Source: Epidermidibacterium keratini (GTDB taxonomy: Bacteria > Actinomycetota > Actinomycetes > Mycobacteriales > Antricoccaceae). From it: DNA of 64,000 nt. The stretch is from the NCBI RefSeq assembly GCF_009834025.1, contig NZ_CP047156.1, positions 2,666,001 to 2,730,000 of the forward strand. Reading direction: 5' to 3'. The notes beneath the pieces are model-generated. The model ran no database searches, was not told the DNA's origin, and was given only the letters and a program-made list of their open reading frames with translations. The position numbers were made by a program, and so were the translations under genes. Below are positions 1 to 64,000 of the stretch, piece by piece; the stretch's first letter is position 1, and each line of letters starts with the position of its first letter.

Positions 1-333
1 CGGCATGAGCAGCCGATGCGCCTTGCCCCAGTTTTCTTCGGAGTTGTACGCCGTAAACAGCCCGTCACCGCCGAAGTCGCGGATCTGCTGGAGCACCTGG
101 TGCACCGACTTCGACCAGCGCGGGTCACCGCACATCTGCGCGGCGTACTCGTGGGCGCTCGCGACGATCAGCCGGTTGCCGGCGACGGACAGCTCAAGAA
201 TGCCGCCGTACTGAGCGGCGAGCTCGTCGATCGTCTCGATCTGGGTGTGTCCGCCGACGACATCGAGCAGGTTGCCGACGAGAGGTTTGGGTGTGGGGCC
301 GGGGATCTTCGCGTGCGATGCGGGCTCGGCCAT
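1..333 (-). CDS. CYP102-like cytochrome P450 (N-terminal part, runs off window)
   Basis: The first 111 residues are present and the gene continues beyond the left edge. They read MAEPASHAKIPGPTPKPLVGN and later GDGLFTAYNSEENWGKAHRL. This closely matches the N-terminus of P450 BM3 (CYP102A1), which has an equivalent GDGLFTSW...NWKKAHN stretch around the I/L-helix-preceding region. CYP102 enzymes are self-sufficient fatty-acid hydroxylases with a C-terminal NADPH-P450 reductase. Whether the reductase domain exists here cannot be seen. The ATG at 331-333 has an AGGAG ribosome-binding site five bases upstream. The haem cysteine lies outside the window. Confidence 0.88.
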   Translation of the reverse strand, partial: MAEPASHAKIPGPTPKPLVGNLLDVVGGHTQIETIDELAAQYGGILELSVAGNRLIVASAHEYAAQMCGDPRWSKSVHQVLQQIRDFGGDGLFTAYNSEENWGKAHRLLMP

Positions 334-368
334 CTCATCTCCTGAAGGTGGTGGAGTGGTCGAAACCC

Positions 369-411
369 AGCGTAATGAACGAAACATCATTTCTGAATAG
401 TTCTTCAGAAA
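369..411 (-). promoter_or_regulatory. P450 promoter with overlapping 8-bp inverted-repeat operator
   Basis: A perfect inverted repeat has arms TTTCTGAA (390-397) and TTCAGAAA (404-411) with a 6-base spacer. On the minus strand TTCAGA (397-392) and TACGCT (374-369) are separated by 17 bases and fit -35 and -10 elements, so the palindrome covers the -35. A second, weaker repeat AATGA (374-378)/TCATT (387-391) overlaps it. BM3-type P450 genes are known to be repressed by TetR-family regulators (Bm3R1, FatR). A similar control is inferred here, but no regulator gene is visible in the window. Confidence 0.55.
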
Positions 412-482
412 CTTGCGATGGGAGCCACACTGCCGTGGTGCGGTTCAATGGAGCCGTCACAGCCCACGACGTTGGAGAGACG

Positions 483-896
483 ATGGCCCGCCGTACCGTG
501 CAGATCGAGAAGATCGCCCCCAGTAAGTTCGTCGCCACCAACGAGCGCGGCGCTCAGATCACCATCGGGATGGGCGAGGACGCCGACTTCGTGCCGGGTG
601 AGCTGCTGCTTGCCGCGATCGGGTCCTGTTCGGGTATCGACGTCGACATTCTGACCTCGCGCCGCGGCGAGTCGACGACCTTCCGGATCGAGGTCGGCGG
701 GGAGAAGGTCCGCGACGAGCACGGCAACCACATGACAGATCTCGAGGTCACGTTCGAGGTGAAGTTCGACGAGGGTGAGGCCGGCGACGCCGCCCGCGAG
801 GTGCTGCCCAAGGCCGTCGAGCGCTCGCGCACCAGCCTCTGCACGGTGGGTCGCACCATCGAGCTGGGTACGCCGATCAAGGACGTGCTGCTCTAG
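483..896 (+). CDS. OsmC/Ohr family protein
   Basis: The 137-residue product is of typical OsmC length. The two conserved peroxidatic cysteines of the family are visible in GELLLAAIGSCSGIDV and in RSRTSLCTVGRTIE. OsmC/Ohr proteins are cytosolic, thiol-dependent peroxidases that reduce organic hydroperoxides, although some clades are of unknown role. The ATG at 483 was chosen because family alignment begins at ARRTVQIEK. An upstream in-frame extension contains no family sequence. The gene is divergent from the P450. Hydroperoxide detoxification next to a fatty-acid oxygenase would make sense but is inference. Confidence 0.88.
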   Translation: MARRTVQIEKIAPSKFVATNERGAQITIGMGEDADFVPGELLLAAIGSCSGIDVDILTSRRGESTTFRIEVGGEKVRDEHGNHMTDLEVTFEVKFDEGEAGDAAREVLPKAVERSRTSLCTVGRTIELGTPIKDVLL

Positions 897-899
897 GCC

Positions 900-1424
900 T
901 TAGCCCGGCGGTCGCACCGTCAACGTCTCGTAGGCGCTGCGGAAGAACACCAGCGGCTGGCGGTCGGTGACCACGCGCAGGTGCCGAACCCGTCCCACGA
1001 CGATGTCGTGATCGCCGCCGTCGTGCACCGCCACGATCTCGCAGTCGATGTGCGCCAGCACATCCTCGAGCAGCGGGGCGCCGGAGGGGCCGGACTCCCA
1101 CTCGACCCCGGCGAAGCGGTCAACGCCGGACCGAGCAAACTGCAGGCCGATCGCATCCTGCCCCTCGGCGAGGATGTTGGCCGCAAAATGCTGCGCCTTG
1201 CGGATGCGCGGCCACGAGGACGACGACTTCGCCGGGCAGAACATCACCAGCGGCGGATCGAGCGAGAGGGACATGAAGCTCTGCGCCGTCATCCCTACCG
1301 GACCGTCGTCGTACGCCGTCACCACCACGACTCCCGAGGCGAAGTTGCCGAGCACTTCGCGGAAGAGCTGAGGGTCGATCGCGGACGAGTTCAGCGCGGC
1401 AGCGTCGTCGTGGCTATCGCTCAT
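900..1424 (-). CDS. Flavin reductase family protein (HpaC/HsaB-like)
   Basis: This 174-residue protein carries the flavin-reductase-like domain. It has the [23 protein letters not shown] start and the [18 protein letters not shown] region that bind FMN/FAD. Such enzymes use NAD(P)H to make free reduced flavin for a partner two-component monooxygenase. No oxygenase subunit of that type is adjacent, so the partner is unknown. The ATG at 1422-1424 has an AGGTGA ribosome-binding site. The stop lies four bases past the convergent osmC stop. Confidence 0.85.
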
Positions 1425-1504
1425 TCGCTCACCTTAGTAAAGTCGCCCTACTGACTGCCGTTCAATGTGAGGAGGCTGTCATCACGCGTCCCCTGAGCGA
1501 GCTC

Positions 1505-2188
1505 GTGCACCCAGAGTGGGTGCCGGTGCTCGAACCGGTGCAGCAGCACATCGCCGCAATGGGCGAGTTCCTGCGGGCCGAGGTTGCCGCAGGTCGGCAG
1601 TACCTCCCGGCCGGCGATCGCATCCTGCGCGCGTTCGGTCAGCCGCTATCTGGCGTCCGAGTGCTGATCGTCGGGCAGGATCCCTACCCGACGCCCGGCC
1701 ACGCCGTCGGGCTGTCGTTCTCGGTCGAGCCCGACGTGCGGCCGATCCCGCGCTCGCTGCAGAACATCTACCGCGAGTACGCCGCCGACCTCGGACTGCC
1801 GCTGCCGGCCAACGGTGACCTCTCGCCGTGGGAGCGGCACGGCGTACTGCTGCTCAACAGGTGCCTGACCGTCCGCCCGGGCGCCCCGGCCAGCCACCGC
1901 GGCAAGGGCTGGGAGCAGGTGACCGAGGCCGCGATCGACGGGCTGGTCGCGCGCGATGTGCCGTTCGTGGCGATCCTGTGGGGCCGCGACGCGCAGGGTC
2001 TGACCTCCCGGCTGGGCAGTACGCCGATCATCGCCAGCCCGCATCCGAGCCCAATGAGCGCCGACCGCGGCTTCTTCGGATCGCGCCCGTTCAGCCGGGT
2101 CAACGAACACCTCGCCGAGCTCGGCGCCGACCCGGTCGACTGGACGTTGCCGGCCTCATCCTCCCTGGTAGCAAAGGAATATCGATGA
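1505..2188 (+). CDS. ung: Uracil-DNA glycosylase (family 1); true start probably 1481
   Basis: Ung removes uracil from DNA in base excision repair. The water-activating motif [18 protein letters not shown] and the C-terminal [18 protein letters not shown] loop are both intact. GTG at 1505 is the first standard start codon, but in-frame codons 1481-1504 read xTRPLSEL. This matches the N-terminus of mycobacterial Ung (MTARPLSELV), and the only good ribosome-binding site, GAGGAGG at 1469-1475, is placed for initiation at 1481, where the codon is ATC. The stop overlaps the next gene in ATGA. Confidence 0.95.
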
Positions 2189-3918
2189 ACGACAATGCTT
2201 TTGACTACGACGTCGCAATCGTCGGCTCGGGGTTCGGCGGCAGCGTTGCTGCGCTGCGGCTGACCGAGAAGGGCTACCGCGTCGCGGTGATCGAGGCCGG
2301 CAAGCGGTTCGTCGACCGGCCCGAAGACGCGCGCGATAAGGACACCTCCTCGTTTGCCAAGACGTCCTGGCACACCCGCGACTTCCTCTGGGCGCCGCAG
2401 CTCGGCTGCTTCGGCATCCAACGCATCCACCTGCTCGACGACGTGATGATTCTCGCCGGAGCCGGCGTGGGTGGCGGATCGCTGGTCTACGCCAACACGC
2501 TCTACGAGCCGCTCGATGCCTTCTACCGGGACCGGCAGTGGGCGCACATCACCGACTGGAAGACCGAGCTCGCGCCGTACTACGACCAGGCCAAGCGCAT
2601 GCTCGGCGTGCGCACCTACCCGAAGCTCACGCCCGCCGACGAGCGGATGCAGGAGGTCGCCGACGAGATGGGCGTCGGCGACTCGTTCCACCTCGCGCCG
2701 GTCGGCGTCTTCTTCGGCACCGACGGCGTTGCCGAGGGTACGACGGTCGAAGACCCCTACTTCGGGGGCAAGGGGCCCGCCCGCACGACATGCACCAACT
2801 GCGGCGAGTGCATGACCGGCTGCCGGCACAACGCCAAGAACACCCTGGTCAAGAACTACCTTTACCTTGCCGAGCAGGCCGGCGCCGAGGTGCTGCCGAT
2901 GACGACGGTCCGCGCGGTGCAGCCGCTGAGCGAGGGGTACGCCGTCGCCGTCTCGCGGACCGGACGGGGGAGTCGGCGTACTCGCCGGATCACCGCTCGG
3001 CACGTGGTCTTTGCCGCTGGCACCTACGGCACGCAGAAGCTGCTGCACAGGATGAAGACCGACAAGATCCTGCCGCGGCTGTCCGGCCAGCTCGGGGTGC
3101 TCACCCGCACCAACTCCGAGGCGATTCTCGGGGCCTCAAGTCCACGGGTGGATGTCGACTACAGCGAGGGAGTGGCGATCACCTCCTCGATCCACCCCAA
3201 CGCGCACACCCATATCGAACCTGTTCGATATGGCAAGGGCAGCAACGCGATGGGGATGCTGCAGACCATCCTGACCGACGGCGGTCCGGGCTCACGGCTG
3301 GCGAAGGTGGGACGGGCGCTGCGTGAGGATCCGTCGATGCTGCGTCAGCTGCTGGACCTGCGCAAGTGGTCGCAGCGCACCGTCATCGCGCTGGTCATGC
3401 AGACCCTCGATAACTCGATCACGGTGCGCGGCGAACGTGACCGGCTCGGGCGGTTCCGGCTGCGCAGCGCGCAGGGTCACGGTCAGCCCAACCCGGACTG
3501 GATCCCCGAGGGCAACGAGGCCACTCGGATCCTCGCCGAGCGCGTCGGCGGGATCGCCGGTGGCAGCTGGGGCGACGTGTTTGGCAAGCCGCTGACCGCG
3601 CACTTCCTCGGCGGCGCGGTCATCGGCGCAACGGCCGACGAGGGCGTGATCGACCCCTACCACCGGGTGTTCGGCTACGACGGTCTGCATGTCGTCGACG
3701 GCTCGGCGGTCTCGGCCAACCTCGGCGTCAACCCGTCGCTGACGATCACCGCCCAGGCCGAGCGTGCCTTCGCTATGTGGCCCAACAAGGGCGAGGAAGA
3801 TCACCGGCCGGAGCAAGGTGCGGCGTACTCGCCGGTCGCCGCGGTGGCGCCACGCTCGCCGGTCGTTCCAGAAGGCGTGCCCGGCGCCCTGCACCTGCCC
3901 ATCGTCGACGTCACCTGA
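2185..3918 (+). CDS. GMC oxidoreductase, ChoD-like (cholesterol oxidase family)
   Basis: The 577-residue flavoprotein has an N-terminal FAD-binding GSGFGGS (about 14-20). Its C-terminal HFLGGAVIG...[28 protein letters not shown] is typical of the GMC family. It resembles mycobacterial ChoD (Rv3409c), the putative cholesterol oxidase, over its whole length. The true substrate of that group is not certain. Cysteines at 203, 206, 209 and 213 form CxxCxxCxxxC, the spacing of a [4Fe-4S] ferredoxin site. The start overlaps the ung stop (ATGA), so the two genes are probably translationally coupled. Confidence 0.85.
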
Positions 3919-3947
3919 GGCGGTCGTAGCCTTGTGGGGTGAGCCCC

Positions 3948-5051
3948 ATGTCCCGCAAACCCGACACCCTTGCCGTCACGCTCGGCCGTCCCGACGGCCC
4001 TGGCGCGCCCCTCAACCAGCCACCGGTCCTGGCCTCGACATTTCACTATGGCGGCGCGGACTACGGGCGGTTCGGCACCGACTCGCACGCCGCGTTTGAG
4101 ACGACGATCGGCGCGCTGGAGGGCGGGACGGCCGTCAGCTTCTCCAGCGGCATGGCCGCGGCCGCGGCCGTCATCGAGCAGGTTCCGGTCGGCGGCCGGG
4201 TGGTCATCGCCTCGACCGTCTACCACGGCGTCACCACGTTGCTGAGCGACCTCACAGACATGGGGCGGCTGAGCCGGACCGTCGTCGACGCCACCGACCT
4301 CGACGCGGTGCGGGCAGCAACCCAAGGCGCATCGATGGTGTGGATCGAGACCCCGAGCAACCCGCTGATCGAGATGCTCGATGTGTCCGCGATCGCGAAG
4401 ATCGCCACGGCAGAAGGCATCCCGCTCGTGGTCGACAGCACGTTCGCTACCCCGGTTCTCATGCAGCCGCTCGCGCTCGGTGCCCAGATCGTCGTGCACT
4501 CGGCGACGAAATACATCGGTGGGCACTCCGATCTGCTGATGGGCGTCGCCATCACCAACGACGAGGCCACCGCCGAGGCTCTGGTGCGCCAGCGCTCCTA
4601 CCGCGGCGCCGTACCCAGCGGGTTCGACTCCTTCCTCGCCCTTCGCGGCGTACGGACACTGCCACTACGACTACGCCGAGCCAGCGCGAGCGCCGCCGTC
4701 ATCGCCGAGCGCCTCGCGGCCCATCCGGCCGTCACCCGCGTCTACTACCCGGGCCTGGCAAGCGATCCCGGCCACGAGCTCGCCAAGAAGCAGATGAGCG
4801 AGTACGGCGGAATGCTGTCCTTCTGCGTCGCTTCCGAAGACGACGCAGAAGAAGTCCTCGGCGCGGCCGAGCTCGTCGTCAGCGCCACCAGCCTCGGCGG
4901 CGTCGAGACGACGGGGGAGCGGCGCAACCGCTGGAACGAAGGTGCCCCGACCGGTCTGATCCGCCTGAGTGTGGGCATCGAGGACGTCGACGACATCTGG
5001 GCCGACCTGAAGCAGGCGCTCGACCGCCTCCCGCACGCCAGCGGCGGCTAA
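3948..5051 (+). CDS. PLP-dependent cystathionine gamma-synthase/lyase family protein
   Basis: This is a Cys/Met metabolism PLP enzyme of about 367 residues. The PLP lysine lies in HSATKYIGGHSD (about residue 188), and the phosphate-binding SSGMAAAAAV is present. It is somewhat shorter than the usual 380-400 residues of MetB/MetC, and the specific reaction cannot be assigned from sequence alone. ATG 3948 was chosen because GGGGTG lies six bases upstream. GTG 3939 in the same frame is an alternative. It is a single gene just upstream of rarD, three bases apart, so the two are likely cotranscribed. Confidence 0.85.
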   Translation: MSRKPDTLAVTLGRPDGPGAPLNQPPVLASTFHYGGADYGRFGTDSHAAFETTIGALEGGTAVSFSSGMAAAAAVIEQVPVGGRVVIASTVYHGVTTLLSDLTDMGRLSRTVVDATDLDAVRAATQGASMVWIETPSNPLIEMLDVSAIAKIATAEGIPLVVDSTFATPVLMQPLALGAQIVVHSATKYIGGHSDLLMGVAITNDEATAEALVRQRSYRGAVPSGFDSFLALRGVRTLPLRLRRASASAAVIAERLAAHPAVTRVYYPGLASDPGHELAKKQMSEYGGMLSFCVASEDDAEEVLGAAELVVSATSLGGVETTGERRNRWNEGAPTGLIRLSVGIEDVDDIWADLKQALDRLPHASGG

Positions 5052-5053
5052 CC

Positions 5054-5977
5054 GTGACCGCGCATCGCAAGGGCCTGCTTGCCGGCGTCGCGGCGTACCT
5101 GCTGTGGGGGCTCTTCCCGATCTACTGGCGATCGCTGGCGCCCTCGACCCCGGTTGAGCTGCTGGCGCACCGCGTCATCTGGGCGTTCGTCTGCGTCGGC
5201 GTCATCCTGCTTGTCGTACGCCGCTTCGGCGAGGTGCGTGAGGCGCTGGGCACCTGGCGCCGCTTTCTGGTCATGCTCGCCGCGTCGGTCGCCATCGCGA
5301 TCAACTGGGGCCTGTTTATCTGGGGCGTCAACAACGGCCACACCGTCGAGGTCAGCCTCGGCTACTTCGTGATGCCGCTGGTCATCGTCCTGTTTGGCGT
5401 GATCTTCGTCGGCGAGCGGCTGCGGGTAGCCCAGTGGGTGGCAATGGCGATCGCGGCGGTCGCGGTCATCGTGCAGACCATCGAGGTCGGGCGCTTCCCG
5501 TGGCTGGGGATCAGCCTTGCGATGTCCTTCGGGACCTACAGCCTGCTCAAGAAGCTGTCGCCGACGCCAGCGGTGACCGGGCTCTTTGTCGAGACCCTCG
5601 TGCTGCTTCCGGCCGCGCTCGCGGTCTGGGGGTGGTTCATCGTGAGCGGGCAGTCGACGTTCGGCCAGTACGGCACGGCGCACACCCTGCAGATCATCGG
5701 CGTCGGCGCGGTGACGTTCGTGCCGCTGCTGCTGTTTACCATCGCGACCCAGTCGATCCCGCTCACGACGGTCGGTCTGCTGCAGTACATCAACCCGACG
5801 ATCCAGCTGTTCATCGGAGTTTTCCTCTTCCACGAGCCCATGCCCGCGATGCGGTGGCTAGGCTTCGTGATCGTGTGGTGCGCGCTGGTGATCTTCTCGA
5901 TCGATGCCGTGCGGCAAAACCGCAGGCAGCGTCGCGGAGAGCTCACCGACATCGCGCAGGCGAGCGCGGCGTCCTAG
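5054..5977 (+). CDS. rarD: RarD-type EamA transporter
   Basis: This is a 307-residue integral membrane protein with about ten hydrophobic segments. The signature N-terminus KGLLAGVAAYLLWGLFPIYWR and HRVIWAF are characteristic of RarD (chloramphenicol-sensitivity protein family), a branch of the drug/metabolite transporters. Its physiological substrate is unknown. It starts at GTG 5054, two bases after the upstream stop codon, which indicates an operon with the PLP enzyme. The C-terminus ends in a basic, probably cytoplasmic tail. Confidence 0.88.
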   Translation: MTAHRKGLLAGVAAYLLWGLFPIYWRSLAPSTPVELLAHRVIWAFVCVGVILLVVRRFGEVREALGTWRRFLVMLAASVAIAINWGLFIWGVNNGHTVEVSLGYFVMPLVIVLFGVIFVGERLRVAQWVAMAIAAVAVIVQTIEVGRFPWLGISLAMSFGTYSLLKKLSPTPAVTGLFVETLVLLPAALAVWGWFIVSGQSTFGQYGTAHTLQIIGVGAVTFVPLLLFTIATQSIPLTTVGLLQYINPTIQLFIGVFLFHEPMPAMRWLGFVIVWCALVIFSIDAVRQNRRQRRGELTDIAQASAAS

Positions 5978-6062
5978 CCGGTGCCCGCCCCGCTATGGCA
6001 GAATGACACCCGGAAATGACATCCATGTGGTTTACCAGGTGGCGGGTATGAAACGAGGGCTC

Positions 6063-6371
6063 ATGAGCATCGACGGGTCGCAGGCTAAGGCAGCCTCAGA
6101 CGATCGCGACATCGAGCATGGCCTCACCCGCCGGGACCGCGAGATCCTGGAGTTCGAGCGCAAGTGGTGGAAGTACGCCGGCGCCAAGGAGCAGGCCGTC
6201 AAGGAACTGTTCGGGCTGTCAGGCACGCGCTACTACCAGGTGCTCAACGCGCTGATCGACCGTCCGGAGGCGCTCGCCTTCGACCCGCTGCTGGTCAAGC
6301 GGCTGCGCCGGATGCGCGCCGAGCGCCAGCGCGCCCGCTCGGCACGCCGCCTGGGCATCGACCCTGAGTAA
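6063..6371 (+). CDS. DUF3263 protein
   Basis: This small basic protein of about 102 residues contains GLTRRDREILEFERKWWKYAG and LFGLSGTRYYQVLNALIDRP. These match the actinobacterial DUF3263 family (mycobacterial Rv0430 as I remember it). The middle looks like a helix-turn-helix and may bind nucleic acid, but no function is established. ATG 6063 with upstream GAGGG was preferred. ATG 6048 in the same frame is possible. The neighbouring LytR_C gene reproduces the mycobacterial gene order. Confidence 0.85.
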   Translation: MSIDGSQAKAASDDRDIEHGLTRRDREILEFERKWWKYAGAKEQAVKELFGLSGTRYYQVLNALIDRPEALAFDPLLVKRLRRMRAERQRARSARRLGIDPE

Positions 6372-6397
6372 ACATCTCCCTGCGTACCCTGTCAGGC

Positions 6398-6913
6398 ATG
6401 CTCACCGCCGTTGACGTCCGTAAACGACGCATTCTCGGAGCCGTCAGCGTCGCCTTCGGCGTACTGCTCATCGTGCTCGCCATCATGGCCATGACCGGCT
6501 CGCTCGGTGCCACCGCCAAGAAACCGGCCTCGGCCGACGCCGCGACGACGCAAGACCAGCAGCAAGGCGGCTCCGGCTCGAGTGACTCAGGTGGTGCCAG
6601 CGGCGGGGGCGAGGCACCGCAAGCGGAGAAGATGCCGCTGACCGTCCTCAACGGCAGTGGTACACCGGGCCTTGCGGCAGCCGCGCAGGCCGAGTTCGAG
6701 GCCCAGCAGTGGGAGATCGCCGAGGTCGGCAACTACACCGAGCAGGCGCCGGACCAGTCCACGGTCTACTACCCGGCCGGCGATGACGCCGCGAAGGCCT
6801 CCGCCGAGCTGCTCGTCAGTGACTTCGACCAGCTCACCGCCGCTGAGGCGCCAGACAACTTCAACTACGAAGGCCTGGTCGTCGTCCTTGCGGGTGAATG
6901 GCCCGCCGGCTAG
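6398..6913 (+). CDS. LytR C-terminal domain membrane protein
   Basis: The 171-residue protein has a short cytoplasmic N-terminus and one transmembrane helix (about 12-33). A Ser/Gly/Gln-rich linker follows, then an extracellular LytR_C domain starting at LTVLNGSGTPGLAAAAQ. The domain is found alone or behind LytR-CpsA-Psr ligases, which attach polymers to the cell wall. No ligase domain is present here. The position after DUF3263 matches Rv0431. The role is likely cell-envelope related, by inference. Confidence 0.85.
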   Translation: MLTAVDVRKRRILGAVSVAFGVLLIVLAIMAMTGSLGATAKKPASADAATTQDQQQGGSGSSDSGGASGGGEAPQAEKMPLTVLNGSGTPGLAAAAQAEFEAQQWEIAEVGNYTEQAPDQSTVYYPAGDDAAKASAELLVSDFDQLTAAEAPDNFNYEGLVVVLAGEWPAG

Positions 6914-6916
6914 CCG

Positions 6917-9385
6917 CTACTTGGCCCGGTCGTCAGCGAAGTCCTGCAGCCACTTCACCTGCTCGGGATCTAGCGAAGGCCGCACGTTGCGCTGCGCCTG
7001 CGCGAAGTCGGCCTTGGTGACCTTCGGCGCGTTCATGTCGCGGCGCATCGCCACCAGCGCGGCCTCGCGCACCAGGGCGGCGCAGTCAGCACTGGAGTAG
7101 TCCACCAGATCCTCGGCGATCTCATCGAAGTTCACGCCTCGGGTGATCGGGGTGTTGCGCGCGGACGCCTTCAAGATCGCCGCGCGCGCCTCGGCGTCCG
7201 GCGGCGGCACGAAGATCATGTTGTCCAGCCGGCCCGGACGCAGCATCGCCGGATCGACGAGATCGGGCCTGTTGGTCGCGCCGATCACGAAGACGTTGTT
7301 CAGCGCCTCCACCCCGTCCAGCTCGGTCAGCAGCGAGGCCACAACGCGGTCCGTCGTACCGCCGTCGGTGCCCTGCCCGCGCGGCGGCGCGAGCGCGTCG
7401 ACCTCGTCCATGAAGATCAGCGTCGGGGCCGCCTGGCGGGCGCGCCGAAACAGCTCTCGCACCTGGCGCTCGGACTCGCCGACCCACTTGTTGAGCAGCT
7501 CGGCGCCCTTCACGCTCATCACGTTGGTCTGCCCGGAGCCGGCGATCGCCTTCACCAAGAACGTCTTGCCGCAGCCGGGCGGGCCATAGAGCAGTACGCC
7601 GCGCGGCGGCGAGATGCCCAGCCGCTGGTAGGTGTCGGGGTATTGCAGCGGCCAGATGACGGCTTCTTCCAGCGCCTTCTTGGTATCTGCCATGTCGCCG
7701 ACATCTTCGAGCGTGACGCGTGCGACCTCGAGGCTGGACTCGGCCATCGCCGTCGGGCGCACGACATCCAGCGCACCGATGAGGTCCGCCTGCGATACCT
7801 CCGGCTTGTCCGTTGTCTTCTGCCGCAGCGCCGCACGCACGGTTGCCTCTCGACGCAGCGAGGCCAGGTCGGCGGCGACGAACCCAGGCGTCTTGCCGGC
7901 GATCTCGTCGAGATTGACGTCGTCGCTGAGCGGCACAGGTCGAAGCAGCGCCTCCAGGAAGCTCCTGCGCATCGCCCGGTCCGGCAGCGGAAGAGTCAGC
8001 TGGTGGTCTAGGAATCCCGGCTGCAGCAGCTCGGTCGAGACCTCCTCGGGCCGGGCTGTCGTGCACACCACCGCGACCTTGCCCTCGCGGATCGTCTTGC
8101 CGACGAGGTCGATGAAGATGCGCGAGAGGGGATCGGGATCCTCACGCGGCGCGAGCGCCTCGACGTCCTGGATGAGCGCCACCGCAGGGGATTTTTCGGC
8201 GGCATCGGCAATCGCCATCCGCAACGTGTCGGCGGCGGTCGCCGCCTCGATCGCCGCGATGGTCGGCGCGGAGATATCGATGACACTGGCGCCGACCTGG
8301 TTCGCCACCGCGCGCACCAGCGTGCTCTTGCCGACCCCGGGCGGGCCGCTGAGCAGTACGCCGAGCTGCGGGCTACTTCCCAAGCGCTGCAGCACTTCTC
8401 GGTGGTTGAACCCGAGATCGAGCCATTCGGTCAACGAGCTGGCCTGCTCCTTGAACCCGGGCAGGTCTTCCAGCGTGGGGATGGCGTGCACCATCTCGGC
8501 GTCGGCCTGCTGCTGTGCGTCCTCGATCGTGGTGTCGACGGCTGCGGTGATCTGTTGCTTATCGGCCGTGCTCTCGCGCTGGGTGGACTGCGTGCCGCCC
8601 CCGGTAGCCGGGCCGTCGGCGGTGGCTCGCTCAGCGTTCGACGCGGCCGGTGTCGGGGCGGAGGTGGCAGGCGTCGAGTCGGGCTCGGTCTTCGATGTCG
8701 GCGGTGTGACCGAGTAGAGGCTCGAGGCAGCAGACGTGCCGGGGGAGGAGGTGGCCGGCGCTGCCGACGGCGCGGTCGAGCCGCTCCAGCCCGGGGCGCT
8801 CGAGCCGCCGCGCCAGGACACGGTCGTCGCGCTGGTCACCAGGGCCGGCTGCCGCGAGTCGGTCTTGGTGACGGTGAGCAGCGTCGTCGTCCACTGCATG
8901 CCCATCGCGACCTGCAGCTGGCGACGGGCGAGCTGCAGGTCGGTCGCGTCGATGCTCTCGTGCACGGGAGTGTCCAGTGGCAGCAGCGAAATGTCGTCGC
9001 CGGCGGTGACCATCTTGCCGAGCATCGCGCGGCGCAGCATGTCCGGAGAGATGATCCGCATCAGGTTCTCGCTGCCGGCGACCTCGACCTCGCGGGCCTC
9101 GGCCAATGCCAGCTTGGAGACCTCAATCGCCGTACCGTCCTGCACTCCGGCGTTGCCGAGAGTCAGGTCGTCGCACAGCAGGATTCCCGCGGGGACGTCC
9201 GGACCGCCCTCGGCGACGATGGCGCCGGTGGTACGCCGCCCCTGCAGGAGCACGGGGTCCCAAGTGGCGAGGTCGAGCGCGGCCATCACGTCCTTGTTCA
9301 TCCTGACGATGCCGCGGCGGGCGTCGAGTACGGCGGCGGTCAGGCGGGCTGTCAGTGTCAAACGAGAGTCAGGCACACCACGCAC
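6917..9385 (-). CDS. Two-domain AAA ATPase (Cdc48-like, Rv0435c type)
   Basis: The product is about 822 residues. It has an N-terminal double-psi-like region (LTLTARL...RGIVRMNKDVMAAL), a long Ser/Thr/Ala/Pro-rich linker, and two AAA modules. The Walker A motifs are GPPGVGKST (about 345) and GPPGCGKTF (about 598). The second module has a full Walker B (IFMDEVDAL) and the second region of homology ATNRPDLVDPAMLRPGRLD. In the first, the Walker B acidic pair is replaced by Gln-Asp (IQDVEAL), so only the second ring may hydrolyse ATP efficiently. GTG 9385 gives the best match to mycobacterial N-termini, and GTG 9376 is an alternative. Substrates are unknown. Confidence 0.88.
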   Translation of the reverse strand: MRGVPDSRLTLTARLTAAVLDARRGIVRMNKDVMAALDLATWDPVLLQGRRTTGAIVAEGGPDVPAGILLCDDLTLGNAGVQDGTAIEVSKLALAEAREVEVAGSENLMRIISPDMLRRAMLGKMVTAGDDISLLPLDTPVHESIDATDLQLARRQLQVAMGMQWTTTLLTVTKTDSRQPALVTSATTVSWRGGSSAPGWSGSTAPSAAPATSSPGTSAASSLYSVTPPTSKTEPDSTPATSAPTPAASNAERATADGPATGGGTQSTQRESTADKQQITAAVDTTIEDAQQQADAEMVHAIPTLEDLPGFKEQASSLTEWLDLGFNHREVLQRLGSSPQLGVLLSGPPGVGKSTLVRAVANQVGASVIDISAPTIAAIEAATAADTLRMAIADAAEKSPAVALIQDVEALAPREDPDPLSRIFIDLVGKTIREGKVAVVCTTARPEEVSTELLQPGFLDHQLTLPLPDRAMRRSFLEALLRPVPLSDDVNLDEIAGKTPGFVAADLASLRREATVRAALRQKTTDKPEVSQADLIGALDVVRPTAMAESSLEVARVTLEDVGDMADTKKALEEAVIWPLQYPDTYQRLGISPPRGVLLYGPPGCGKTFLVKAIAGSGQTNVMSVKGAELLNKWVGESERQVRELFRRARQAAPTLIFMDEVDALAPPRGQGTDGGTTDRVVASLLTELDGVEALNNVFVIGATNRPDLVDPAMLRPGRLDNMIFVPPPDAEARAAILKASARNTPITRGVNFDEIAEDLVDYSSADCAALVREAALVAMRRDMNAPKVTKADFAQAQRNVRPSLDPEQVKWLQDFADDRAK

Positions 9386-9525
9386 AATAGTGAATCTGCG
9401 GCGTGATCCGCTTCCCACAGTCGGGCGGCGCCGGTGGGTTCGACCTACAGTGGTACGACCTGGCACGCGGCCCAGCGCCGATGGTCGGGATCTGAAGCAG
9501 ACCCGCGACGAACGGTGGAACCCGC

Positions 9526-12387
9526 GTGCCCGAGCCCCTCTCCGGTCGGCTGCGCCGGCTCGCTGGCACTCCACGCCGGGTTGCCGCGCTCATCGCGGTC
9601 ATCGCCATACTCGCGGGACTCCTTGTGTGGCAGGGCGTCTCCTCGTCGAGCTCGTATACCGAAGACACGTTCACGTTCGAGTCGCAGACGGCGCAGCCGG
9701 CGTCGCTCGACGTCACGGTCTATGTCCCCGACAGCGCCTCCGCCGACGATCCCGCGCCGGCCATCCTCCTCGCCCACGGGTTCGGCGGAACGAAGGACTC
9801 GATGGCCGGTGATGCGGCATATCTGGCCAACGCCGGGTACGTCGTACTCACCTACACCGCGCGCGGGTTCGGCCAGTCGACCGGCCAGATCTCACTCAAC
9901 GCACCGGACGCCGAGGTCGCGGATGCGCAAAACCTGATCAGCTATCTCGCGACCCGCGACGACGTACAGCGCGAAGGCGATGACCCCGTCGTCGGGATCA
10001 CCGGCCCGTCGTATGGTGGCGCGCTCGCGCTGCTGACTGCCGGCGCCGATGACCGCGTCGATGCGATCGTCCCGATGATCACCTGGAACCGCCTCTCGCG
10101 GGTCTTCTTTCCCAGTGGGGCAGGCGATCCCACGGGCATTGCCGGACCGGCTGATGGCGACACGCTCGGCGCGTTCAAGCGCGAGTGGGCCGGAGTGTTC
10201 TTCGGGTTCGGCAAAGGCGTCGACCTGAGCTCGCTGCTGGGTGGCGTGACCGGCGGTGACGGCGGGGGAGACGAGGGCGGCTCCAACGGCGCCGATGGCG
10301 GATCTGACGGCGAGTCCAGCGATGGCACTTCCGATGCGACCTCGGGCGCGAGCGGCACACCGGGCAGCGGCGGGCTCGACCCCGCCTGCGGCCGGTTCGC
10401 CCAAGACATCTGCGACATCTACACCGCCGCCGCCGAAGACGGCACGCTGAACGCTGACGGCCAGGCCCGACTCGACGAGTCCTCGCCGTACTCGGTCGCC
10501 GGGGACATCACCGCCCCGACGCTGATCTTCCAAGGCCAGCAGGACTCGCTCTTCCCGCTCAGCGAAGCCGACGTGACTGCGCGGCAGATCGAAGACGCGG
10601 GCACCGATGTGAAGGTCGTGTGGACAGCGGGTGGGCACGACGTCGGTGGCGTCGCCGATCGTGACGACGAGCTCGCCGACATTCGAGCCACGACGCTCGC
10701 ATGGTTTGACTACTACCTCGCAGGCACTGGCCCCGCGCCGTCGCTGGACTTCGAGTTCAGCCAGCAGACGGCGTTGACAACCACCGGCGGCAGCGGCCGG
10801 CCGGCGCCACGCGTGCAAGTGGCCGACTCATACCCGAACCAGGTCGGCGAGACCACGACGCTCGACCTGCTCGGTCCGCCCCAGCAGATCGTCAACCCGG
10901 CGGGCGCGACTCCCGGATCGCTGTCGAGCCTGCCCGGTCTGGGCAGCGTGGGCGTCGCGTTTGACCCACCGGGGCAGGCGGCGTACTTCGCGACCGCGTC
11001 GCTGGCCGACCCGGTCTCGCTGGTCGGCAGCGCCCGTGTCTCGGTCACGGTCAGCGGTGCGCCGGACGGTACGACGCTGTTTGCCAAGGTCTACGACGCT
11101 GCCGACTCGGGCCTTCCGGCACTTCCCGGTGGCTCCGTCATGCCCGTCGTCGTACCCCCGAACGCCGGCGAGACCACGGTCGATGTGACCCTGCCGGCGA
11201 TCTCGCACCGGTTCGAGCCCGGCCACCGGCTGATCGTCGCGCTCGCCACGACCGACCGCGCTTACGCCGGACCCACCACGCAGCAGACCGTCACGGTCGG
11301 GCTCGCGAGCCCCGAGCTGACCGCGCCGGTCGTCGAGGCGCAGACCGTCTCGGCCGGGATCTCGGACTGGGTGATTCTGCTGCTGGTCATCGCCGGCGCG
11401 GTCATCCTCGGCATCCTCGCGTGGCTGGTGCTACGCCGCCGCAACCGCCGTCAGGAGCAGGACGCCACCGACGAGGCACTGCTCGACGTACCGCTCGTTG
11501 CCGAGCATCTGCGCAAGGCCTACAGCGACGGCTTCGTTGCGGTGCGTGACGTCTCGTTCCGCGTCGACCGCGAGCAAGTCGTCGGCCTGCTCGGTCCCAA
11601 CGGCGCGGGCAAGACGACCGCGCTGCGCATGCTGATGGGTCTGATCCGGCCGACCGAGGGTGGGCTGAAGGTCTTCGGGCATCCGGTGTACGCCGGCGCC
11701 CCGGTGCTGAGCCGCGTCGGTAGCTTCGTCGAGGGCGTGGGCTTCTTGCCGCATCTGTCCGGGCGCGAAAACATCGAGCTCTACTGGGCCGCGACGGGCC
11801 GCCCCAAGGAGGACGCGCGCTTCGAGGAGGTGCTCGCGATCGCCGGGCTGGGCGATGCGATCGAACGCAAGGTCCGCACCTACTCGCAGGGCATGCGCCA
11901 GCGGCTCGCGATCGCGCAGGCGATGCTGGGGATGCCGGACCTGCTGGTGCTCGATGAGCCGACCAACGGCCTGGATCCGCCGCAGATCGCCGAGATGCGG
12001 CACGTGCTGCAGCGCTATGCCCGCGATGGCCGCTCGGTGCTGGTCTCGAGCCACCAGCTCTCGGAGGTCGAGCAGGTCAGCACTCACGTCGTGGTCGTCA
12101 ACCGCGGCGAGGTCATCGCCTCCGGCACGGTCGCCGAGGTCGTCGGCGTCGGCGCAGAGGTCGACCTCAACGTCGATGACGTCGAGGCGGCGCGCGGCGT
12201 ACTCGATGCGATGGACGGCGTCAGCGTGCGCGGCACGCAGCGTGGGCTTGTCGCGGTCGAGCTGGAGGGTGCCACGGCATCCGAGGTGGTCGCCGCACTG
12301 GTCGAGGCCGGGGTCGCGGTCGAGGCGGCGATCCCACGGCGACGGCTTGAAGACGCGTTCTTGGCACTTGTGGGAGGCGGCGCATGA
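9526..12387 (+). CDS. Membrane fusion: extracellular S15/CocE-type hydrolase + cytoplasmic ABC ATPase
   Basis: The 953-residue protein starts with a transmembrane helix (17-38). An alpha/beta-hydrolase domain of the X-Pro dipeptidyl-peptidase (S15) type follows, with candidate catalytic Ser162 (GPSYGG), Asp340 (GQQDSLFP) and His371 (AGGHDVGG). A Gly/Ser/Asp-rich insertion (240-285), a PepX_C-like beta domain (about 400-600) and a second transmembrane helix (613-636) come next. The C-terminus is a complete ABC ATPase with Walker A GPNGAGKTT (690-698), YSQGM signature and Walker B LLVLDE (805-810). The topology places the hydrolase outside and the ATPase inside. The stop overlaps the permease start (ATGA). 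Confidence 0.9.
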   Translation: MPEPLSGRLRRLAGTPRRVAALIAVIAILAGLLVWQGVSSSSSYTEDTFTFESQTAQPASLDVTVYVPDSASADDPAPAILLAHGFGGTKDSMAGDAAYLANAGYVVLTYTARGFGQSTGQISLNAPDAEVADAQNLISYLATRDDVQREGDDPVVGITGPSYGGALALLTAGADDRVDAIVPMITWNRLSRVFFPSGAGDPTGIAGPADGDTLGAFKREWAGVFFGFGKGVDLSSLLGGVTGGDGGGDEGGSNGADGGSDGESSDGTSDATSGASGTPGSGGLDPACGRFAQDICDIYTAAAEDGTLNADGQARLDESSPYSVAGDITAPTLIFQGQQDSLFPLSEADVTARQIEDAGTDVKVVWTAGGHDVGGVADRDDELADIRATTLAWFDYYLAGTGPAPSLDFEFSQQTALTTTGGSGRPAPRVQVADSYPNQVGETTTLDLLGPPQQIVNPAGATPGSLSSLPGLGSVGVAFDPPGQAAYFATASLADPVSLVGSARVSVTVSGAPDGTTLFAKVYDAADSGLPALPGGSVMPVVVPPNAGETTVDVTLPAISHRFEPGHRLIVALATTDRAYAGPTTQQTVTVGLASPELTAPVVEAQTVSAGISDWVILLLVIAGAVILGILAWLVLRRRNRRQEQDATDEALLDVPLVAEHLRKAYSDGFVAVRDVSFRVDREQVVGLLGPNGAGKTTALRMLMGLIRPTEGGLKVFGHPVYAGAPVLSRVGSFVEGVGFLPHLSGRENIELYWAATGRPKEDARFEEVLAIAGLGDAIERKVRTYSQGMRQRLAIAQAMLGMPDLLVLDEPTNGLDPPQIAEMRHVLQRYARDGRSVLVSSHQLSEVEQVSTHVVVVNRGEVIASGTVAEVVGVGAEVDLNVDDVEAARGVLDAMDGVSVRGTQRGLVAVELEGATASEVVAALVEAGVAVEAAIPRRRLEDAFLALVGGGA

Positions 12388-13247
12388 GCAAGGTGACCGA
12401 CACAGCAGCGGCGCCGGGCTATCGGGCATCGGCGACCCTGCCGTTCTGGGTCGAGGTACGTCGCCAGCTCGGGCGCCGGCGTACCCTCGGCGTCTTCGTC
12501 TTCATGGCGGTGCTGCCGCTGGTGTTGATCGGAGCGTTTGCCCTCGGCGACCCCGAGGAGATGGGGCCGTCGAGTCGGGTCAACCTGATCGACGTCGCGA
12601 CCACGAGCGCGATGAACTTCGTGCTGTTCGTGTTTTTCGTGACGACCGGCTTCTTCCTGGTGGTCGTGTTTGCGCTGTTCTTCGGTGACACGGTTGCATC
12701 GGAGGCGCAGTGGGGCAGCCTGCGCTATCTGCTCGCTGCCCCGGTGCCGCGCATGCTGCTGCTTGCCCGCAAGCTCGCCGTGGCGTTTGTGCTCTCGGTG
12801 GCCGCGCTGCTGACGATCGTGCTCGTTGCGCTGGGCGCCGGGACGATCGCCTATGGCTGGCAGGGTGTCGCGACGCCGGTCGGCTTCGAGATCCCGGCCG
12901 GCGAGATGCTGTGGCGGTTGGCTGCGATCGTCGGCTACCTCGTGATCAACCTGCTGATCGTGGGAGCGCTCGCGTTCTACTTGTCGGTGCGCACCGACGC
13001 ACCGCTCGCCGCGGTCGGCGGCACGGTCTTCATCGTGATCGTTTCCTCGATCCTCGGTCAGGTCGACGCGCTCGGCGAGCTGCGCACGTTCTTGCCGACG
13101 TACTACAACTTCGCGTGGATCGGGATGCTGAGCGACCCGCCGGACACCGGCGACATGCTGGCCGGAGTCAGTTGGTCGCTGGTGTACGCCGTCGTACTCT
13201 TCGCGCTGGCATTCTGGACGTTCCGCCGCAAGGACGTGACCTCCTAG
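12384..13247 (+). CDS. ABC-2 type permease partner of the hydrolase-ATPase fusion
   Basis: The 287-residue membrane protein has about six hydrophobic segments, and SLRYLLAAPVPRMLLLARK resembles ABC-2 family permeases. Its ATG lies inside the stop of the upstream fusion gene (ATGA), so the two are translationally coupled. They presumably form one exporter or a hydrolase-gated transporter. Substrate unknown. Its stop codon overlaps, tail to tail, the stop codon of the MFS gene on the other strand (CCTAGCC). Confidence 0.85.
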   Translation: MSKVTDTAAAPGYRASATLPFWVEVRRQLGRRRTLGVFVFMAVLPLVLIGAFALGDPEEMGPSSRVNLIDVATTSAMNFVLFVFFVTTGFFLVVVFALFFGDTVASEAQWGSLRYLLAAPVPRMLLLARKLAVAFVLSVAALLTIVLVALGAGTIAYGWQGVATPVGFEIPAGEMLWRLAAIVGYLVINLLIVGALAFYLSVRTDAPLAAVGGTVFIVIVSSILGQVDALGELRTFLPTYYNFAWIGMLSDPPDTGDMLAGVSWSLVYAVVLFALAFWTFRRKDVTS

Positions 13248-14950
13248 CCAGCGGCGGACTCGGCCGCGAGCTCCTTCATCCGCTCCGCGTGAGCCGAGCC
13301 GGTGCGCATCGGCAGCTGCTTGATGAACAGCGCCAGCAGGAACCCGGCGGCCATGATCGGCAGCGCCCAGTGATAGACGGTCTGCATCGCCTCGACGAAC
13401 GACTGGAAGATCCCGGTCTCGAGCGTCCCGGAGACCTGACCGATCGAGCGGATCGCCTCAGAGTCGGCCAACAACCGCTGCAGCTGCTCGGCGGTGAGAT
13501 CGGGCATCGCCAACAGCGCCTTCGCGCCCTCCAGCTGATCCGGGGTGATGCCCGGTGGCACCTGGCCCGCGGCTGCGGCATCGACGAGCTGCTGAGCGGC
13601 AGCGACCTTCTGGTCGATCTCCGGCTTGGCCGCCGCGAGCGGGGCCTTGACCTGCCGGATGAACGTGCCATTGAGGATCGTGCCGAAGATCGCGATGCCG
13701 ATCGTGCCGCCGAGCTGACGGATGAACGTCTGCGTCGAGGTCACGACGCCAAGCTGGTGCACCGATGCGGCGTTCTGCCCAGCGAGCACGAGGTTCTGCA
13801 TGCAGCAGCCGAGCCCGAGGCCGAGCACGAACATGTAGACGCTGAACGTCACCATCGAGGTGTTCTCATCGACCGTGCCCATCAAGAACATGGCCGCGAC
13901 CAGTAGGACGGTTCCGGCGACGATGTAGCCCTTGTACTTACCGGTGCGCGAGATCAGCTGACCGGTGCCGATCGAGGCGAGCATGATGCCGGCAACCATC
14001 GGGATGATCGCCAGGCCGGCCTCGGTCGCGGTCAGGCCCTTGATGATCTGCAGGTACTGCGAGACGTAGATGATCGCGCCGAACATTCCGAAGCCGACCA
14101 CGAACCCGACGGCCGTCGTCGTCGACACGACGCGGTTCTTGAAGATCGACAGCGGCAGGATCGGCTCCTCGACGCGCATCTCCCACCAGATGAACACGAC
14201 GGTCGAGATCGCCGCGATCGTGAAGTAGGTGAGGATGTTGGTCGAGCCCCAGCCGTCGGTGTTACCGAACTCGAGAGCCAGCAGCAGCGAGCAGACCGCG
14301 GCGACCAGCAGCGCGGCGCCGACGTAGTCGATCTTGACCTTGCGCTTGGTGTGCGGCACGTGGAAGTACTTCACGACGAGGAAGATCGCGGCGATGCCCA
14401 CCGGAATGTTGATGTAGAAGCACCAGCGCCAGTTGATCGAGTCGGTGAACCAGCCGCCAAGCAGCGGTCCGATGACCGACGACAGGCCGAAGACCGCACC
14501 GAAGTAGCCCTGGTACTTGCCGCGCTCGCGGGGCGGGACGATGTCGCTGATGATCGTGAACGCGAGCGGCATCAGACCACCGGCGCCCAGACCCTGCACG
14601 CCGCGGAAGATGATCAGCTGGGTCATGTTCTGGCTGAGCCCGGCAAGCACCGAGCCGATGAGGAACACCCCGATGCTGAACAAGAACACCGGGCGGCGTC
14701 CGAAGATGTCCGAGACCTTGCCGTAGAGCGGGGTCGCTGCCGTCGCAAACAGCATGTACGACGTGACGACCCAGGGGATCTTGTCGAAGGACTGGAAGTC
14801 GCCGGCGATCGTCTTCAGTGCGGTTGAGACGATCGTCTGGTCGAGAGCAGCCAGGAACATCCCGGCCATCAGTCCGAGCATGATCGCCATGATCTGCTTG
14901 TGGGACATTTCGCCTGACTGGTCAGGCGGTGCCTCAGGGGCGGAAGTCAC
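13244..14950 (-). CDS. DHA2-type MFS drug efflux transporter
   Basis: The 568-residue protein has about 14 transmembrane segments. It carries the motif A-like LYGKVSDIFGRRPVFL, motif C-like GALLGGWF region and a LDQTIVSTALKTI start typical of the DHA2 (EmrB/QacA) drug:proton antiporters. A soluble loop of about 70 residues (roughly 450-520, rich in Ala, Gln, Pro) sits before the last helix. GTG 14950 has AGGAG seven bases upstream. The marR-type regulator lies 47 bases upstream on the same strand, so the pair is probably an inducible efflux operon. Confidence 0.9.
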   Translation of the reverse strand: MTSAPEAPPDQSGEMSHKQIMAIMLGLMAGMFLAALDQTIVSTALKTIAGDFQSFDKIPWVVTSYMLFATAATPLYGKVSDIFGRRPVFLFSIGVFLIGSVLAGLSQNMTQLIIFRGVQGLGAGGLMPLAFTIISDIVPPRERGKYQGYFGAVFGLSSVIGPLLGGWFTDSINWRWCFYINIPVGIAAIFLVVKYFHVPHTKRKVKIDYVGAALLVAAVCSLLLALEFGNTDGWGSTNILTYFTIAAISTVVFIWWEMRVEEPILPLSIFKNRVVSTTTAVGFVVGFGMFGAIIYVSQYLQIIKGLTATEAGLAIIPMVAGIMLASIGTGQLISRTGKYKGYIVAGTVLLVAAMFLMGTVDENTSMVTFSVYMFVLGLGLGCCMQNLVLAGQNAASVHQLGVVTSTQTFIRQLGGTIGIAIFGTILNGTFIRQVKAPLAAAKPEIDQKVAAAQQLVDAAAAGQVPPGITPDQLEGAKALLAMPDLTAEQLQRLLADSEAIRSIGQVSGTLETGIFQSFVEAMQTVYHWALPIMAAGFLLALFIKQLPMRTGSAHAERMKELAAESAAG

Positions 14951-14997
14951 GAAGGTTCTCCTAGCGAAGTGATGAAGAGAGAAGGGGAGTAGGGCGG

Positions 14998-15459
14998 TTA
15001 GCGAGTGGTGAGCCCTGCGGCGCGGCGCGCACTGGAGACGACCAAGGAGTCGGCAAGGCGCCCCATGACCTCGGCGAGCTGCTCACGCTCGTCTTCGCTC
15101 CAGTCGTTCAGCGCCTCGCTGAGACGCTCGATCCGGGCCGCCTGGACTCGCTCGATGAAGGCCGTGCCGGCCTCGGTGATCGAGGCGATCTGGGCCCGCT
15201 TGTCGTGCGGGTCGGGCGAGCGGCTCACCAGCCCGTCGTCCTCCAGCGCCTTCAAATGGCGGCTGACGGTCGACTGGTCGAGCTGACAGGCACCCGCGGT
15301 CTCTGACGGCCGCGCCGTGCCGTTGACGTGCAGCGTGTAGAGCACGATCAGCGCACCCTTGTCGAGGCGGAGGTGGTCGATGCCCTGGTTCACGGTGCGC
15401 AGCACGGTGTGAAAAGACGCCAGGATGCGCGATAGCTGGCCGTCGTCTGTGGAGCTCAT
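14998..15459 (-). CDS. MarR family transcriptional regulator
   Basis: The product is about 153 residues with a winged helix-turn-helix. ETAGACQLDQSTVSRHLKALEDDGLVSRSPDPHDKR contains the recognition helix and the DxR wing motif of MarR proteins. It probably represses itself and the downstream MFS pump until a ligand binds. The near-palindrome TTGCATAACGCAA at 15483-15495 is a candidate operator. ATG 15459 was chosen. TTG 15495 in the same frame would start inside that palindrome. Confidence 0.88.
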   Translation of the reverse strand: MSSTDDGQLSRILASFHTVLRTVNQGIDHLRLDKGALIVLYTLHVNGTARPSETAGACQLDQSTVSRHLKALEDDGLVSRSPDPHDKRAQIASITEAGTAFIERVQAARIERLSEALNDWSEDEREQLAEVMGRLADSLVVSSARRAAGLTTR

Positions 15460-15482
15460 GGGTTTCACGATCCGCTTGTTAG

Positions 15483-15495
15483 TTGCATAACGCAA
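15483..15495. promoter_or_regulatory. Candidate MarR operator
   Basis: TTGC-ATAAC-GCAA is a 4-bp-arm inverted repeat lying 24-36 bases upstream of the marR start. It resembles the TTGC...GCAA half sites bound by many MarR proteins. Its assignment rests on position and symmetry only. Confidence 0.35.
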
Positions 15496-15557
15496 GCAAT
15501 TTGTCGGCGTACTGTTGTGATCTAGCAGTCAAGTAACAAGCGCTTCACAGGCCTCGC

Positions 15558-16178
15558 TCAGGCTCCAAGTACCAGCATCGCGGCCATCGCGAGCATGATC
15601 GCGGCAATGACGAGGTCGAGGACCCGCCACGCGCCCGGTCGGGCAAAGACGCCGCGCAGCAGTCGAGCGCCAAACCCGATCGTGCAGAACCAGACGATCG
15701 AGCCGATCATCGCTCCGATCGCAAACCACCAGCGCTGGTCGCCGTGCGAGCTGGCCACCGATCCAAGGAGCAGCACGGTGTCGAGATAGACGTGTGGGTT
15801 CAGCCAGGTGATGGCGAGCGCGGTGAGTACGGCGCGCCGCCGCCCGGTGTCATCGCCCCCGCCCGCCGCGACCAAGGCGCTGGGGCGCAATGCGCGCCGC
15901 ATGGCCATGACCGCGTACACGGTCAGCGCGGCGGCCCCGGCCCACCGGGCGACCTGCAGCACCAGCGGGGCTGAGGTGACGAGCGTGCCGAGCCCGCCGA
16001 CTCCGGCTGCGATCAAGGCGATGTCAGACAGCGCGCAGATCACGACGACCGGCACGATGTGCTCGCGGCGGATGCCCTGGCGCAGCACGAACGCGTTTTG
16101 TGCGCCAATGGCGACGATCAACCCGAGTCCGGTTGACAGTCCGGTGAGTACGGCGACGGCGATAACGGAGCTTCCCAC
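15558..16178 (-). CDS. LysE/ArgO family amino-acid exporter
   Basis: The 206-residue membrane protein has six predicted helices and the diagnostic family sequence GLGLIVAIGAQNAFVLRQGIRREHI. Family members export lysine and arginine. GTG 16178 was taken as the start. It is divergent from a LysG/ArgP-type regulator, the standard arrangement in which the regulator senses intracellular basic amino acids and activates the exporter. Confidence 0.92.
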   Translation of the reverse strand: MGSSVIAVAVLTGLSTGLGLIVAIGAQNAFVLRQGIRREHIVPVVVICALSDIALIAAGVGGLGTLVTSAPLVLQVARWAGAAALTVYAVMAMRRALRPSALVAAGGGDDTGRRRAVLTALAITWLNPHVYLDTVLLLGSVASSHGDQRWWFAIGAMIGSIVWFCTIGFGARLLRGVFARPGAWRVLDLVIAAIMLAMAAMLVLGA

Positions 16179-16247
16179 ATGGACAAGCCTGGCACCGCGT
16201 GCGTCATAAGCCCAGTAAATGTTTCCTAGGGTAAGTAAGGTTTGCTT

Positions 16248-17147
16248 ATGGTCGCATTCGACTCCGAGAAGCTCCGAACCTTCGCCGCGGTCATAGAGCA
16301 CGGCACTCTTGACGGCGCTGCGCGGGCCTTGCACATCACCGCCCCTGCGGTGTCCTTGCGACTGAAGTCGCTTGAGCAGTCCGTCGGTCGAGTGCTGCTG
16401 CAACGCTCGTCCCCCGTGCAGCCGACCGAGGCAGGGGAGACCGTGCTGCGTCTCGCGCGCCAGCTCGCGATGCTCGAAGACGAGGCCGCCCGCGAGCTGC
16501 AGCTCGATGACAACCCCGGTGTACGGACGATCCCGATCGCCGTCAACGCCGACTCGCTCGCGATCTGGTTCATGGCAGCAGTACGCCGCATCGCCCGCGA
16601 GCTCGACGTGATGGTCGAACTGCTCCGCGATGACGAGCACTTCTCCTCGGCCCAGCTGCGCGCCGGCACGGTGGTCGCCGCGATCGTCGCCGACGACCTG
16701 AAGGTCCAGGGCGCTCGCAGCGATCCGCTCGGGATCATGCGGTATCTGCCGGTTGCCAGCCCGCGCTGGGTCGAGCGCTGGATGCCTGAGGGCATCGACC
16801 TACGCCGGCTCCAAGGCGCGCCCGCCGTCGACTACGACCGCAAAGACCAGCACCAGGAGCGGTTTGTGCGCACCCGGCTCAAACAGGCTCTCGATGCGCC
16901 CCGGCACTGGATCCCGTCATCGCACGAGTACGCCGCCGCCGTCCGCTCCGGACTCGGTTGGGGCCTGGTCCCAGAGCCCCAGTGCGCAGCAGACATCGCG
17001 CGCGGCCGGCTGATCGAGCTCACCCCGGGCAAGCCGTACGACGTCACGCTTTACTGGCACCGCCAGAAGATCGAGTCCGGTCCACTTGCGAGGATCAGCG
17101 AGATTGTCGCCGAGGAGTCGGCACGGGCGCTTCGCCCGGTTCGGTGA
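16248..17147 (+). CDS. LysR-type regulator, ArgP/LysG subfamily
   Basis: The product is about 299 residues. It has an N-terminal winged helix-turn-helix (FAAVIEHGTLDGAARALHIT...VSLRLKSLEQSVG) and an effector domain with the ArgP-like NADSLAIWF stretch. ArgP/LysG activates the divergent lysE gene when Lys, Arg or His is in excess. ATG 16248 was selected, and TTG 16242 is possible. The 69-base divergent region (16179-16247) must hold both promoters. The 3' end overlaps the convergent flotillin gene by 53 bases. Confidence 0.9.
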   Translation: MVAFDSEKLRTFAAVIEHGTLDGAARALHITAPAVSLRLKSLEQSVGRVLLQRSSPVQPTEAGETVLRLARQLAMLEDEAARELQLDDNPGVRTIPIAVNADSLAIWFMAAVRRIARELDVMVELLRDDEHFSSAQLRAGTVVAAIVADDLKVQGARSDPLGIMRYLPVASPRWVERWMPEGIDLRRLQGAPAVDYDRKDQHQERFVRTRLKQALDAPRHWIPSSHEYAAAVRSGLGWGLVPEPQCAADIARGRLIELTPGKPYDVTLYWHRQKIESGPLARISEIVAEESARALRPVR

Positions 17148-18687
17148 CGTCTGGATTGGTGGCGGTCGGCTGCTCGTCGATCGGGATGCGCTTGGTGCCG
17201 TTGCCGTCTCCGTCGCCCGCCTCGGGCTGACCACTCAAGCGCTGTAGCAGCTTGCTGACATCGACCCCGGTGAGATCGCTGGAAAGCTGCAGGCCCTGGG
17301 TGACGTTGGTAGCCACCGACTTCGACAGCGAACCGGGGCCGTCCGCGGAGATGACGGTCATCTTGTCGACCGCCGACAGCGGCTCGGCCGCGCGCCCGAC
17401 GATATCCGGCAGCACCTTCACCAGCAGGTCGAGTATCGCCGCCTCGCCGTACGACGCGAACGCTGCCGACCGCTTGTCCATGGCCTCGGCCTCGGCCTGG
17501 CCCTTGGCCAGGATCGCCGATGCCTCTGCCGAGCCCTCGCGCTCGATCGCCTCCGCGATCGCCTGGCGGCGCAGCTTCTCTGCCTCACCCTGCTTCGCGC
17601 CCTCGATGGCCTCGGCCTCGGCGAGCGCCGTACGCCGGGCCTGCTCGCCGCGACCGACGAGCTCGGCCTGCTCGGCCTGCGCTCGCGCGTTGGCGACCGT
17701 CGCCTGCCGGTCGGCCTCCGCCTTGGCGATCGCGGCGTTCTTGTTGGCCTCAGCGTTTTGCTCGACGCGGTAGCGCTCGGCGTCGGCCGGCTTGCGCACC
17801 TCGGTGTCGAGCTGGCGCTCCTTCAGGGCCGCGTTGCGCTCGGCGACCTTCTCTTGCTCGGTCAGGATCTGCTGGTCCTGGGCGGCCTGCGCGAGCGGAC
17901 CGGCGGCCGCGGCCTCGGCCTTGGCCGCGTCGATCTGGGCGCTGATCTCGGCGCGCTTGAGCTCGAGCTGGCGGTTGGAGACGGCGATCGCCTCGTCGGC
18001 CAGCAGCTGTTCCTGCTCGGCGGCCTGGCGGGCGCGGGCCTCGGCGATCGAGGCCTCCTTGACCACGCGGGCTGCTTCGGGGCGACCGAGATCCTGCAGG
18101 TAGCTGCCCTCGGCCTGGATGTCCTGCAGCTGGAAGGTGTCGAGCACGAGGCCTTGGCCGGTGAGCGAGGTCTCGGCTTCCTCGGCGACGGCGGACGCGA
18201 AAGCGGCGCGGTCGCGGATGATCTCCTCGATGGTCAGCCGGCCGACGATCGAGCGCAGCGCACCGGCGAGTACCTCGGAGGTGAAGGTGTCGATGCCGTC
18301 CTGCTGGTTGAGGAACCGCTGCGCGGCCGCGCGCACCGACGACTCGGTGCCGCCGACCTTCACGATCGCGACACCCTCGAGATCGCACTTGACGCCCTGC
18401 TTGGAGACCGCGCCGCGGATCCCGACCGGGATGCGGCGGCTCGACAGGTCGACGCTGTGTAGCTTCTGCACGATCGGCAGCACGAAGACCGAGGCGCCCA
18501 TGACGACCTTCTGACCCGAGAGGTCGGTCGAGACCTGGCCGTCGGTGCCGGTGACGGCTCGCCCGCGACGGCCGGTGACCAGGAACGCCTGGTTCGGTCC
18601 GGCGACCTTGATGCGCGAGAGGATCAGCAGGACCAGGAGTACGACGACGGCGACAATGCCGATGATCGCGATGAGCAGGGGAGACAT
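17095..18687 (-). CDS. Flotillin family protein
   Basis: The 530-residue protein starts with a membrane-inserting hydrophobic segment (2-24). An SPFH/band-7 domain follows (RRIPVGIRGAVSKQGVKCDLEGVAIVKVGG...QRFLNQQ, about 80-200). Then comes a long Ala/Glu-rich coiled coil with AEAE and EAEA repeats (about 205-420), as in flotillins, which scaffold membrane microdomains. An NfeD-type gene lies 15 bases upstream on the same strand, the usual bacterial pairing. The C-terminus is charged and low in complexity. Confidence 0.9.
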   Translation of the reverse strand: MSPLLIAIIGIVAVVVLLVLLILSRIKVAGPNQAFLVTGRRGRAVTGTDGQVSTDLSGQKVVMGASVFVLPIVQKLHSVDLSSRRIPVGIRGAVSKQGVKCDLEGVAIVKVGGTESSVRAAAQRFLNQQDGIDTFTSEVLAGALRSIVGRLTIEEIIRDRAAFASAVAEEAETSLTGQGLVLDTFQLQDIQAEGSYLQDLGRPEAARVVKEASIAEARARQAAEQEQLLADEAIAVSNRQLELKRAEISAQIDAAKAEAAAAGPLAQAAQDQQILTEQEKVAERNAALKERQLDTEVRKPADAERYRVEQNAEANKNAAIAKAEADRQATVANARAQAEQAELVGRGEQARRTALAEAEAIEGAKQGEAEKLRRQAIAEAIEREGSAEASAILAKGQAEAEAMDKRSAAFASYGEAAILDLLVKVLPDIVGRAAEPLSAVDKMTVISADGPGSLSKSVATNVTQGLQLSSDLTGVDVSKLLQRLSGQPEAGDGDGNGTKRIPIDEQPTATNPDVTEPGEAPVPTPRRQSR

Positions 18688-18702
18688 AGATACCTCTCGA
18701 TA

Positions 18703-19230
18703 TTAAGCGTCGTCGGTGGAGACGACCTCGACCGACGATGCTGACAGCGCGTTGACGACGAAGATGTTGGTGCCGGTTGCCAGTGGAGTGCCCGAGCGGG
18801 CGGCGTACTTCTGGTCGGTGCCGTGCACGCGCACGCGCACCTCGCCGTAGCCGGTTGCCGGGATCGGGGTGATGACGACGCCGAGCGCCCCGGGCAGGTC
18901 GGCCTCGGTGAGCGTGGGGTCGGTGCGCATGTTGGACAACCCGCTGGTGAGCTTGGCGGCAAGCAGTGCGAGGGGTACGGCGCCGGCGAGCCCGACCAGT
19001 GCGCTGATCACCGCCCGCAGCCCAGAACCGGCAGCCTCCGGGATGAGTGCGGCCGGGATCGCGCCGACGAAACCCATGCCGCCGATGAACGCGGCGATCG
19101 CGGGTAAGGAAAAGGGTCCGTCAATATCCGGCGAGGCAAAGTGCAGGACGTCGCCGACCACCAGAGCGATCAGCAGGATCGCGGCTCCGACGCCGCCAAT
19201 GATGAGGAAGGTCAGGGTGATGGGGTCCAC
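18703..19230 (-). CDS. NfeD-like membrane protein
   Basis: The 175-residue protein has about three to four transmembrane helices, then a small OB-fold-like C-terminal domain beginning near ADLPGALGVVITPIPATGYGEVRV. This is the short, protease-less NfeD type that accompanies flotillins. It starts at GTG 19230 with GGGAGG upstream, and that ribosome-binding site lies inside the stem of a hairpin (19234-19260). No serine protease domain is present. Confidence 0.82.
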   Translation of the reverse strand: MDPITLTFLIIGGVGAAILLIALVVGDVLHFASPDIDGPFSLPAIAAFIGGMGFVGAIPAALIPEAAGSGLRAVISALVGLAGAVPLALLAAKLTSGLSNMRTDPTLTEADLPGALGVVITPIPATGYGEVRVRVHGTDQKYAARSGTPLATGTNIFVVNALSASSVEVVSTDDA

Positions 19231-19233
19231 CGG

Positions 19234-19260
19234 CTGCCTCCCTACGCTCGGTGGAGGCAG
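19234..19260 (-). promoter_or_regulatory. Hairpin sequestering the nfeD ribosome-binding site
   Basis: On the minus strand the 8-base arm CTGCCTCC (19260-19253) pairs perfectly with GGAGGCAG (19241-19234) across an 11-base loop. The 3' arm contains the GGAGG Shine-Dalgarno of the NfeD gene, 3-4 bases before GTG 19230. No U-tract follows, so a terminator for metX is less likely than a translation-controlling stem. Confidence 0.4.
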
Positions 19261-19306
19261 GATAACGGATGCTCAGCGGGCCGAATCTGGCGAGGTCAAA
19301 CTGTTG

Positions 19307-20455
19307 TTAACGCACCGCGTCGTTGATGATCTTGCCGACGGCGTCGAGCTCGATCAAAAAACCGTCGTGGCCGTAGGGCGAGTCGATGATCGCGAGCTCG
19401 CGGCGGTCCTCAGGCAGTGCGGCGTACAGCTCCTCCGACAGCCGCACCGGGTAGAGCCGGTCGCTGCTGACGCCGACGACGCTGACCTGCGCCTGGATCT
19501 CGCTGACGGCGCTCGCTAGGTCGCCGCGCCCGCGAGCGATGTCGTGGGCGTTCATCGCGCGGGTGAGTACGACGTACGAGCCGGCATCAAACCGTCCGAT
19601 GAGCTTGTCGCGGTGGTGGTCAAGATAGGACTCGACGGCATAGCGACCCTGCCCACCGAGCGGGTTCTCGCCGGGCTGCGGTTCGCGACCGAAGCGAGTC
19701 GTCAGCTCGTATTCCGAGCGATAGGTGACATGTGCGATCGAGCGAGCGATGCCGAGCCCGACGGTTGGGGCTTCGTCGGTCTCGTAGTAGTCGCCGCCGT
19801 GCCAGGCCGGATCGGCTTCGATAGCGGCCAGTTGTGGTGCGCACCAGGCGATCTCGTCGGCTGTCGCGTATGGCGTGGAGGCGAGTACGACGGCGCGCGC
19901 CACGCGGTCGGGATACATCAGCGGCCACTCGATCGCCCGCATGCCGCCCATCGAGCCGCCGATGACGGCGCGGAAGGTGGTGATGCCGAGCAGGTCCGCG
20001 AGCCGGCGTTCGGCGTGCACCTGGTCGCGAACCGTCACGAACGGAAAGCGCGAACCCCAGGCTCGCCCGTCCGGCGCGAGCGAGGAAGGACCGGTGGTTC
20101 CCTGGCAGCCGCCGAGCACGTTTGAGGCGATGACGAAGTATCGATCGGTATCGAGATAGCGGCCCGGCCCGATCAGCCCGTCCCACCAGCCGGGGGTGGG
20201 TTGGCCAGGGCCCGCGGCACCGACGACGTGCGCGTCGCCGGTGAGCGCGTGCTCGATGAGCACAGCGTTGTCGCCGGCAGCGTTGAGGGTTCCCCAGCTC
20301 TCGTAGGCGATCTCGACGTCGGGCAGGGTGGTGCCGAGCTCAAGGCGCAGCGCGCCGAGGGAGGCAAACTTCCGGTCCGCGACCGGGTCGCCGGGACGCC
20401 AACCGCCGGGACCGGCAGGGGCCAGTCCCGGCGGCGTGCGCTCCGGTGAGTTCAC
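19307..20455 (-). CDS. metX: Homoserine O-acetyltransferase
   Basis: MetX acylates homoserine, the first committed step of methionine synthesis. The 382-residue alpha/beta-hydrolase has its nucleophile Ser168 in IGGSMGGMRAIEWP, and the Asp (SSDRLYPV) and His (SPYGHDGFL, about residue 360) complete the triad. The oxyanion region DTDRYFVIASNVLGGCQGTTGP is typical. It starts at GTG 20455, 15 bases after the metY stop, so it is the second gene of a metY-metX operon under the SAM riboswitch. Confidence 0.95.
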   Translation of the reverse strand: MNSPERTPPGLAPAGPGGWRPGDPVADRKFASLGALRLELGTTLPDVEIAYESWGTLNAAGDNAVLIEHALTGDAHVVGAAGPGQPTPGWWDGLIGPGRYLDTDRYFVIASNVLGGCQGTTGPSSLAPDGRAWGSRFPFVTVRDQVHAERRLADLLGITTFRAVIGGSMGGMRAIEWPLMYPDRVARAVVLASTPYATADEIAWCAPQLAAIEADPAWHGGDYYETDEAPTVGLGIARSIAHVTYRSEYELTTRFGREPQPGENPLGGQGRYAVESYLDHHRDKLIGRFDAGSYVVLTRAMNAHDIARGRGDLASAVSEIQAQVSVVGVSSDRLYPVRLSEELYAALPEDRRELAIIDSPYGHDGFLIELDAVGKIINDAVR

Positions 20456-20470
20456 GAGCGTGGCAGGCAG

Positions 20471-21817
20471 CTACGCAGCGGCGGTCGAGGATCCGGAGGC
20501 CTCGGCGGCGGCTTTGAAGCCCTTGTCGAGGTCGGCGAGGATGTCGTCGATTCCTTCGATGCCCACGGCCAGCCGCACCAGGCCCGGGGTGACACCGGCG
20601 GCCTGCTGCTCCTGCTCGCTGAGCTGGCTGTGCGTCGTGGAGGCCGGGTGGATCACCAGCGAGCGCACATCGCCGATGTTGGCGACGTGGCTGTGCAGCT
20701 CCAGCGCCTCCACAAACTTCTTGCCCGCCTCGATGCCGCCGGCGATCTCAAACGAGATCACCGCGCCGGCGCCCTTGGGCGTGTACTTCTGGGCGAGCTC
20801 GTAGTACGGCGAGTCCGGCTGGGAGGCCCAGATGACCTTCTCGACCTGGTCCTGGCTCTCGAGGTAGTCGGCGACCTTCTTGGTGTTGTCCAGGTGCCGC
20901 TCAATGCGCAGGCTGAGCGTCTCCAACCCCTGCGCGATAAGGAAAGCGTTGAACGGCGACACCGACGCACCAAGGTCACGCAGCAGCTGCACACGAGCCT
21001 TCAGGATGAAAGCGAGGTTGGCGCCGAGCGGACTGCCGACACCGAGGTCGCGCGCGAACACGATCCCGTTGTACGACGGGTCGGGCTCGTTGTAGTTGGG
21101 GTAGCGCTCGGGGTACTTCGCGTAGTCGAACGTGCCGCCGTCGACGATGACGCCGGCGATGGAGGTGCCGTGTCCGCCGAGGTACTTCGTCGCCGAGTGC
21201 ACGACGACATCTGCGCCGTACTTGAGCGGGTTGAGGCCGTATGGCGTGGCAACGGTGTTGTCGACGACCAGCGGTACGCCGTACTCGTGGGCGACCGCTG
21301 CGACCCCCTCGATGTCGAGCACCTGACCCTTGGGGTTGGCGATGGTCTCGGCAAAGAACGCCTTCGTGTTGTCCTTGATCGCGTCCTTCCAGGACTGCAC
21401 GTCGTCGGGGTTCTCCACGAAGGTGACCTCGATGCCGATCTTGGGGAAGGTGTAGTGCAGCAGGTTGTAGGTGCCGCCGTACAACGACGGCGAGGCGACG
21501 ATGTGCGAGCCCGCCTCGGCGATGTTGAGCAGCGCCAGCGTCTCGGCGGCCTGACCGGAGGCCACCAGCAGGGCCCCGACGCCGCCCTCAAGCGCGGCGA
21601 TGCGGTTTTCGACCGCCTCCTGCGTGGGGTTCATGATCCGGGTGTAGATGTTGCCGAACTCGGCGAGGGCAAACAGGTTCTTGGCGTGCTCGGTGTCGTT
21701 GAAGACATACGACGTGGTCTGGTAGATCGGCAGCGCACGCGCTCCAGTTGCCGAGTCGGGCTCCTGGCCGGCGTGGATCTGCTTCGTCTCGAAGGTCCAG
21801 TTTTCGGGAGTGCTCAT
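20471..21817 (-). CDS. metY: O-acetylhomoserine aminocarboxypropyltransferase (sulfhydrylase)
   Basis: The product is about 448 residues. The PLP lysine is in VVHSATKYLGGHGTSIAG, and the long-form family N-terminus ETKQIHAGQEPDSATGARALPIYQTTSY is present. The enzyme combines O-acetylhomoserine with sulfide to give homocysteine, so with MetX it forms a direct sulfhydrylation route. ATG 21817 was chosen. Upstream in-frame sequence is riboswitch leader. Feedback by S-adenosylmethionine is implied by the SAM-IV-like element immediately upstream. Confidence 0.95.
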   Translation of the reverse strand: MSTPENWTFETKQIHAGQEPDSATGARALPIYQTTSYVFNDTEHAKNLFALAEFGNIYTRIMNPTQEAVENRIAALEGGVGALLVASGQAAETLALLNIAEAGSHIVASPSLYGGTYNLLHYTFPKIGIEVTFVENPDDVQSWKDAIKDNTKAFFAETIANPKGQVLDIEGVAAVAHEYGVPLVVDNTVATPYGLNPLKYGADVVVHSATKYLGGHGTSIAGVIVDGGTFDYAKYPERYPNYNEPDPSYNGIVFARDLGVGSPLGANLAFILKARVQLLRDLGASVSPFNAFLIAQGLETLSLRIERHLDNTKKVADYLESQDQVEKVIWASQPDSPYYELAQKYTPKGAGAVISFEIAGGIEAGKKFVEALELHSHVANIGDVRSLVIHPASTTHSQLSEQEQQAAGVTPGLVRLAVGIEGIDDILADLDKGFKAAAEASGSSTAAA

Positions 21818-21879
21818 GACAGAAAAATCCTTGTACTCAGGGGCCTTCGCGTAGAAAAGCCCGCGCTTGCAAGGCAACT

Positions 21880-21973
21880 TTTGATGCCTGCCTGGTCTTC
21901 ACCCGGAGCACCCCACCGCGGTGGAGGGTTGCCGTCCAGCAAGCCGGGGCTCAAAGCTGGAACTCATGACCTG
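21880..21973 (-). ncRNA. SAM-IV-type riboswitch in the metY leader
   Basis: On the minus strand the leader contains GGTCATGAG, then AGCCCCGGCTTGCTGG, CGGCAACCCTCC, ACCGCGGTGGGGTGC and CCGGGTGAAGACCAGGC. These are the conserved blocks of the SAM-IV class known upstream of actinobacterial methionine genes. The paired ends GGTC/GACC close the structure. A small hairpin, GGCATCAAAAGTTGCC, follows at the 3' end. Binding of S-adenosylmethionine would lower metY-metX expression. I see no clear intrinsic terminator, so translational control is possible. Confidence 0.85.
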
Positions 21974-21979
21974 AGCAAA

Positions 21980-21985
21980 ATGCTA
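21980..21985 (-). promoter_or_regulatory. Probable -10 element of metY
   Basis: The minus strand reads TAGCAT at 21985-21980, 6-7 bases before the first riboswitch nucleotides. That places transcription initiation at the start of the aptamer. The -35 region is not recognisable. Confidence 0.45.
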
Positions 21986-22302
21986 GACCACCGCGCGAAA
22001 ACCCGCCGAAGGTGTCTCGCAACGTGGAATGTCCCTGGGCGCCGTCACGGGCTGTTTGGCGTGCCGTTGCGGTTTCGTTACCGACACCAACTAGCGCGAG
22101 TTTTGCAGACGGGTAACGTTATGCGCGGTCGTAGTTCAGTAAGTCGTGTGCGTTTTATCCGCGCTAGATCCTGGCCCGCCGGCGCGGTCGACCCCAAGGT
22201 TGCGGCGCCGGTTCCAGAATCAGCAGGTAGTGCGGGGCGGATGAGCAAGACCCTGGCTCCGCAAACTGCGGGGTTGGACCAAGGCACGAACTAGGAGTGC
22301 AC
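21986..22302. other. Divergent intergenic region: metY promoter and long cold-shock gene leader
   Basis: About 317 bases without a supported gene. It lies between the metY riboswitch and the cold-shock gene and must contain the metY -35 region and the cold-shock promoter. The stretch is less GC-rich than its surroundings around 22080-22160. A long untranslated leader would fit known cold-shock mRNAs, but no start site can be fixed by eye. Very short reading frames here have no family resemblance. Confidence 0.4.
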
Positions 22303-22506
22303 GTGGCACAGGGAACCGTTAAGTGGTTCAACGCAGAGAAGGGGTTCGGGTTCATCGCTGTTGACGGTGGCCAGGACGTCTTCGTCCATCACACCGCCAT
22401 CCAGATGGACGGCTACCGCGCCCTCGACGAGGGACAGCGGGTCGAGTTTGAGGTGACCCAGAGCGATAAGGGTCCTCAGGCCGATCAGGTCCGCGTCGTC
22501 GGATAG
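22303..22506 (+). CDS. Cold-shock protein (CspA family)
   Basis: The 67-residue protein is a single cold-shock domain with both RNA-binding motifs, KGFGFI (RNP1) and VFVHH (RNP2), beginning [13 protein letters not shown]. It acts as a cytoplasmic RNA chaperone. GTG 22303 is preceded by AGGAG at 22293-22297, and GTG 22297 in the same frame overlaps that site and is unlikely. A strong terminator follows. Confidence 0.95.
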
Positions 22507-22541
22507 GACCTACCCACACGGCTAAGCAGATAGCTTTACCG

Positions 22542-22575
22542 CGAAGGGCCCGCATCATCAGATGCGGGCCCTTCG
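22542..22575. terminator. Bidirectional stem-loop terminator
   Basis: The perfect 15-bp stem CGAAGGGCCCGCATC / GATGCGGGCCCTTCG has a 4-base loop. It lies between the cold-shock gene and the convergent transglutaminase gene and can serve both. The U-tract is short, as is usual in high-GC actinobacteria. Confidence 0.85.
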
Positions 22576-22591
22576 TCATGTCTAGGCGGTG

Positions 22592-23401
22592 CTAGCGCAG
22601 CTGGACGTGGGCGCTCGGGTCTTCGGTCGGCAGCTCAGGGTCGATCACTGCGGTCACTGACATGCGGCCCATTTTCAGCCGCCCGCGCGTTGTGGTGAGG
22701 AACGCCGTATCGGCGGCGTCGCGGCCGATCGCGATCCGCAGCATCGCCTCGCGCGGCGCGAGCCCGGTCGCGTCGATCACCCACCACTCGCCGTCGACGT
22801 ACGCCTCGGCGACTGCGTGGAAGTCCATCGGCGACAGTCCCGGTGCGTAGACCGAGGACAGCCGCGCCGGCATGTTGCGCGAGCGCAGGAACGTCACGAC
22901 CAGGTGTGCGAAATCGCGGCACACCCCTTGGCGCTGAAGGAAAGTATCGACCGAACCGTCGGTCACGCGGCTCCAGCCGCTGAGATAGAGGACCTTCTCG
23001 TTGACCCAGTTGCGGACCGCGTCGACGAGCTCGAAGCCCTCTAGGTTGGCAAAGAGCGCGCCGGCGATGTGCAGCAGCTTGTCGGACTCGCAGTAGCGCG
23101 ACGGGCGGCTGTAGACGTGCGGCGCGAGGTCGGCAGACCAGGGCTCGTCGACCTGGCCGTCAACCGTCGCGGAGTAGTCGACGTTGAGCTGGCCCTCGGG
23201 CAGATCACGGCACACATGCAACCGCGTGCCATCCGGCTCGACAATCTCCTCGGGATCGATCGGGGTGTCGCCGACAGCGATCGTCAGATCCTCATCGACG
23301 ATCTTCGGACCGCGGGCGACGGCAATGGACAGGACTATCTCGGTGGCCGCAGCCACCTGCGCATCGAGGTGCGCACTGACTGTTCGTTGCATGCGATCCA
23401 T
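22592..23401 (-). CDS. Transglutaminase-like cysteine protease family protein
   Basis: The product is about 269 residues. The catalytic Cys is in QGVCRDFAHLVVTFLRSRNMPARLSSVYAPG, the His in DFHAVAEAYVDGEWW and the Asp in VIDATGLAPREAM, the standard order of the transglutaminase core. An N-terminal beta-rich region resembles the Bact_transglu_N module. Such proteins are usually peptidases or protein-modifying enzymes of unknown target. ATG 23401 was used, and ATG 23392 is equally plausible because neither has a strong ribosome-binding site. Confidence 0.82.
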   Translation of the reverse strand: MDRMQRTVSAHLDAQVAAATEIVLSIAVARGPKIVDEDLTIAVGDTPIDPEEIVEPDGTRLHVCRDLPEGQLNVDYSATVDGQVDEPWSADLAPHVYSRPSRYCESDKLLHIAGALFANLEGFELVDAVRNWVNEKVLYLSGWSRVTDGSVDTFLQRQGVCRDFAHLVVTFLRSRNMPARLSSVYAPGLSPMDFHAVAEAYVDGEWWVIDATGLAPREAMLRIAIGRDAADTAFLTTTRGRLKMGRMSVTAVIDPELPTEDPSAHVQLR

Positions 23402-23504
23402 GATGCCGATCTTCGATCGTTCCTGCCGACCGCTACCCGACGAGTTCGCGGATAAACACCTCAGCGTCGACGTTTCTCGGCACCAGCCATACCAGCGAAT
23501 TTTG

Positions 23505-24926
23505 CTAGACCTGCAGTGCGGCGCCACCCTTGGACAGCTCGCGGAAGCCTCCCGCCTGCTGTTCGTATGCCGCAGCGACCTGCAGCACGATGTCGTCGTC
23601 GTGGCGCCGGCCGATGATCTGCAAGCCCATCGGCAGCCCGTTGCTGATCCCGCACGGCACGCTCGCGGCCGGCTGCTGGGTCATGTTGAACGCCGCGCAG
23701 TAGGGGCTCCAGACTCGCCAGTCGTCGCCGCCATCGCTGGGCGGGGTCAGTTCGCCGGCCCGGAACGCGACGATCGGCAGGGTCGGGCCGACGAGTACGT
23801 CGTACTCCTGGTGGAAGCGGCCCAGCTGCTCGCCAAGCTCGGCCTTGTAGGCCGACGCGCGGACGTAGTCGACCGCGGAGATGTCCTTGCCGCGCTCGGC
23901 CATTGCGGCCAGGGCGGGGTCGAAGAGCTCGCGCTTGTCGTCATCGACGCCGAAGTAGACCTTCGCGATGCCGGCGTTCCAAAGCGTGGCGAGCGCGTCC
24001 ATCGACCCGCTGATGTCGGGGGCCGCCTCGCTGACGTCGGCGCCGAGGTCGGCGAGCACCGTCCCGGCGGCGATGACTGCGGCGCGCACGTCGTCGGACA
24101 TGGGATACGGCAGGCCGAAGTCGGGGGTGAGTGCCACCCGTAGTCCGGCGAGCGAGCCGGTCTCGGCGTCGGCGTTGTACGGCGAACCCCCGGGCCAGCT
24201 TGTCCCGTCGCGGTAGTCCGGCTGGGCGAGCACCTGCAGCATGAGCCCGACGTCGGCGACCGTGCGGGCCATCGGACCCTGGTGCGACATGCCTTCGAAC
24301 GGGCTGCCGGGCAGCGCCGCGACGCGCCCGTAGGTCTGCTTGATGCCGGCAAGTCCGGTGAAGGAGCAGGGAATCCGGATCGAACCGGCGCCGTCCGAAC
24401 CGAGCGCGAGTGGGCCGATTCCAGCCGCAAGAGCCGCCGCCGCGCCACCGCTGGAGCCGCCGGGCGTGACGTCGAGGTTCCACGGGTTGCGGGTGATGCC
24501 GGTCAGCGGGCTGTCGGTGACGCCCTTGCAGGCGTTGTCCGGGAGCGTTGTCTTGGCAAAGAGCACCGCTCCGGCCTCGAGCAGCCGGTCGACCCCTGGG
24601 CCGTTTTCTTCTGACGGGCCATCTGGAGTGGTCAGCGAACCTTTGCGGGTCGGCCATCCGGCGATCGGCACGTTGTCCTTGATCGTGGTGGGTACGCCGT
24701 CCAGTGCCGAGCGCGGATTGCCTGCGCCCCAGCGCTTCTCACTCTCGGCGGCCTGCTCCAGCGCCCAGTCGTCCATGACCGTGGTGAACGCGTTGATGTG
24801 CATGTTGGTCGCGTGCAGCCGGTCGAGCGCGGCCTGCGTCGCCTCGACGGGGGAGAGGGTGCCGTCGGCGTACGCCGCGGTCAGCTCGGTGACGGTCGCG
24901 TAGTTCAGGTCATCGACGGTAGCCAT
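23505..24926 (-). CDS. Amidase (amidase signature family)
   Basis: The 473-residue enzyme has the Ser-cisSer-Lys catalytic set: Lys in GVPTTIKDNVPIAG, and the serines in TPGGSSGGAAAALAAG and GSDGAGSIRIPCSFTG. It hydrolyses an amide of unknown identity in the cytoplasm. It is not a GatA candidate because no gatB or gatC is nearby and the C-terminal region differs. It stands alone between transglutaminase and aminotransferase genes. Confidence 0.9.
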   Translation of the reverse strand: MATVDDLNYATVTELTAAYADGTLSPVEATQAALDRLHATNMHINAFTTVMDDWALEQAAESEKRWGAGNPRSALDGVPTTIKDNVPIAGWPTRKGSLTTPDGPSEENGPGVDRLLEAGAVLFAKTTLPDNACKGVTDSPLTGITRNPWNLDVTPGGSSGGAAAALAAGIGPLALGSDGAGSIRIPCSFTGLAGIKQTYGRVAALPGSPFEGMSHQGPMARTVADVGLMLQVLAQPDYRDGTSWPGGSPYNADAETGSLAGLRVALTPDFGLPYPMSDDVRAAVIAAGTVLADLGADVSEAAPDISGSMDALATLWNAGIAKVYFGVDDDKRELFDPALAAMAERGKDISAVDYVRASAYKAELGEQLGRFHQEYDVLVGPTLPIVAFRAGELTPPSDGGDDWRVWSPYCAAFNMTQQPAASVPCGISNGLPMGLQIIGRRHDDDIVLQVAAAYEQQAGGFRELSKGGAALQV

Positions 24927-24990
24927 GGCTCGACGTTAGCCGCCGAGCCATGGCAACGCGAGCCATGTCGCGTGAGCGCGAGACCGCGAC

Positions 24991-26094
24991 TTAGACGACG
25001 CGGCGCAGCCAGCCGCGGGGGTCGTCGATCTTGCCGAGCTGCAGCCCGAGCAGGTGCTCGCGGATGGCGAGCGTCTTCGGTCCAGCCACGCCGTCGCTCA
25101 CCACCACGTCGCGGACATTCGGGCGCTCGGAGGCGAACTCGGCGATCGGGGTGATGACGGCCGCCGTACCGCAGGCGAAGACCTCGGTGATCTCACCGCT
25201 GCGTGCGCCCTCGGCAAGCTCGGTGACGGTGATCCGGCGCTCGGAGACGGTGAGGCCGTGCTCGGGGGCGATCTCCATGACGCTGTCGCGGGTGACGCCT
25301 TCGAGGATCGTGCCGAGGCCGGGGGTGATGAGCTCGCCGTCGCGGGTGACGACGCAGAGGTTCATCGTGCCGGACTCCTCCAGGCCCTCGCCGTCAACGT
25401 CGGTCCACAGCACCTGGTCGCAGTCGTGCTCCTGTGCCTCGATCTGACCGGCGAGCGACCCGCCGTAGTTGCCACCGCACTTCGCCGTACCCGTGCCGCC
25501 CTTGGCCGCGCGGATGTACTTGTCGGAGATCCAGAGGCGTACGCCGCCGGGCTGGTTGCCGCGATCGCGGGTGGTGAAGTAGGCCTGGGCCGGCGAGGCG
25601 ATCACGCGGTAGTCGACGATCGCCGACGGGCGCACACCGAGGAAGTTCTCGGTGCCAACCATGAACGGGCGCAGGTAGAGGCTCTCCTCGGTGCGCACCT
25701 GCGGCACCCACGCCGCGTCGGCAGTGACGAGCTGCTCGAGCGAGGTCAAGAAGTCCTCGATCGGCAGCTCGGGCAGGCACAGTCGCCGCGCCGAGCGCTG
25801 CAGGCGGGCGGCGTTCATGTCAGGGCGAAACAGCCAGATCGAGCCGTCGTCGTGGCGATAGGCCTTCAGGCCCTCGAAGATCTCCTGCGCGTAGTGCAGT
25901 ACGGCGCTCGCGGGGTGCAGCGTGAACGGCTCCAGCGCGCCGACTCGATCGTCGTGCCAGCCGCGCTCGGCGCTCCAGGTAGCGGCCGCCATGTGGTCGG
26001 TGAAGTGGGCTCCGAATCCTGGGTTTTCCAGGATCGTCTCGCGCTCCGCAGCAGGGGTGGGCTCGGGTGCGGAAGTGGTCGTGAATTTCAGCAT
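24991..26094 (-). CDS. ilvE: Branched-chain amino-acid aminotransferase
   Basis: The 367-residue fold-type IV PLP enzyme has its catalytic lysine in GGTGTAKCGGNYGGSLAGQ. The family start GFGAHFTDHMAAATWSAERGWHD, and FEGLKAYRHDDGSIWLFRP, are typical of the longer actinobacterial/eukaryotic type. It carries out the last step of Val, Leu and Ile synthesis or the first of their breakdown. ATG 26094 was chosen because similarity starts right there. It is divergent from a GNAT gene and not in an ilv operon. Confidence 0.95.
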   Translation of the reverse strand: MLKFTTTSAPEPTPAAERETILENPGFGAHFTDHMAAATWSAERGWHDDRVGALEPFTLHPASAVLHYAQEIFEGLKAYRHDDGSIWLFRPDMNAARLQRSARRLCLPELPIEDFLTSLEQLVTADAAWVPQVRTEESLYLRPFMVGTENFLGVRPSAIVDYRVIASPAQAYFTTRDRGNQPGGVRLWISDKYIRAAKGGTGTAKCGGNYGGSLAGQIEAQEHDCDQVLWTDVDGEGLEESGTMNLCVVTRDGELITPGLGTILEGVTRDSVMEIAPEHGLTVSERRITVTELAEGARSGEITEVFACGTAAVITPIAEFASERPNVRDVVVSDGVAGPKTLAIREHLLGLQLGKIDDPRGWLRRVV

Positions 26095-26151
26095 GTGAGC
26101 CACACTACGCATCGACGACGGCCCGAACGCGGTGCCTGGGAGGATGGACGC

Positions 26152-26733
26152 GTGGACGTGCGCGTGGAGACCGAAGATGACCGCGACGGCGTACTTGCCG
26201 TGATCACGCTGGCTTTCGGCGACGAGGGAGAGAAGGTCGCTGCGATCTGGCGGGAGATCGCCGGTGGTGACGGCCCGCACGAGGGATACGTCGCGACCGA
26301 GGGCGAGCAGATCGTCGGGCACGTCGGGTTGAGCGCCGCGTGGCTGGACGCGCGCCGCGAGCTCGTCGACATCACCGTGCTGAGCCCGCTCAGCGTGCTA
26401 CCCGATCGGCAGCGCTCCGGGATCGGCACTGAGCTGCTTCGCGTGGCCGTGGCCGCTGGGTTGCGGCGCACTGCGATGGTCGTGCTGGAAGGCGATCCCG
26501 GCTACTACTCCGCCCGCGGGTTTGGTCCGGCGAGTGCGGTTGGCATAGCGCCGGCGAGTGACCGCACGCCTGCGCCGGCGTTCCAGGTGGTGACCGGCGA
26601 TGGCTTCGAGCCCTGGATGTCCGGGCGGGTGATCTACCCCGATGTGTGGTGGCGTCACGACGCGGCGGGGCTGCGCGATCCCCAGCTGGCCGAGATCGAG
26701 CAGGCCCTCGGGGCCGAGCCGAACGGGGCTTAG
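26152..26733 (+). CDS. GNAT family N-acetyltransferase
   Basis: The product is 193 residues. The acetyl-CoA-binding motif A appears as LSVLPDRQRSGIGTELLRVAVAAG, and the GYYSARGFGPAS region corresponds to motif B, placing it with YhbS-like acetyltransferases. Substrate unknown. GTG 26152 has GGGAGG eight bases upstream. The stop codon lies inside the left arm of the CIRCE operator of groEL. Confidence 0.85.
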   Translation: MDVRVETEDDRDGVLAVITLAFGDEGEKVAAIWREIAGGDGPHEGYVATEGEQIVGHVGLSAAWLDARRELVDITVLSPLSVLPDRQRSGIGTELLRVAVAAGLRRTAMVVLEGDPGYYSARGFGPASAVGIAPASDRTPAPAFQVVTGDGFEPWMSGRVIYPDVWWRHDAAGLRDPQLAEIEQALGAEPNGA

Positions 26734-26756
26734 CACTCTGGCCCGGAGAGTGCTAA
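26730..26756. promoter_or_regulatory. CIRCE operator (HrcA site)
   Basis: TTAGCACTC, nine bases, GAGTGCTAA is an exact match to the CIRCE consensus with the canonical 9-base spacer. HrcA binds CIRCE and represses chaperonin genes until heat shock. It lies 158 bases upstream of the groEL start and overlaps the end of the GNAT gene. Confidence 0.95.
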
Positions 26757-26911
26757 TGTGGCGGCGTCGGCCTTTGGCGAGGCAGTACGACGTCATCTTC
26801 GATCCCGGGAGCAGATCTTCCGCTGGGTCGGTGGCGTGCCGGCTGTCGTCCGTCGCGGGCGCCGAGTGTCGACGTTACTGAAGACTTCTCACTTGAAGAA
26901 GGATGGATTAG

Positions 26912-28546
<1,635 letters not shown>

Positions 28547-28580
28547 GTCGCACGGGCTTTTAGCCAACATCGGTACAAGC

Positions 28581-28610
28581 GAAGGGCCCCGGCTGATGCC
28601 GGGGCCCTTC
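28581..28610 (+). terminator. groEL terminator
   Basis: A perfect 13-bp stem GAAGGGCCCCGGC / GCCGGGGCCCTTC with loop TGAT starts 35 bases after the groEL stop codon. It has the same design as the terminator at 22542-22575. Confidence 0.85.
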
Positions 28611-28631
28611 CGCGTGCGCCGCCTCCTCGGT

Positions 28632-28678
28632 TTAGATGTGGTGTGGCTGTCACTGGGTGACAGTTACACCACATCTAA
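28632..28678. repeat. Long perfect hairpin (element A) with TTAG...CTAA ends
   Basis: The arms TTAGATGTGGTGT and ACACCACATCTAA enclose GG / TT and the inner arms CTGTCAC / GTGACAG around a 3-base loop. As plus-strand RNA the two GG/UU positions form wobble pairs, giving an unbroken 22-bp stem. It lies just beyond the groEL terminator and upstream of the ROK gene. The ends resemble those of element B (38735-38782). It could be a palindromic intergenic repeat, a protein-binding site or a regulatory RNA structure. Confidence 0.6.
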
Positions 28679-28755
28679 GGCCCGGAGTACGCCGAAACTC
28701 CCGAGCGCAGGTGCCGACCGCGAGGACCATGCGGACTCGGCGATAGGGTGGGCGC

Positions 28756-29661
28756 GTGGCGTGGGCGATCGGGCTGGACATCGGGGGAACGAAGATAGCT
28801 GCCGGGCTGGTCGGCGCCACCGGTTCTGTCACCGGGCGCATTGAGGCGCCGGCGCCGCACGATGCTCGCGGCGTCGAGCAGGCCGCGCTCGCGCTCGCCC
28901 GTCAGGTGCTCGACGAGCAAGACTCACCGCAGATCGAGGCAGTGGGGGTCGGCAGCCCCGGCACGATCGACCCGATCAGCGGCAAGGTGACCGCCAGCGA
29001 CAGCAAGCCGGCTCTAGTCGGCGCCAACGTCGGCGAGGTTCTGGGTCAGGCGCTCGGCGTTCCGTACGCCGTGACGAACGACGTCAACGCCGCCGGAGTG
29101 GGGGAGCTGGCGTACGGAGTCGCGGCCGGGTTCTCGCGTGTCCTGGTGGTCGCTGCCGGCACCGGCATCGGTGGCGCTCTGCTGATCAACGGCCGCCTTG
29201 AAGAAGGGATGAGCGGGACCACGGGCGAGATCGCCCACCTGCTCGTCCCGCAGGCCGGCGCGGGAGTCTGCGGCTGCGGCAAGCGCGACCACCTTGAGGC
29301 CGTCGCCAGCGGACCTGCCATCGAGGCCGAGTACGCCGCGGCGACGGGCGAGCGGCGTACGGCACGGGAGATCGCGCGGATCGCCGCCGACGGAAACCCA
29401 ACGGCGAGTACGACGATCGATGCCGCCGCCACCACACTCGGTCGCTGCGTCGCCGGACTCGCGAACGCCGTCGACATCGACGCGCTGGTCATCACCGGGG
29501 GCGTGGCCGACATCGAACGTTACTTCGCCGCTGCCAAGACAGCGTTCAGCGACGAGGTCATGGTCCCGCTCAACGGCGTCCCCGTCCTGCGCAGCGCGCT
29601 TGGTGCGGACGCCCCGATCGTCGGCGCGGCCACCTACGTGCGAGCGCGCCTCGGCATCTGA
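28756..29661 (+). CDS. ROK family sugar kinase (glucokinase-like)
   Basis: The 301-residue kinase has the phosphate-binding AIGLDIGGTKIAAGLVG, catalytic Asp in VTNDVNAAGVGE, AAGTGIGGALLINGRL and a CxCG zinc motif (GVCGCGKRDHLEA). ROK kinases phosphorylate glucose, N-acetylmannosamine or similar sugars, and the substrate is uncertain here. No DNA-binding domain is attached, so it is an enzyme rather than a repressor. It starts at GTG 28756, and its stop overlaps the next start (TGATG). Confidence 0.88.
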   Translation: MAWAIGLDIGGTKIAAGLVGATGSVTGRIEAPAPHDARGVEQAALALARQVLDEQDSPQIEAVGVGSPGTIDPISGKVTASDSKPALVGANVGEVLGQALGVPYAVTNDVNAAGVGELAYGVAAGFSRVLVVAAGTGIGGALLINGRLEEGMSGTTGEIAHLLVPQAGAGVCGCGKRDHLEAVASGPAIEAEYAAATGERRTAREIARIAADGNPTASTTIDAAATTLGRCVAGLANAVDIDALVITGGVADIERYFAAAKTAFSDEVMVPLNGVPVLRSALGADAPIVGAATYVRARLGI

Positions 29662-30173
29662 TGGCTCGTATCTTCGTCGCGGCGCAGCTCCCACTCGACG
29701 TGCGCGATGACCTCCACGAGCACCTCGACGTACTCCGCACGGTGCATCCCAGCCTGCGGTGGGTGCGCGCGGAAAACCTGCACCTGACGGTCCGCTTCAT
29801 CGGCGAGAGCGGACCGCGGGAGGTCGACCGGCAGGTCGAGCACTGGGCCGAGCGCGCCGCCGACGCCGCCCCGTTTTCGGTGTCCCTGTCCGGCGCTGGG
29901 TGTTTCCCGCAGACCTGGCGAGCCCGGGTGCTGTACGCCGCCGCTGGGGTTGACGAGCCGTCGTGGCGACATCTCGCCGGTCCCGATCAGCAGCCCCACG
30001 TCACCGTCGCGCGCACCCGCGAGCTCAGCGACCTCACCGGACTGGTCGACGAGCTCGCGGCGTACTCGTCGCGGAAGTGGGAGATCGAGCAGATTGCCGT
30101 CATGCGGTCGTTCCTGGAGCGTGGCCGGCCCGCGCGCTACGAGCCGCTCGAGGTGCTGCCGCTCGGCCGGTAG
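29661..30173 (+). CDS. thpR: RNA 2',3'-cyclic phosphodiesterase / 2'-5' RNA ligase
   Basis: The 170-residue 2H phosphoesterase has its two catalytic HxTx motifs, HLTVRF and HVTVAR, in the normal places. ThpR opens 2',3'-cyclic phosphates on RNA and can ligate 2'-5' in the reverse reaction. The biological target is unclear. The ATG overlaps the stop of the ROK gene by one base, which indicates translational coupling. Confidence 0.9.
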   Translation: MARIFVAAQLPLDVRDDLHEHLDVLRTVHPSLRWVRAENLHLTVRFIGESGPREVDRQVEHWAERAADAAPFSVSLSGAGCFPQTWRARVLYAAAGVDEPSWRHLAGPDQQPHVTVARTRELSDLTGLVDELAAYSSRKWEIEQIAVMRSFLERGRPARYEPLEVLPLGR

Positions 30174-30196
30174 GTCAATTCGCGCGACAATCATCG

Positions 30197-30212
30197 AGAT
30201 TTTCGAAAATCT
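30197..30212. promoter_or_regulatory. 16-bp perfect palindrome upstream of the hydroxylase
   Basis: AGATTTTCGAAAATCT is a perfect palindrome in an unusually AT-rich island, 96 bases before the monooxygenase start. Position and symmetry suggest a repressor or activator site. No cognate regulator is adjacent. Confidence 0.5.
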
Positions 30213-30307
30213 ATTGCTTTTACAAACGTCGTCTGTTTCAGTGGGCTGCACCACAATCCAGCCGTGACGGCGCTCTCACCGTCGCGGCGCGTTGAAGGAC
30301 AGATCGC

Positions 30308-31897
30308 ATGACCGACTACGACGTCATACAAATCGGATTCGGACCCGTGGGACAAATCCACGCCGCCACCCTTGGACGTAGTGGCCACTCGGTTGCGGTC
30401 TTCGAACGCTCGCCATCGCTTTACCAGCTGTCGCGAGCCGGCCATTGTGACCACGAGATCATGCGCATCTTCCAGAGTGTCGGCGCCGCTGATGCGATCG
30501 AGCGCGACGCGATCCCGATCCTGGACTATGACTGGTTCAACGCCGACGGCGAGATCCTGCTGCACCTGGACTGGAACGCTCCGACGCCGTCGGGATGGCG
30601 CTCGGACTACCTCTTCTACCAGCCCTACGTCGAGACCGAGCTGAGGGCCGCCGTGGACCGGCTTCCCAGCGTCGAGGTCAACCTCGGCTGGGAGGCCACC
30701 GCGATCGAGCAGTACGACGACCACGTCGAGGTGACCGTTCGCGAAGGCAACCGCGATCAGGGCCGGTGGACTGCGACCGGACGCACCCGCACCGTCACCG
30801 CGCGCTATCTCGTCGGCGCCGACGGTGCCGGCTCGATGGCCCGCGAGGTCGCCGGGATCGAGTGGGAGGACTTCGGGTTCGAGGAGAACTGGCTCGTCGT
30901 CGACGTGCGCCCGCATGACCCCGACCTCGCGATCGACATGCCCGAGGCCGGCCAGATCTGCGATCCCGCGAGGCCGGTCTCGCTGTTTCGGTGGCTCGGC
31001 CGCGAGCACGCGCGGTGGGAGTTCATGCTGCTGCCCGGCGAGACTGCACAGGGCATGACCGACGAGGGGCGTGACTGGGAGCTGCTCGCTCGATGGGGGC
31101 TCAGTCCCGACAACGCGACGATCGCCCGGCGGGCGATCTACACGTTCCGGTCGTTGCTGGCCAAGGACTTCAGGGCCGGGCGGATCTTGCTCGTCGGCGA
31201 TGCCGCGCACCTGATGCCGCCGTTCATGGGGCAGGGGATGTGCTCGGGGCTACGGGATGCGATCAACCTCGCCTGGAAGCTCGACCTCGTGCTGCGCGAG
31301 GTTGCCAGCGCGGACCTGCTCGGCACCTACACCGAAGAACGCCGACCCCACGTCGGCCAGGTGATCGCCACCTCAATCGGGCTCGGGCAGATCGTGTGCG
31401 TGAGCGATCCTGAAGAGGCGGCCGAACGCGATCGGATGTTTCTGGCCGGCGAGGCGCCACCGCCCCCACCGTTCCCGTGGCTGCAGACCGGGATCGTCGC
31501 CGCCGACACTCATCCCAGCGCCGGGCAGCTCGGGGTCCAGGGACGGATCAGTACGGGCGAGCAGACCGGCCGCGCCGACGACCTGCTCGGCAACACCTGG
31601 CTGGTGCTTTGCGATGACCGTGCTCTGCTCGACGGGATCGGGCAGCGTCAGCGTGAGCTCATCGATCGCATCGGCGGACGAGTGGTGCACATCAGTCGGG
31701 CACGGCACCGCGGCGCAGACAGCGTCGTCGACCTCGATGCGACGTACCACGCCTGGTTCAACCAGGGCGAGTTCCGCGCGGTCATCGTGCGTCCGGACTT
31801 CTACACCTACGGGATGGCCTCGCACGTCGGTGATCTCAACGCGCTCATCGACCGGCTTGCCGAGCAAATCGGAGTCGCGGTGCCCACGCCGGCCTGA
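30308..31897 (+). CDS. FAD-dependent aromatic hydroxylase, MhpA-like
   Basis: The 529-residue class A flavoprotein monooxygenase has N-terminal GFGPVGQIHAATLGRSG for FAD, the GADGAGSMARE (DG) motif, and GDAAHLMPPFMGQGMCSGLRDAINLAWKL (GD motif). The closest pattern I know is MhpA, which hydroxylates 3-(3-hydroxyphenyl)propionate or 3-hydroxycinnamate. Substrate assignment is tentative. No ring-cleavage genes are nearby. It converges on the binding-protein array, its stop being two bases from that of the last array gene. Confidence 0.85.
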   Translation: MTDYDVIQIGFGPVGQIHAATLGRSGHSVAVFERSPSLYQLSRAGHCDHEIMRIFQSVGAADAIERDAIPILDYDWFNADGEILLHLDWNAPTPSGWRSDYLFYQPYVETELRAAVDRLPSVEVNLGWEATAIEQYDDHVEVTVREGNRDQGRWTATGRTRTVTARYLVGADGAGSMAREVAGIEWEDFGFEENWLVVDVRPHDPDLAIDMPEAGQICDPARPVSLFRWLGREHARWEFMLLPGETAQGMTDEGRDWELLARWGLSPDNATIARRAIYTFRSLLAKDFRAGRILLVGDAAHLMPPFMGQGMCSGLRDAINLAWKLDLVLREVASADLLGTYTEERRPHVGQVIATSIGLGQIVCVSDPEEAAERDRMFLAGEAPPPPPFPWLQTGIVAADTHPSAGQLGVQGRISTGEQTGRADDLLGNTWLVLCDDRALLDGIGQRQRELIDRIGGRVVHISRARHRGADSVVDLDATYHAWFNQGEFRAVIVRPDFYTYGMASHVGDLNALIDRLAEQIGVAVPTPA

Positions 31898-31899
31898 GG

Positions 31900-33141
31900 C
31901 TACTTCTGGTGCGGGCCTTGGTAGTCCGCGGCCTCGGGAGCCTCGACGAGCCCGTCGCTGACGACGGTGAGCCCGCCGGCAGCCGAGGCGTCGGCCTGCT
32001 CGACATAGACGCTGCGAGCCGCGGGCGCCCCGGGCACCGAGAAGTCGAGGGGCGCGGTGATGCCCTTGGTGTCGACCTGGACTTTGGCTGCGGCCTCGAC
32101 GATCCCGGAGCGGGTGAGGTTGTCGTCGTCGCACGCCTGCTGCAGGATCGCACCGAAGGCGAGCGCTCCGGCGTACCCGAAGTTCACCGCGTCCAGCGGG
32201 GTCTCGGTGTACTTCTGCTGGTAGGCCGAGGCGAGCTCGACGGCGGCGTCGGAGCCGGTGTAGCCGAACGGTGCCTGGCTGGTCACGCGGTAGTAGTGCG
32301 ACAGCTGCTCGGGGGTGAGTGACGAGACTAGAGCGGTGTCCCAGGTCGGCGTACTTCCCAGCAGCGGTACGCCGAGCGCCTGCTCGACATTCTGCGTCGC
32401 GACCGAGCCCATCGCCGGTGGCGATGTCGAGAGGACGATCGCGGTGACACCGTTAGCCTTCATCGCTGCGATGGTCGCGGTCATGTCGGTGTCGGTGGCC
32501 GAGACCGCAACCGACTGCACGTTCAGCTCATGTTCCTCGGCGTACGCCGCCACCCCGAGCGCGGCGTTTTGGCCGTAGTCGGAGTCGACGTAGATATGGC
32601 CGATCGAATCGCCGGGCGCGATCATGCCTTGCTCGAGCATCCAGCTCAGTCCGTTGATCATCTCGATGTCGTACGTCGCACCTGGAATCACCACCTGCGG
32701 TGTATCGAGAAACGTCGATGACAGTGACGATGGCATCGCGACGACGTCGTCGGAGATGACGCGTTCCTTGACGGCCGCGAAGGTCGGCGTACCGAAGATC
32801 TGGACGAAACCCACGACGTCGCCGGCAATCTCGTCGTAGAGCGCGAGCGCTGACTCGGGCTTGTAGCCGTGGTCCTTGGTGATGAGCTCGACCTGCCGAC
32901 CGCAGATGCCGCCAGCGGCGTTCACCTCATCGGCCCACAGCTCGGTGCCCTGCGTCGCCGCCAGTCCTTGGGCTTTGAACGGCGAGCTCAGGTCGGTCAG
33001 CGCGCCGATCGTGATGGTGTCGTCGCTGACCCCGACGTCGGTCTGCGCGCCGGCATCCTGCGACTTCGGCGACGAGCAGCCGGCGAGCACGACGCCGGCA
33101 AGTGCGAGGGGAAGCAGCAGACGAGGAGAGCGAGCGCGCAC
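31900..33141 (-). CDS. LIV-type ABC substrate-binding lipoprotein, array copy 1 (divergent)
   Basis: The 413-residue product is a Peripla_BP_6-type receptor with lipobox LAGVVLAGC (Cys22). It is the most distal gene of the array and one of the two divergent members. It keeps GGICGR, ATYDIEMINGLSWMLEQGMI, the DSDYGQN loop, DTDMTA and the C-terminal YQGPHQK, but the ligand-facing stretches (for example MPSSLSSTFLDTP) differ from copies 2-5, 7 and 8. GTG 33141 is the start. It is separated from copy 2 by 108 bases with no clear hairpin. Confidence 0.92.
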   Translation of the reverse strand: MRARSPRLLLPLALAGVVLAGCSSPKSQDAGAQTDVGVSDDTITIGALTDLSSPFKAQGLAATQGTELWADEVNAAGGICGRQVELITKDHGYKPESALALYDEIAGDVVGFVQIFGTPTFAAVKERVISDDVVAMPSSLSSTFLDTPQVVIPGATYDIEMINGLSWMLEQGMIAPGDSIGHIYVDSDYGQNAALGVAAYAEEHELNVQSVAVSATDTDMTATIAAMKANGVTAIVLSTSPPAMGSVATQNVEQALGVPLLGSTPTWDTALVSSLTPEQLSHYYRVTSQAPFGYTGSDAAVELASAYQQKYTETPLDAVNFGYAGALAFGAILQQACDDDNLTRSGIVEAAAKVQVDTKGITAPLDFSVPGAPAARSVYVEQADASAAGGLTVVSDGLVEAPEAADYQGPHQK

Positions 33142-33249
33142 CAGCGGTCCTTTCGGGCGAGTACGCCGCGGCGGCGGCGCATCGACACCCTAGTTCAGCT
33201 CGCTGCTTCCTAGCCCTCGGCTCGACCTACCTCACACGATTGCGACCGG

Positions 33250-34509
33250 CTACTTCTCGTACGGCGTCTTGTAGTTCTTGGCCGCGTCCGACTCGAAAAG
33301 CTGCTCGGTGATGTTCAGCCCGCCGGGAACGTTCGGATCTGGCTGCACGATAAACGCCTCGCGCGTGGTCGGGGTGCCTTCGGTGGCGAAGTTGAGCTTG
33401 CCGGTGAGCCCGTTGGTCTCAAGAGCATCGACCTGTGACATCGCCTCCATGATGCCGGCGCGCGTGAGATCGCCGTTGTCGCAGGCCTTCTCCAGCAGCT
33501 CCTGCCATGCCAGGCCCCAGACGTAGCCCTGGCTGGTGCCGATGTTGGGTTCCTCCTGGGTCAGCTGCTGCAGCTTACCGAGCAGCTCCTGAGCCGCTGG
33601 CACGTCGGAGCCGATCGGGGCGTACGACGTCACCTGGTAGTAGTTCTCCAGCGCCGCGGTCACACCCGGATCCTCCAGCAGGGTGGGTGCAAAGACCGGG
33701 TTGTTGCCGATCATCGGCACGTTGAGGCCCTGGCCCTGATTTTGCAGCGCGATCGACCCGAGCGCCGCCGGAGGCGTGGTGACCGCGATCGCCTTCACCC
33801 CATCGGACTTCATCTTCGTCACGATCGCAGTCATGTCGGTATCGGTGGAGGCGATCTTCGCCTCGGAGATCGTCATGCCATTTTCCTCGGCGAATGCCTT
33901 GCTCCCGAGCAGTGCATTTTGGCCGTACTCCGAATCGATGTACACGTGTCCGATGGTGTCGCCTTCGGCGATCATGCCCTGTTCCTGCATCCAGGACAGA
34001 CCGTTGATCGTCTCGACGTCGTACGTCTGCCCGATCATCAGCAGCTGCGAGGCATCGAGGTTGACCGAGGCCCAGGCGGCCGGGATGGTCGGCATGTTGT
34101 CGCTGATGATCTTCTGCTTCAGGGCCGCGATGATGTGCGAGCCGCCGATCGAGATCGCGCCGAGCACGTTCGACTTCTCCTGCTCGTAGAGCGGTAGCGC
34201 GTTGTCGACCTTGTAGGCCGAGTCCTGCGAGTCGATCTTGATATCTCGCCCGCAGATGCCGCCGTCGGCGTTCACCTGCTCGACCCAGATGTTGATGCCG
34301 TAGTCGTAGGCGAGGCTGATGACCTTGAAGACGCCCGAGAGGTCGTTGAGAGCCAGGAGCGTAATCGTGTCGTCGGTGACGCCGACATCGGTCTTGACGT
34401 CACCGTCGCCGCCGCCTGCTGACCCGCCATCGGCCTTGGTGGAGCAGCCGGTGAGGGTGAGGGTGAGGGCGCTGGTGGCGGCGATGGTGGCCAGCGTGAG
34501 CTTACGCAT
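33250..34509 (-). CDS. LIV-type ABC substrate-binding lipoprotein, array copy 2
   Basis: The 419-residue lipoprotein (LTLTLTGC, Cys22) is very similar to copy 3 throughout, for example GGICGRDIKI, INGLSWMQEQGMIAEGD, DSEYGQNALLGS and STDTDMTAIVTKMK. The pair looks like the most recent duplication in the array. The mature protein has two conserved cysteines (GICG and EKACDNGD) that could form a disulfide outside the cell. ATG 34509 has GGAGAG upstream. It lies 14 bases behind copy 3, so the two share a transcript. Confidence 0.93.
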   Translation of the reverse strand: MRKLTLATIAATSALTLTLTGCSTKADGGSAGGGDGDVKTDVGVTDDTITLLALNDLSGVFKVISLAYDYGINIWVEQVNADGGICGRDIKIDSQDSAYKVDNALPLYEQEKSNVLGAISIGGSHIIAALKQKIISDNMPTIPAAWASVNLDASQLLMIGQTYDVETINGLSWMQEQGMIAEGDTIGHVYIDSEYGQNALLGSKAFAEENGMTISEAKIASTDTDMTAIVTKMKSDGVKAIAVTTPPAALGSIALQNQGQGLNVPMIGNNPVFAPTLLEDPGVTAALENYYQVTSYAPIGSDVPAAQELLGKLQQLTQEEPNIGTSQGYVWGLAWQELLEKACDNGDLTRAGIMEAMSQVDALETNGLTGKLNFATEGTPTTREAFIVQPDPNVPGGLNITEQLFESDAAKNYKTPYEK

Positions 34510-34523
34510 GTGAGAGCTCTCCG

Positions 34524-35783
34524 TCATTTCTGGTACGGCGCCTTGTAGTTCTTGGCGGAGTCGGACTCGTAAAGCTCCTTGACCACGGTGAGTCCGCCGG
34601 GCACCTCCGGGTCGGCCTGGGTGATGAAGGCCTGTCGGGTCGTTGGCGCGCCGGGCGTCGAGAAGTCCAGCGTTCCGGTGAGATCTTCGGTCGCCAGCGA
34701 GTCGATCGAGTCCTTGGCCTCGAGTACGCCGGCCCGGGTCATATCGCCGTTGTCGCAGGCTTTTTGCAGCACTTCACCCCAGGCCAGGCCCCAGACGTAA
34801 CCCATCACGGTGCCGAGGTTGGGCGCGTCCTGGGTCTTCTCGGTCAGCTTGGTGAGAATCTCCTGGACCTTCGGGTTGTCCGCGCCAAACGGCGCGTACG
34901 ACGTCACCTGGTAGTAGTTGCTCAGCGCCGAGGTGACTGCAGCATCCTCCAGCAAGGTGGGGGAGAAGACCGGGTTGCTGCCGATCATCGGCACGTTCAG
35001 CCCCTGGCTCTGGTTTTGCAGGGCCGCCGACCCGAGCGCGGCCGGCGGTGTCGTGATCGCGATGGCCTTGACGCCGTCCGCCTTCATCTTCGTCACGATC
35101 GCGGTCATGTCGGTGTCGGTCGAGGCGATCTTCGCCTCGGTGACGCTCATCCCGTTTTCGTCGGCGTACGCCTTGCTCCCGACGAGCGCGTTCTGGCCGT
35201 ACTCGGAGTCGACGTAGATGTGCCCGATCTTGTCGCCCTCGCCGATGATGCCTTCCTCCTGGAGGTAGGACAGCCCGTTGAGCATCTCGACGTCGTACGT
35301 CTGCCCGATCATCAAGATCGCGTTGGAGTCCAGGTTGATCGAGGCCCACGACGCGGGCACGGTCAGCATGTTGTCGCTGGTGATCTTCTGCTTGAGCGCG
35401 GCGAGGATGTGCGAGCCGCCGACGGAGATGATCCCGAGCGAGTTCGCCTTCTGCTGGTCATACAGCGGCAGAGCGTTGTCGACCTTGTAGGCGGTGTCCT
35501 GGGAGTTGATCTTGATGTCGCGCTCGCAGATGCCACCGGCTTCGTTGACTTCATCGACCCAGATCCCGATGCCGTACTCGTAGGCGAGGCTGTTGGTCTT
35601 GAACACGCCCGATAGGTCATCGAGGGTGAGCAGGCTGATCTCGGAGTCGGTCACCCCGACATCGGTCTTCAGGCCGTCTGCTCCGCTGCTGCTGCCGCCG
35701 CCACCGCCCTTGGTGGAGCAGCCGGTGAGAGCGAGGGCGATCGCGCTGGTGGCAGCAACCGCCGCCAAAGGGAACTTGCGCAT
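34524..35783 (-). CDS. LIV-type ABC substrate-binding lipoprotein, array copy 3
   Basis: The 419-residue lipoprotein has signal peptide and lipobox ALALTGC (Cys22), then a Gly/Ser linker and VGVTDSEISLLTLDDLSGVFK. It is near-collinear with copy 2 and ends NYKAPYQK. The ATG at 35783 has AGGAG seven bases upstream, and in-frame sequence farther upstream is low-complexity and unlike a signal peptide. A strong hairpin (35845-35871) separates it from copy 4. Confidence 0.93.
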   Translation of the reverse strand: MRKFPLAAVAATSAIALALTGCSTKGGGGGSSSGADGLKTDVGVTDSEISLLTLDDLSGVFKTNSLAYEYGIGIWVDEVNEAGGICERDIKINSQDTAYKVDNALPLYDQQKANSLGIISVGGSHILAALKQKITSDNMLTVPASWASINLDSNAILMIGQTYDVEMLNGLSYLQEEGIIGEGDKIGHIYVDSEYGQNALVGSKAYADENGMSVTEAKIASTDTDMTAIVTKMKADGVKAIAITTPPAALGSAALQNQSQGLNVPMIGSNPVFSPTLLEDAAVTSALSNYYQVTSYAPFGADNPKVQEILTKLTEKTQDAPNLGTVMGYVWGLAWGEVLQKACDNGDMTRAGVLEAKDSIDSLATEDLTGTLDFSTPGAPTTRQAFITQADPEVPGGLTVVKELYESDSAKNYKAPYQK

Positions 35784-35844
35784 GGGACATCTCCTGGGGC
35801 GTGGGACGGTGGGGCTTGGTGGGGCGGGGGTTTGTCGACGCGCG

Positions 35845-35871
35845 CCGGCCCGTGCCAGCGGCACGGGCCGG
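35845..35871 (-). terminator. Stem-loop after binding-protein copy 4
   Basis: A perfect 12-bp stem CCGGCCCGTGCC / GGCACGGGCCGG with a 3-base loop, just past the copy 4 stop codon. It has no U-tract. It may be a partial terminator or an mRNA 3'-end stabiliser. Confidence 0.6.
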
Positions 35872-35878
35872 ATGCGCA

Positions 35879-37147
35879 CTACTTCTGGAACGGTGCCTTG
35901 TACTCCTTCGCGAGATCGGACTCGTAGAGCTCGGTGATGTCCTTGGTGCCGCTCACGCCGTTCGGATCGGCCTGCGCGATGTAGATCTGGCGGGTCGAGG
36001 GCGAGCCGATCTTGCTGAAGTCCATGACTCCGGTGAGGCCCTTGGTGTCAACCTCGGTGAGCTTCTCGCGAGCAGCCAGCAGGCCGTCGCGGGTCATGTC
36101 GCCGTCCTCGCAGGCCTGCTCGAGGATCTGCTGCCACGCCATGCCGTAGGCGTAGCCGAGCAGCACCGCATCGAACGGCGGGTCGCTGTACTTGTCCTGG
36201 TACTTCTTGGTCAACTCGGCGATGAACTCGCTCTCGTTGCTCATCGAGGCAACCGGCGTGACCACGTAGTAGTTGTTCAGCGCCTGCACGACCTGGTCGT
36301 TGTCCATCAACGTCGGCGCGAAGGTCGGGTTGCTGCCCAGCAGTGGGATGTCGAACGCCTGCGCTGCGGTCTGGGTGGCGACCGAGGCGGTCTGGCCGGG
36401 CGTGGTGGTCAACAGGATGGCCTTGACGCCGTCGGCCTTCATCTTCGCGACGATGGCCGTCATGTCGTTGTCGGTGCCGGAGACTGCGACCTTGTTGATG
36501 GTCATGCCGTTCTGCTCGGCGTACCACTCCGAGCCGAGTACGCCGTTCTGGCCGTACTCGGAGTCGACGTAGATGTGCCCGAGCTGGTCGCCTTCGGCGA
36601 TCATGCCCTGCTCCTGCATCCACGACAGACCGTTGATCATCTCGACGTCGTAGGTCGAGCCGACCATGACGACCGAGGGCGTGTCGAGGTTGGAGGACGC
36701 CCACGAGGCAGGCACCGCGAGAATCTTGTCGTTGGTGAGCTTCTGCTTGAGTGCGGCGAGGATCGGCGAGCCGAGCAGCTGCACGTAGCCGGCGACATTC
36801 TGCTTCTGCTGGTCATATAGCGGCAGCGCGTTGTCGGGCTTGTAGCCGTTGTCCTGGACGTCGATCTTGATGTCGCGTCCGCAGATGCCGCCATCGGCGT
36901 TGACGTCGTCGGCCCACAGCTGGTTGCCGGCCGTCTGGGCGATCCCGCCGACCTTGAACACGCCGGTCTGGTCGGTTTGGACGCCCAGCGTGATCGTGTC
37001 GTCGGTGACGCCGAAGTCGGTCTTCAGCTCACCGCTGCCGCCTCCACCCCCACCACTGCCGGAGTCGCTGGCCTTCGTCGAACAGCCAGTGAGCACGAGC
37101 GTGGCCGCCGCGGCAGCAGCCACCATCGAGGTCGTGACTTTGCGCAT
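35879..37147 (-). CDS. LIV-type ABC substrate-binding lipoprotein, array copy 4
   Basis: The 422-residue lipoprotein (TLVLTGC, Cys22) has a Ser/Gly linker and the mature core beginning GVTDDTITLGVQTDQTGVFKVGG. Its WSNLDTPSVVMVGSTYDVEMINGLSW and YSDPPFDAVLLGYAYG segments differ from its neighbours, so ligand preference may differ. ATG 37147 has GGAGG upstream. The leader contains the repeat GTGTC/GACAC at 37222-37237. Confidence 0.93.
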   Translation of the reverse strand: MRKVTTSMVAAAAAATLVLTGCSTKASDSGSGGGGGGSGELKTDFGVTDDTITLGVQTDQTGVFKVGGIAQTAGNQLWADDVNADGGICGRDIKIDVQDNGYKPDNALPLYDQQKQNVAGYVQLLGSPILAALKQKLTNDKILAVPASWASSNLDTPSVVMVGSTYDVEMINGLSWMQEQGMIAEGDQLGHIYVDSEYGQNGVLGSEWYAEQNGMTINKVAVSGTDNDMTAIVAKMKADGVKAILLTTTPGQTASVATQTAAQAFDIPLLGSNPTFAPTLMDNDQVVQALNNYYVVTPVASMSNESEFIAELTKKYQDKYSDPPFDAVLLGYAYGMAWQQILEQACEDGDMTRDGLLAAREKLTEVDTKGLTGVMDFSKIGSPSTRQIYIAQADPNGVSGTKDITELYESDLAKEYKAPFQK

Positions 37148-37221
37148 GTAGTCCTCCGAACCGTCGTGTGGCAGGGCGCGCCGCACGTGAACAAATGTGT
37201 CCTGGACCATACCCAACACGC

Positions 37222-37237
37222 GTGTCAAATTCGACAC
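37222..37237. promoter_or_regulatory. Short inverted repeat upstream of copy 4
   Basis: GTGTC, six AT-rich bases (AAATTC), GACAC, 75 bases upstream of the copy 4 start and between it and the copy 5 terminator. It is a candidate regulator site for a promoter internal to the array. Support is limited to symmetry and location. Confidence 0.35.
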
Positions 37238-37274
37238 CGAGCGAGTGCTCGGTCGGCCTTCTTAACCAACTTGA

Positions 37275-37320
37275 AACGTGCCGGTTCGCACCGGGTAGGC
37301 ACCCCGCGAACCGGCACGTT
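37275..37320 (-). terminator. Stem-loop after binding-protein copy 5
   Basis: A perfect 15-bp stem AACGTGCCGGTTCGC / GCGAACCGGCACGTT with a 16-base loop, 16 bases past the copy 5 stop. It is the longest stem in this part of the array and likely ends or attenuates the upstream transcript. Confidence 0.7.
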
Positions 37321-37335
37321 GAGCGGCGGTCAGCG

Positions 37336-38601
37336 TTACTTCTGGTGCGGTGCCTTGTAGGACTTCGCCGCGTCCGAGGCCGCAAGGTCAGAGACGATGC
37401 TCAGTCCGCCGGGCACGTTGGGATCGGGCTTGGTGATGAAGCTTTCACGCGTCGCCGGGGCTCCGGGGTCAGAGAGATCCTGCTCGCCGTTCATGCCGTC
37501 CGTCGAGACCGAGGTGACCTCGGTGCGGGCCTTGAGGATGCCCTCGCGGGTCAGATCGCCGTTGTCGCACGCCTTTTTCAGAACCTCGGTCCACACCAGG
37601 CCTTCGGAGTAGCCGGCGTTCACTGCGTAGTTGGGCTGGTCGGCGCTGAACTTCTTGTCGTACTCGCTCTTGATCTTCTCCGCCAGCGGCGACGGGCCGC
37701 CGAAGGGCATCGTGCCAGAGGAGACATACATGTTCTCCAGCGCCGACACTACCGAGGAGTCGCTGAGCATGTTGGGCGTGAAGCTCGGGTTGCTGCCCAT
37801 CATGGGCACGTTGAGGTTCTGGGTCGTGTTTTGTACGGCGACCGAAGCCGTGGCGGCTGGGGTGGTGGTGAGCGCGATGGCCTTGACGCCCTCTTCCTTG
37901 AACTTCGCGACGATGGCGGTCATGTCGGTGTCGGTGGCCGCGACCGGCGCCTCGACCACGGTCATGCCGTTTTCCTCGGCGAAGTACTTCGAGCCCATCA
38001 GCCCGTTCTGGCCGTACTCGGAGTCGACGTAGATGTGTCCGATCTTGTCGCCCTCAGAGAGCGTGCCCTGCTCCTTCATCCAGGACAGGCCGTTGATCAT
38101 CTCGACGTCGTACGTCGCACCGATCAGCAGCACCGACGGCGAGTCCATGTTCTGCGAGGCCTGCGCTGCCGGGATGGCGAGGACCTTGTCGGCGGTGAGC
38201 TTCTGCTTGAGGGCCGCGAGCACCGGCGATCCGATGAGCTGCAGGTAGCCAAGAATCGAGGTCTTCTGCTGTTCGTAAAGCGGTACGGCGTTGTCGGCCT
38301 TGTAGGCGTTGTCCTGGATGTCGAGCTTGATGTCGCGTCCGCAGACGCCGCCCTCGGCGTTGACGTCCTCAACCCACAGCTCGTTGCCGTGGGTCAGCGC
38401 GAGTCCGATGCTCTTGAAGACTCCGGAGAGGTCGCTCTGCACTCCGAGCAGGATCTCGTTGTCGGACACCCCGATGTCGGTCTTGACGCCGTCCGATCCG
38501 CTGCCGCCTCCCGAGGAGTCCTGGGCCTTGGTGCTGCAGCCAGAGATGGTGATCGCGAGAGCGGTGCCAAGGCAGGCGGTAGTCAGGGTCATCTTGCGCA
38601 T
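37336..38601 (-). CDS. LIV-type ABC substrate-binding lipoprotein, array copy 5
   Basis: The 421-residue lipoprotein has lipobox AITISGC (Cys22). The core starts GVSDNEILLGVQSDLSGVFKSIG, and the protein ends SYKAPHQK. ATG 38601 is placed eight bases after AAAGGA, while ATG 38610 would sit on that site. A 16-bp palindrome (38700-38715) and repeat element B lie upstream, and a GNAT gene separates it from copy 6, so it probably has its own promoter. Confidence 0.93.
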   Translation of the reverse strand: MRKMTLTTACLGTALAITISGCSTKAQDSSGGGSGSDGVKTDIGVSDNEILLGVQSDLSGVFKSIGLALTHGNELWVEDVNAEGGVCGRDIKLDIQDNAYKADNAVPLYEQQKTSILGYLQLIGSPVLAALKQKLTADKVLAIPAAQASQNMDSPSVLLIGATYDVEMINGLSWMKEQGTLSEGDKIGHIYVDSEYGQNGLMGSKYFAEENGMTVVEAPVAATDTDMTAIVAKFKEEGVKAIALTTTPAATASVAVQNTTQNLNVPMMGSNPSFTPNMLSDSSVVSALENMYVSSGTMPFGGPSPLAEKIKSEYDKKFSADQPNYAVNAGYSEGLVWTEVLKKACDNGDLTREGILKARTEVTSVSTDGMNGEQDLSDPGAPATRESFITKPDPNVPGGLSIVSDLAASDAAKSYKAPHQK

Positions 38602-38699
38602 GCGGGACATCCTTTGTGGCAGCGCTCACCCCATGCGAGCGACATTGGAAGGATCATGCCGGGTGCGTGGTCGCGATTCAATAGAATTCGCCGATAAAG

Positions 38700-38715
38700 T
38701 TGACAGTGCTGTCAA
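38700..38715. promoter_or_regulatory. 16-bp perfect palindrome upstream of copy 5
   Basis: TTGACAGTGCTGTCAA is perfectly symmetric and lies about 100 bases upstream of copy 5. Each half also reads as a -35-like TTGACA. It is likely a dimeric regulator site. The regulator is not in the cluster. Confidence 0.5.
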
Positions 38716-38734
38716 TTCAGCGGTGGTGGGTCCC

Positions 38735-38782
38735 TTAGGTGTCCCCAATTGCATGGTCTAACCCGCAATCCGCGACACCTAA
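38735..38782. repeat. Intergenic palindromic repeat, element B
   Basis: The outer inverted repeat is TTAGGTGTC (38735-38743) / GACACCTAA (38774-38782), and the inner arms are ATTGC / GCAAT. The centre contains GCATGGTCTAACCCGCAATC (38751-38770), which recurs exactly at 62689-62708 and 63753-63772. It sits four bases beyond the stop codon of the GNAT gene. Confidence 0.8.
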
Positions 38783-38786
38783 GCCG

Positions 38787-39260
38787 TCAGAGCTCGAACT
38801 TGAACCCCACGTGGCTGTCGACGTACCCGAGCCGCTCGTAGAACCGATGCGCATCAGTACGGCGGGCATCAGAGGTGAGTTGCGCGATCCGAGCGCCGTG
38901 TTGGCGCCCGTACTCGTGTGCCCAGTCGATCATCGCGGCGCCCAGCCCTCCGCCGCGGACCGACGGTGCGACGCGCACAGCCTCGATCTGCAGGCGTGTC
39001 GCTCCTCGACGGGAGAGTCCAGGAAACAGCGTCAACTGCATGGTCGCTACGAGTTGCCCCGACTCATCGTGTACGACGACGAGCAGTTGGTTCGGGTCGG
39101 CGTCGATTGCCTGGAAGGCTTCGGAATACGGCGCAAGATCGGACGATTCGCGCTCGGCGCCGAGGACATCGTCGGACAGGAGCGCCACCAGTTCCGCGAG
39201 GTCGCTTGCGTCCGCGCGGCTCACGGCGTACTCGCGGTCACCGATAACGATCGTCTTCAT
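38787..39260 (-). CDS. GNAT family N-acetyltransferase inserted in the binding-protein array
   Basis: The product is 157 residues. Motif A of the fold is seen in LQIEAVRVAPSVRGGGLGAAMIDWAHEYGRQHGARIAQL, and the end DAHRFYERLGYVDSHVGFKFEL is typical. Substrate unknown. It is the only non-transport gene between copies 1 and 8 and is followed directly by repeat element B, which fits an insertion into an older array. ATG 39260 starts the similarity. Confidence 0.85.
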   Translation of the reverse strand: MKTIVIGDREYAVSRADASDLAELVALLSDDVLGAERESSDLAPYSEAFQAIDADPNQLLVVVHDESGQLVATMQLTLFPGLSRRGATRLQIEAVRVAPSVRGGGLGAAMIDWAHEYGRQHGARIAQLTSDARRTDAHRFYERLGYVDSHVGFKFEL

Positions 39261-39542
39261 TGGCGTCTGCGGGACCGAGAGGTCGCGGCTGGGAACGGCG
39301 CGCCGTCGGCGAGCACCAGTCGCCACTGCTGCAACTCACGATGAACGTGGAAGGCATACATGTTTCGAGCATGCAGCATGAACTGCGAGGACGGTCGACG
39401 AAACGGTCTGACCATCGAGACGATGGTGTGTTTCCCGGCCGACGTGGTCTCGACGGACGACGCTCGCCCTAGCGGGCTCGGGCCTGCTCGACCACCGAGA
39501 TACGTGCTCGACCACCGGGATTTGCGGCGGCGCGTCCCGTGG
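39261..39542. other. Intergenic region between copy 6 and the GNAT gene
   Basis: 282 bases without a supported gene. It holds a 20-base direct tandem repeat, TGCTCGACCACCGAGATACG (39485-39504) followed by TGCTCGACCACCGGGATTTG (39505-39524), close to the copy 6 stop. The promoter of the GNAT gene is probably at its left side. I see no strong hairpin after copy 6. Confidence 0.4.
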
Positions 39543-40778
39543 TTAGGGGAGTTGGTAGTTGTCGGCTTCGTCGGAGGCGAAGGGCTCGGAGGCGAGCACC
39601 AGCTTGCCGGCCGAGTTTGGGTCGGTCCGCACGATCACCGACTCGCGCGAGGGCTCACCCAGGTCGATCGCGACCGACAGCGCTGACGTATCGAGCTTGC
39701 CGACGGACTCGCGGGCCTTCTGCACGCCGGCGCGCGAAAGATCCTTGCTGTCACAGGCTTCTTGCAGGATCTGCTGCCACGCAAGCCCGGCGACGTACCC
39801 GGCGGTCACGCCCGGCCCGGCGTCGTCGCCGTAGGCGTCTGCATAGGCCGATGCCAGGTCCTTGGCGGCCGAGACCGACGCCGAGATGGGCGCGAAGCCC
39901 TGCACGAAGTTGAGCTGGGTGTACGCCGCGGTCGCGGTGACGTCGGCGAGGACGGCCGGCGAAAATGACTCACTGCCTGCCACCAGCGGCACGTCCAGAC
40001 CGAGAGCCTTGTTGGCGATCGCCGCCGACGTGGTTGCGGCGGGGGAGACGCTGAGTACGACGGCCGTCGCGCCCTGCTGCTGCGCGCTCGTCATCGCCGC
40101 CGTCAGGTCGGTATCGCTTGCACCTACCGGGATGTCGATGACCTGCAGGCCGCGCTCTGCGGCGTACGCCGCCACGCCCAGCGCGGCGTTGGTCGCCGAA
40201 GGGGAGTCGTTGCGCACGTGGGCGATGATCGCGCCGTCGGTGAGCTGGTCCTGCTGGGCGAGCCACGCGAGGCCGTTGATGGCCTGCACGTCGTACGTCG
40301 GACCGAGCACCATGACCTCCGGCTGGGCAAGCAGCAACGAGTCGGGCGCATCGGTGACCGCGAGTACGCCGTCGGTCGCCAGCGACGGCGCCAGGGCGGT
40401 CGTGGCGGCATCGCCGCCGAGCTGCAGATATCCCAGCACGCTGGACTTCCCCGACTCGTAGGCCGTCGGAGCGACGGCAGGGTCAGCGGTCGCGTCCTGC
40501 ACGTTGAGCGTCACATCGCGCCCGCAGATCCCGCCGTCTTCGTTGACCGCGGCCGCCCAGAGCTCACCGCCGCGGGTCACCGACGTCGAGTACTCGTTCG
40601 TCGCGTCGGCGAGTACGCCGAGGGTGATCTGATCGCCGCTGACACCGACGTCGGTGGTGACGTCAGGGGCTTGGTTGCTCTCCTTGGGTTTGTCGCTGGC
40701 ACCGGTGGTGCACGCACCGAGCCCCACGGTCACGGCAAGGGCAATCGGAGCGGCGCGGCGAAGTCTGCGTTGATCCAC
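39543..40778 (-). CDS. LIV-type ABC substrate-binding lipoprotein, array copy 6 (divergent)
   Basis: The 411-residue lipoprotein (VTVGLGAC, Cys23) retains GGICGRDVTLNVQDA, INGLAWLAQQDQL, the cysteine in QEACDSKDLSR and the SDTDLTAAM loop. Much else has changed, including the EYGQN loop (here SPSATNA) and the tail, which ends YQLP instead of AP-x-x-K. It is the most diverged receptor of the set and may have a different ligand or be on the way to a new role. GTG 40778 is the start. Confidence 0.9.
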   Translation of the reverse strand: MDQRRLRRAAPIALAVTVGLGACTTGASDKPKESNQAPDVTTDVGVSGDQITLGVLADATNEYSTSVTRGGELWAAAVNEDGGICGRDVTLNVQDATADPAVAPTAYESGKSSVLGYLQLGGDAATTALAPSLATDGVLAVTDAPDSLLLAQPEVMVLGPTYDVQAINGLAWLAQQDQLTDGAIIAHVRNDSPSATNAALGVAAYAAERGLQVIDIPVGASDTDLTAAMTSAQQQGATAVVLSVSPAATTSAAIANKALGLDVPLVAGSESFSPAVLADVTATAAYTQLNFVQGFAPISASVSAAKDLASAYADAYGDDAGPGVTAGYVAGLAWQQILQEACDSKDLSRAGVQKARESVGKLDTSALSVAIDLGEPSRESVIVRTDPNSAGKLVLASEPFASDEADNYQLP

Positions 40779-40803
40779 CCGACCATTCTCCCCGACGACG
40801 CCA

Positions 40804-40833
40804 GCGGGTCCGGGGCATCCACCCCGGACCCGC
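40804..40833 (-). terminator. Stem-loop after binding-protein copy 7
   Basis: A perfect 12-bp stem GCGGGTCCGGGG / CCCCGGACCCGC with a 6-base loop, 20 bases after the copy 7 stop and 26 bases before the copy 6 start. Confidence 0.65.
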
Positions 40834-40852
40834 GTGTTCGGTGCCTTGATCG

Positions 40853-42121
40853 TTACTTCTCGAACGGCGCCTTGTAGTTCTTGGCCTCATCGGAGACGAA
40901 CAGCGGCTCGACGTTCTTCAGCCCACCCGGAATGCTCGCATCGGCCTGCTGGATGAACACCTCGCGCCCGGACGGCGCGCCCTCCTTGGAGAAGTCGAGC
41001 GGACCCATGAGGCCCTGGGTGTCGACCTCGGTGACCTTCTTCTTCGCCGCGAGGATGCCATCGCGAGTCAGGTCGCCATCCGAGCACGCCTGCTCGAGTA
41101 CGGCGCCCCACACCAGGCCCTCGACGTACCCCTGATTGACGCCGAGGTTGGGCTCGTCACTGTACTTCTCGGGGTACTTCTGGGCGATCTCACCGGCAAG
41201 CTTGCTCTCGGTGTCGCCGTACGGCGCGGTGTTGCCGACGATGTAGAGGTTGCTCATCGCCGCGGTCACCGACTGGTCGGCGAGCAGGTTGGGGGCGAAG
41301 ACCGGGCTGCTGCCGAGGATCGGCAGGTTCATCCCCTGCGCGGCGTTCTGCACGACGACCGACCCGGTCGCGGCCGGGGCGAGCGTGATGGCGATGGCTT
41401 TGACGCCGTCGTCCTTCATCTTCGCCATGATCGCGGTCATGTCGGTGTCGGTGCCGGCAACCGGCGCCGACTGCACGGTCATCCCGTTTTCCTTGGCGAA
41501 CGCCTCGGAGCCCAGCAGCCCGTTCTGGCCGTACTCGGAGTCGATGTAGATGTGCCCGATCTTGTCGCCGTCGGCGATCATGCCCTGGTCCTTCATCCAG
41601 GACAGGCCGTTGATCATCTCCACGTCGTACGTCGGGCCGACCATCATCACCTCGGGTGCATCGAGGTTTGTCGATGCCCACGACGACGGGATGGCGACCA
41701 TCTTGTCGTTGATCAGCTTCTGCTTGAGCGCGGCCAGGATCGGCGAGCCGATGAGCTGGACGAGCCCGAGCGAGGTCGTCTTCTGCTGGTCATAAAGCGG
41801 CAGCGCGTTGTCGGGCTTGTAGCCGTTGTCCTGCACGTCGAGCTTGATGTCGCGCCCGCAGATGCCGCCTGCGGCGTTGACGTCCTCGACCCACATCTGG
41901 TTGCCGTTGGTCAACCCGAGTCCCAGCACCTTGAAGACACCCGACGTGTCGGTCTGGACGCCCAGGGTGATCTCGCTGTCGGTCACGCCGACGTCGGTCT
42001 TGACGCCGCCGCTGTCCCCGCTGCCGCTGCCGCCGCTGTTATCGGCCTTGGTCGAGCAGCCGGTGAGCAGCACGCTCACTACCGCGCTGCTGGCCACGAC
42101 TGCTGTCGCTGTTCGCTTCAT
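40853..42121 (-). CDS. LIV-type ABC substrate-binding lipoprotein, array copy 7
   Basis: The 422-residue lipoprotein (VSVLLTGC, Cys22) is closest to copy 8. Both share GVQTD(S/T)SGVFKV, LGLTNGNQMW, the DVNxxGGICGRDIKLDVQDNGYKPDNALP-like block and the tail YKAPFEK. ATG 42121 follows an AAGGAG site. Hairpins bracket the gene on both sides, so its mRNA level may be set independently. Confidence 0.93.
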   Translation of the reverse strand: MKRTATAVVASSAVVSVLLTGCSTKADNSGGSGSGDSGGVKTDVGVTDSEITLGVQTDTSGVFKVLGLGLTNGNQMWVEDVNAAGGICGRDIKLDVQDNGYKPDNALPLYDQQKTTSLGLVQLIGSPILAALKQKLINDKMVAIPSSWASTNLDAPEVMMVGPTYDVEMINGLSWMKDQGMIADGDKIGHIYIDSEYGQNGLLGSEAFAKENGMTVQSAPVAGTDTDMTAIMAKMKDDGVKAIAITLAPAATGSVVVQNAAQGMNLPILGSSPVFAPNLLADQSVTAAMSNLYIVGNTAPYGDTESKLAGEIAQKYPEKYSDEPNLGVNQGYVEGLVWGAVLEQACSDGDLTRDGILAAKKKVTEVDTQGLMGPLDFSKEGAPSGREVFIQQADASIPGGLKNVEPLFVSDEAKNYKAPFEK

Positions 42122-42141
42122 CGTTTCTCCTTAGGGATAGC

Positions 42142-42180
42142 GATGACCCGCTCCGACCGGGGGAGTCGGAGCGGGTCATC
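42142..42180 (-). terminator. Stem-loop after binding-protein copy 8
   Basis: A perfect 16-bp stem GATGACCCGCTCCGAC / GTCGGAGCGGGTCATC with a 7-base loop, between copy 8 and copy 7. It is the strongest hairpin of the array. Confidence 0.7.
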
Positions 42181-42219
42181 GGCGGCGCGGCTTGCGCCGA
42201 TGCGGGTGCTACTGGTGCG

Positions 42220-43494
42220 CTACTTCTCGAACGGTGCCTTGTATTCCTTTGCGGCGTCGGACTCGAAGAAGTCGACGACGACCTTCAGACCGCCCTTGTC
42301 GGCGACCGTCGGGTCGGCCTGCATGATGACTGCCTCCCGGCTCGTCGGAGAGCCCTCCTTCGATAGGTCCAGCGGGCCCATCAGGCCCTGGGTGTCGACC
42401 TCGGTGACCTTGGCCTTGGCCTTCAAGATCCCGTCGCGCGTGAGATCTCCGTCGTCACAGGCCTGCTTGAGGATCTCGCCCCACACCATGCCCGCGACAT
42501 ACCCGGCGAAGACCGCGTGGCTCGGCGGGTCGGTGAACTCCGAGGAGTACTTCTCGGCCAGCTCCTTGCCGAACTCGCTGTCGGCGGTGAACGGCAGGAT
42601 CGAGTTGACCTGGTAGTAGTTCGACAGCGCGGCGGTCACGGCCGGGTCGGCGAGCAGGTTGGGCGCAAACGTCGGGTTGCTGCCGAGGATCGGCACATTC
42701 AAGCCCTGGTTGACGTTTTGCACTGCGATCGACGCGGTCGCCGCCGGCGCGACGGTGATCGCGATGGCCTTGACGCCCTCGTCCTTCATCTTCGCCACGA
42801 TGGCGGTCATGTCGGTGTCGGTGCCGGCCACCGGCGCCTCGACGACGGTCATGCCGTTTTGCTCGGCGTAGTACTTCGAGCCCATCACGCCGTTCTGGCC
42901 GTACTCGGAGTCGATGAAGATGTGTCCGATCTTGTCGCCCTCGCCGATCATGCCCTGCTCCTGCATCCAGGACAGGCCGTTGATGATCTCGACGTCGTAG
43001 GTCTGCCCGATCATCAGCACCTCGGGAGCGTCGAGGTTTTGCGACGCCCAGGAGGCGGTGACCGAGACCATCTTGTCGGCGATGATCTTCTGCTTCAGCG
43101 CCGCGAGGATCGGTGAGCCGAGCAGCTGCAGGTAGCCCAGCTGGGTGGTCTTCTGCTGCTCGTAGATCGGCAGTGCGTTATCGGGCTTGTAGCCGTTGTC
43201 CTGGATGTCGAGCTTGATGTCGCGCCCGCAGATGCCGCCTTCGTTGTTGACATCTTCGGCCCACATCTGGTTGCCGTTGGTCAGCCCGAGCCCGGTGACC
43301 TTGAAGACGCCCGACGAGTCGGTCTGGATGCCGAGGTTGATTTCGCTCTCGGTGACGCCGATGTCGGTCTTGACACCTCCGGCACCCCCTCCGCCGCCAC
43401 CGGAGCCACTGTCGTTAGCCTTGGTGGAACAACCGGTGAGCGTGAGTGCGAGGACTGCAGAGCTCACGACTACTGCAGTCGATACTTTCTTCAT
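42220..43494 (-). CDS. LIV-type ABC substrate-binding lipoprotein, array copy 8
   Basis: The 424-residue lipoprotein (ALTLTGC, Cys22) is the receptor gene nearest the permease genes and therefore the likely original partner of the transporter. It shows the complete conserved set: GGICGRDIKLDIQDNGYKPD, INGLSWMQEQGMIGEGDKIG, DSEYGQNGVMGS, GTDTDMTAIVAKMK and tail EYKAPFEK. ATG 43494 has GGAGG six bases upstream. In-frame sequence farther upstream lacks signal-peptide character. Confidence 0.93.
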   Translation of the reverse strand: MKKVSTAVVVSSAVLALTLTGCSTKANDSGSGGGGGGAGGVKTDIGVTESEINLGIQTDSSGVFKVTGLGLTNGNQMWAEDVNNEGGICGRDIKLDIQDNGYKPDNALPIYEQQKTTQLGYLQLLGSPILAALKQKIIADKMVSVTASWASQNLDAPEVLMIGQTYDVEIINGLSWMQEQGMIGEGDKIGHIFIDSEYGQNGVMGSKYYAEQNGMTVVEAPVAGTDTDMTAIVAKMKDEGVKAIAITVAPAATASIAVQNVNQGLNVPILGSNPTFAPNLLADPAVTAALSNYYQVNSILPFTADSEFGKELAEKYSSEFTDPPSHAVFAGYVAGMVWGEILKQACDDGDLTRDGILKAKAKVTEVDTQGLMGPLDLSKEGSPTSREAVIMQADPTVADKGGLKVVVDFFESDAAKEYKAPFEK

Positions 43495-43630
43495 GTTTCC
43501 TCCGAAGAGACGTTCGGCCCGCGCATGTTGGCCGAATGATGCGCTCTCGAGCAGCACCCGCTGACCCGAGCTGGTTGCGCCACAGTCGCGGCAACGACTG
43601 ATGACGCTGATGCCGGCCACTCGCCGGCTG

Positions 43631-43676
43631 TTGGTGGCCTGGGGGCGTGCCGATAACTCACTCCCCAGGCCACCAA
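43631..43676 (-). terminator. Stem-loop between livM and binding-protein copy 8
   Basis: A perfect 14-bp stem TTGGTGGCCTGGGG / CCCCAGGCCACCAA with an 18-base loop, 11 bases past the livM stop. It separates the permease/ATPase transcript from the receptor genes. Confidence 0.65.
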
Positions 43677-43686
43677 GCCTGTGGTG

Positions 43687-44997
43687 CTACTTCTGGTACG
43701 GCGACGCTTGGCCCTCAGGCTCGTCGTCGGCCGGGTCGACCTCCTTGGCTCCGGGCTGATCACCCTCGCTGCCGACCGGCTTGTTACGTCCGGTGAACAG
43801 GCCGAGGATGCGGTTGCCGATGCCGGCGAACCCGCGCGGCTCGAACATGATGATCAGCACGATCAACGCGCCGTAGATGAACGTGGCGATGACGGTCGGG
43901 CTGAACGCCGTACCGCTGGTGACGGCGCTGCCGCCGCCCTGCATCGCCGCGTTCAGGATCGGCGGCATGCCAAACACGATGACCGCACCGAGTACGGCGC
44001 CCAGCAGCGAGCCCATGCCACCGATAACCACCAGCGCCAGGTAGGAGATGGCGGTGACGAGGCTGAACTTGCCGACCTCGGCCGACTCGTCCGGGGTGAG
44101 CAGCTGCAGCATCCAGACGGTCATGATGCCCGACAGTCCGGCGTACGCCGAGGAGATGATGAACGCCCCGGCCTTCGTGCGAGCGACGTTGATGCCCATG
44201 ACCGTCGCGGCCGCCTCGTTGTCGCGGACCGCGCGCCACGCCCGGCCGATGCGGCCGTTGACCGCGCCTCGGGCCAGGACGTAGGCGATGCCCATCAGCA
44301 GCGCGTACAGCCACCACATGCGCTCGGAGGTCCCGATCGGCACATTCATCACGTACAGCTCCGGGCTGGACTCGACCACGTTGAAGCCGAACAGCGAGAA
44401 GCCGGGGACCGGGCGGCCCGAGGCGTGCCCCGCGATGGACGGGAACGTCTTGGAGACCCAGAACATGATGTAGACCAGCGCCAGCGACGCCAGGCCCAGG
44501 TAGATGCCGCGCAGCCGCGCTGAGATCGGGGAGAACAGTCCGCCGGCGAGCCCGGCGATCGCCACGGCGACGATCAGCGCGAGCAGCGGCGGCCAGCCGA
44601 GTCCGAAGTGGTAGACCTCGGTCTCGGAGCCCGGCGCGTACTGCGTGTCGGCCGCCAGCGTCGTGTAGGCGATGGCGCCGACGAGCATGAACGCCGACTG
44701 TGCCAGCGACAGCAGGCCAGCCTGCCCCAGCAGCATGGTCAGGCCGAAGCCGCCGACCGCGGCCGTCATGATCGTCTGACCGTTGGTGAGGGTCGCGGCG
44801 TCGAGGTACAGCGGCGCCAGGAACATCACGATCGCGTAGATCGCCATGCCGATGACCAGCTTCCACCGACTGAAGAAGGACGGCCGGACGAGCGCCTTGA
44901 CCTTCGGGTCGTCGGAGATGGTCGTCTCGGAGTTGTCGTGCGCGGTCGCGTTCAGGTCGCGTTCCGCGGCGTTCTGTGGTGCTTGGGTGCTAGACAC
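43687..44997 (-). CDS. livM: Branched-chain-type ABC transporter permease LivM
   Basis: The 436-residue permease has about ten hydrophobic segments and the family core RLRGIYLGLASLALVYIMFWVSK and GRAWRAVRDNEAAATVMGINVARTKAGAFIISSAYAGLSG, the ATPase-contacting loop. A hydrophilic C-terminal tail of about 45 residues ends in ASPYQK, echoing the AP-x-x-K ends of the receptors. GTG 44997 overlaps the livH stop by eight bases. It forms the membrane channel with LivH. Confidence 0.93.
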   Translation of the reverse strand: MSSTQAPQNAAERDLNATAHDNSETTISDDPKVKALVRPSFFSRWKLVIGMAIYAIVMFLAPLYLDAATLTNGQTIMTAAVGGFGLTMLLGQAGLLSLAQSAFMLVGAIAYTTLAADTQYAPGSETEVYHFGLGWPPLLALIVAVAIAGLAGGLFSPISARLRGIYLGLASLALVYIMFWVSKTFPSIAGHASGRPVPGFSLFGFNVVESSPELYVMNVPIGTSERMWWLYALLMGIAYVLARGAVNGRIGRAWRAVRDNEAAATVMGINVARTKAGAFIISSAYAGLSGIMTVWMLQLLTPDESAEVGKFSLVTAISYLALVVIGGMGSLLGAVLGAVIVFGMPPILNAAMQGGGSAVTSGTAFSPTVIATFIYGALIVLIIMFEPRGFAGIGNRILGLFTGRNKPVGSEGDQPGAKEVDPADDEPEGQASPYQK

Positions 44998-45871
44998 GTC
45001 GCTGCTCCACCTTTCCGAACAGGCCGGATGGCTTGAAGACCAGCACGACGACCATGATCAGGTAGACCGCCAGCGTGCCGAAGACCTTGTCGACATAGAA
45101 GTCGCCAAAGGAGTTCGTCAGGCCGACGACAAACCCGCCCACGATCGCGCCCTCGGTCGAGGTCAGTCCGCCGATGATCGCCGCCGGGAACGCGGCGAGC
45201 GCGATCGCGTGCGACGTGGCCGAGAGGCCGGATCCGGCGAAGCTGGGCGAGGCGATGAAGAGGATCGCCACACCGGCGAGCGCACCGCCGACCAGCCACG
45301 CCGAGGCGGTGACCCGCCCGCTGCGGATGCCCATCAGTGCTGCTGCTTCCTTGTTCTCGGCCTGGGCGCGCATAGACACACCCCAGTTCGAGTAGTGGAA
45401 GACCAGCATGAAGGCGCCGATCAGGATGAGGGCGGTGATCAGGCTGATCACGTAGATGCCCTGGATGGTGATATCGCCGATCCGGATCGGGTCGACCCGG
45501 ATAAACAGGTTGGGGTTATCGGAGACACCAAGCCGCCGGATGATCTCGGTAAAGAAGATCGTGTCCAGGCCGATGGTCAGAATCGCCAAACTGTCGTGCG
45601 AGGCGAGCTTTGCGTTGTTCAGCAGCAGCCGCTCGATGAGCAGTGCCAGGATCGCCGAGGTGGCGATGCCGATCAGCGCCGCGACGACCCAGGGCAGCCC
45701 CCAGCTATCACGCGCCACAAACACCAGGTAGCCGCCGACGAGCGCGATGGAGCCGTGCGCGAAGTTGACGGTCTCGGTGGCCTTGTAGATGATCACGAAC
45801 CCGAGCGCCAGCAGCGCGTAGACCGCGCCGCGCCCGAGGCCGATGATCACGACCTGCAGAAAGGTACTCAT
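44990..45871 (-). CDS. livH: Branched-chain-type ABC transporter permease LivH
   Basis: The 293-residue permease has about eight helices. It carries GLGRGAVYALLALGFVIIYKATETVNFAHGSIALVGGYL and the cytoplasmic loop MRAQAENKEAAALMGIRSGRVTASAWLVGGALAG typical of LivH. The ATG lies in the stop of livG (ATGA). It works with LivM, LivG and LivF. Confidence 0.94.
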   Translation of the reverse strand: MSTFLQVVIIGLGRGAVYALLALGFVIIYKATETVNFAHGSIALVGGYLVFVARDSWGLPWVVAALIGIATSAILALLIERLLLNNAKLASHDSLAILTIGLDTIFFTEIIRRLGVSDNPNLFIRVDPIRIGDITIQGIYVISLITALILIGAFMLVFHYSNWGVSMRAQAENKEAAALMGIRSGRVTASAWLVGGALAGVAILFIASPSFAGSGLSATSHAIALAAFPAAIIGGLTSTEGAIVGGFVVGLTNSFGDFYVDKVFGTLAVYLIMVVVLVFKPSGLFGKVEQRRV

Positions 45872-46881
45872 CGGGTCTTCTCGCTTTCTGGGTCGACCGG
45901 GCTCGCGCCGGCGCCGGAGGAGACGTCGTCGGCGTCGGCGGTGCCGGTTCCGACGTGCTCGCCGGCGGCGATGTCGCCGGTGCCGGCGGCCGCGTTCTCG
46001 GCCGCGATCTCGGCCTCGATCGCCTCGTCGGTGATCTCGTCTTCCTCTGCTCCGAGGTAGGCGCGAATGACGGCCTCGTCCTGCTGGATCTCCGAGGGGA
46101 CGCCGTCGGCGATACGCTTGCCGAAGTCGAGCACGGTGATGTGGTCGGCAACGCCCATGACCAGGCTCATGTCGTGTTCGACGAGCATGATCGACACGCC
46201 GATCTCATCGCGCACGTCCTTGATGAGCTCGGCGAGGTTGTCGGTCTCGGCCGAGTTCATGCCGGCCGCAGGCTCATCGAGCATCAGCAGCTTTGGCTCG
46301 CACGCGAGTGCCCGGGCGATGTCGACGCGCTTCTGTACGCCGTACGGCAGCAGACCGGCCGGCGTGTGCAAGAACTGCGAGATGCCAAGGAACTCACAGA
46401 TCGCGGCGGCCCGCTCCTTGTGGCGCCGCTCTTCGCGCATCGTCCACGGAAGACGCAACGCAGCCGAGAAGAACCCACCCTTGGTCAGGTGGTAGCGACC
46501 GAGCATGACGTTATCGAGCACCGTCGAGCTGGGGGAGAGGGCGAGGTTCTGGAACGCTCGCCCGACGCCCTGGCTGGCGATGCGGCTAGCCGGCAGCTTC
46601 GTGAGTACGGCGTCGCCGAACGTCACCGACCCGGTGCGGGTGCGGTAGACGCCGGTGATGGCGTTGAAGCAGGTCGACTTGCCGGCGCCGTTAGGCCCGA
46701 TCAGTGCGTGGATGGTGCCCGGCTCGATGGTGAAGCTGACGTGGTTGAGCGCGACAATGCCGCCAAACTGCACGGTGACGTCGTCGACGACGAGGGCCGG
46801 CACGCCGAGCGCCTCAGTGGCGGCTCGGGTGGCCCGGCTGATCGTCGGGTCGACGGTCTCGGTGGAACTGAAATCGCTCAT
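45868..46881 (-). CDS. livG: Branched-chain-type ABC transporter ATPase LivG with acidic tail
   Basis: The 337-residue ATPase has Walker A GPNGAGKSTCF and Walker B LLMLDEPAAGM. The LivG-specific VGRAFQNLALSPSSTVLDNVMLGRY follows the first, and the signature region GVQKRVDIARALACEP is variant. The normal domain ends near residue 275. An extra acidic, Ala/Gly-rich tail of about 60 residues follows, which is not part of the usual LivG. It overlaps livF upstream and livH downstream by four bases each. Confidence 0.93.
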   Translation of the reverse strand: MSDFSSTETVDPTISRATRAATEALGVPALVVDDVTVQFGGIVALNHVSFTIEPGTIHALIGPNGAGKSTCFNAITGVYRTRTGSVTFGDAVLTKLPASRIASQGVGRAFQNLALSPSSTVLDNVMLGRYHLTKGGFFSAALRLPWTMREERRHKERAAAICEFLGISQFLHTPAGLLPYGVQKRVDIARALACEPKLLMLDEPAAGMNSAETDNLAELIKDVRDEIGVSIMLVEHDMSLVMGVADHITVLDFGKRIADGVPSEIQQDEAVIRAYLGAEEDEITDEAIEAEIAAENAAAGTGDIAAGEHVGTGTADADDVSSGAGASPVDPESEKTR

Positions 46882-47684
46882 CCGGCCCACAACCCCAGCT
46901 TGCGGTGACGATTGATCTTCGGTGCGAGCGGATCGTCGGAGGTGTCGGTCGTCCCGCCGCCGTGACCGCCGAGGTACAGCGCCTGCACCTCATCGGACTC
47001 GGCAAGCTCGGCGGCGTTGCCCTCCAGGGCAAGTTCACCGACCTCGAGGACGACCGCGCGGTGCGAGACGCGCAGCGCCATGCTCGCGTTCTGCTCGATC
47101 AGCAAGATCGCGGTTCCGAACTCACTGTTGATCTGCTGCACGATCTGTCCGATGCGCGCGATGAGCTGTGGGGCGAGACCGAGGGACGGCTCGTCCATTA
47201 ACAGCAGCTTGGGCTCGCACATCATGGCGCGCCCGATCGCGAGCATCTGCTGCTCGCCACCGGACAACAGCCCGGCGGGCTGCTTGCTGCGCTCTTCGAG
47301 CCGCGGGAACAGCTCGTAGATGCGATCGCGGGCGACCGAGCGCCGCTTCGGATCGGCGGTCAGACCGCCGGCGCGTAGGTTCTCATCGACGCTCATGCGC
47401 GCGAAGACCTGGCGGCCTTCGGGCACCTGGATGACCTGCTGCTCGACGATGCGAGCGGGATCCAGCTTGTCGATGCGCTTGCCATCGAAGCTGATCTGCC
47501 CCGATGTAAGGGCGCCGCGATGCAGCTTCAACGTCGCAGAGATGGCGCGTAGCAAGGTGGTCTTGCCCGCTCCGTTGCCTCCGAGTACGGAGACAACCTC
47601 TCCTTCTGGGACGTCGAAGGACACATTGCGCAGCGCATCGACAGAGCGTCCGTATCTGACGGAAACGTCCTTGATGCTTAGCAC
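46878..47684 (-). CDS. livF: Branched-chain-type ABC transporter ATPase LivF
   Basis: The 268-residue ATPase has Walker A GGNGAGKTTLL, signature LLSGGEQQMLAIGRAM and Walker B LLLMDEPSLGLAP, as in LivF. It is the first gene of the livF-G-H-M operon. GTG 47684 has GGAGGAGG upstream. The last 25 or so residues are charged and not conserved. Confidence 0.93.
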   Translation of the reverse strand: MLSIKDVSVRYGRSVDALRNVSFDVPEGEVVSVLGGNGAGKTTLLRAISATLKLHRGALTSGQISFDGKRIDKLDPARIVEQQVIQVPEGRQVFARMSVDENLRAGGLTADPKRRSVARDRIYELFPRLEERSKQPAGLLSGGEQQMLAIGRAMMCEPKLLLMDEPSLGLAPQLIARIGQIVQQINSEFGTAILLIEQNASMALRVSHRAVVLEVGELALEGNAAELAESDEVQALYLGGHGGGTTDTSDDPLAPKINRHRKLGLWAG

Positions 47685-47975
47685 TGGCCTCCTCCAAAAC
47701 GCGCTCGGCCGATGTCGGTCGCGCGCGTGTGGACTTGTCGGTTGGGTGTGGCGCCGATTACGACGGGGCTCACGGCGCTCAGCGATAGTGGCGTATGCCT
47801 CACCGCGTCGGAAAGGTATCACCCGACGTTCATGTCAAATTTCACCGTTCCGATACCTGATGAGCCGACCCACTTCAACGGCGTGCGCATTGCGCACACC
47901 AACTACCTGAGACACCGTGTTTGCCGCGTTGACGCCCGCCGTACTCGCCGCGGGTCGCGGCCTAGACTGGCCGGC
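47685..47975. other. Divergent promoter region livF / glpD
   Basis: 291 bases between divergent genes. It includes a less GC-rich core near 47815-47870 (around ATGTCAAATTTCACCG) where promoters probably lie. No convincing operator palindrome or terminator was found. Short reading frames here lack family similarity. Confidence 0.4.
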
Positions 47976-49703
47976 ATGACAGCCGCCCAAAGCGCCCGTG
48001 GATCGCTTGGAGTTCAGGCCCGCGCTGCGGCGCTGGACCGGCTCCGATCGCAGGAGTTCGACCTCGTCGTCATCGGCGGCGGCGCCACCGGGGCCGGGGT
48101 CGCGGTCGATGCCGCCTCCCGAGGGCTGCGAGTCGCGCTGCTGGAGGCTCGCGACTTTGCGGCCGGCACCTCCAGCCGCTCCAGCAAGCTGATCCACGGT
48201 GGGCTGCGCTACCTCGAGCAGCTCGACTTTCCGCTCGTGCGCGAAGCGCTGCGCGAGCGCGGCCTGCTGCTGGGTACGACGGCCCCGCACCTGGTCAAGC
48301 CGGTGCCGTTCCTGCTGCCATTGCAGAAGCGGGTCTGGCAGCGCGCCTACTACGGCGCCGGTGTCGCTCTCTATGACACGCTCGGTTCGGTCTTCGGCAC
48401 TGCGCGCGGGATGCCGCGGCACAAACACCTCTCCAAACGAGAGGCGCGGGCGATCTTCCCCTCGCTCAAGCCCGAGTCGTTCATCGGAGCCATCCGCTAC
48501 TACGACGGGCAGGTCGACGACGCACGGCTGGTGATCACGCTCGCGCGCACCGCCGCGGCGTACGGCGCGGTCGTCGTCAACTCGGTGCGCGTCACCGACC
48601 TGGTGCATCGCGACGGAGCCGTGGCCGGCGTCGTCGCGACCGACCTTGAGAGCGGCGAGCAGGTCACCGTGCGCGCCCGTCAGGTGATCGCCGCGACCGG
48701 CGTGTGGAGTGACGACATCGGACACATGCTCGAGGGCGTCGGGATGGGCGTGCGGGTGCGCGCCTCCAAGGGCGTGCACTTCGTCGTACCCCGCGATGCG
48801 ATCGACGGTGACGCGGGACTGATCCTGCGCACCGAAAAGAGCGTGCTGTTTGTGATCCCGTGGGAGGACCACTGGATCGTCGGCACGACCGACACCGACT
48901 GGGATCTGGACCGGGCACACCCGGCGGCGAGCGCGCGCGACATCAACTACCTGCTCGAGCGGGTCAACAAGGTGCTGGAGCGCCCGCTCAACCGCAACGA
49001 CATCGAAGGCGTGTACGCCGGACTGCGGCCACTGCTGTCCGGGGAGTCCGATGCGACGTCGGCGCTCTCGCGCGAGCACGCCGTCGTCAGCCCGACCCCG
49101 GGGCTGACCTTGATCGCCGGCGGCAAGTTCACGACGTACCGCGTGATGGCCAAGGACGCGGTCGATGCGGCGTTTGCCGGCGAGCCGGAGATCGGCACCT
49201 CGGTGACCGACAACCTGCCGCTGCTCGGCGCGGCCGACTATCACGAGCTGTGGCGCCGGCGGATCGAGCTCGCTGCCGACTACGGGCTTTCGGTCCCGAT
49301 GATCGAGCACCTGCTGGACCGCTACGGCGACCTGACTCGCGAGCTGCTGCGGATGGGCGCGGAAGACCCGGCCTGGCTGAGCGAGCTCGCGCACAGCGGC
49401 GGTTACCTGCGCGCGGAGATCCGTTACGCCGTCGAGCACGAGGGTGCGCTGCACCTGGATGACGTCCTCGCGCGGCGTACCCGCATCGCCATCGAGACCA
49501 CCCACCGCGGCGTCGAGTGCGCCGCCGAGGTCGCCGACATCATGGCCGATGTGCTCGGTTGGGACGCCGAGGTCCGCGAGCGCGAGCTGGAGCACTACCT
49601 CGCCCGGGTTGCGGCCGAGCGCGAGTCGCAGCGCCAGCTCGACGACCGCACGGCCGACGCAGCGCGGCTGGGCGCTGACGACGTTCGCGGCGCGGTCGCC
49701 TGA
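47976..49703 (+). CDS. glpD: Glycerol-3-phosphate dehydrogenase (FAD, membrane-associated)
   Basis: The product is 575 residues. It has an FAD-binding DLVVIGGGATGAGVAVDAASRG, the GTSSRSSKLIHGGLRYLEQLDF motif, the substrate-site IVGTTDTDWD and the C-terminal DAO_C domain (ATVxxGGKFTTYR-like AGGKFTTYRVMAKD). It oxidises glycerol-3-phosphate to dihydroxyacetone phosphate and passes electrons to quinones. ATG 47976 was chosen. The next gene follows by one base, so it may be coupled. Confidence 0.95.
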   Translation: MTAAQSARGSLGVQARAAALDRLRSQEFDLVVIGGGATGAGVAVDAASRGLRVALLEARDFAAGTSSRSSKLIHGGLRYLEQLDFPLVREALRERGLLLGTTAPHLVKPVPFLLPLQKRVWQRAYYGAGVALYDTLGSVFGTARGMPRHKHLSKREARAIFPSLKPESFIGAIRYYDGQVDDARLVITLARTAAAYGAVVVNSVRVTDLVHRDGAVAGVVATDLESGEQVTVRARQVIAATGVWSDDIGHMLEGVGMGVRVRASKGVHFVVPRDAIDGDAGLILRTEKSVLFVIPWEDHWIVGTTDTDWDLDRAHPAASARDINYLLERVNKVLERPLNRNDIEGVYAGLRPLLSGESDATSALSREHAVVSPTPGLTLIAGGKFTTYRVMAKDAVDAAFAGEPEIGTSVTDNLPLLGAADYHELWRRRIELAADYGLSVPMIEHLLDRYGDLTRELLRMGAEDPAWLSELAHSGGYLRAEIRYAVEHEGALHLDDVLARRTRIAIETTHRGVECAAEVADIMADVLGWDAEVRERELEHYLARVAAERESQRQLDDRTADAARLGADDVRGAVA

Positions 49704-49704
49704 G

Positions 49705-49968
49705 ATGACGATCTATATCGACCGTCCCATCTGGCCCGGTCACGGCCGGGTGTGGTCGCACCTGATCAGCAGCGAGTCGGTTGCCGAGCTGCAGGAGTTC
49801 GCCGACGCACTCGGTCTGCCGCGTCGCGCGTTTGATCGCGACCATTACGACGTACCCTCCGAACGCTTCGAGACCGCCCTGGAGGCCGGTGCGGTGCTCG
49901 CCACGTCGCAGGAGCTCGTGCGCCATCTCTATGCGGCCGGTCTGCGTCCTCGCCCGGGCACCGGCTGA
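49705..49968 (+). CDS. DUF4031 protein
   Basis: The 87-residue protein starts MTIYIDRPIWPGHGRVWSHLISS and contains LQEFADALGLPRRAFDRDHYDVP. This is the pattern of the small DUF4031 family, which has no known function. The conserved His and Asp residues suggest a metal site, by inference. Its ATG lies one base after the glpD stop, so it is probably cotranscribed. Confidence 0.8.
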   Translation: MTIYIDRPIWPGHGRVWSHLISSESVAELQEFADALGLPRRAFDRDHYDVPSERFETALEAGAVLATSQELVRHLYAAGLRPRPGTG

Positions 49969-50025
49969 GAGCGGCCGTCACACATCGCGGCCGGCGATCG
50001 TCGTCACGACGTGGGAGGTGCTCGA

Positions 50026-50862
50026 ATGGACAAGACCGAAGCGTTTCGCGCGGAGCGAGCCCGGCTGGTCGCGATCGCGGACCGGATGCTGGGCGATCAC
50101 GCCGAGGCCGAGGACATTGCGCAGCAGGCGTGGTTGCGCCTGGATGGGACCGATGCGCAGATCGCCAACCCTGCCGCGTGGTTGACGACGGTGACCGTGC
50201 GGCTCGCGCTGGACCGGCTGAAGGCCCGGGTGCCCGAGCCGATCGCCGACCCCGATGACGATGCCGAAGCCGGCGGTGACCCGGTGGAGGACGTCGTCCT
50301 CGCCGACACCGTCGCGGCGGCACTGCACGTCGTACTCGACCGGCTCACGCCGGCCGAGCGGGTGGCGTTTGTGCTGCACGACAGCTTCGGGTTCGAGTTC
50401 ACGGCGATCGCCGCGATGTTGGACTCCACTCCCGCAGCCGCCCGCAAGCTGGCCTCGCGGGCTCGCGCCAAGATTGCCGCGCCGGCCGCCGAAGACGCGC
50501 TCGCCGACTGGGAGGTCGTCGATGCGTTTCTGGCTGCGGCGCGCGGCGGGGAGTTCGAGAGGTTGCTGTCGCTGTTGGCCCCGGATGTCGTCGTCAGCGG
50601 CGATCCTGCGGCCGTCGCGCTCGGTACGCCGCAGCGAATGGACGGACGCCAGACGGTCGCCGGGTTCTTCAACGGGGCGGCGGCCTCGGCGCTGCCGGTC
50701 TTCGTCGCCGGCCGGCCGGGAGCGGCGTGGTTTGACCGAGGGACTGCCCGCGTCGCGTTCGACTTCACCGTCGAAGACGGCGTCGTACGCCGCATCGACT
50801 TCCGGGCCGAGCCCGATGTCATCGATGCGATACGCCGCCGCCGTGGGGGCGAGGCTCGCTGA
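50026..50862 (+). CDS. ECF sigma factor, SigJ/ECF41-like with SnoaL-type C-terminus
   Basis: The 278-residue sigma factor has region 2 (FRAERARLVAIADRMLGDHAEAEDIAQQAWLRL) and region 4 (LTPAERVAFVLHDSFGFEFTAIAAMLDSTPAAARKLASRAR). A C-terminal NTF2/SnoaL-like domain of about 110 residues replaces a separate anti-sigma factor, as in ECF41. The carboxy domain is thought to modulate activity directly. No carboxymuconolactone decarboxylase gene, the common ECF41 partner, is adjacent. ATG 50026 has GGGAGG upstream. Confidence 0.9.
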   Translation: MDKTEAFRAERARLVAIADRMLGDHAEAEDIAQQAWLRLDGTDAQIANPAAWLTTVTVRLALDRLKARVPEPIADPDDDAEAGGDPVEDVVLADTVAAALHVVLDRLTPAERVAFVLHDSFGFEFTAIAAMLDSTPAAARKLASRARAKIAAPAAEDALADWEVVDAFLAAARGGEFERLLSLLAPDVVVSGDPAAVALGTPQRMDGRQTVAGFFNGAAASALPVFVAGRPGAAWFDRGTARVAFDFTVEDGVVRRIDFRAEPDVIDAIRRRRGGEAR

Positions 50863-50934
50863 GCGTCACACTCACCGAGAGCCAGTCGTCATAGTGAGGA
50901 GCGGCCACGCGGGCCGCAGAGCAAAGGAGACCGG

Positions 50935-51180
50935 ATGAAGACCATGACCTGCCAGCAGCTCGGTGGACCGTGCGAGCTACCGCATCACGGCGAGAGCGCC
51001 GACGACATCATCAAGGACCAGGACCAGCACCTCAAGGACGCGGTCGCTGCCGGTGACGCGGCGCATGAGCCTGCCAACAAGGAGATGCGCGGCCGTTGGA
51101 AGCATCCGAAGAAGTCGCTTGGCTGGTACAACGACGTCAAGAAAACCTTCGCCGGCCTGCCCGAGGATGCTCCGAGCTAG
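50935..51180 (+). CDS. Small conserved protein, DUF1059-like (tentative)
   Basis: The 81-residue hydrophilic protein MKTMTCQQLGGPCELPHHGESADDIIKDQDQHLKDAV ends with GRWKHPKKSLGWYNDVKKTF. I recognise the pattern from small actinobacterial proteins often grouped with DUF1059, but cannot confirm the family. The cysteines C6 and C13 with nearby histidines could bind metal. It lies 70 bases downstream of the sigma factor gene and may be in its regulon or operon. Confidence 0.65.
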   Translation: MKTMTCQQLGGPCELPHHGESADDIIKDQDQHLKDAVAAGDAAHEPANKEMRGRWKHPKKSLGWYNDVKKTFAGLPEDAPS

Positions 51181-51199
51181 TCGCGCACCAGGTAGTCGG

Positions 51200-51415
51200 T
51201 CATGCGTTAGCGATCGTTGGCGGCGTTACCGGCGCGCCGAGTTCGCCTTCCAGGTCGGTGAGGGCCGCGATGCCATCGATCATCTGGCCCTTTTGCTTAG
51301 AGGCGATCAGGCGCCGTAGGGCAAGGTCGAGCACAGCCCGGTTGGATTTCTCGCCGGTGAGCATGCGGGCCCGTTCGATCAGCTGCGGATCAAGATCAAC
51401 GCTTGTCATCGCCAT
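51200..51415 (-). CDS. VapB-type antitoxin-like protein without adjacent toxin
   Basis: The 71-residue product MAMTSVDLDPQLIERARMLTGEKSNRAVLDLALRRLIASKQK is the ribbon-helix-helix type found in VapB antitoxins. GGAGG sits six bases before ATG 51415. No PIN-domain toxin follows, and the gene ends 20 bases from the convergent small protein. The upstream neighbour is an HD-domain protein (46-base gap). It may be a solitary regulator or a remnant of a VapBC pair. Confidence 0.75.
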   Translation of the reverse strand: MAMTSVDLDPQLIERARMLTGEKSNRAVLDLALRRLIASKQKGQMIDGIAALTDLEGELGAPVTPPTIANA

Positions 51416-51461
51416 AGGCACCTCCCGAGTTGTTATATGACCCACTTTATCGACTTCCTGG

Positions 51462-52079
51462 TCAATCGCGGGCGTCGTAGACGGCGAGCTCGGCGGCGAT
51501 GTTGCGTCGGGCTGGCTCGTCGAGTACGCCGTGCACCACATCGAGCAGGTATAGGCGCTCGCGGTCTGCAAAACCGCGCAGGATCTCCGAGCGCCCACGC
51601 AGGAAGTCCTCGTCGGACACGTGCGCGTATTCACGGCGCACAGCCTCGACGTAGCGCAGGTAGATCTGCGGGTCCTGACCGAGGATCGCGAGGTCGGCAT
51701 CTAGCAGCAGCGCGGCCTGCGGGTCGTCGTCAGGCGCCTCGTGCGTGGCGGTCAGCAGCACGAGCTCGCGCACTCGATCGGTCAGCTCGCCTCGGTCCAG
51801 TGCGGTGAGGATCGGCTCGGCGAGCGCGGCGCTGTCGGCCTCGTTGGTCTGCGACGTCGGGTCGTAGACGGCGTCGTGCAACCACGCGGCGTACGCCGTC
51901 GCGTCATCAACCGGCCCGTAGTCGTCCATGAACCGCAGCATGAACATCAGGTGCGACAGGTCGTGGTAGGTCCGCTGCGGCTCTGACCACCGCGCGACGA
52001 GATCGGTCCAGACCTCGCGTGAGACCGCTGACTCACCGGCAATGCGGCTCCACTGCGTCCACAGCCACGAGTCGCTCAC
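51462..52079 (-). CDS. HD-superfamily predicted metal-dependent phosphohydrolase (COG4339-like)
   Basis: The 205-residue protein has RTYHDLSHLMFMLRF and AAWLHDAVYDPTSQTNEADSA, supplying the H...HD metal ligands of this small family, and LLLDADLAILGQ near the end. The substrate is unknown and may be nucleotidic. GTG 52079 lies three bases after the stop of the XPB helicase gene, so they share a transcript. Confidence 0.85.
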   Translation of the reverse strand: MSDSWLWTQWSRIAGESAVSREVWTDLVARWSEPQRTYHDLSHLMFMLRFMDDYGPVDDATAYAAWLHDAVYDPTSQTNEADSAALAEPILTALDRGELTDRVRELVLLTATHEAPDDDPQAALLLDADLAILGQDPQIYLRYVEAVRREYAHVSDEDFLRGRSEILRGFADRERLYLLDVVHGVLDEPARRNIAAELAVYDARD

Positions 52080-52082
52080 GAC

Positions 52083-53810
52083 CTACTCGCCGTCCTGCTT
52101 GTCGAGCTCGGCGCTCAGGTCTGCCGCGAGATCAGCACCGTCGGAGGATCCCACGAAGGGCAGTGGGCCGGCGAGTACGTCGTCGGCGTCGACGATGGTG
52201 TAGGCATATCCCTGCTCTGCAAGGAATCTTTGACGATGTGCGGCGTAGTCGGCATCGACGGTGTCGCGGGCGACGACGGAGTAGAAGTGCGCCTGCTTGC
52301 CGTCGGCCTTGGGCCGCATCACGCGTCCGAGGCGCTGCGCCTCCTCCTGGCGCGAGCCAAACGTGCCGCTGATCTGGATCGCCACTGACGCTTCAGGCAG
52401 GTCGATCGAGAAGTTGGCGACCTTGCTGACGACCAGCACGCGGACCTCGCCCTGGCGGAACTGCTCGAAGAGCTTCTCGCGCTCCTTGTTGGGCGTCTTG
52501 CCCTGGATCACCGGTACGCCGCCGAGGTACTCGGCGACCTCGTCGAGCTGGTCGAGGTAGCCGCCGATCACCAGGATCTGCTCGTCGGGGTGGCGCTCGA
52601 TGAGCTTCTTCACGACCGGCAGCTTGGTGCGTGCGGTCGAGCAGATGCGGTAGCGGTCCTCGGGCTCTGCGGTCGCGTAGCTCATCCGCTCGGCGTCGGT
52701 GAGGGTCACCCGCACCTCGCCGCAGACGGCCGGCGCGATCCAGCCCTGAGCCTCGATGTCCTTCCACGGCGCGTCGTAGCGCTTCGGGCCGATCAGGCTG
52801 AAGACGTCGCCTTCGCGCCCGTCCTCACGCACGAGCGTCGCGGTCAGCCCGAGTCGCCGACGTGACTGAAGGTCGGCGGTGAGCCGAAAGATCGGAGCGG
52901 GCAGCAGGTGCACCTCGTCGTACACGACCAGGCCCCAGTCGCGGGAGTCAAAGAGGTCCAGGTGCGTGTACTGGCCCTTCCGGCGGGTCGTCATGATCTG
53001 GTAGGTCGCGATGGTGACCGGCCGGACCTCGCGCTTTTCGCCGCTGTATTCGCCAATCTCGTCTTCAGTCAGCGACGTGCGCTCGATCAGCTCGCGCTTC
53101 CACTGCCGGCCTGCGACCGTGTTGGTGACCAGGATCAGCGTGGTTGCCTTGGCCTCGGCCATCGCGGCGGCGCCGACCATCGTCTTGCCGGCACCGCAGG
53201 GGAGTACGACGACCCCCGAGCCGCCGGCCCAGAACCCTTCGACGGCCTGCTGCTGGTAGTCACGCAGCTCCCAGTCGTCCTGCACCAGCTCGATGGGGTG
53301 CGCCTCGCCGTCGACATAGCCGGCGTGGTCTTCGGCCGGCCAGCCGACCTTGAGCAGCGCCTGCTTGAGCCGGCCGCGCTCAGAGGGGTGCACCGCGACC
53401 GAGTCCTCGTCGATCCGAGAGCCGAGCATCGGCGCGATCTTCTTATGCCGCAGCACTTCTTCGAGCACGGCGCGGTCCGTCGTCTGCAGCACGAGACCGT
53501 GCGTGGGGTGCTTGAGCAGCTGCAGCCGGCCGTAGCGGTCCATCGTCTCGGCGATGTCGACCAGCAGCGAGTGCGGCACGGGGTAGCGCGAGTAGCGCAC
53601 CAGCGCGTCGATGACCTTCTCAGCGTCGTGCCCGGCGGCGCGCGCGTTCCACAGCCCGAGCGGACTGATCCGGTAGGTGTGCACGTGCTCGGGCGAACGC
53701 TCAAGCTCGGCGAACGCGGCGATCTCCAGACGGCAGGCGTGCGCCTGCTCGTGGTCGACCTCGAGCAGCAAAGTCTTGTCGGACTGGACGATCAACGGCC
53801 CGTCAGCCAC
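52083..53810 (-). CDS. XPB-type DNA repair helicase
   Basis: The 575-residue superfamily 2 helicase has Walker A LPCGAGKTMVG, DEVH box VVYDEVHLLP, motif III GLTATLVREDG and motif VI QRLGRVMRPK, preceded by an N-terminal damage-recognition-like domain. The bacterial XPB unwinds 3'-5' and belongs to the Rv0861c group. The next gene upstream encodes the large helicase-associated protein, as in mycobacteria. GTG 53810 is the start. Confidence 0.93.
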   Translation of the reverse strand: MADGPLIVQSDKTLLLEVDHEQAHACRLEIAAFAELERSPEHVHTYRISPLGLWNARAAGHDAEKVIDALVRYSRYPVPHSLLVDIAETMDRYGRLQLLKHPTHGLVLQTTDRAVLEEVLRHKKIAPMLGSRIDEDSVAVHPSERGRLKQALLKVGWPAEDHAGYVDGEAHPIELVQDDWELRDYQQQAVEGFWAGGSGVVVLPCGAGKTMVGAAAMAEAKATTLILVTNTVAGRQWKRELIERTSLTEDEIGEYSGEKREVRPVTIATYQIMTTRRKGQYTHLDLFDSRDWGLVVYDEVHLLPAPIFRLTADLQSRRRLGLTATLVREDGREGDVFSLIGPKRYDAPWKDIEAQGWIAPAVCGEVRVTLTDAERMSYATAEPEDRYRICSTARTKLPVVKKLIERHPDEQILVIGGYLDQLDEVAEYLGGVPVIQGKTPNKEREKLFEQFRQGEVRVLVVSKVANFSIDLPEASVAIQISGTFGSRQEEAQRLGRVMRPKADGKQAHFYSVVARDTVDADYAAHRQRFLAEQGYAYTIVDADDVLAGPLPFVGSSDGADLAADLSAELDKQDGE

Positions 53811-53879
53811 CGGCGCTCCTCACGTCATTGGGACGGCGTACAACCCTTCAAGGGTACGTCCGCGCGCCGACAACCGGCG

Positions 53880-56222
53880 CTAGTCGTCGGCGGCGTAAGC
53901 CAGCGAGACGGCCATGATGCGGTGGACGGCGAAGCGCTGGGCCGACTTGCTGCCCTGGTCGTAGGCATAGAGGTAGCCACCGGCCAGCCGGGAGGGGACG
54001 ACGAGGCGGGTCGACATGCGAGCGTTCTCATCGATGTAGTCCATCGACAGCTGGCTGTGCCCGGCGACCGCGTCGTTGAGTACGGCGAGCGTGCTGGCGG
54101 TGCTGACGCCGGGAATCGATCCGGTCGCGGTGAGACTGGATCGCGCCTTGTCGCTCGTGCGCAGCCGGTGCACGATCTCGGTCACGTCGTGATCGTCGAG
54201 TCCGCTGCGACGGGCGAGCTGGGTGGCCTTGGGACGCGCTCGCGGCTCGTCCTCGGGGGCGATCGCGATCACGCCCGAGGAGTTCTCGAAGCTCGGCGCG
54301 AAGCCGGCCTCACGCACCGCGACCAGCAGGTCCTCCGGCGCCGACGTGCACACGACGACGGTCGGTGCGATCCGGCGCAGCTCCAGCCCGGCGAGCGAGG
54401 CGTGCGAGAGCAGCGTGTCGAGCTGGGACTCATCATCACAGCGCAGGTACGCCGATGCGCCACCGATCCGCAGCGCGCCGTGGCGCCGGCCCACGTCGTC
54501 GATGAGGTAGCTCAGGCTCTGCGGCGGTGGCGTGGCGCTGCGCTCACGCAGGATCGCGTGGATCTCGCCGACGCTGAGCCCGTGGTCGAGCCCGCGGCGC
54601 ACCGAGGCGTCGCTGATCCGGAATACCGTCGCCCCGCCGGCGCTCTCGACATCGGCGATCAGGTGCATGTCGTGGGCCAGGTCAGCCGACAGCCGGCCCG
54701 GCGCGATGGCGGTGTGGTCGGCCTGCAGCAGCACGTGCTCGACCGGCTCGGGAAGCGCGGCGAGGGCGATCGCGGCCAGCCGGTCTGGTTCGTGCAGCAG
54801 TGCGCGGCCCATCGAGCTCAACGCGCCCCGCCCAGTGATGCCGAGGCCCTCCGCTTCGCGCAGCGTGTGCTCGATGAGTGACTCGGCGCCGTGGCTCATC
54901 CGGCGCGGCCACCGCCAGCCGGCGTACGCCGTCACCGATGGCACGGTCGCGACCGCGCCCGGTCCGAGGGCGTCGGCCGCGGTGAGGATCCGGGCCCGCA
55001 TCGTGGGGGCGCTCGCGCGGTTGGTGCCGGCCGACAGCACGTGCGGCGTCTCACCGACGCCCGGGTCGGCCAGCCACGGCTGCGCCTGCATGCCCAGCCA
55101 CGCGGTCGCCAACGCGCTCCACTGCGACTCCAGCGGCTCGTCACGCCACGCGTCGTACTTGTCGGTTGGCAGCCACGTCGAGTCGACCTGCGACGAGGCG
55201 CTGATCAGCCCCGCCACCTGGGCGATGTGCAGCAGCAGGTGAGTGGTCGACAGGTCGTCGCCAAACGACTTCGCCAGCTTCCTGGCCTCGCGGGTGCCCA
55301 GGCCCCCGGTGCGCAGCACCCGCGGTCGCTGCTGACCGATCAGCTCGATGAGGTCGGTGAGCTGGCGTACGGCGTCCTGCAGATGCGTCGCGCCCGCGCC
55401 GTCGGCGTCGCTCTGGCTGAGCCGCTTCCCGTCGTACGCCGGCGGGTCGATGAGCGCCGGGCCGAGCTGGCGGTTGCCGCGCAGCACGAGACCGACTTCA
55501 CGAGGCAGCTCGACATAGTTGCTGCCGACGTACGTGAGCAGGCCGTGGCTGAGCAGCCAACGCACGGGTGGGCTGTCGTCGGTGGCCTCGACGAGGTTGT
55601 CGGCGCCGGACAGCTCGCCAGCAGGGACTTGTCCGCTGAGCCGGTCGAGTACGTCGCGCGAACCTTGCGGAGCGCGCTCGAGTACCTCCTGCACGAACTG
55701 CGCGGTGCGCAGCTTCTCGGCCACGAGAGCGGTGGCGGTGGGCTGGGCGGCGTACGGCAGCTGCAGGTGCCGCATGACGGTGCGGATGTCGTCGTTGGGG
55801 TAGCCGATGAACAGCTCGGCTGCGGGCCGGCCGAGCCCGGCGACGAAGCGGTTGCTGACCTCGCGCACCGTGCCGACCACGTTGAGCGAGTCGTCCTCAC
55901 CCCACACCAGCGCGAGGGAGCGCAGCCGGTCGATGGCCGAGCTCACCGCCTCGCGGTCGACGTCCGGCAGCATCGCGTGGACATCATCGACGTGAGCCGG
56001 TGCCGGACACAGCAGCAGTCCTTCAAGCACCTGGGTGTGCCAGGCGTCGAGGTCGTCGCAGGCCTGGGTGACCGAGACGCGTACGCCGAGACGTTGGGCC
56101 AGCGTGGAGAAGTCCGACGGTGGGGGAAAGGACACGTCCGGGCGCGCCGAGATCAGCGCCCGGAGCCAGTCATCGTCGCGTGAGCGCAGCCATTCGGCCA
56201 GCGTGCGGGGGCGCGGGGTCAT
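53880..56222 (-). CDS. Helicase-associated protein (Rv0862c-like, XPB_C-type domain)
   Basis: The product is about 780 residues and lacks Walker motifs. The N-terminal part has winged-helix-like repeats (LAEWLRSRDDDWLRALISARPD). The C-terminal third resembles the helicase C-terminal/XPB3-like domain, with VLLQADHTAIAPGRLS and the final SQLSMDYIDENARMSTRLVVPSRLAGGYLYAYDQ as in WYL-like ends. It lies 69 bases upstream of XPB and probably acts with it. Function is unproven. ATG 56222 was used, and GTG 56231 is possible. Confidence 0.8.
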   Translation of the reverse strand: MTPRPRTLAEWLRSRDDDWLRALISARPDVSFPPPSDFSTLAQRLGVRVSVTQACDDLDAWHTQVLEGLLLCPAPAHVDDVHAMLPDVDREAVSSAIDRLRSLALVWGEDDSLNVVGTVREVSNRFVAGLGRPAAELFIGYPNDDIRTVMRHLQLPYAAQPTATALVAEKLRTAQFVQEVLERAPQGSRDVLDRLSGQVPAGELSGADNLVEATDDSPPVRWLLSHGLLTYVGSNYVELPREVGLVLRGNRQLGPALIDPPAYDGKRLSQSDADGAGATHLQDAVRQLTDLIELIGQQRPRVLRTGGLGTREARKLAKSFGDDLSTTHLLLHIAQVAGLISASSQVDSTWLPTDKYDAWRDEPLESQWSALATAWLGMQAQPWLADPGVGETPHVLSAGTNRASAPTMRARILTAADALGPGAVATVPSVTAYAGWRWPRRMSHGAESLIEHTLREAEGLGITGRGALSSMGRALLHEPDRLAAIALAALPEPVEHVLLQADHTAIAPGRLSADLAHDMHLIADVESAGGATVFRISDASVRRGLDHGLSVGEIHAILRERSATPPPQSLSYLIDDVGRRHGALRIGGASAYLRCDDESQLDTLLSHASLAGLELRRIAPTVVVCTSAPEDLLVAVREAGFAPSFENSSGVIAIAPEDEPRARPKATQLARRSGLDDHDVTEIVHRLRTSDKARSSLTATGSIPGVSTASTLAVLNDAVAGHSQLSMDYIDENARMSTRLVVPSRLAGGYLYAYDQGSKSAQRFAVHRIMAVSLAYAADD

Positions 56223-56340
56223 CCCTTCCACGGTAATACGCAGCGGCGACCGTCGTCCCGCGACCGCCGCGCCACGAGCGAGGCGGCCGCGCCGGTAGGC
56301 TGGGAGTGACCTAACTACTGCAGCGAACGAGGAGTCAGGC

Positions 56341-56595
56341 GTGGCAGAGCACAAGACCGTCGCCGAAGGCAGCACCCCGGTGGGCGCCAAAAAGCCCACC
56401 GTCGTGGAGGAGTCCGGCGAGCTGGTCCGGCATGAGCCGACCTGGCCGGGCGGGCCGGGCCACCACGCGGTGACCGAGTTGCTCTCGCAGACCGCCGGCG
56501 CGCTGTCGCCGTTCGGTGACGACATCCACTTCCCGCTGCCGGCCGGCGTCATCAACTACGAGCACCCGACGGCGCTGCCCAACCGCACACCGTGA
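56341..56595 (+). CDS. Small conserved actinobacterial protein
   Basis: The 84-residue Pro/Gly-rich protein MAEHKTVAEGSTPVGAKKPTVVEESGELVRHEPTW has GDDIHFPLPAGVINYEHP near its end. It is divergent from the XPB-associated gene, a position occupied by a hypothetical protein in mycobacteria (Rv0863). GTG 56341 has GAGGAG upstream. Its end overlaps the HAD gene start (GTGA). No known function. Confidence 0.7.
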   Translation: MAEHKTVAEGSTPVGAKKPTVVEESGELVRHEPTWPGGPGHHAVTELLSQTAGALSPFGDDIHFPLPAGVINYEHPTALPNRTP

Positions 56596-57206
56596 GCTCG
56601 GCGGGGCCGGTAGTCGGCTTCGACCTGGACATGACGCTGATCGACACGCGCCCCGGCATGCGGGCGGTCGTGGGCCAGCTCAATGCTGAGCGCGGCTACG
56701 GCATCGACGCCGCTGCGGTGGCCGAGGTCCTTGGTCCGCCGCTGGACCAGTTGCTTGCTCCGTGGGTGCCGCAGGCCGAGATGCCTGAGGTGACCGACCG
56801 GTTTCGCGAGATCTACGCCGAGGTCGCCATCGAGCCGGTTGAGGCGCTGCCGGGCGCGGCTGAGGCGCTGGAGTCGGTGCACGATCACGGCGGCCGCATC
56901 CTGGTGCTGACTGGCAAGTTCGAGCCCAACGCGAAGCGGCACCTGAAGCATCTGGACCTGCCCTACGACGTACTCGTCGGCTCCCGCTGGGCAACGGCCA
57001 AGGCCGACGTGCTGTCGGAGTACGCCGCGACGGCGTACGTCGGTGACCATCCGGCCGACATGCGTGCGGCCCGAGACGCCGGTGCCTGGGCCGTAGGAGT
57101 GAGCACCGGCGGGTACGACGCCGCCGCGCTCACCGAGGCCGGCGCCGACGACGTACTGCGCTCTCTGAAAGAGTTCGCCGCGTCGCTGGCAAGGCGGGTA
57201 TCGTAG
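56592..57206 (+). CDS. HAD-family hydrolase
   Basis: The 204-residue phosphatase has nucleophile motif [14 protein letters not shown], motif [11 protein letters not shown] and motif [18 protein letters not shown], resembling phosphoglycolate phosphatases. Substrate unknown. GTG 56592 overlaps the upstream stop by four bases, so both proteins are likely made together. Confidence 0.9.
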
Positions 57207-57258
57207 GAAGCCAAGCCGCCGGATCGGCGGCTTGTGGTGTGTCAGGAGGAGAACGACA

Positions 57259-57642
57259 GTGCCCAGCGGACGCGTGAAGTGGTACGACGCCGAAAAGGGA
57301 TTCGGCTTCGTCTCGCAGCAAGGTGGCGAGGATGTCTTCGTCCCGAAGTCCGCGCTGCCTAGCGGAGTGAGTGAGCTCAAGAAGGGCCAGCGCGTCGAGT
57401 TCGGGATCGCCGACGGCCGCCGCGGCCCCCAGGCGCTGTCGCTGCAGCTCGTTGACCCCGTCCCGTCGGTGTCGGCGGCCAGCCGCAAGTCACCCGACGA
57501 GCTGACGCTGCTCATCGAGGACGTCATCAAGCTGCTCGATAACGTCTCCAACGACCTGCGTCGCGGCAAGCACCCGGATCGCGCGAAGGCCAAGAAGGTG
57601 GGCGCCGTACTGCGTGCCGTCGCCGACGACCTCGAGGCCTAG
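57259..57642 (+). CDS. cspB: Cold-shock protein with C-terminal extension (CspB, Rv0871-like)
   Basis: The 127-residue protein has an N-terminal cold-shock domain ([31 protein letters not shown]), with the RNP1 motif and a variant RNP2 (VFVPK rather than VFVHH). A C-terminal helical segment of about 60 residues ([30 protein letters not shown]) follows. The longer form matches the mycobacterial CspB gene in the same neighbourhood. GTG 57259 has AGGAGGAG upstream. Confidence 0.9.
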
Positions 57643-57667
57643 CCTCACTCGCCGCCGACTCGGCCCG

Positions 57668-58132
57668 TTAGCCGACCCGGCTGACCATCAGCGTCCACAT
57701 CCCGGCTGCGCCCTTGGCGTTGCAGCCGGCCTCTTCGGGGATCGCCACGACGATGAAGTAGCGATCGAGCGCCGAATCCGAGGTGTTGAACGACGCCTTC
57801 TGGCTGCCTGCCGGGACCTCGCCGATCGGCGTACCGGGCACCGCCGTCCCGTTGTTGTCAGCGACCGACCAGATCTGGATCGACCACTGTTTTTCGGCGA
57901 CGGCGTCAGGCACGGTCACGGTGACGTTTTCGTTGGGGCTGACCTGCATCGCTTCCGAGCTTTCGCCGAGCTTGGCCTCTCCGGAGACGCAGTAGACGGT
58001 CGGGGTGATCTCGCTGGTTTGATTCCCGATCTCGATGCTGACTTTCGGGATCGCGGTCTCTGCGTTGCTGCAGGCGCTGAGCAGCAGCGTGAGCAGGGCG
58101 AGCAGGGTGCCGGTGATGCGGCGTGATTTCAC
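57668..58132 (-). CDS. DUF2771 lipoprotein
   Basis: The 154-residue secreted protein has a signal peptide with lipobox LLLSAC (Cys near 20) and the mature core IPKVSIEIGNQTSEITPTVYCVSGE, as in DUF2771 (Rv0875c). GTG 58132 overlaps the MFS stop (GTGA), fixing the start. The upstream in-frame Pro-rich sequence is not a signal peptide. Function unknown, probably linked to the MFS protein. Confidence 0.82.
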   Translation of the reverse strand: MKSRRITGTLLALLTLLLSACSNAETAIPKVSIEIGNQTSEITPTVYCVSGEAKLGESSEAMQVSPNENVTVTVPDAVAEKQWSIQIWSVADNNGTAVPGTPIGEVPAGSQKASFNTSDSALDRYFIVVAIPEEAGCNAKGAAGMWTLMVSRVG

Positions 58133-59877
58133 GGGCGGTGCGACTTTCGTGGAGGGGGTGGGGGTTCGCGGAACTCCGCGAAGTCGGGGAGGCGCCGCGT
58201 CGGGCGAGGGGCCGCCTGATCGAGCCACTGGTCGCCGGCGTTGCCCGGCGGCGCCCGGTGCGGTGCTCGCTGATCTGCTGCGGTGTGCGGCGTCGCGCCG
58301 CGCTTGCGGCGGGCTAACGCGCGCAGCCGCGCGAGGCGGCGCTCGTGCGGGGCGCGCGGCACCATGGCCGGCGCTTGCGGTCCGGCGCGCAGGTCCTTAT
58401 GGCGTTGCAGCAGGATCAGGGCAAACGCGACGCCCAGGATCACCGCGGCGATCAGCCAGCCCAGCCACAGCGTGCCGGCGTTGGTCGGCAGCAGGATGCC
58501 GACGGTGCCGCCGGCCACCCACGACAACTGCAGCCAGGTCTCCGAGCGGCTGAAGGCCGAGGAGCGGAACGAGCCTGGCACCTCGCGCTGGATGATCGCA
58601 TCGAGTGCCATCTTGCCGAGCGCGGAGGCGACGGCCGTGATGAGCGCGACGATGATCGAGATGGTCACGCCCGGGGTGATTGCCGCCAGGATGCAGCAGG
58701 CGACCGCGACCCCGGTCGCGACCAGCACGAGGTTGTCCGGTGAGGCCGACCTGGTCAGCTGGCTGCCGATCGACGTACCCACCACCGATCCGACACCGGC
58801 TGCAGCGCCGAGCGCGCCGAGTACGGCGAGCGCACCGAACCCAGTCATCGTCGACTGCACATAGAAGACCATGAAGAACGACAGGAAGCCGCCGAGGAAA
58901 CGCTGCGCACTCGCTGAGCGGATCGCCGAGAGCACGTGTGTGCCAAGGAGGATCCGCACCCCGCTGGAGTGCTCCTTGGTCATCGCGACCTTGCCCTCGC
59001 CCTCGTCGGTGTCGACGTGCTGGGGCAGTTGCATCGAGACCCATGCGCCGGCCAGGAACACCAGCGCTCCGACGATCAGCTCGATGGTGAAGCCGAGGGT
59101 GGGGGAGGCGACCGTCGTACCGCTCGTCGTGGTCTGAACCGGCTCAAGGGAGTTGAAGACCTTGATGATGCCGGCGCCGATGCCGCCGAGCACGCCGGCG
59201 CCGACCATGCCGAAGACGGTCAGCCGCGAGTTGGCTTTGACCAGCGGCATCTCTTCGGGCAGCACGCGAGGCACCACCGCCGCTTTGAGCACGTGATAGG
59301 CGCGGGAGAAGACCAGAGCGAGCAACGCGCAGATGTAGAGGACCACCGTCGAGTCGGTGTGCACCGCGAGCAGGTAGCAGAGCACGGCGCGGATCACGAA
59401 CGTCGAGGCGAGAGCGATCCGCCGTCCGCGGTCGATGCGATCAAGCAGCGGGCCGATGACCGGCGCGATCACCGCAAACGGTGCGACGGTGACGAGCAGG
59501 TAGAGCGCCACGTTGCTGCGCTGCTGCTCGCCCGGAGCGGCAAAGAACAGCGTCGCGGCGAGGTAGACGGTGATGAGCGCGTCGGCACCCATGGAGACGC
59601 AGTTGGACCAGATGAGGGTGCGCAGCCCGCTCTTTTCGGCACCTTCGGCGCGGCTGATGCCATCGATGCGGTGGGCGGTCTTGCGGGTGAAGTCCTTGGT
59701 GCGGCGGGCCGCAGTGCGCATAGCACCCGATTTGTCAGTGCGCGGGGTCGCTGCATCCATCCGGCGGGTCTCATCGCGGCGGCGATCCGGCCCGCCGGCT
59801 GGCGCACGATAGCCGGACTCCGGCCGCTCGTCCCCATCGCGGGGACCGCCAGCAGGCGGGAATCCGGGCAAACTCAT
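58129..59877 (-). CDS. MFS transporter (Rv0876c-like)
   Basis: The 582-residue protein has about 12 hydrophobic segments between residues 85 and 490. It is flanked by a basic, hydrophilic N-terminus of about 80 residues and a long Arg/Pro-rich C-terminal tail. The core includes IGPLLDRIDRGRRIALAS (motif A-like). Substrate unknown. It is followed by the DUF2771 gene with GTGA overlap and is divergent from DUF3027, as in mycobacteria. Confidence 0.85.
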   Translation of the reverse strand: MSLPGFPPAGGPRDGDERPESGYRAPAGGPDRRRDETRRMDAATPRTDKSGAMRTAARRTKDFTRKTAHRIDGISRAEGAEKSGLRTLIWSNCVSMGADALITVYLAATLFFAAPGEQQRSNVALYLLVTVAPFAVIAPVIGPLLDRIDRGRRIALASTFVIRAVLCYLLAVHTDSTVVLYICALLALVFSRAYHVLKAAVVPRVLPEEMPLVKANSRLTVFGMVGAGVLGGIGAGIIKVFNSLEPVQTTTSGTTVASPTLGFTIELIVGALVFLAGAWVSMQLPQHVDTDEGEGKVAMTKEHSSGVRILLGTHVLSAIRSASAQRFLGGFLSFFMVFYVQSTMTGFGALAVLGALGAAAGVGSVVGTSIGSQLTRSASPDNLVLVATGVAVACCILAAITPGVTISIIVALITAVASALGKMALDAIIQREVPGSFRSSAFSRSETWLQLSWVAGGTVGILLPTNAGTLWLGWLIAAVILGVAFALILLQRHKDLRAGPQAPAMVPRAPHERRLARLRALARRKRGATPHTAADQRAPHRAPPGNAGDQWLDQAAPRPTRRLPDFAEFREPPPPPRKSHRP

Positions 59878-59957
59878 GTGTCTATCCTGCCTCAGCGATG
59901 CGACATCGCCACCTACCCGGTGTGGCGGCGTACGCCACGATCGGGGAAAATATCCGC

Positions 59958-60842
59958 ATGCACGACACCCTGGATGTTCCCGAGAGCGCCCCAGCTCCCG
60001 ATATCGACGCGCGCCTTGCCGCCGCGGTCGGCATCGCGCGCGATGCGCTGGTTGAGGATGTGGGCTCCGGATCGATCGGCGAGCACGTCGATGTGGTCGC
60101 CGAGCCGACCGGTTTCGGGTACGCCGCGACGCACCGCTTCGCCGCCAAGGTCGACGGATACGTCGGCTGGTTCTGGGCGGTCAGCGTCTCGCGCGCTCCC
60201 GAGCGCGACGAGGTCACCATCGATGAGACCGTGCTGCTGCCCGGCGACGGCGCGCTTGAGGTCCCCGAGTGGGTGCCGTGGGCGCAGCGCCTGCAGCCCG
60301 GTGATCTGCATCCCGGCGATCTGGTGCCGTCTGACCCCGAGGACGAGCGCCTCGTGCCCGGCTACATCGACTCCGATGACCCGGCCGTGGAAGACCTCGC
60401 CTGGGAGCTGGGCCTGGGCCGCGAGCGCGTGCTGTCGCGCTACGGGCGCCTGGATGCGGCCGCTCGCTGGCGCGGCGGGGCGCACGGCGGCACGAGCGCG
60501 ATGGCCAAGCACGCGCCGGCGGCGTGTGGCACCTGCGGCTTTTACCTGCCGCTGGCCGGGTCGATGCGTGCCATGTTCGGTGCGTGCGCCAACGAGATCA
60601 GCCCGGCTGACGGCGCGGTCGTCGCCGCCGACTTCGGTTGCGGCGCGCACTCGCAGGCGACCGCGACCGAGGAGTTCGCGCCGGAGCCGGACCGCGAGCT
60701 GATCTACGACACCGCCGAGTTCGAGCGCGGTGCGCCGCTGCGCCCGCTCACCGCACCGGAGGTGCTGGTCGCCGTACGCGCGATCTTTGCGCAGCGCACG
60801 CCGCCGAAGAAGTCCAGGCTCAGCCGCTCCAAGCGCCACTAG
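59958..60842 (+). CDS. DUF3027 protein
   Basis: The product is about 294 residues. It has the family blocks GYVGWFWAVSVSRAPERDEVTIDE, WVPWAQRLQPGDLHPGDLVP (repeated PGDL) and a two-cysteine segment ACGTCGFYLPLAGSMRAMFGACANEISP that may bind metal. Rv0877 is the mycobacterial equivalent. No function is known. ATG 59958 was chosen because family similarity begins after it. Confidence 0.85.
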   Translation: MHDTLDVPESAPAPDIDARLAAAVGIARDALVEDVGSGSIGEHVDVVAEPTGFGYAATHRFAAKVDGYVGWFWAVSVSRAPERDEVTIDETVLLPGDGALEVPEWVPWAQRLQPGDLHPGDLVPSDPEDERLVPGYIDSDDPAVEDLAWELGLGRERVLSRYGRLDAAARWRGGAHGGTSAMAKHAPAACGTCGFYLPLAGSMRAMFGACANEISPADGAVVAADFGCGAHSQATATEEFAPEPDRELIYDTAEFERGAPLRPLTAPEVLVAVRAIFAQRTPPKKSRLSRSKRH

Positions 60843-60854
60843 CGCTCCGCGCGG

Positions 60855-61079
60855 TTACGGCGCCTTCTGCAGCCGCATGACCCCGAGGCCGAGGATGCCG
60901 AGTACGACGCCGGCGACGCAGGCCCACAGCCACAGCCCATCGCGGTAGTCGCGGGCATCGGGGATCAGCGCGATCACGAGCGCGGCCAGCGCAAACAGGA
61001 CGCTGCCGCCGATCACGATCGGGCGCATCGAGAGCTGCGCCGGCTCGGGTGCCGGTGCCAGGTGGTCGTCGCGCGCCAT
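60855..61079 (-). CDS. DUF2530 small membrane protein
   Basis: The 74-residue protein has two transmembrane helices (about 21-38 and 48-68) and MRPIVIGGSVLFALAALVIAL, as in DUF2530 (Rv0879c). It is convergent to DUF3027 with a 12-base gap. Function unknown. Confidence 0.82.
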   Translation of the reverse strand: MARDDHLAPAPEPAQLSMRPIVIGGSVLFALAALVIALIPDARDYRDGLWLWACVAGVVLGILGLGVMRLQKAP

Positions 61080-61120
61080 GCGCCCAGGCTAGCCGAAGCG
61101 CTGTGCGATAACTTCTAGCC

Positions 61121-62659
61121 GTGCCAGATCGCCCCGGGGACCAGACTCCCGCCGCAAAGCCCACCGCCGCAGCCTCACAGCACCCCGAGCCGACCGGCGC
61201 GCAGCCGAGCGGATCGAGCGTGACGCCCCCGGAGCCGAGCGGTGCGCTGGATCGCTACTTCGAGATCACCAAACGCGGCTCGACGATCGGGCGCGAGATC
61301 CGCGGCGGACTCACGACGTTCTTCACGATGGCCTACATCGTCGTACTGAACCCGATCATCCTGACCGCTGCTGCCGACGTGACCGGAGCCCAGCTACCCT
61401 TCGCGGCCGTCGCGTCGACCACCGCGCTCGTCGCCGCCGTCATGACGATCCTGATGGGTGTCTTCGGCAAGTACCCGATGGCGCTCGCGGCCGGACTCGG
61501 CATCAACGCCCAGGTCGCGGCGCTCGCTCAGTTCCAGCTGCCGTGGCCGCAGATCATGGGGCTCGTCGTACTCGAGGGCGTGCTGGTCACGGTGCTTGTA
61601 GTGACCGGTTTTCGCCGCGCCGTCTTCGAGGCGATCCCGCATCAGCTCAAGGTCGCGATCAGCGTCGGCATCGGGCTGTTCTTGACGTTCATCGGGCTCA
61701 AGGACGCCGGGTTTACCGCGGCGCACGAGTCCGGGGCGCCGGTGCTGATGGGGCAGTTTGGCGAGCTCAAGGGCTGGCCGGTGCTGGTGTTCGTGATCGG
61801 CGTACTGCTCATGGCTGTGCTGTATGCCAAGAAGGTCCGCGGCGCGATCCTGATCAGCATCATCGTGACCACCGTGCTCGCGGTGATCGTCGAACGAGTC
61901 GCCAAGATCGGTCCGGCGGTCGCTGGAGGCGAGGTCGTCAACCCGACCGGCTGGCAGCTCAACGTCCCCTCGCTGCCGGAGCGGGTGGTCGACGTACCCG
62001 ACCTGTCGATCATCGGTGACATCGATCTGTTCGGAGCGTTCAAGCTCAGCGCGGTCGGCGCCCTGCTCATCATCTTCACGCTCATGCTGGCCGACTTCTT
62101 CGACACGATGGGTACGACGGTGGCGGTCGGCTCGGAAGCCGGGCTGCTCGACAAGGACGGCAACCCGCCGTACCTCAACCGGATTCTGCTCGTGGACTCG
62201 GTCGCGGCCATGGGCGGTGGCGCGGCGAGCGTCTCGTCCAACACCAGCTATATCGAGTCGACTGCCGGCGTCGCCGACGGAGCGCGCACCGGCCTCGCGA
62301 GCGTGGTCACCGGGCTTGGCTTCATCGTCGCGATGTTCTTTGCGCCGCTGGTCAACATCGTGCCGAGCGAGGCCGCGGCACCGGCGCTGATCATCGTCGG
62401 CGCGCTGATGATCACCCAGGCCAAGGAGCTCGACCTGCACGAGCTCACCGACGTCATCCCGATCTTCCTGACGATCGCGCTGATGCCGTTTACCTACTCG
62501 ATCACCAACGGCATCGGCGCCGGGTTTATCGCCTGGGTGCTGCTGCGGGTCGTCACCGGCCGGGCACGCGAGCTGCACTGGCTGATGTGGATCATCACGG
62601 TGCTGTTCGTCATCTACTTCGCGATCGACCCGATCCGCCAGCTCTTCGGCATCGCCTAG
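61121..62659 (+). CDS. AzgA-type NCS2 purine permease
   Basis: The 512-residue permease has about 12-14 helices. RYFEITKRGSTIGREIRGGLTTFFTMAYIVVLNP, LAAGLGINA and FFDTMGTTVAVGSEAGLLDKDG are diagnostic of the AzgA (adenine/guanine/hypoxanthine) branch. It carries a Pro/Ser/Ala-rich N-terminal extension of about 45 residues. GTG 61121 is the start. It is placed between DUF2530 and MarR genes that are near neighbours in mycobacteria, so this gene and the next look like an insertion in an older block. Confidence 0.92.
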   Translation: MPDRPGDQTPAAKPTAAASQHPEPTGAQPSGSSVTPPEPSGALDRYFEITKRGSTIGREIRGGLTTFFTMAYIVVLNPIILTAAADVTGAQLPFAAVASTTALVAAVMTILMGVFGKYPMALAAGLGINAQVAALAQFQLPWPQIMGLVVLEGVLVTVLVVTGFRRAVFEAIPHQLKVAISVGIGLFLTFIGLKDAGFTAAHESGAPVLMGQFGELKGWPVLVFVIGVLLMAVLYAKKVRGAILISIIVTTVLAVIVERVAKIGPAVAGGEVVNPTGWQLNVPSLPERVVDVPDLSIIGDIDLFGAFKLSAVGALLIIFTLMLADFFDTMGTTVAVGSEAGLLDKDGNPPYLNRILLVDSVAAMGGGAASVSSNTSYIESTAGVADGARTGLASVVTGLGFIVAMFFAPLVNIVPSEAAAPALIIVGALMITQAKELDLHELTDVIPIFLTIALMPFTYSITNGIGAGFIAWVLLRVVTGRARELHWLMWIITVLFVIYFAIDPIRQLFGIA

Positions 62660-62672
62660 CCGCCGTACTCCT

Positions 62673-62721
62673 CAAGGTGCGGGTGAGTGCATGGTCTAAC
62701 CCGCAATCGCTCACACCTAAG
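62673..62721. repeat. Intergenic repeat, element C (49 bp)
   Basis: Identical to element D (63737-63785) at 48 of 49 positions, in the same orientation. The only difference is G at 62685 against A at 63749. It contains the core GCATGGTCTAACCCGCAATC (62689-62708). TGCGGGT (62678-62684) pairs with ACCCGCA (62699-62705), while GTGAG (62684-62688) can pair with CTCAC (62710-62714) across it. The stop codon of the DUF559 gene lies inside its right end. Confidence 0.85.
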
Positions 62722-63637
62722 GCAGATCCGGGCACCGTGGGCAGCGTTTCGGCGGCCCGACCCAGCCGAAGATCGCCGCGACGGTGCGTGCGGTCCGGCA
62801 GCGCTCCGCGTGGGCGTCCTCCCACTTAAACCGAAACGTGCCGTAACGCAGTCCCCAATGCAGGTTGTCGAGTTCGCGATCCGCGTCCGGGTCGTGGTAG
62901 GCAACGCCGTCGAGCTCGATAAGCGTCCGCAGATCGGCGTACGCGCCGTCGCTGTGGTGGCTGGTCTCGGGTACGACGAACTGCCGCTCCATCGGCGGCA
63001 GACCGTGCGCCTGCTCGACATTGCGGACGTAGGCGTGCTCGAGTGCGCTGTCAAGCCCGGCCGCATCGCGCAGCAGCTTCTCGAGCAGGTCGCGCCGGCG
63101 TACTCGTGCTCGAGCAGCGAGCCGGGCAAGCAGTCGCTCGGGTGTAGTGCGCCGCTCCTGCAGCGCCCGCGTGATCACCGCGATCGCGGCGACGTCATCG
63201 CGGGCGGTCGCGGCGACGTCGAGTACGGCGTCCTCCAGCCCGATCCGCGGTGGATCAGTTCCCTGCTGGACGATACGGAGGTCGGGCTTCGCGCGCGTGA
63301 ACGTCACCCACCCGCGTGCTTGCGGTGCGCGCCCTCCGAAGCACGCGAAGCTGATGGGGAGCACCTGCTCGCCGAGTCCATGAAGCGCGGCCGCCGTGCT
63401 GCCGATCGCCGCCGCGTCGTCGCCCGCGATGTCCGCCGCAGCGTGCACGTAGCCGCGCCAGGTGACCGTCGTCAAGGCAAACCACGAGGATCCCAGCTCA
63501 CGCAGCTCGGTGCCACGCAACCTACTCAGCGCGGCCCGGCCGATCCCGTCGGCGCGCAGCTCGTCGAGATGGACGACGCCGCCACGCGCGTCGGCGATAC
63601 GGCGTCGCGCGGGGGAGATCTCCTGACGTGGGTGCAT
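62717..63637 (-). CDS. AbiEi-like antitoxin domain / DUF559 nuclease-fold protein
   Basis: The product is about 306 residues. The N-terminal region (VVHLDELRADGIGRAALSRLRGTELRELGSSWFAL) looks like the winged-helix domain of AbiEi antitoxins. The C-terminal DUF559 part has DLRTLIELDGVAYHDPDADRELDNLHWGLRYGTFRFKWED, a Vsr/PD-(D/E)xK-like nuclease fold with Glu, Asp and His in the expected places. Activity is unproven, and no AbiEii toxin is adjacent. ATG 63637 was chosen without a strong ribosome-binding site. It lies between repeats C and D. Confidence 0.8.
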   Translation of the reverse strand: MHPRQEISPARRRIADARGGVVHLDELRADGIGRAALSRLRGTELRELGSSWFALTTVTWRGYVHAAADIAGDDAAAIGSTAAALHGLGEQVLPISFACFGGRAPQARGWVTFTRAKPDLRIVQQGTDPPRIGLEDAVLDVAATARDDVAAIAVITRALQERRTTPERLLARLAARARVRRRDLLEKLLRDAAGLDSALEHAYVRNVEQAHGLPPMERQFVVPETSHHSDGAYADLRTLIELDGVAYHDPDADRELDNLHWGLRYGTFRFKWEDAHAERCRTARTVAAIFGWVGPPKRCPRCPDLP

Positions 63638-63693
63638 GCGCCGATCGTGGTCGCGGCGGCGCCGAACCGCGAACGCAGAACGCGTCAATGTGG

Positions 63694-63710
63694 ACAACTG
63701 GCCCAGTTGT
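63694..63710. promoter_or_regulatory. Inverted repeat upstream of the AbiEi/DUF559 gene
   Basis: ACAACTGG, one base, CCAGTTGT is a perfect 8-bp-arm palindrome 57 bases upstream of the start codon. It could be an autoregulatory site for the winged-helix domain, since AbiEi antitoxins are known to bind inverted repeats in their promoters. Confidence 0.45.
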
Positions 63711-63736
63711 GCACGAAGGGCGTACGCCGCGCGGGT

Positions 63737-63785
63737 CAAGGTGCGGGTAAGTGCATGGTCTAACCCGCAATCGCTCACACCTAAG
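63737..63785. repeat. Intergenic repeat, element D (49 bp)
   Basis: Second copy of element C, same orientation, 48/49 identical, core GCATGGTCTAACCCGCAATC at 63753-63772. Together C and D bracket about 1.0 kb containing only the AbiEi/DUF559 gene. The right end CACACCTAAG resembles the right end of element B. Confidence 0.85.
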
Positions 63786-63823
63786 CGGCACGGGCGGCGC
63801 GGTGAAGCGGCGGCGGCCACCTA

Positions 63824-63839
63824 GGTAGTTTGCTACCCT
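63824..63839 (+). promoter_or_regulatory. MarR gene promoter with overlapping inverted repeat
   Basis: GGTAG (63824-63828), TTTG, CTACC (63833-63837) is an inverted repeat overlapping TACCCT (63834-63839), a -10 element eight bases before GTG 63848. The mRNA is therefore probably leaderless, and the repeat probably an autoregulatory MarR operator. Confidence 0.5.
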
Positions 63840-63847
63840 AAGTAGTC

Positions 63848-64000
63848 GTGACGGACACCCCAACGAGCCAGGTCACCGAGGTCGCGCACAACTTGCGCAT
63901 CGCGGTCAACCGCACGACGCGCCAGCTCCGCGCGGCCGGTGCTCGCAAGATCACCCTGACCCAGATGTCGGCCATGGCCACGATCAAGGAGGCCGGGCAG
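63848..64000 (+). CDS. MarR family regulator (N-terminal part, runs off window)
   Basis: The first 51 residues are present: MTDTPTSQVTEVAHNLRIAVNRTTRQLRAAGARKITLTQMSAMATIKEAG. They match the helical N-terminus of MarR proteins, in the position held by Rv0880 in mycobacteria. The recognition helix lies beyond the edge. GTG 63848 has no ribosome-binding site, which agrees with a leaderless transcript. Confidence 0.8.
   Translation, partial: MTDTPTSQVTEVAHNLRIAVNRTTRQLRAAGARKITLTQMSAMATIKEAGQ

Follow-up and report, generated by a model that had tools for sequence, protein, structure and literature searches.

A single LIV-type ABC importer core in Epidermidibacterium keratini probably serves a lineage-specific, diversified repertoire of receptors that bind hydrophobic carboxylates and are each expressed as a unit of their own, delimited by a hairpin. 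The core and most of the receptors are encoded in the window, the 64,000-nucleotide stretch of DNA that was analysed. The original prediction of a receptor repertoire sharing one core is supported by a single LivM orthologue against 10–20 receptor matches in each of five genomes of one family, by the absence of permeases beside dispersed receptors and by diverged paralogue pockets, but its views of the size of the set, the ligands and the operon required revision.

The LivFGHM core and its receptors

The core genes encode a pair of LivH/LivM-type permeases together with a pair of LivG/LivF-type ATPases, which makes them a LIV/HAAT-type ABC importer gene set; the core subunits score below the E. 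coli equivalog cut-offs. As originally noted, eight intact receptors with a lipobox cysteine lie behind this one livFGHM set, all on the minus strand at window positions 31900–43494. The eight copies are indeed in line, but the run is not uninterrupted, since a GNAT acetyltransferase gene splits S3 from S4. The genes are as follows (window coordinates):

46878–47684, minus strand: livF, ATPase subunit (start set by comparison with relatives; the open reading frame extends to 47822)
45868–46890, minus strand: livG, ATPase subunit
44990–45871, minus strand: livH, permease
43687–44997, minus strand: livM, permease
42220–43494, minus strand: receptor S1, 424 aa counted from ATG
40853–42121, minus strand: receptor S2, 71% identical to its neighbour S1
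39543–40778, minus strand: receptor S3, the most diverged copy
38787–39326, minus strand: GNAT acetyltransferase gene, within the array between S3 and S4
37336–38610, minus strand: receptor S4
35879–37147, minus strand: receptor S5
34524–35783, minus strand: receptor S6
33250–34527, minus strand: receptor S7, 71% identical to its neighbour S6
31900–33141, minus strand: receptor S8, diverged (37–49% identity)

An FAD monooxygenase gene of the 3-(3-hydroxyphenyl)propionate hydroxylase type is convergent to S8 (30308–31897), and a glycerol-3-phosphate dehydrogenase-like gene, similar to one adjoining the core in a related genome (G001), is divergent from livF (47712–49703). Words of the form CGGTGGTCGAGCA recur between S3 and the GNAT gene (39480–39540).

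All eight array receptors pass the Peripla_BP_6 Pfam cut-off of 31.7 bits (scores 105–163 bits) and carry a lipobox, and two cysteines (C90 and C347 in S1 numbering) are invariant in all 12 family members of the genome. The motifs said to be shared by all copies are present in related form, but not strictly: S4 has GGVCGR, S6 has GGICER and LNGLSY, S2 has ACS and S5 has ACE. Pairwise identity within the array is 34–71%, with S3 (34–39%) and S8 (37–49%) both far diverged. The predicted fold of S1 is confident (pLDDT 92.7), and that of S3 is intact and confident (pLDDT 90.9) despite several changed pocket positions. Pairwise dN/dS values of 0.14–0.58, which are rough given codon bias in a GC-rich genome, point to purifying selection.

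The repertoire extends beyond the array. Fourteen Peripla_BP_6 proteins are encoded in the whole genome (4,018,808 bp): the eight array receptors, four dispersed relatives (genome positions 79.8k, 1791.6k, 1825.9k and 2134.7k) that share 43–60% identity with every array member except S3, and two proteins at 310k and 640k with ∼20% identity that belong to separate systems. BPD_transp_2 permeases adjoin the array and the 310k and 640k receptors; none was found beside any dispersed receptor, the nearest seen being 9–14 kb off. The set predicted as eight thus holds for the array, while the whole repertoire numbers 12 receptors per single LivFGHM core. One dispersed receptor, X80k, immediately precedes genes that, read by eye, resemble an osmoprotectant-type ABC set (L019:7682–11891).

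Hairpins and transcription units

The array is unlikely to be a single operon. A hairpin follows livM, and across the expanded genomes most receptors are followed by one of their own. The predicted hairpins, and a palindrome discussed below, are:

43630–43676, minus strand: strong hairpin directly 3′ of livM (z −5.6)
42141–42181, minus strand: 17-bp perfect hairpin after S1 (z −6.0)
40804–40833, minus strand: hairpin after S2 (z −3.4)
37275–37320, minus strand: hairpin after S4 (z −4.4)
35843–35872, minus strand: hairpin after S5 (z −2.5)
38700–38715, unstranded: palindrome TTGACAGCACTGTCAA, upstream of S4, the sole exact TTGACAN4TGTCAA in this genome

Folding revealed no such hairpin downstream of S3, S7 or S8, and the S6–S7 gap is too short for one. 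Each of the five expanded genomes has such a strong hairpin after livM (z between −4.3 and −8.6), and 18 of the 28 receptors tested in them have a hairpin with z ≤ −2.5. At 27 single-receptor loci, the livM-receptor junction never reached z < −2.1 (with simpler shuffles); the gap there is ≤5 bp in 23 loci, with an exact 4 bp overlap in 18. A scan of the array for consensus promoters and terminators gave no clear excess (3 vs 1.5 and 8 vs 7.6), and we therefore infer termination from folding alone. Because most hairpins in the window lack a T run, we leave their role broad: they may terminate, attenuate or stabilise transcripts. The array thus appears, from its predicted folding, to comprise separate units rather than one operon.

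The exact palindrome TTGACAN4TGTCAA occurs once each in three of the five expanded genomes (G000, G002 and G004), always upstream of a family receptor, and is absent from G001 and G003. It was first spotted ahead of S4 and ahead of one receptor gene in G004, leaving only the G002 site as independent. A looser palindrome, allowing two mismatches, has 44–125 matches per genome and is uninformative on single sites.

Receptor expansion in related genomes

The five expanded genomes (G000–G004) are from one family and comprise E. keratini and four others. Each encodes exactly one LivM orthologue, alongside 12 receptor matches in E. keratini and 20, 11, 10 and 11 in the others, some broken copies included; the arrays hold 8, 9, 5, 1 and 6 receptors. 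The claim that no copy is broken holds for the eight receptors of the E. keratini array, but not for relatives, where some copies have decayed (e.g., an internal TAG at G002 C1:120984, a split gene at G002 C2:600870–602107 and a fragment at G001 C1:49748). Related actinobacteria outside the family have one receptor per core. In a class-wide sample the receptor family is present in 42 of 297 genomes, and the highest count outside the family is three receptors, with up to six candidates scored per genome.

In all five family genomes the locus is flanked by an XPB-like helicase on one side and, where the sequence reaches, by GroEL on the other, as recognised by eye. Pseudonocardia oroxyli has the same XPB-like helicase/GroEL setting, likewise recognised by eye, with a single receptor. 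Our comparison shows the starting point of the expansion to be a one-core, one-receptor arrangement. In three single-receptor systems (L040, L047 and L054), a pair of genes upstream of the core looks, by eye, like a sensor gene with a response-regulator gene.

Phylogenetic analysis separates the 26 single-receptor rows from all receptors of the expanded genomes, with a branch support of only 69/79. The tree thus does not point to orthology with receptors that have their own permeases, the outcome named at the outset as counting against a shared repertoire. Nineteen receptors of G001 form one clade (80/98), and those of G000 and G002–G004, S8 left out, form a second (98/92); S3 and S8 are on long branches and their placement is uncertain. 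Given these separate clades, the receptor expansion most likely occurred at least twice, independently. Receptor groups span genera, and their order along the array is similar in G000, G002 and G004. S5, for example, clusters with receptors from the G002 and G004 arrays. The dispersed E. keratini receptor X2135k likewise groups with array receptors of these two genomes (95/87), indicating that receptors relocate between the array and other sites. In the tree, copies from the array are intermingled with dispersed ones.

Binding pockets, ligands and alternative explanations

To locate the pocket, the receptors were aligned with E. coli LivJ and LivK and the presumed LivJ contact residues were transferred; of these, Glu226 and Thr102 presumably bind the alpha-amino-acid moiety. 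LivJ Ser79 is retained in the receptors. The Glu226 column is N, S, G or T in the 12 receptors, mostly Asn or Ser, and the Thr102 column is mostly Ala; the receptors thus mostly lack, in this alignment, the LivJ-like residues presumed to bind branched-chain amino acids. Pocket positions are near-constant across single-receptor systems. At the position equivalent to S1-149, for example, each of the 25 single-receptor systems has Trp, as does the solved structure 4n03, compared with 34 of 62 expanded receptors. At 50–55% overall identity, pocket identity is 0.84 between single-receptor orthologues versus 0.46 between within-genome paralogues, in pairs that are not independent; over nine pocket positions, partly picked after viewing the alignment, a Mann-Whitney test gave p 0.018. 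Pocket signatures are kept within most orthologue groups. These patterns are evidence, though not proof, that paralogue pockets changed specificity.

The solved structure closest to the receptors is 4n03 from Thermomonospora curvata (37% identity, TM 0.94 by target length, with similarity in sequence and fold over the full length), whose label as a fatty acid ABC transporter substrate-binding protein is its deposited title; we found no paper on it. At 20 of 31 dispersed loci, a homologue of CoA-ligase, enoyl-CoA hydratase, SDR or thiolase is no more than two genes away, versus five of 20 controls (p 0.006), the controls being random 10-kb regions of the same genomes, five of them moved by hand away from receptor loci. 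Six of the ten SDR neighbours stem from one orthologous locus, and neither acyl-CoA dehydrogenase nor thiolase was significantly enriched beside dispersed receptors (31 loci, 20 controls). LIV-type receptors of Rhodopseudomonas palustris bound hydrophobic acids, not Leu, Ile or Val (PMC3223731). The replacement of Glu226, the title of 4n03 and the acyl-CoA-type neighbours make hydrophobic carboxylates, most likely fatty-acid-like ones, more probable ligands than branched-chain amino acids.

A conventional importer of branched-chain amino acids whose receptors are redundant would fit the fold, the Pfam family and the LivFGHM core, yet we regard it as very unlikely given the replaced Glu226 and Thr102 columns, NCBIfam LIV receptor scores far below cut-off, the title of the nearest structure and the R. 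palustris precedent. Another alternative is dosage: all copies would share one ligand, and their amplification would serve only to raise receptor abundance. The adjacent pairs S1/S2 and S6/S7 have the look of such copies, and few pocket positions distinguish S6 from S7; paralogue pockets are, however, far more variable than those of single-receptor orthologues at equal identity and their signatures persist in most orthologue groups, which makes dosage improbable as an account of the set.

A different objection is that the shared set is the array alone, with the dispersed receptors serving other permeases or acting as sensors. Their distance from the core, the ABC-like genes seen by eye next to X80k, and the report that expanded tripartite tricarboxylate transporter receptors occur near other transporters and regulators (PMC5994714) speak for it. 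We nonetheless think it unlikely: the tree mixes the two kinds of copy, X2135k clusters with receptors from the arrays of relatives, and array and dispersed receptors have one exact palindrome in common.

Under our preferred reading of a shared core, LivFGHM would serve 12 lipoprotein receptors, eight in the array and four dispersed, each capturing a different hydrophobic carboxylate (a fatty-acid-like or related acid) and passing it to the common LivHM pore; the imported acids would then be activated by CoA ligases. Each receptor would be expressed as its own unit bounded by a hairpin, and receptor choice would consequently be uncoupled from core expression. We conjecture, more tentatively, that the receptors might form a modular system of individually transcribed cassettes, with one palindromic operator common to some of them. 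Such cassettes would have diversified to different acyl or other hydrophobic acids, would compete for a single LIV-type pore and would have arisen on two occasions at one ancestral locus.

Importer sharing among receptors is already known. E. coli LivJ and LivK likewise supply one LIV-type core (LivHMGF), but they are two receptors for amino acids with Glu226 present, as against 12 with Glu226 replaced. The protein in 4n03 has the same residue as the receptors at many aligned pocket positions, but is a single deposited structure. Borrelia OppA1-5 similarly supply one ABC system, but are five peptide receptors with two permease pairs (PMC11732028). Tripartite tricarboxylate transporters show lineage-specific receptor expansion far exceeding permeases (e.g., Bordetella Bug, and 434 genes in Rhodoplanes; PMC5994714), but belong to another protein family and transporter class with a non-ABC core. 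The pattern of many receptors with one core, recurring in relatives, is that expected of a core-sharing receptor expansion; we found no report of a LIV-type receptor expansion of such size.

The family provides a natural experiment on the use of multiple receptors by a single ABC core, with orthologous receptor groups across genera and relatives that are still single-receptor as comparison material, and with a visible shift from overlapping livM and receptor genes to hairpin-separated ones. Pocket signatures could allow ligand preference to be read, and the repertoire might explain the uptake of lipid-derived acids by this skin isolate.
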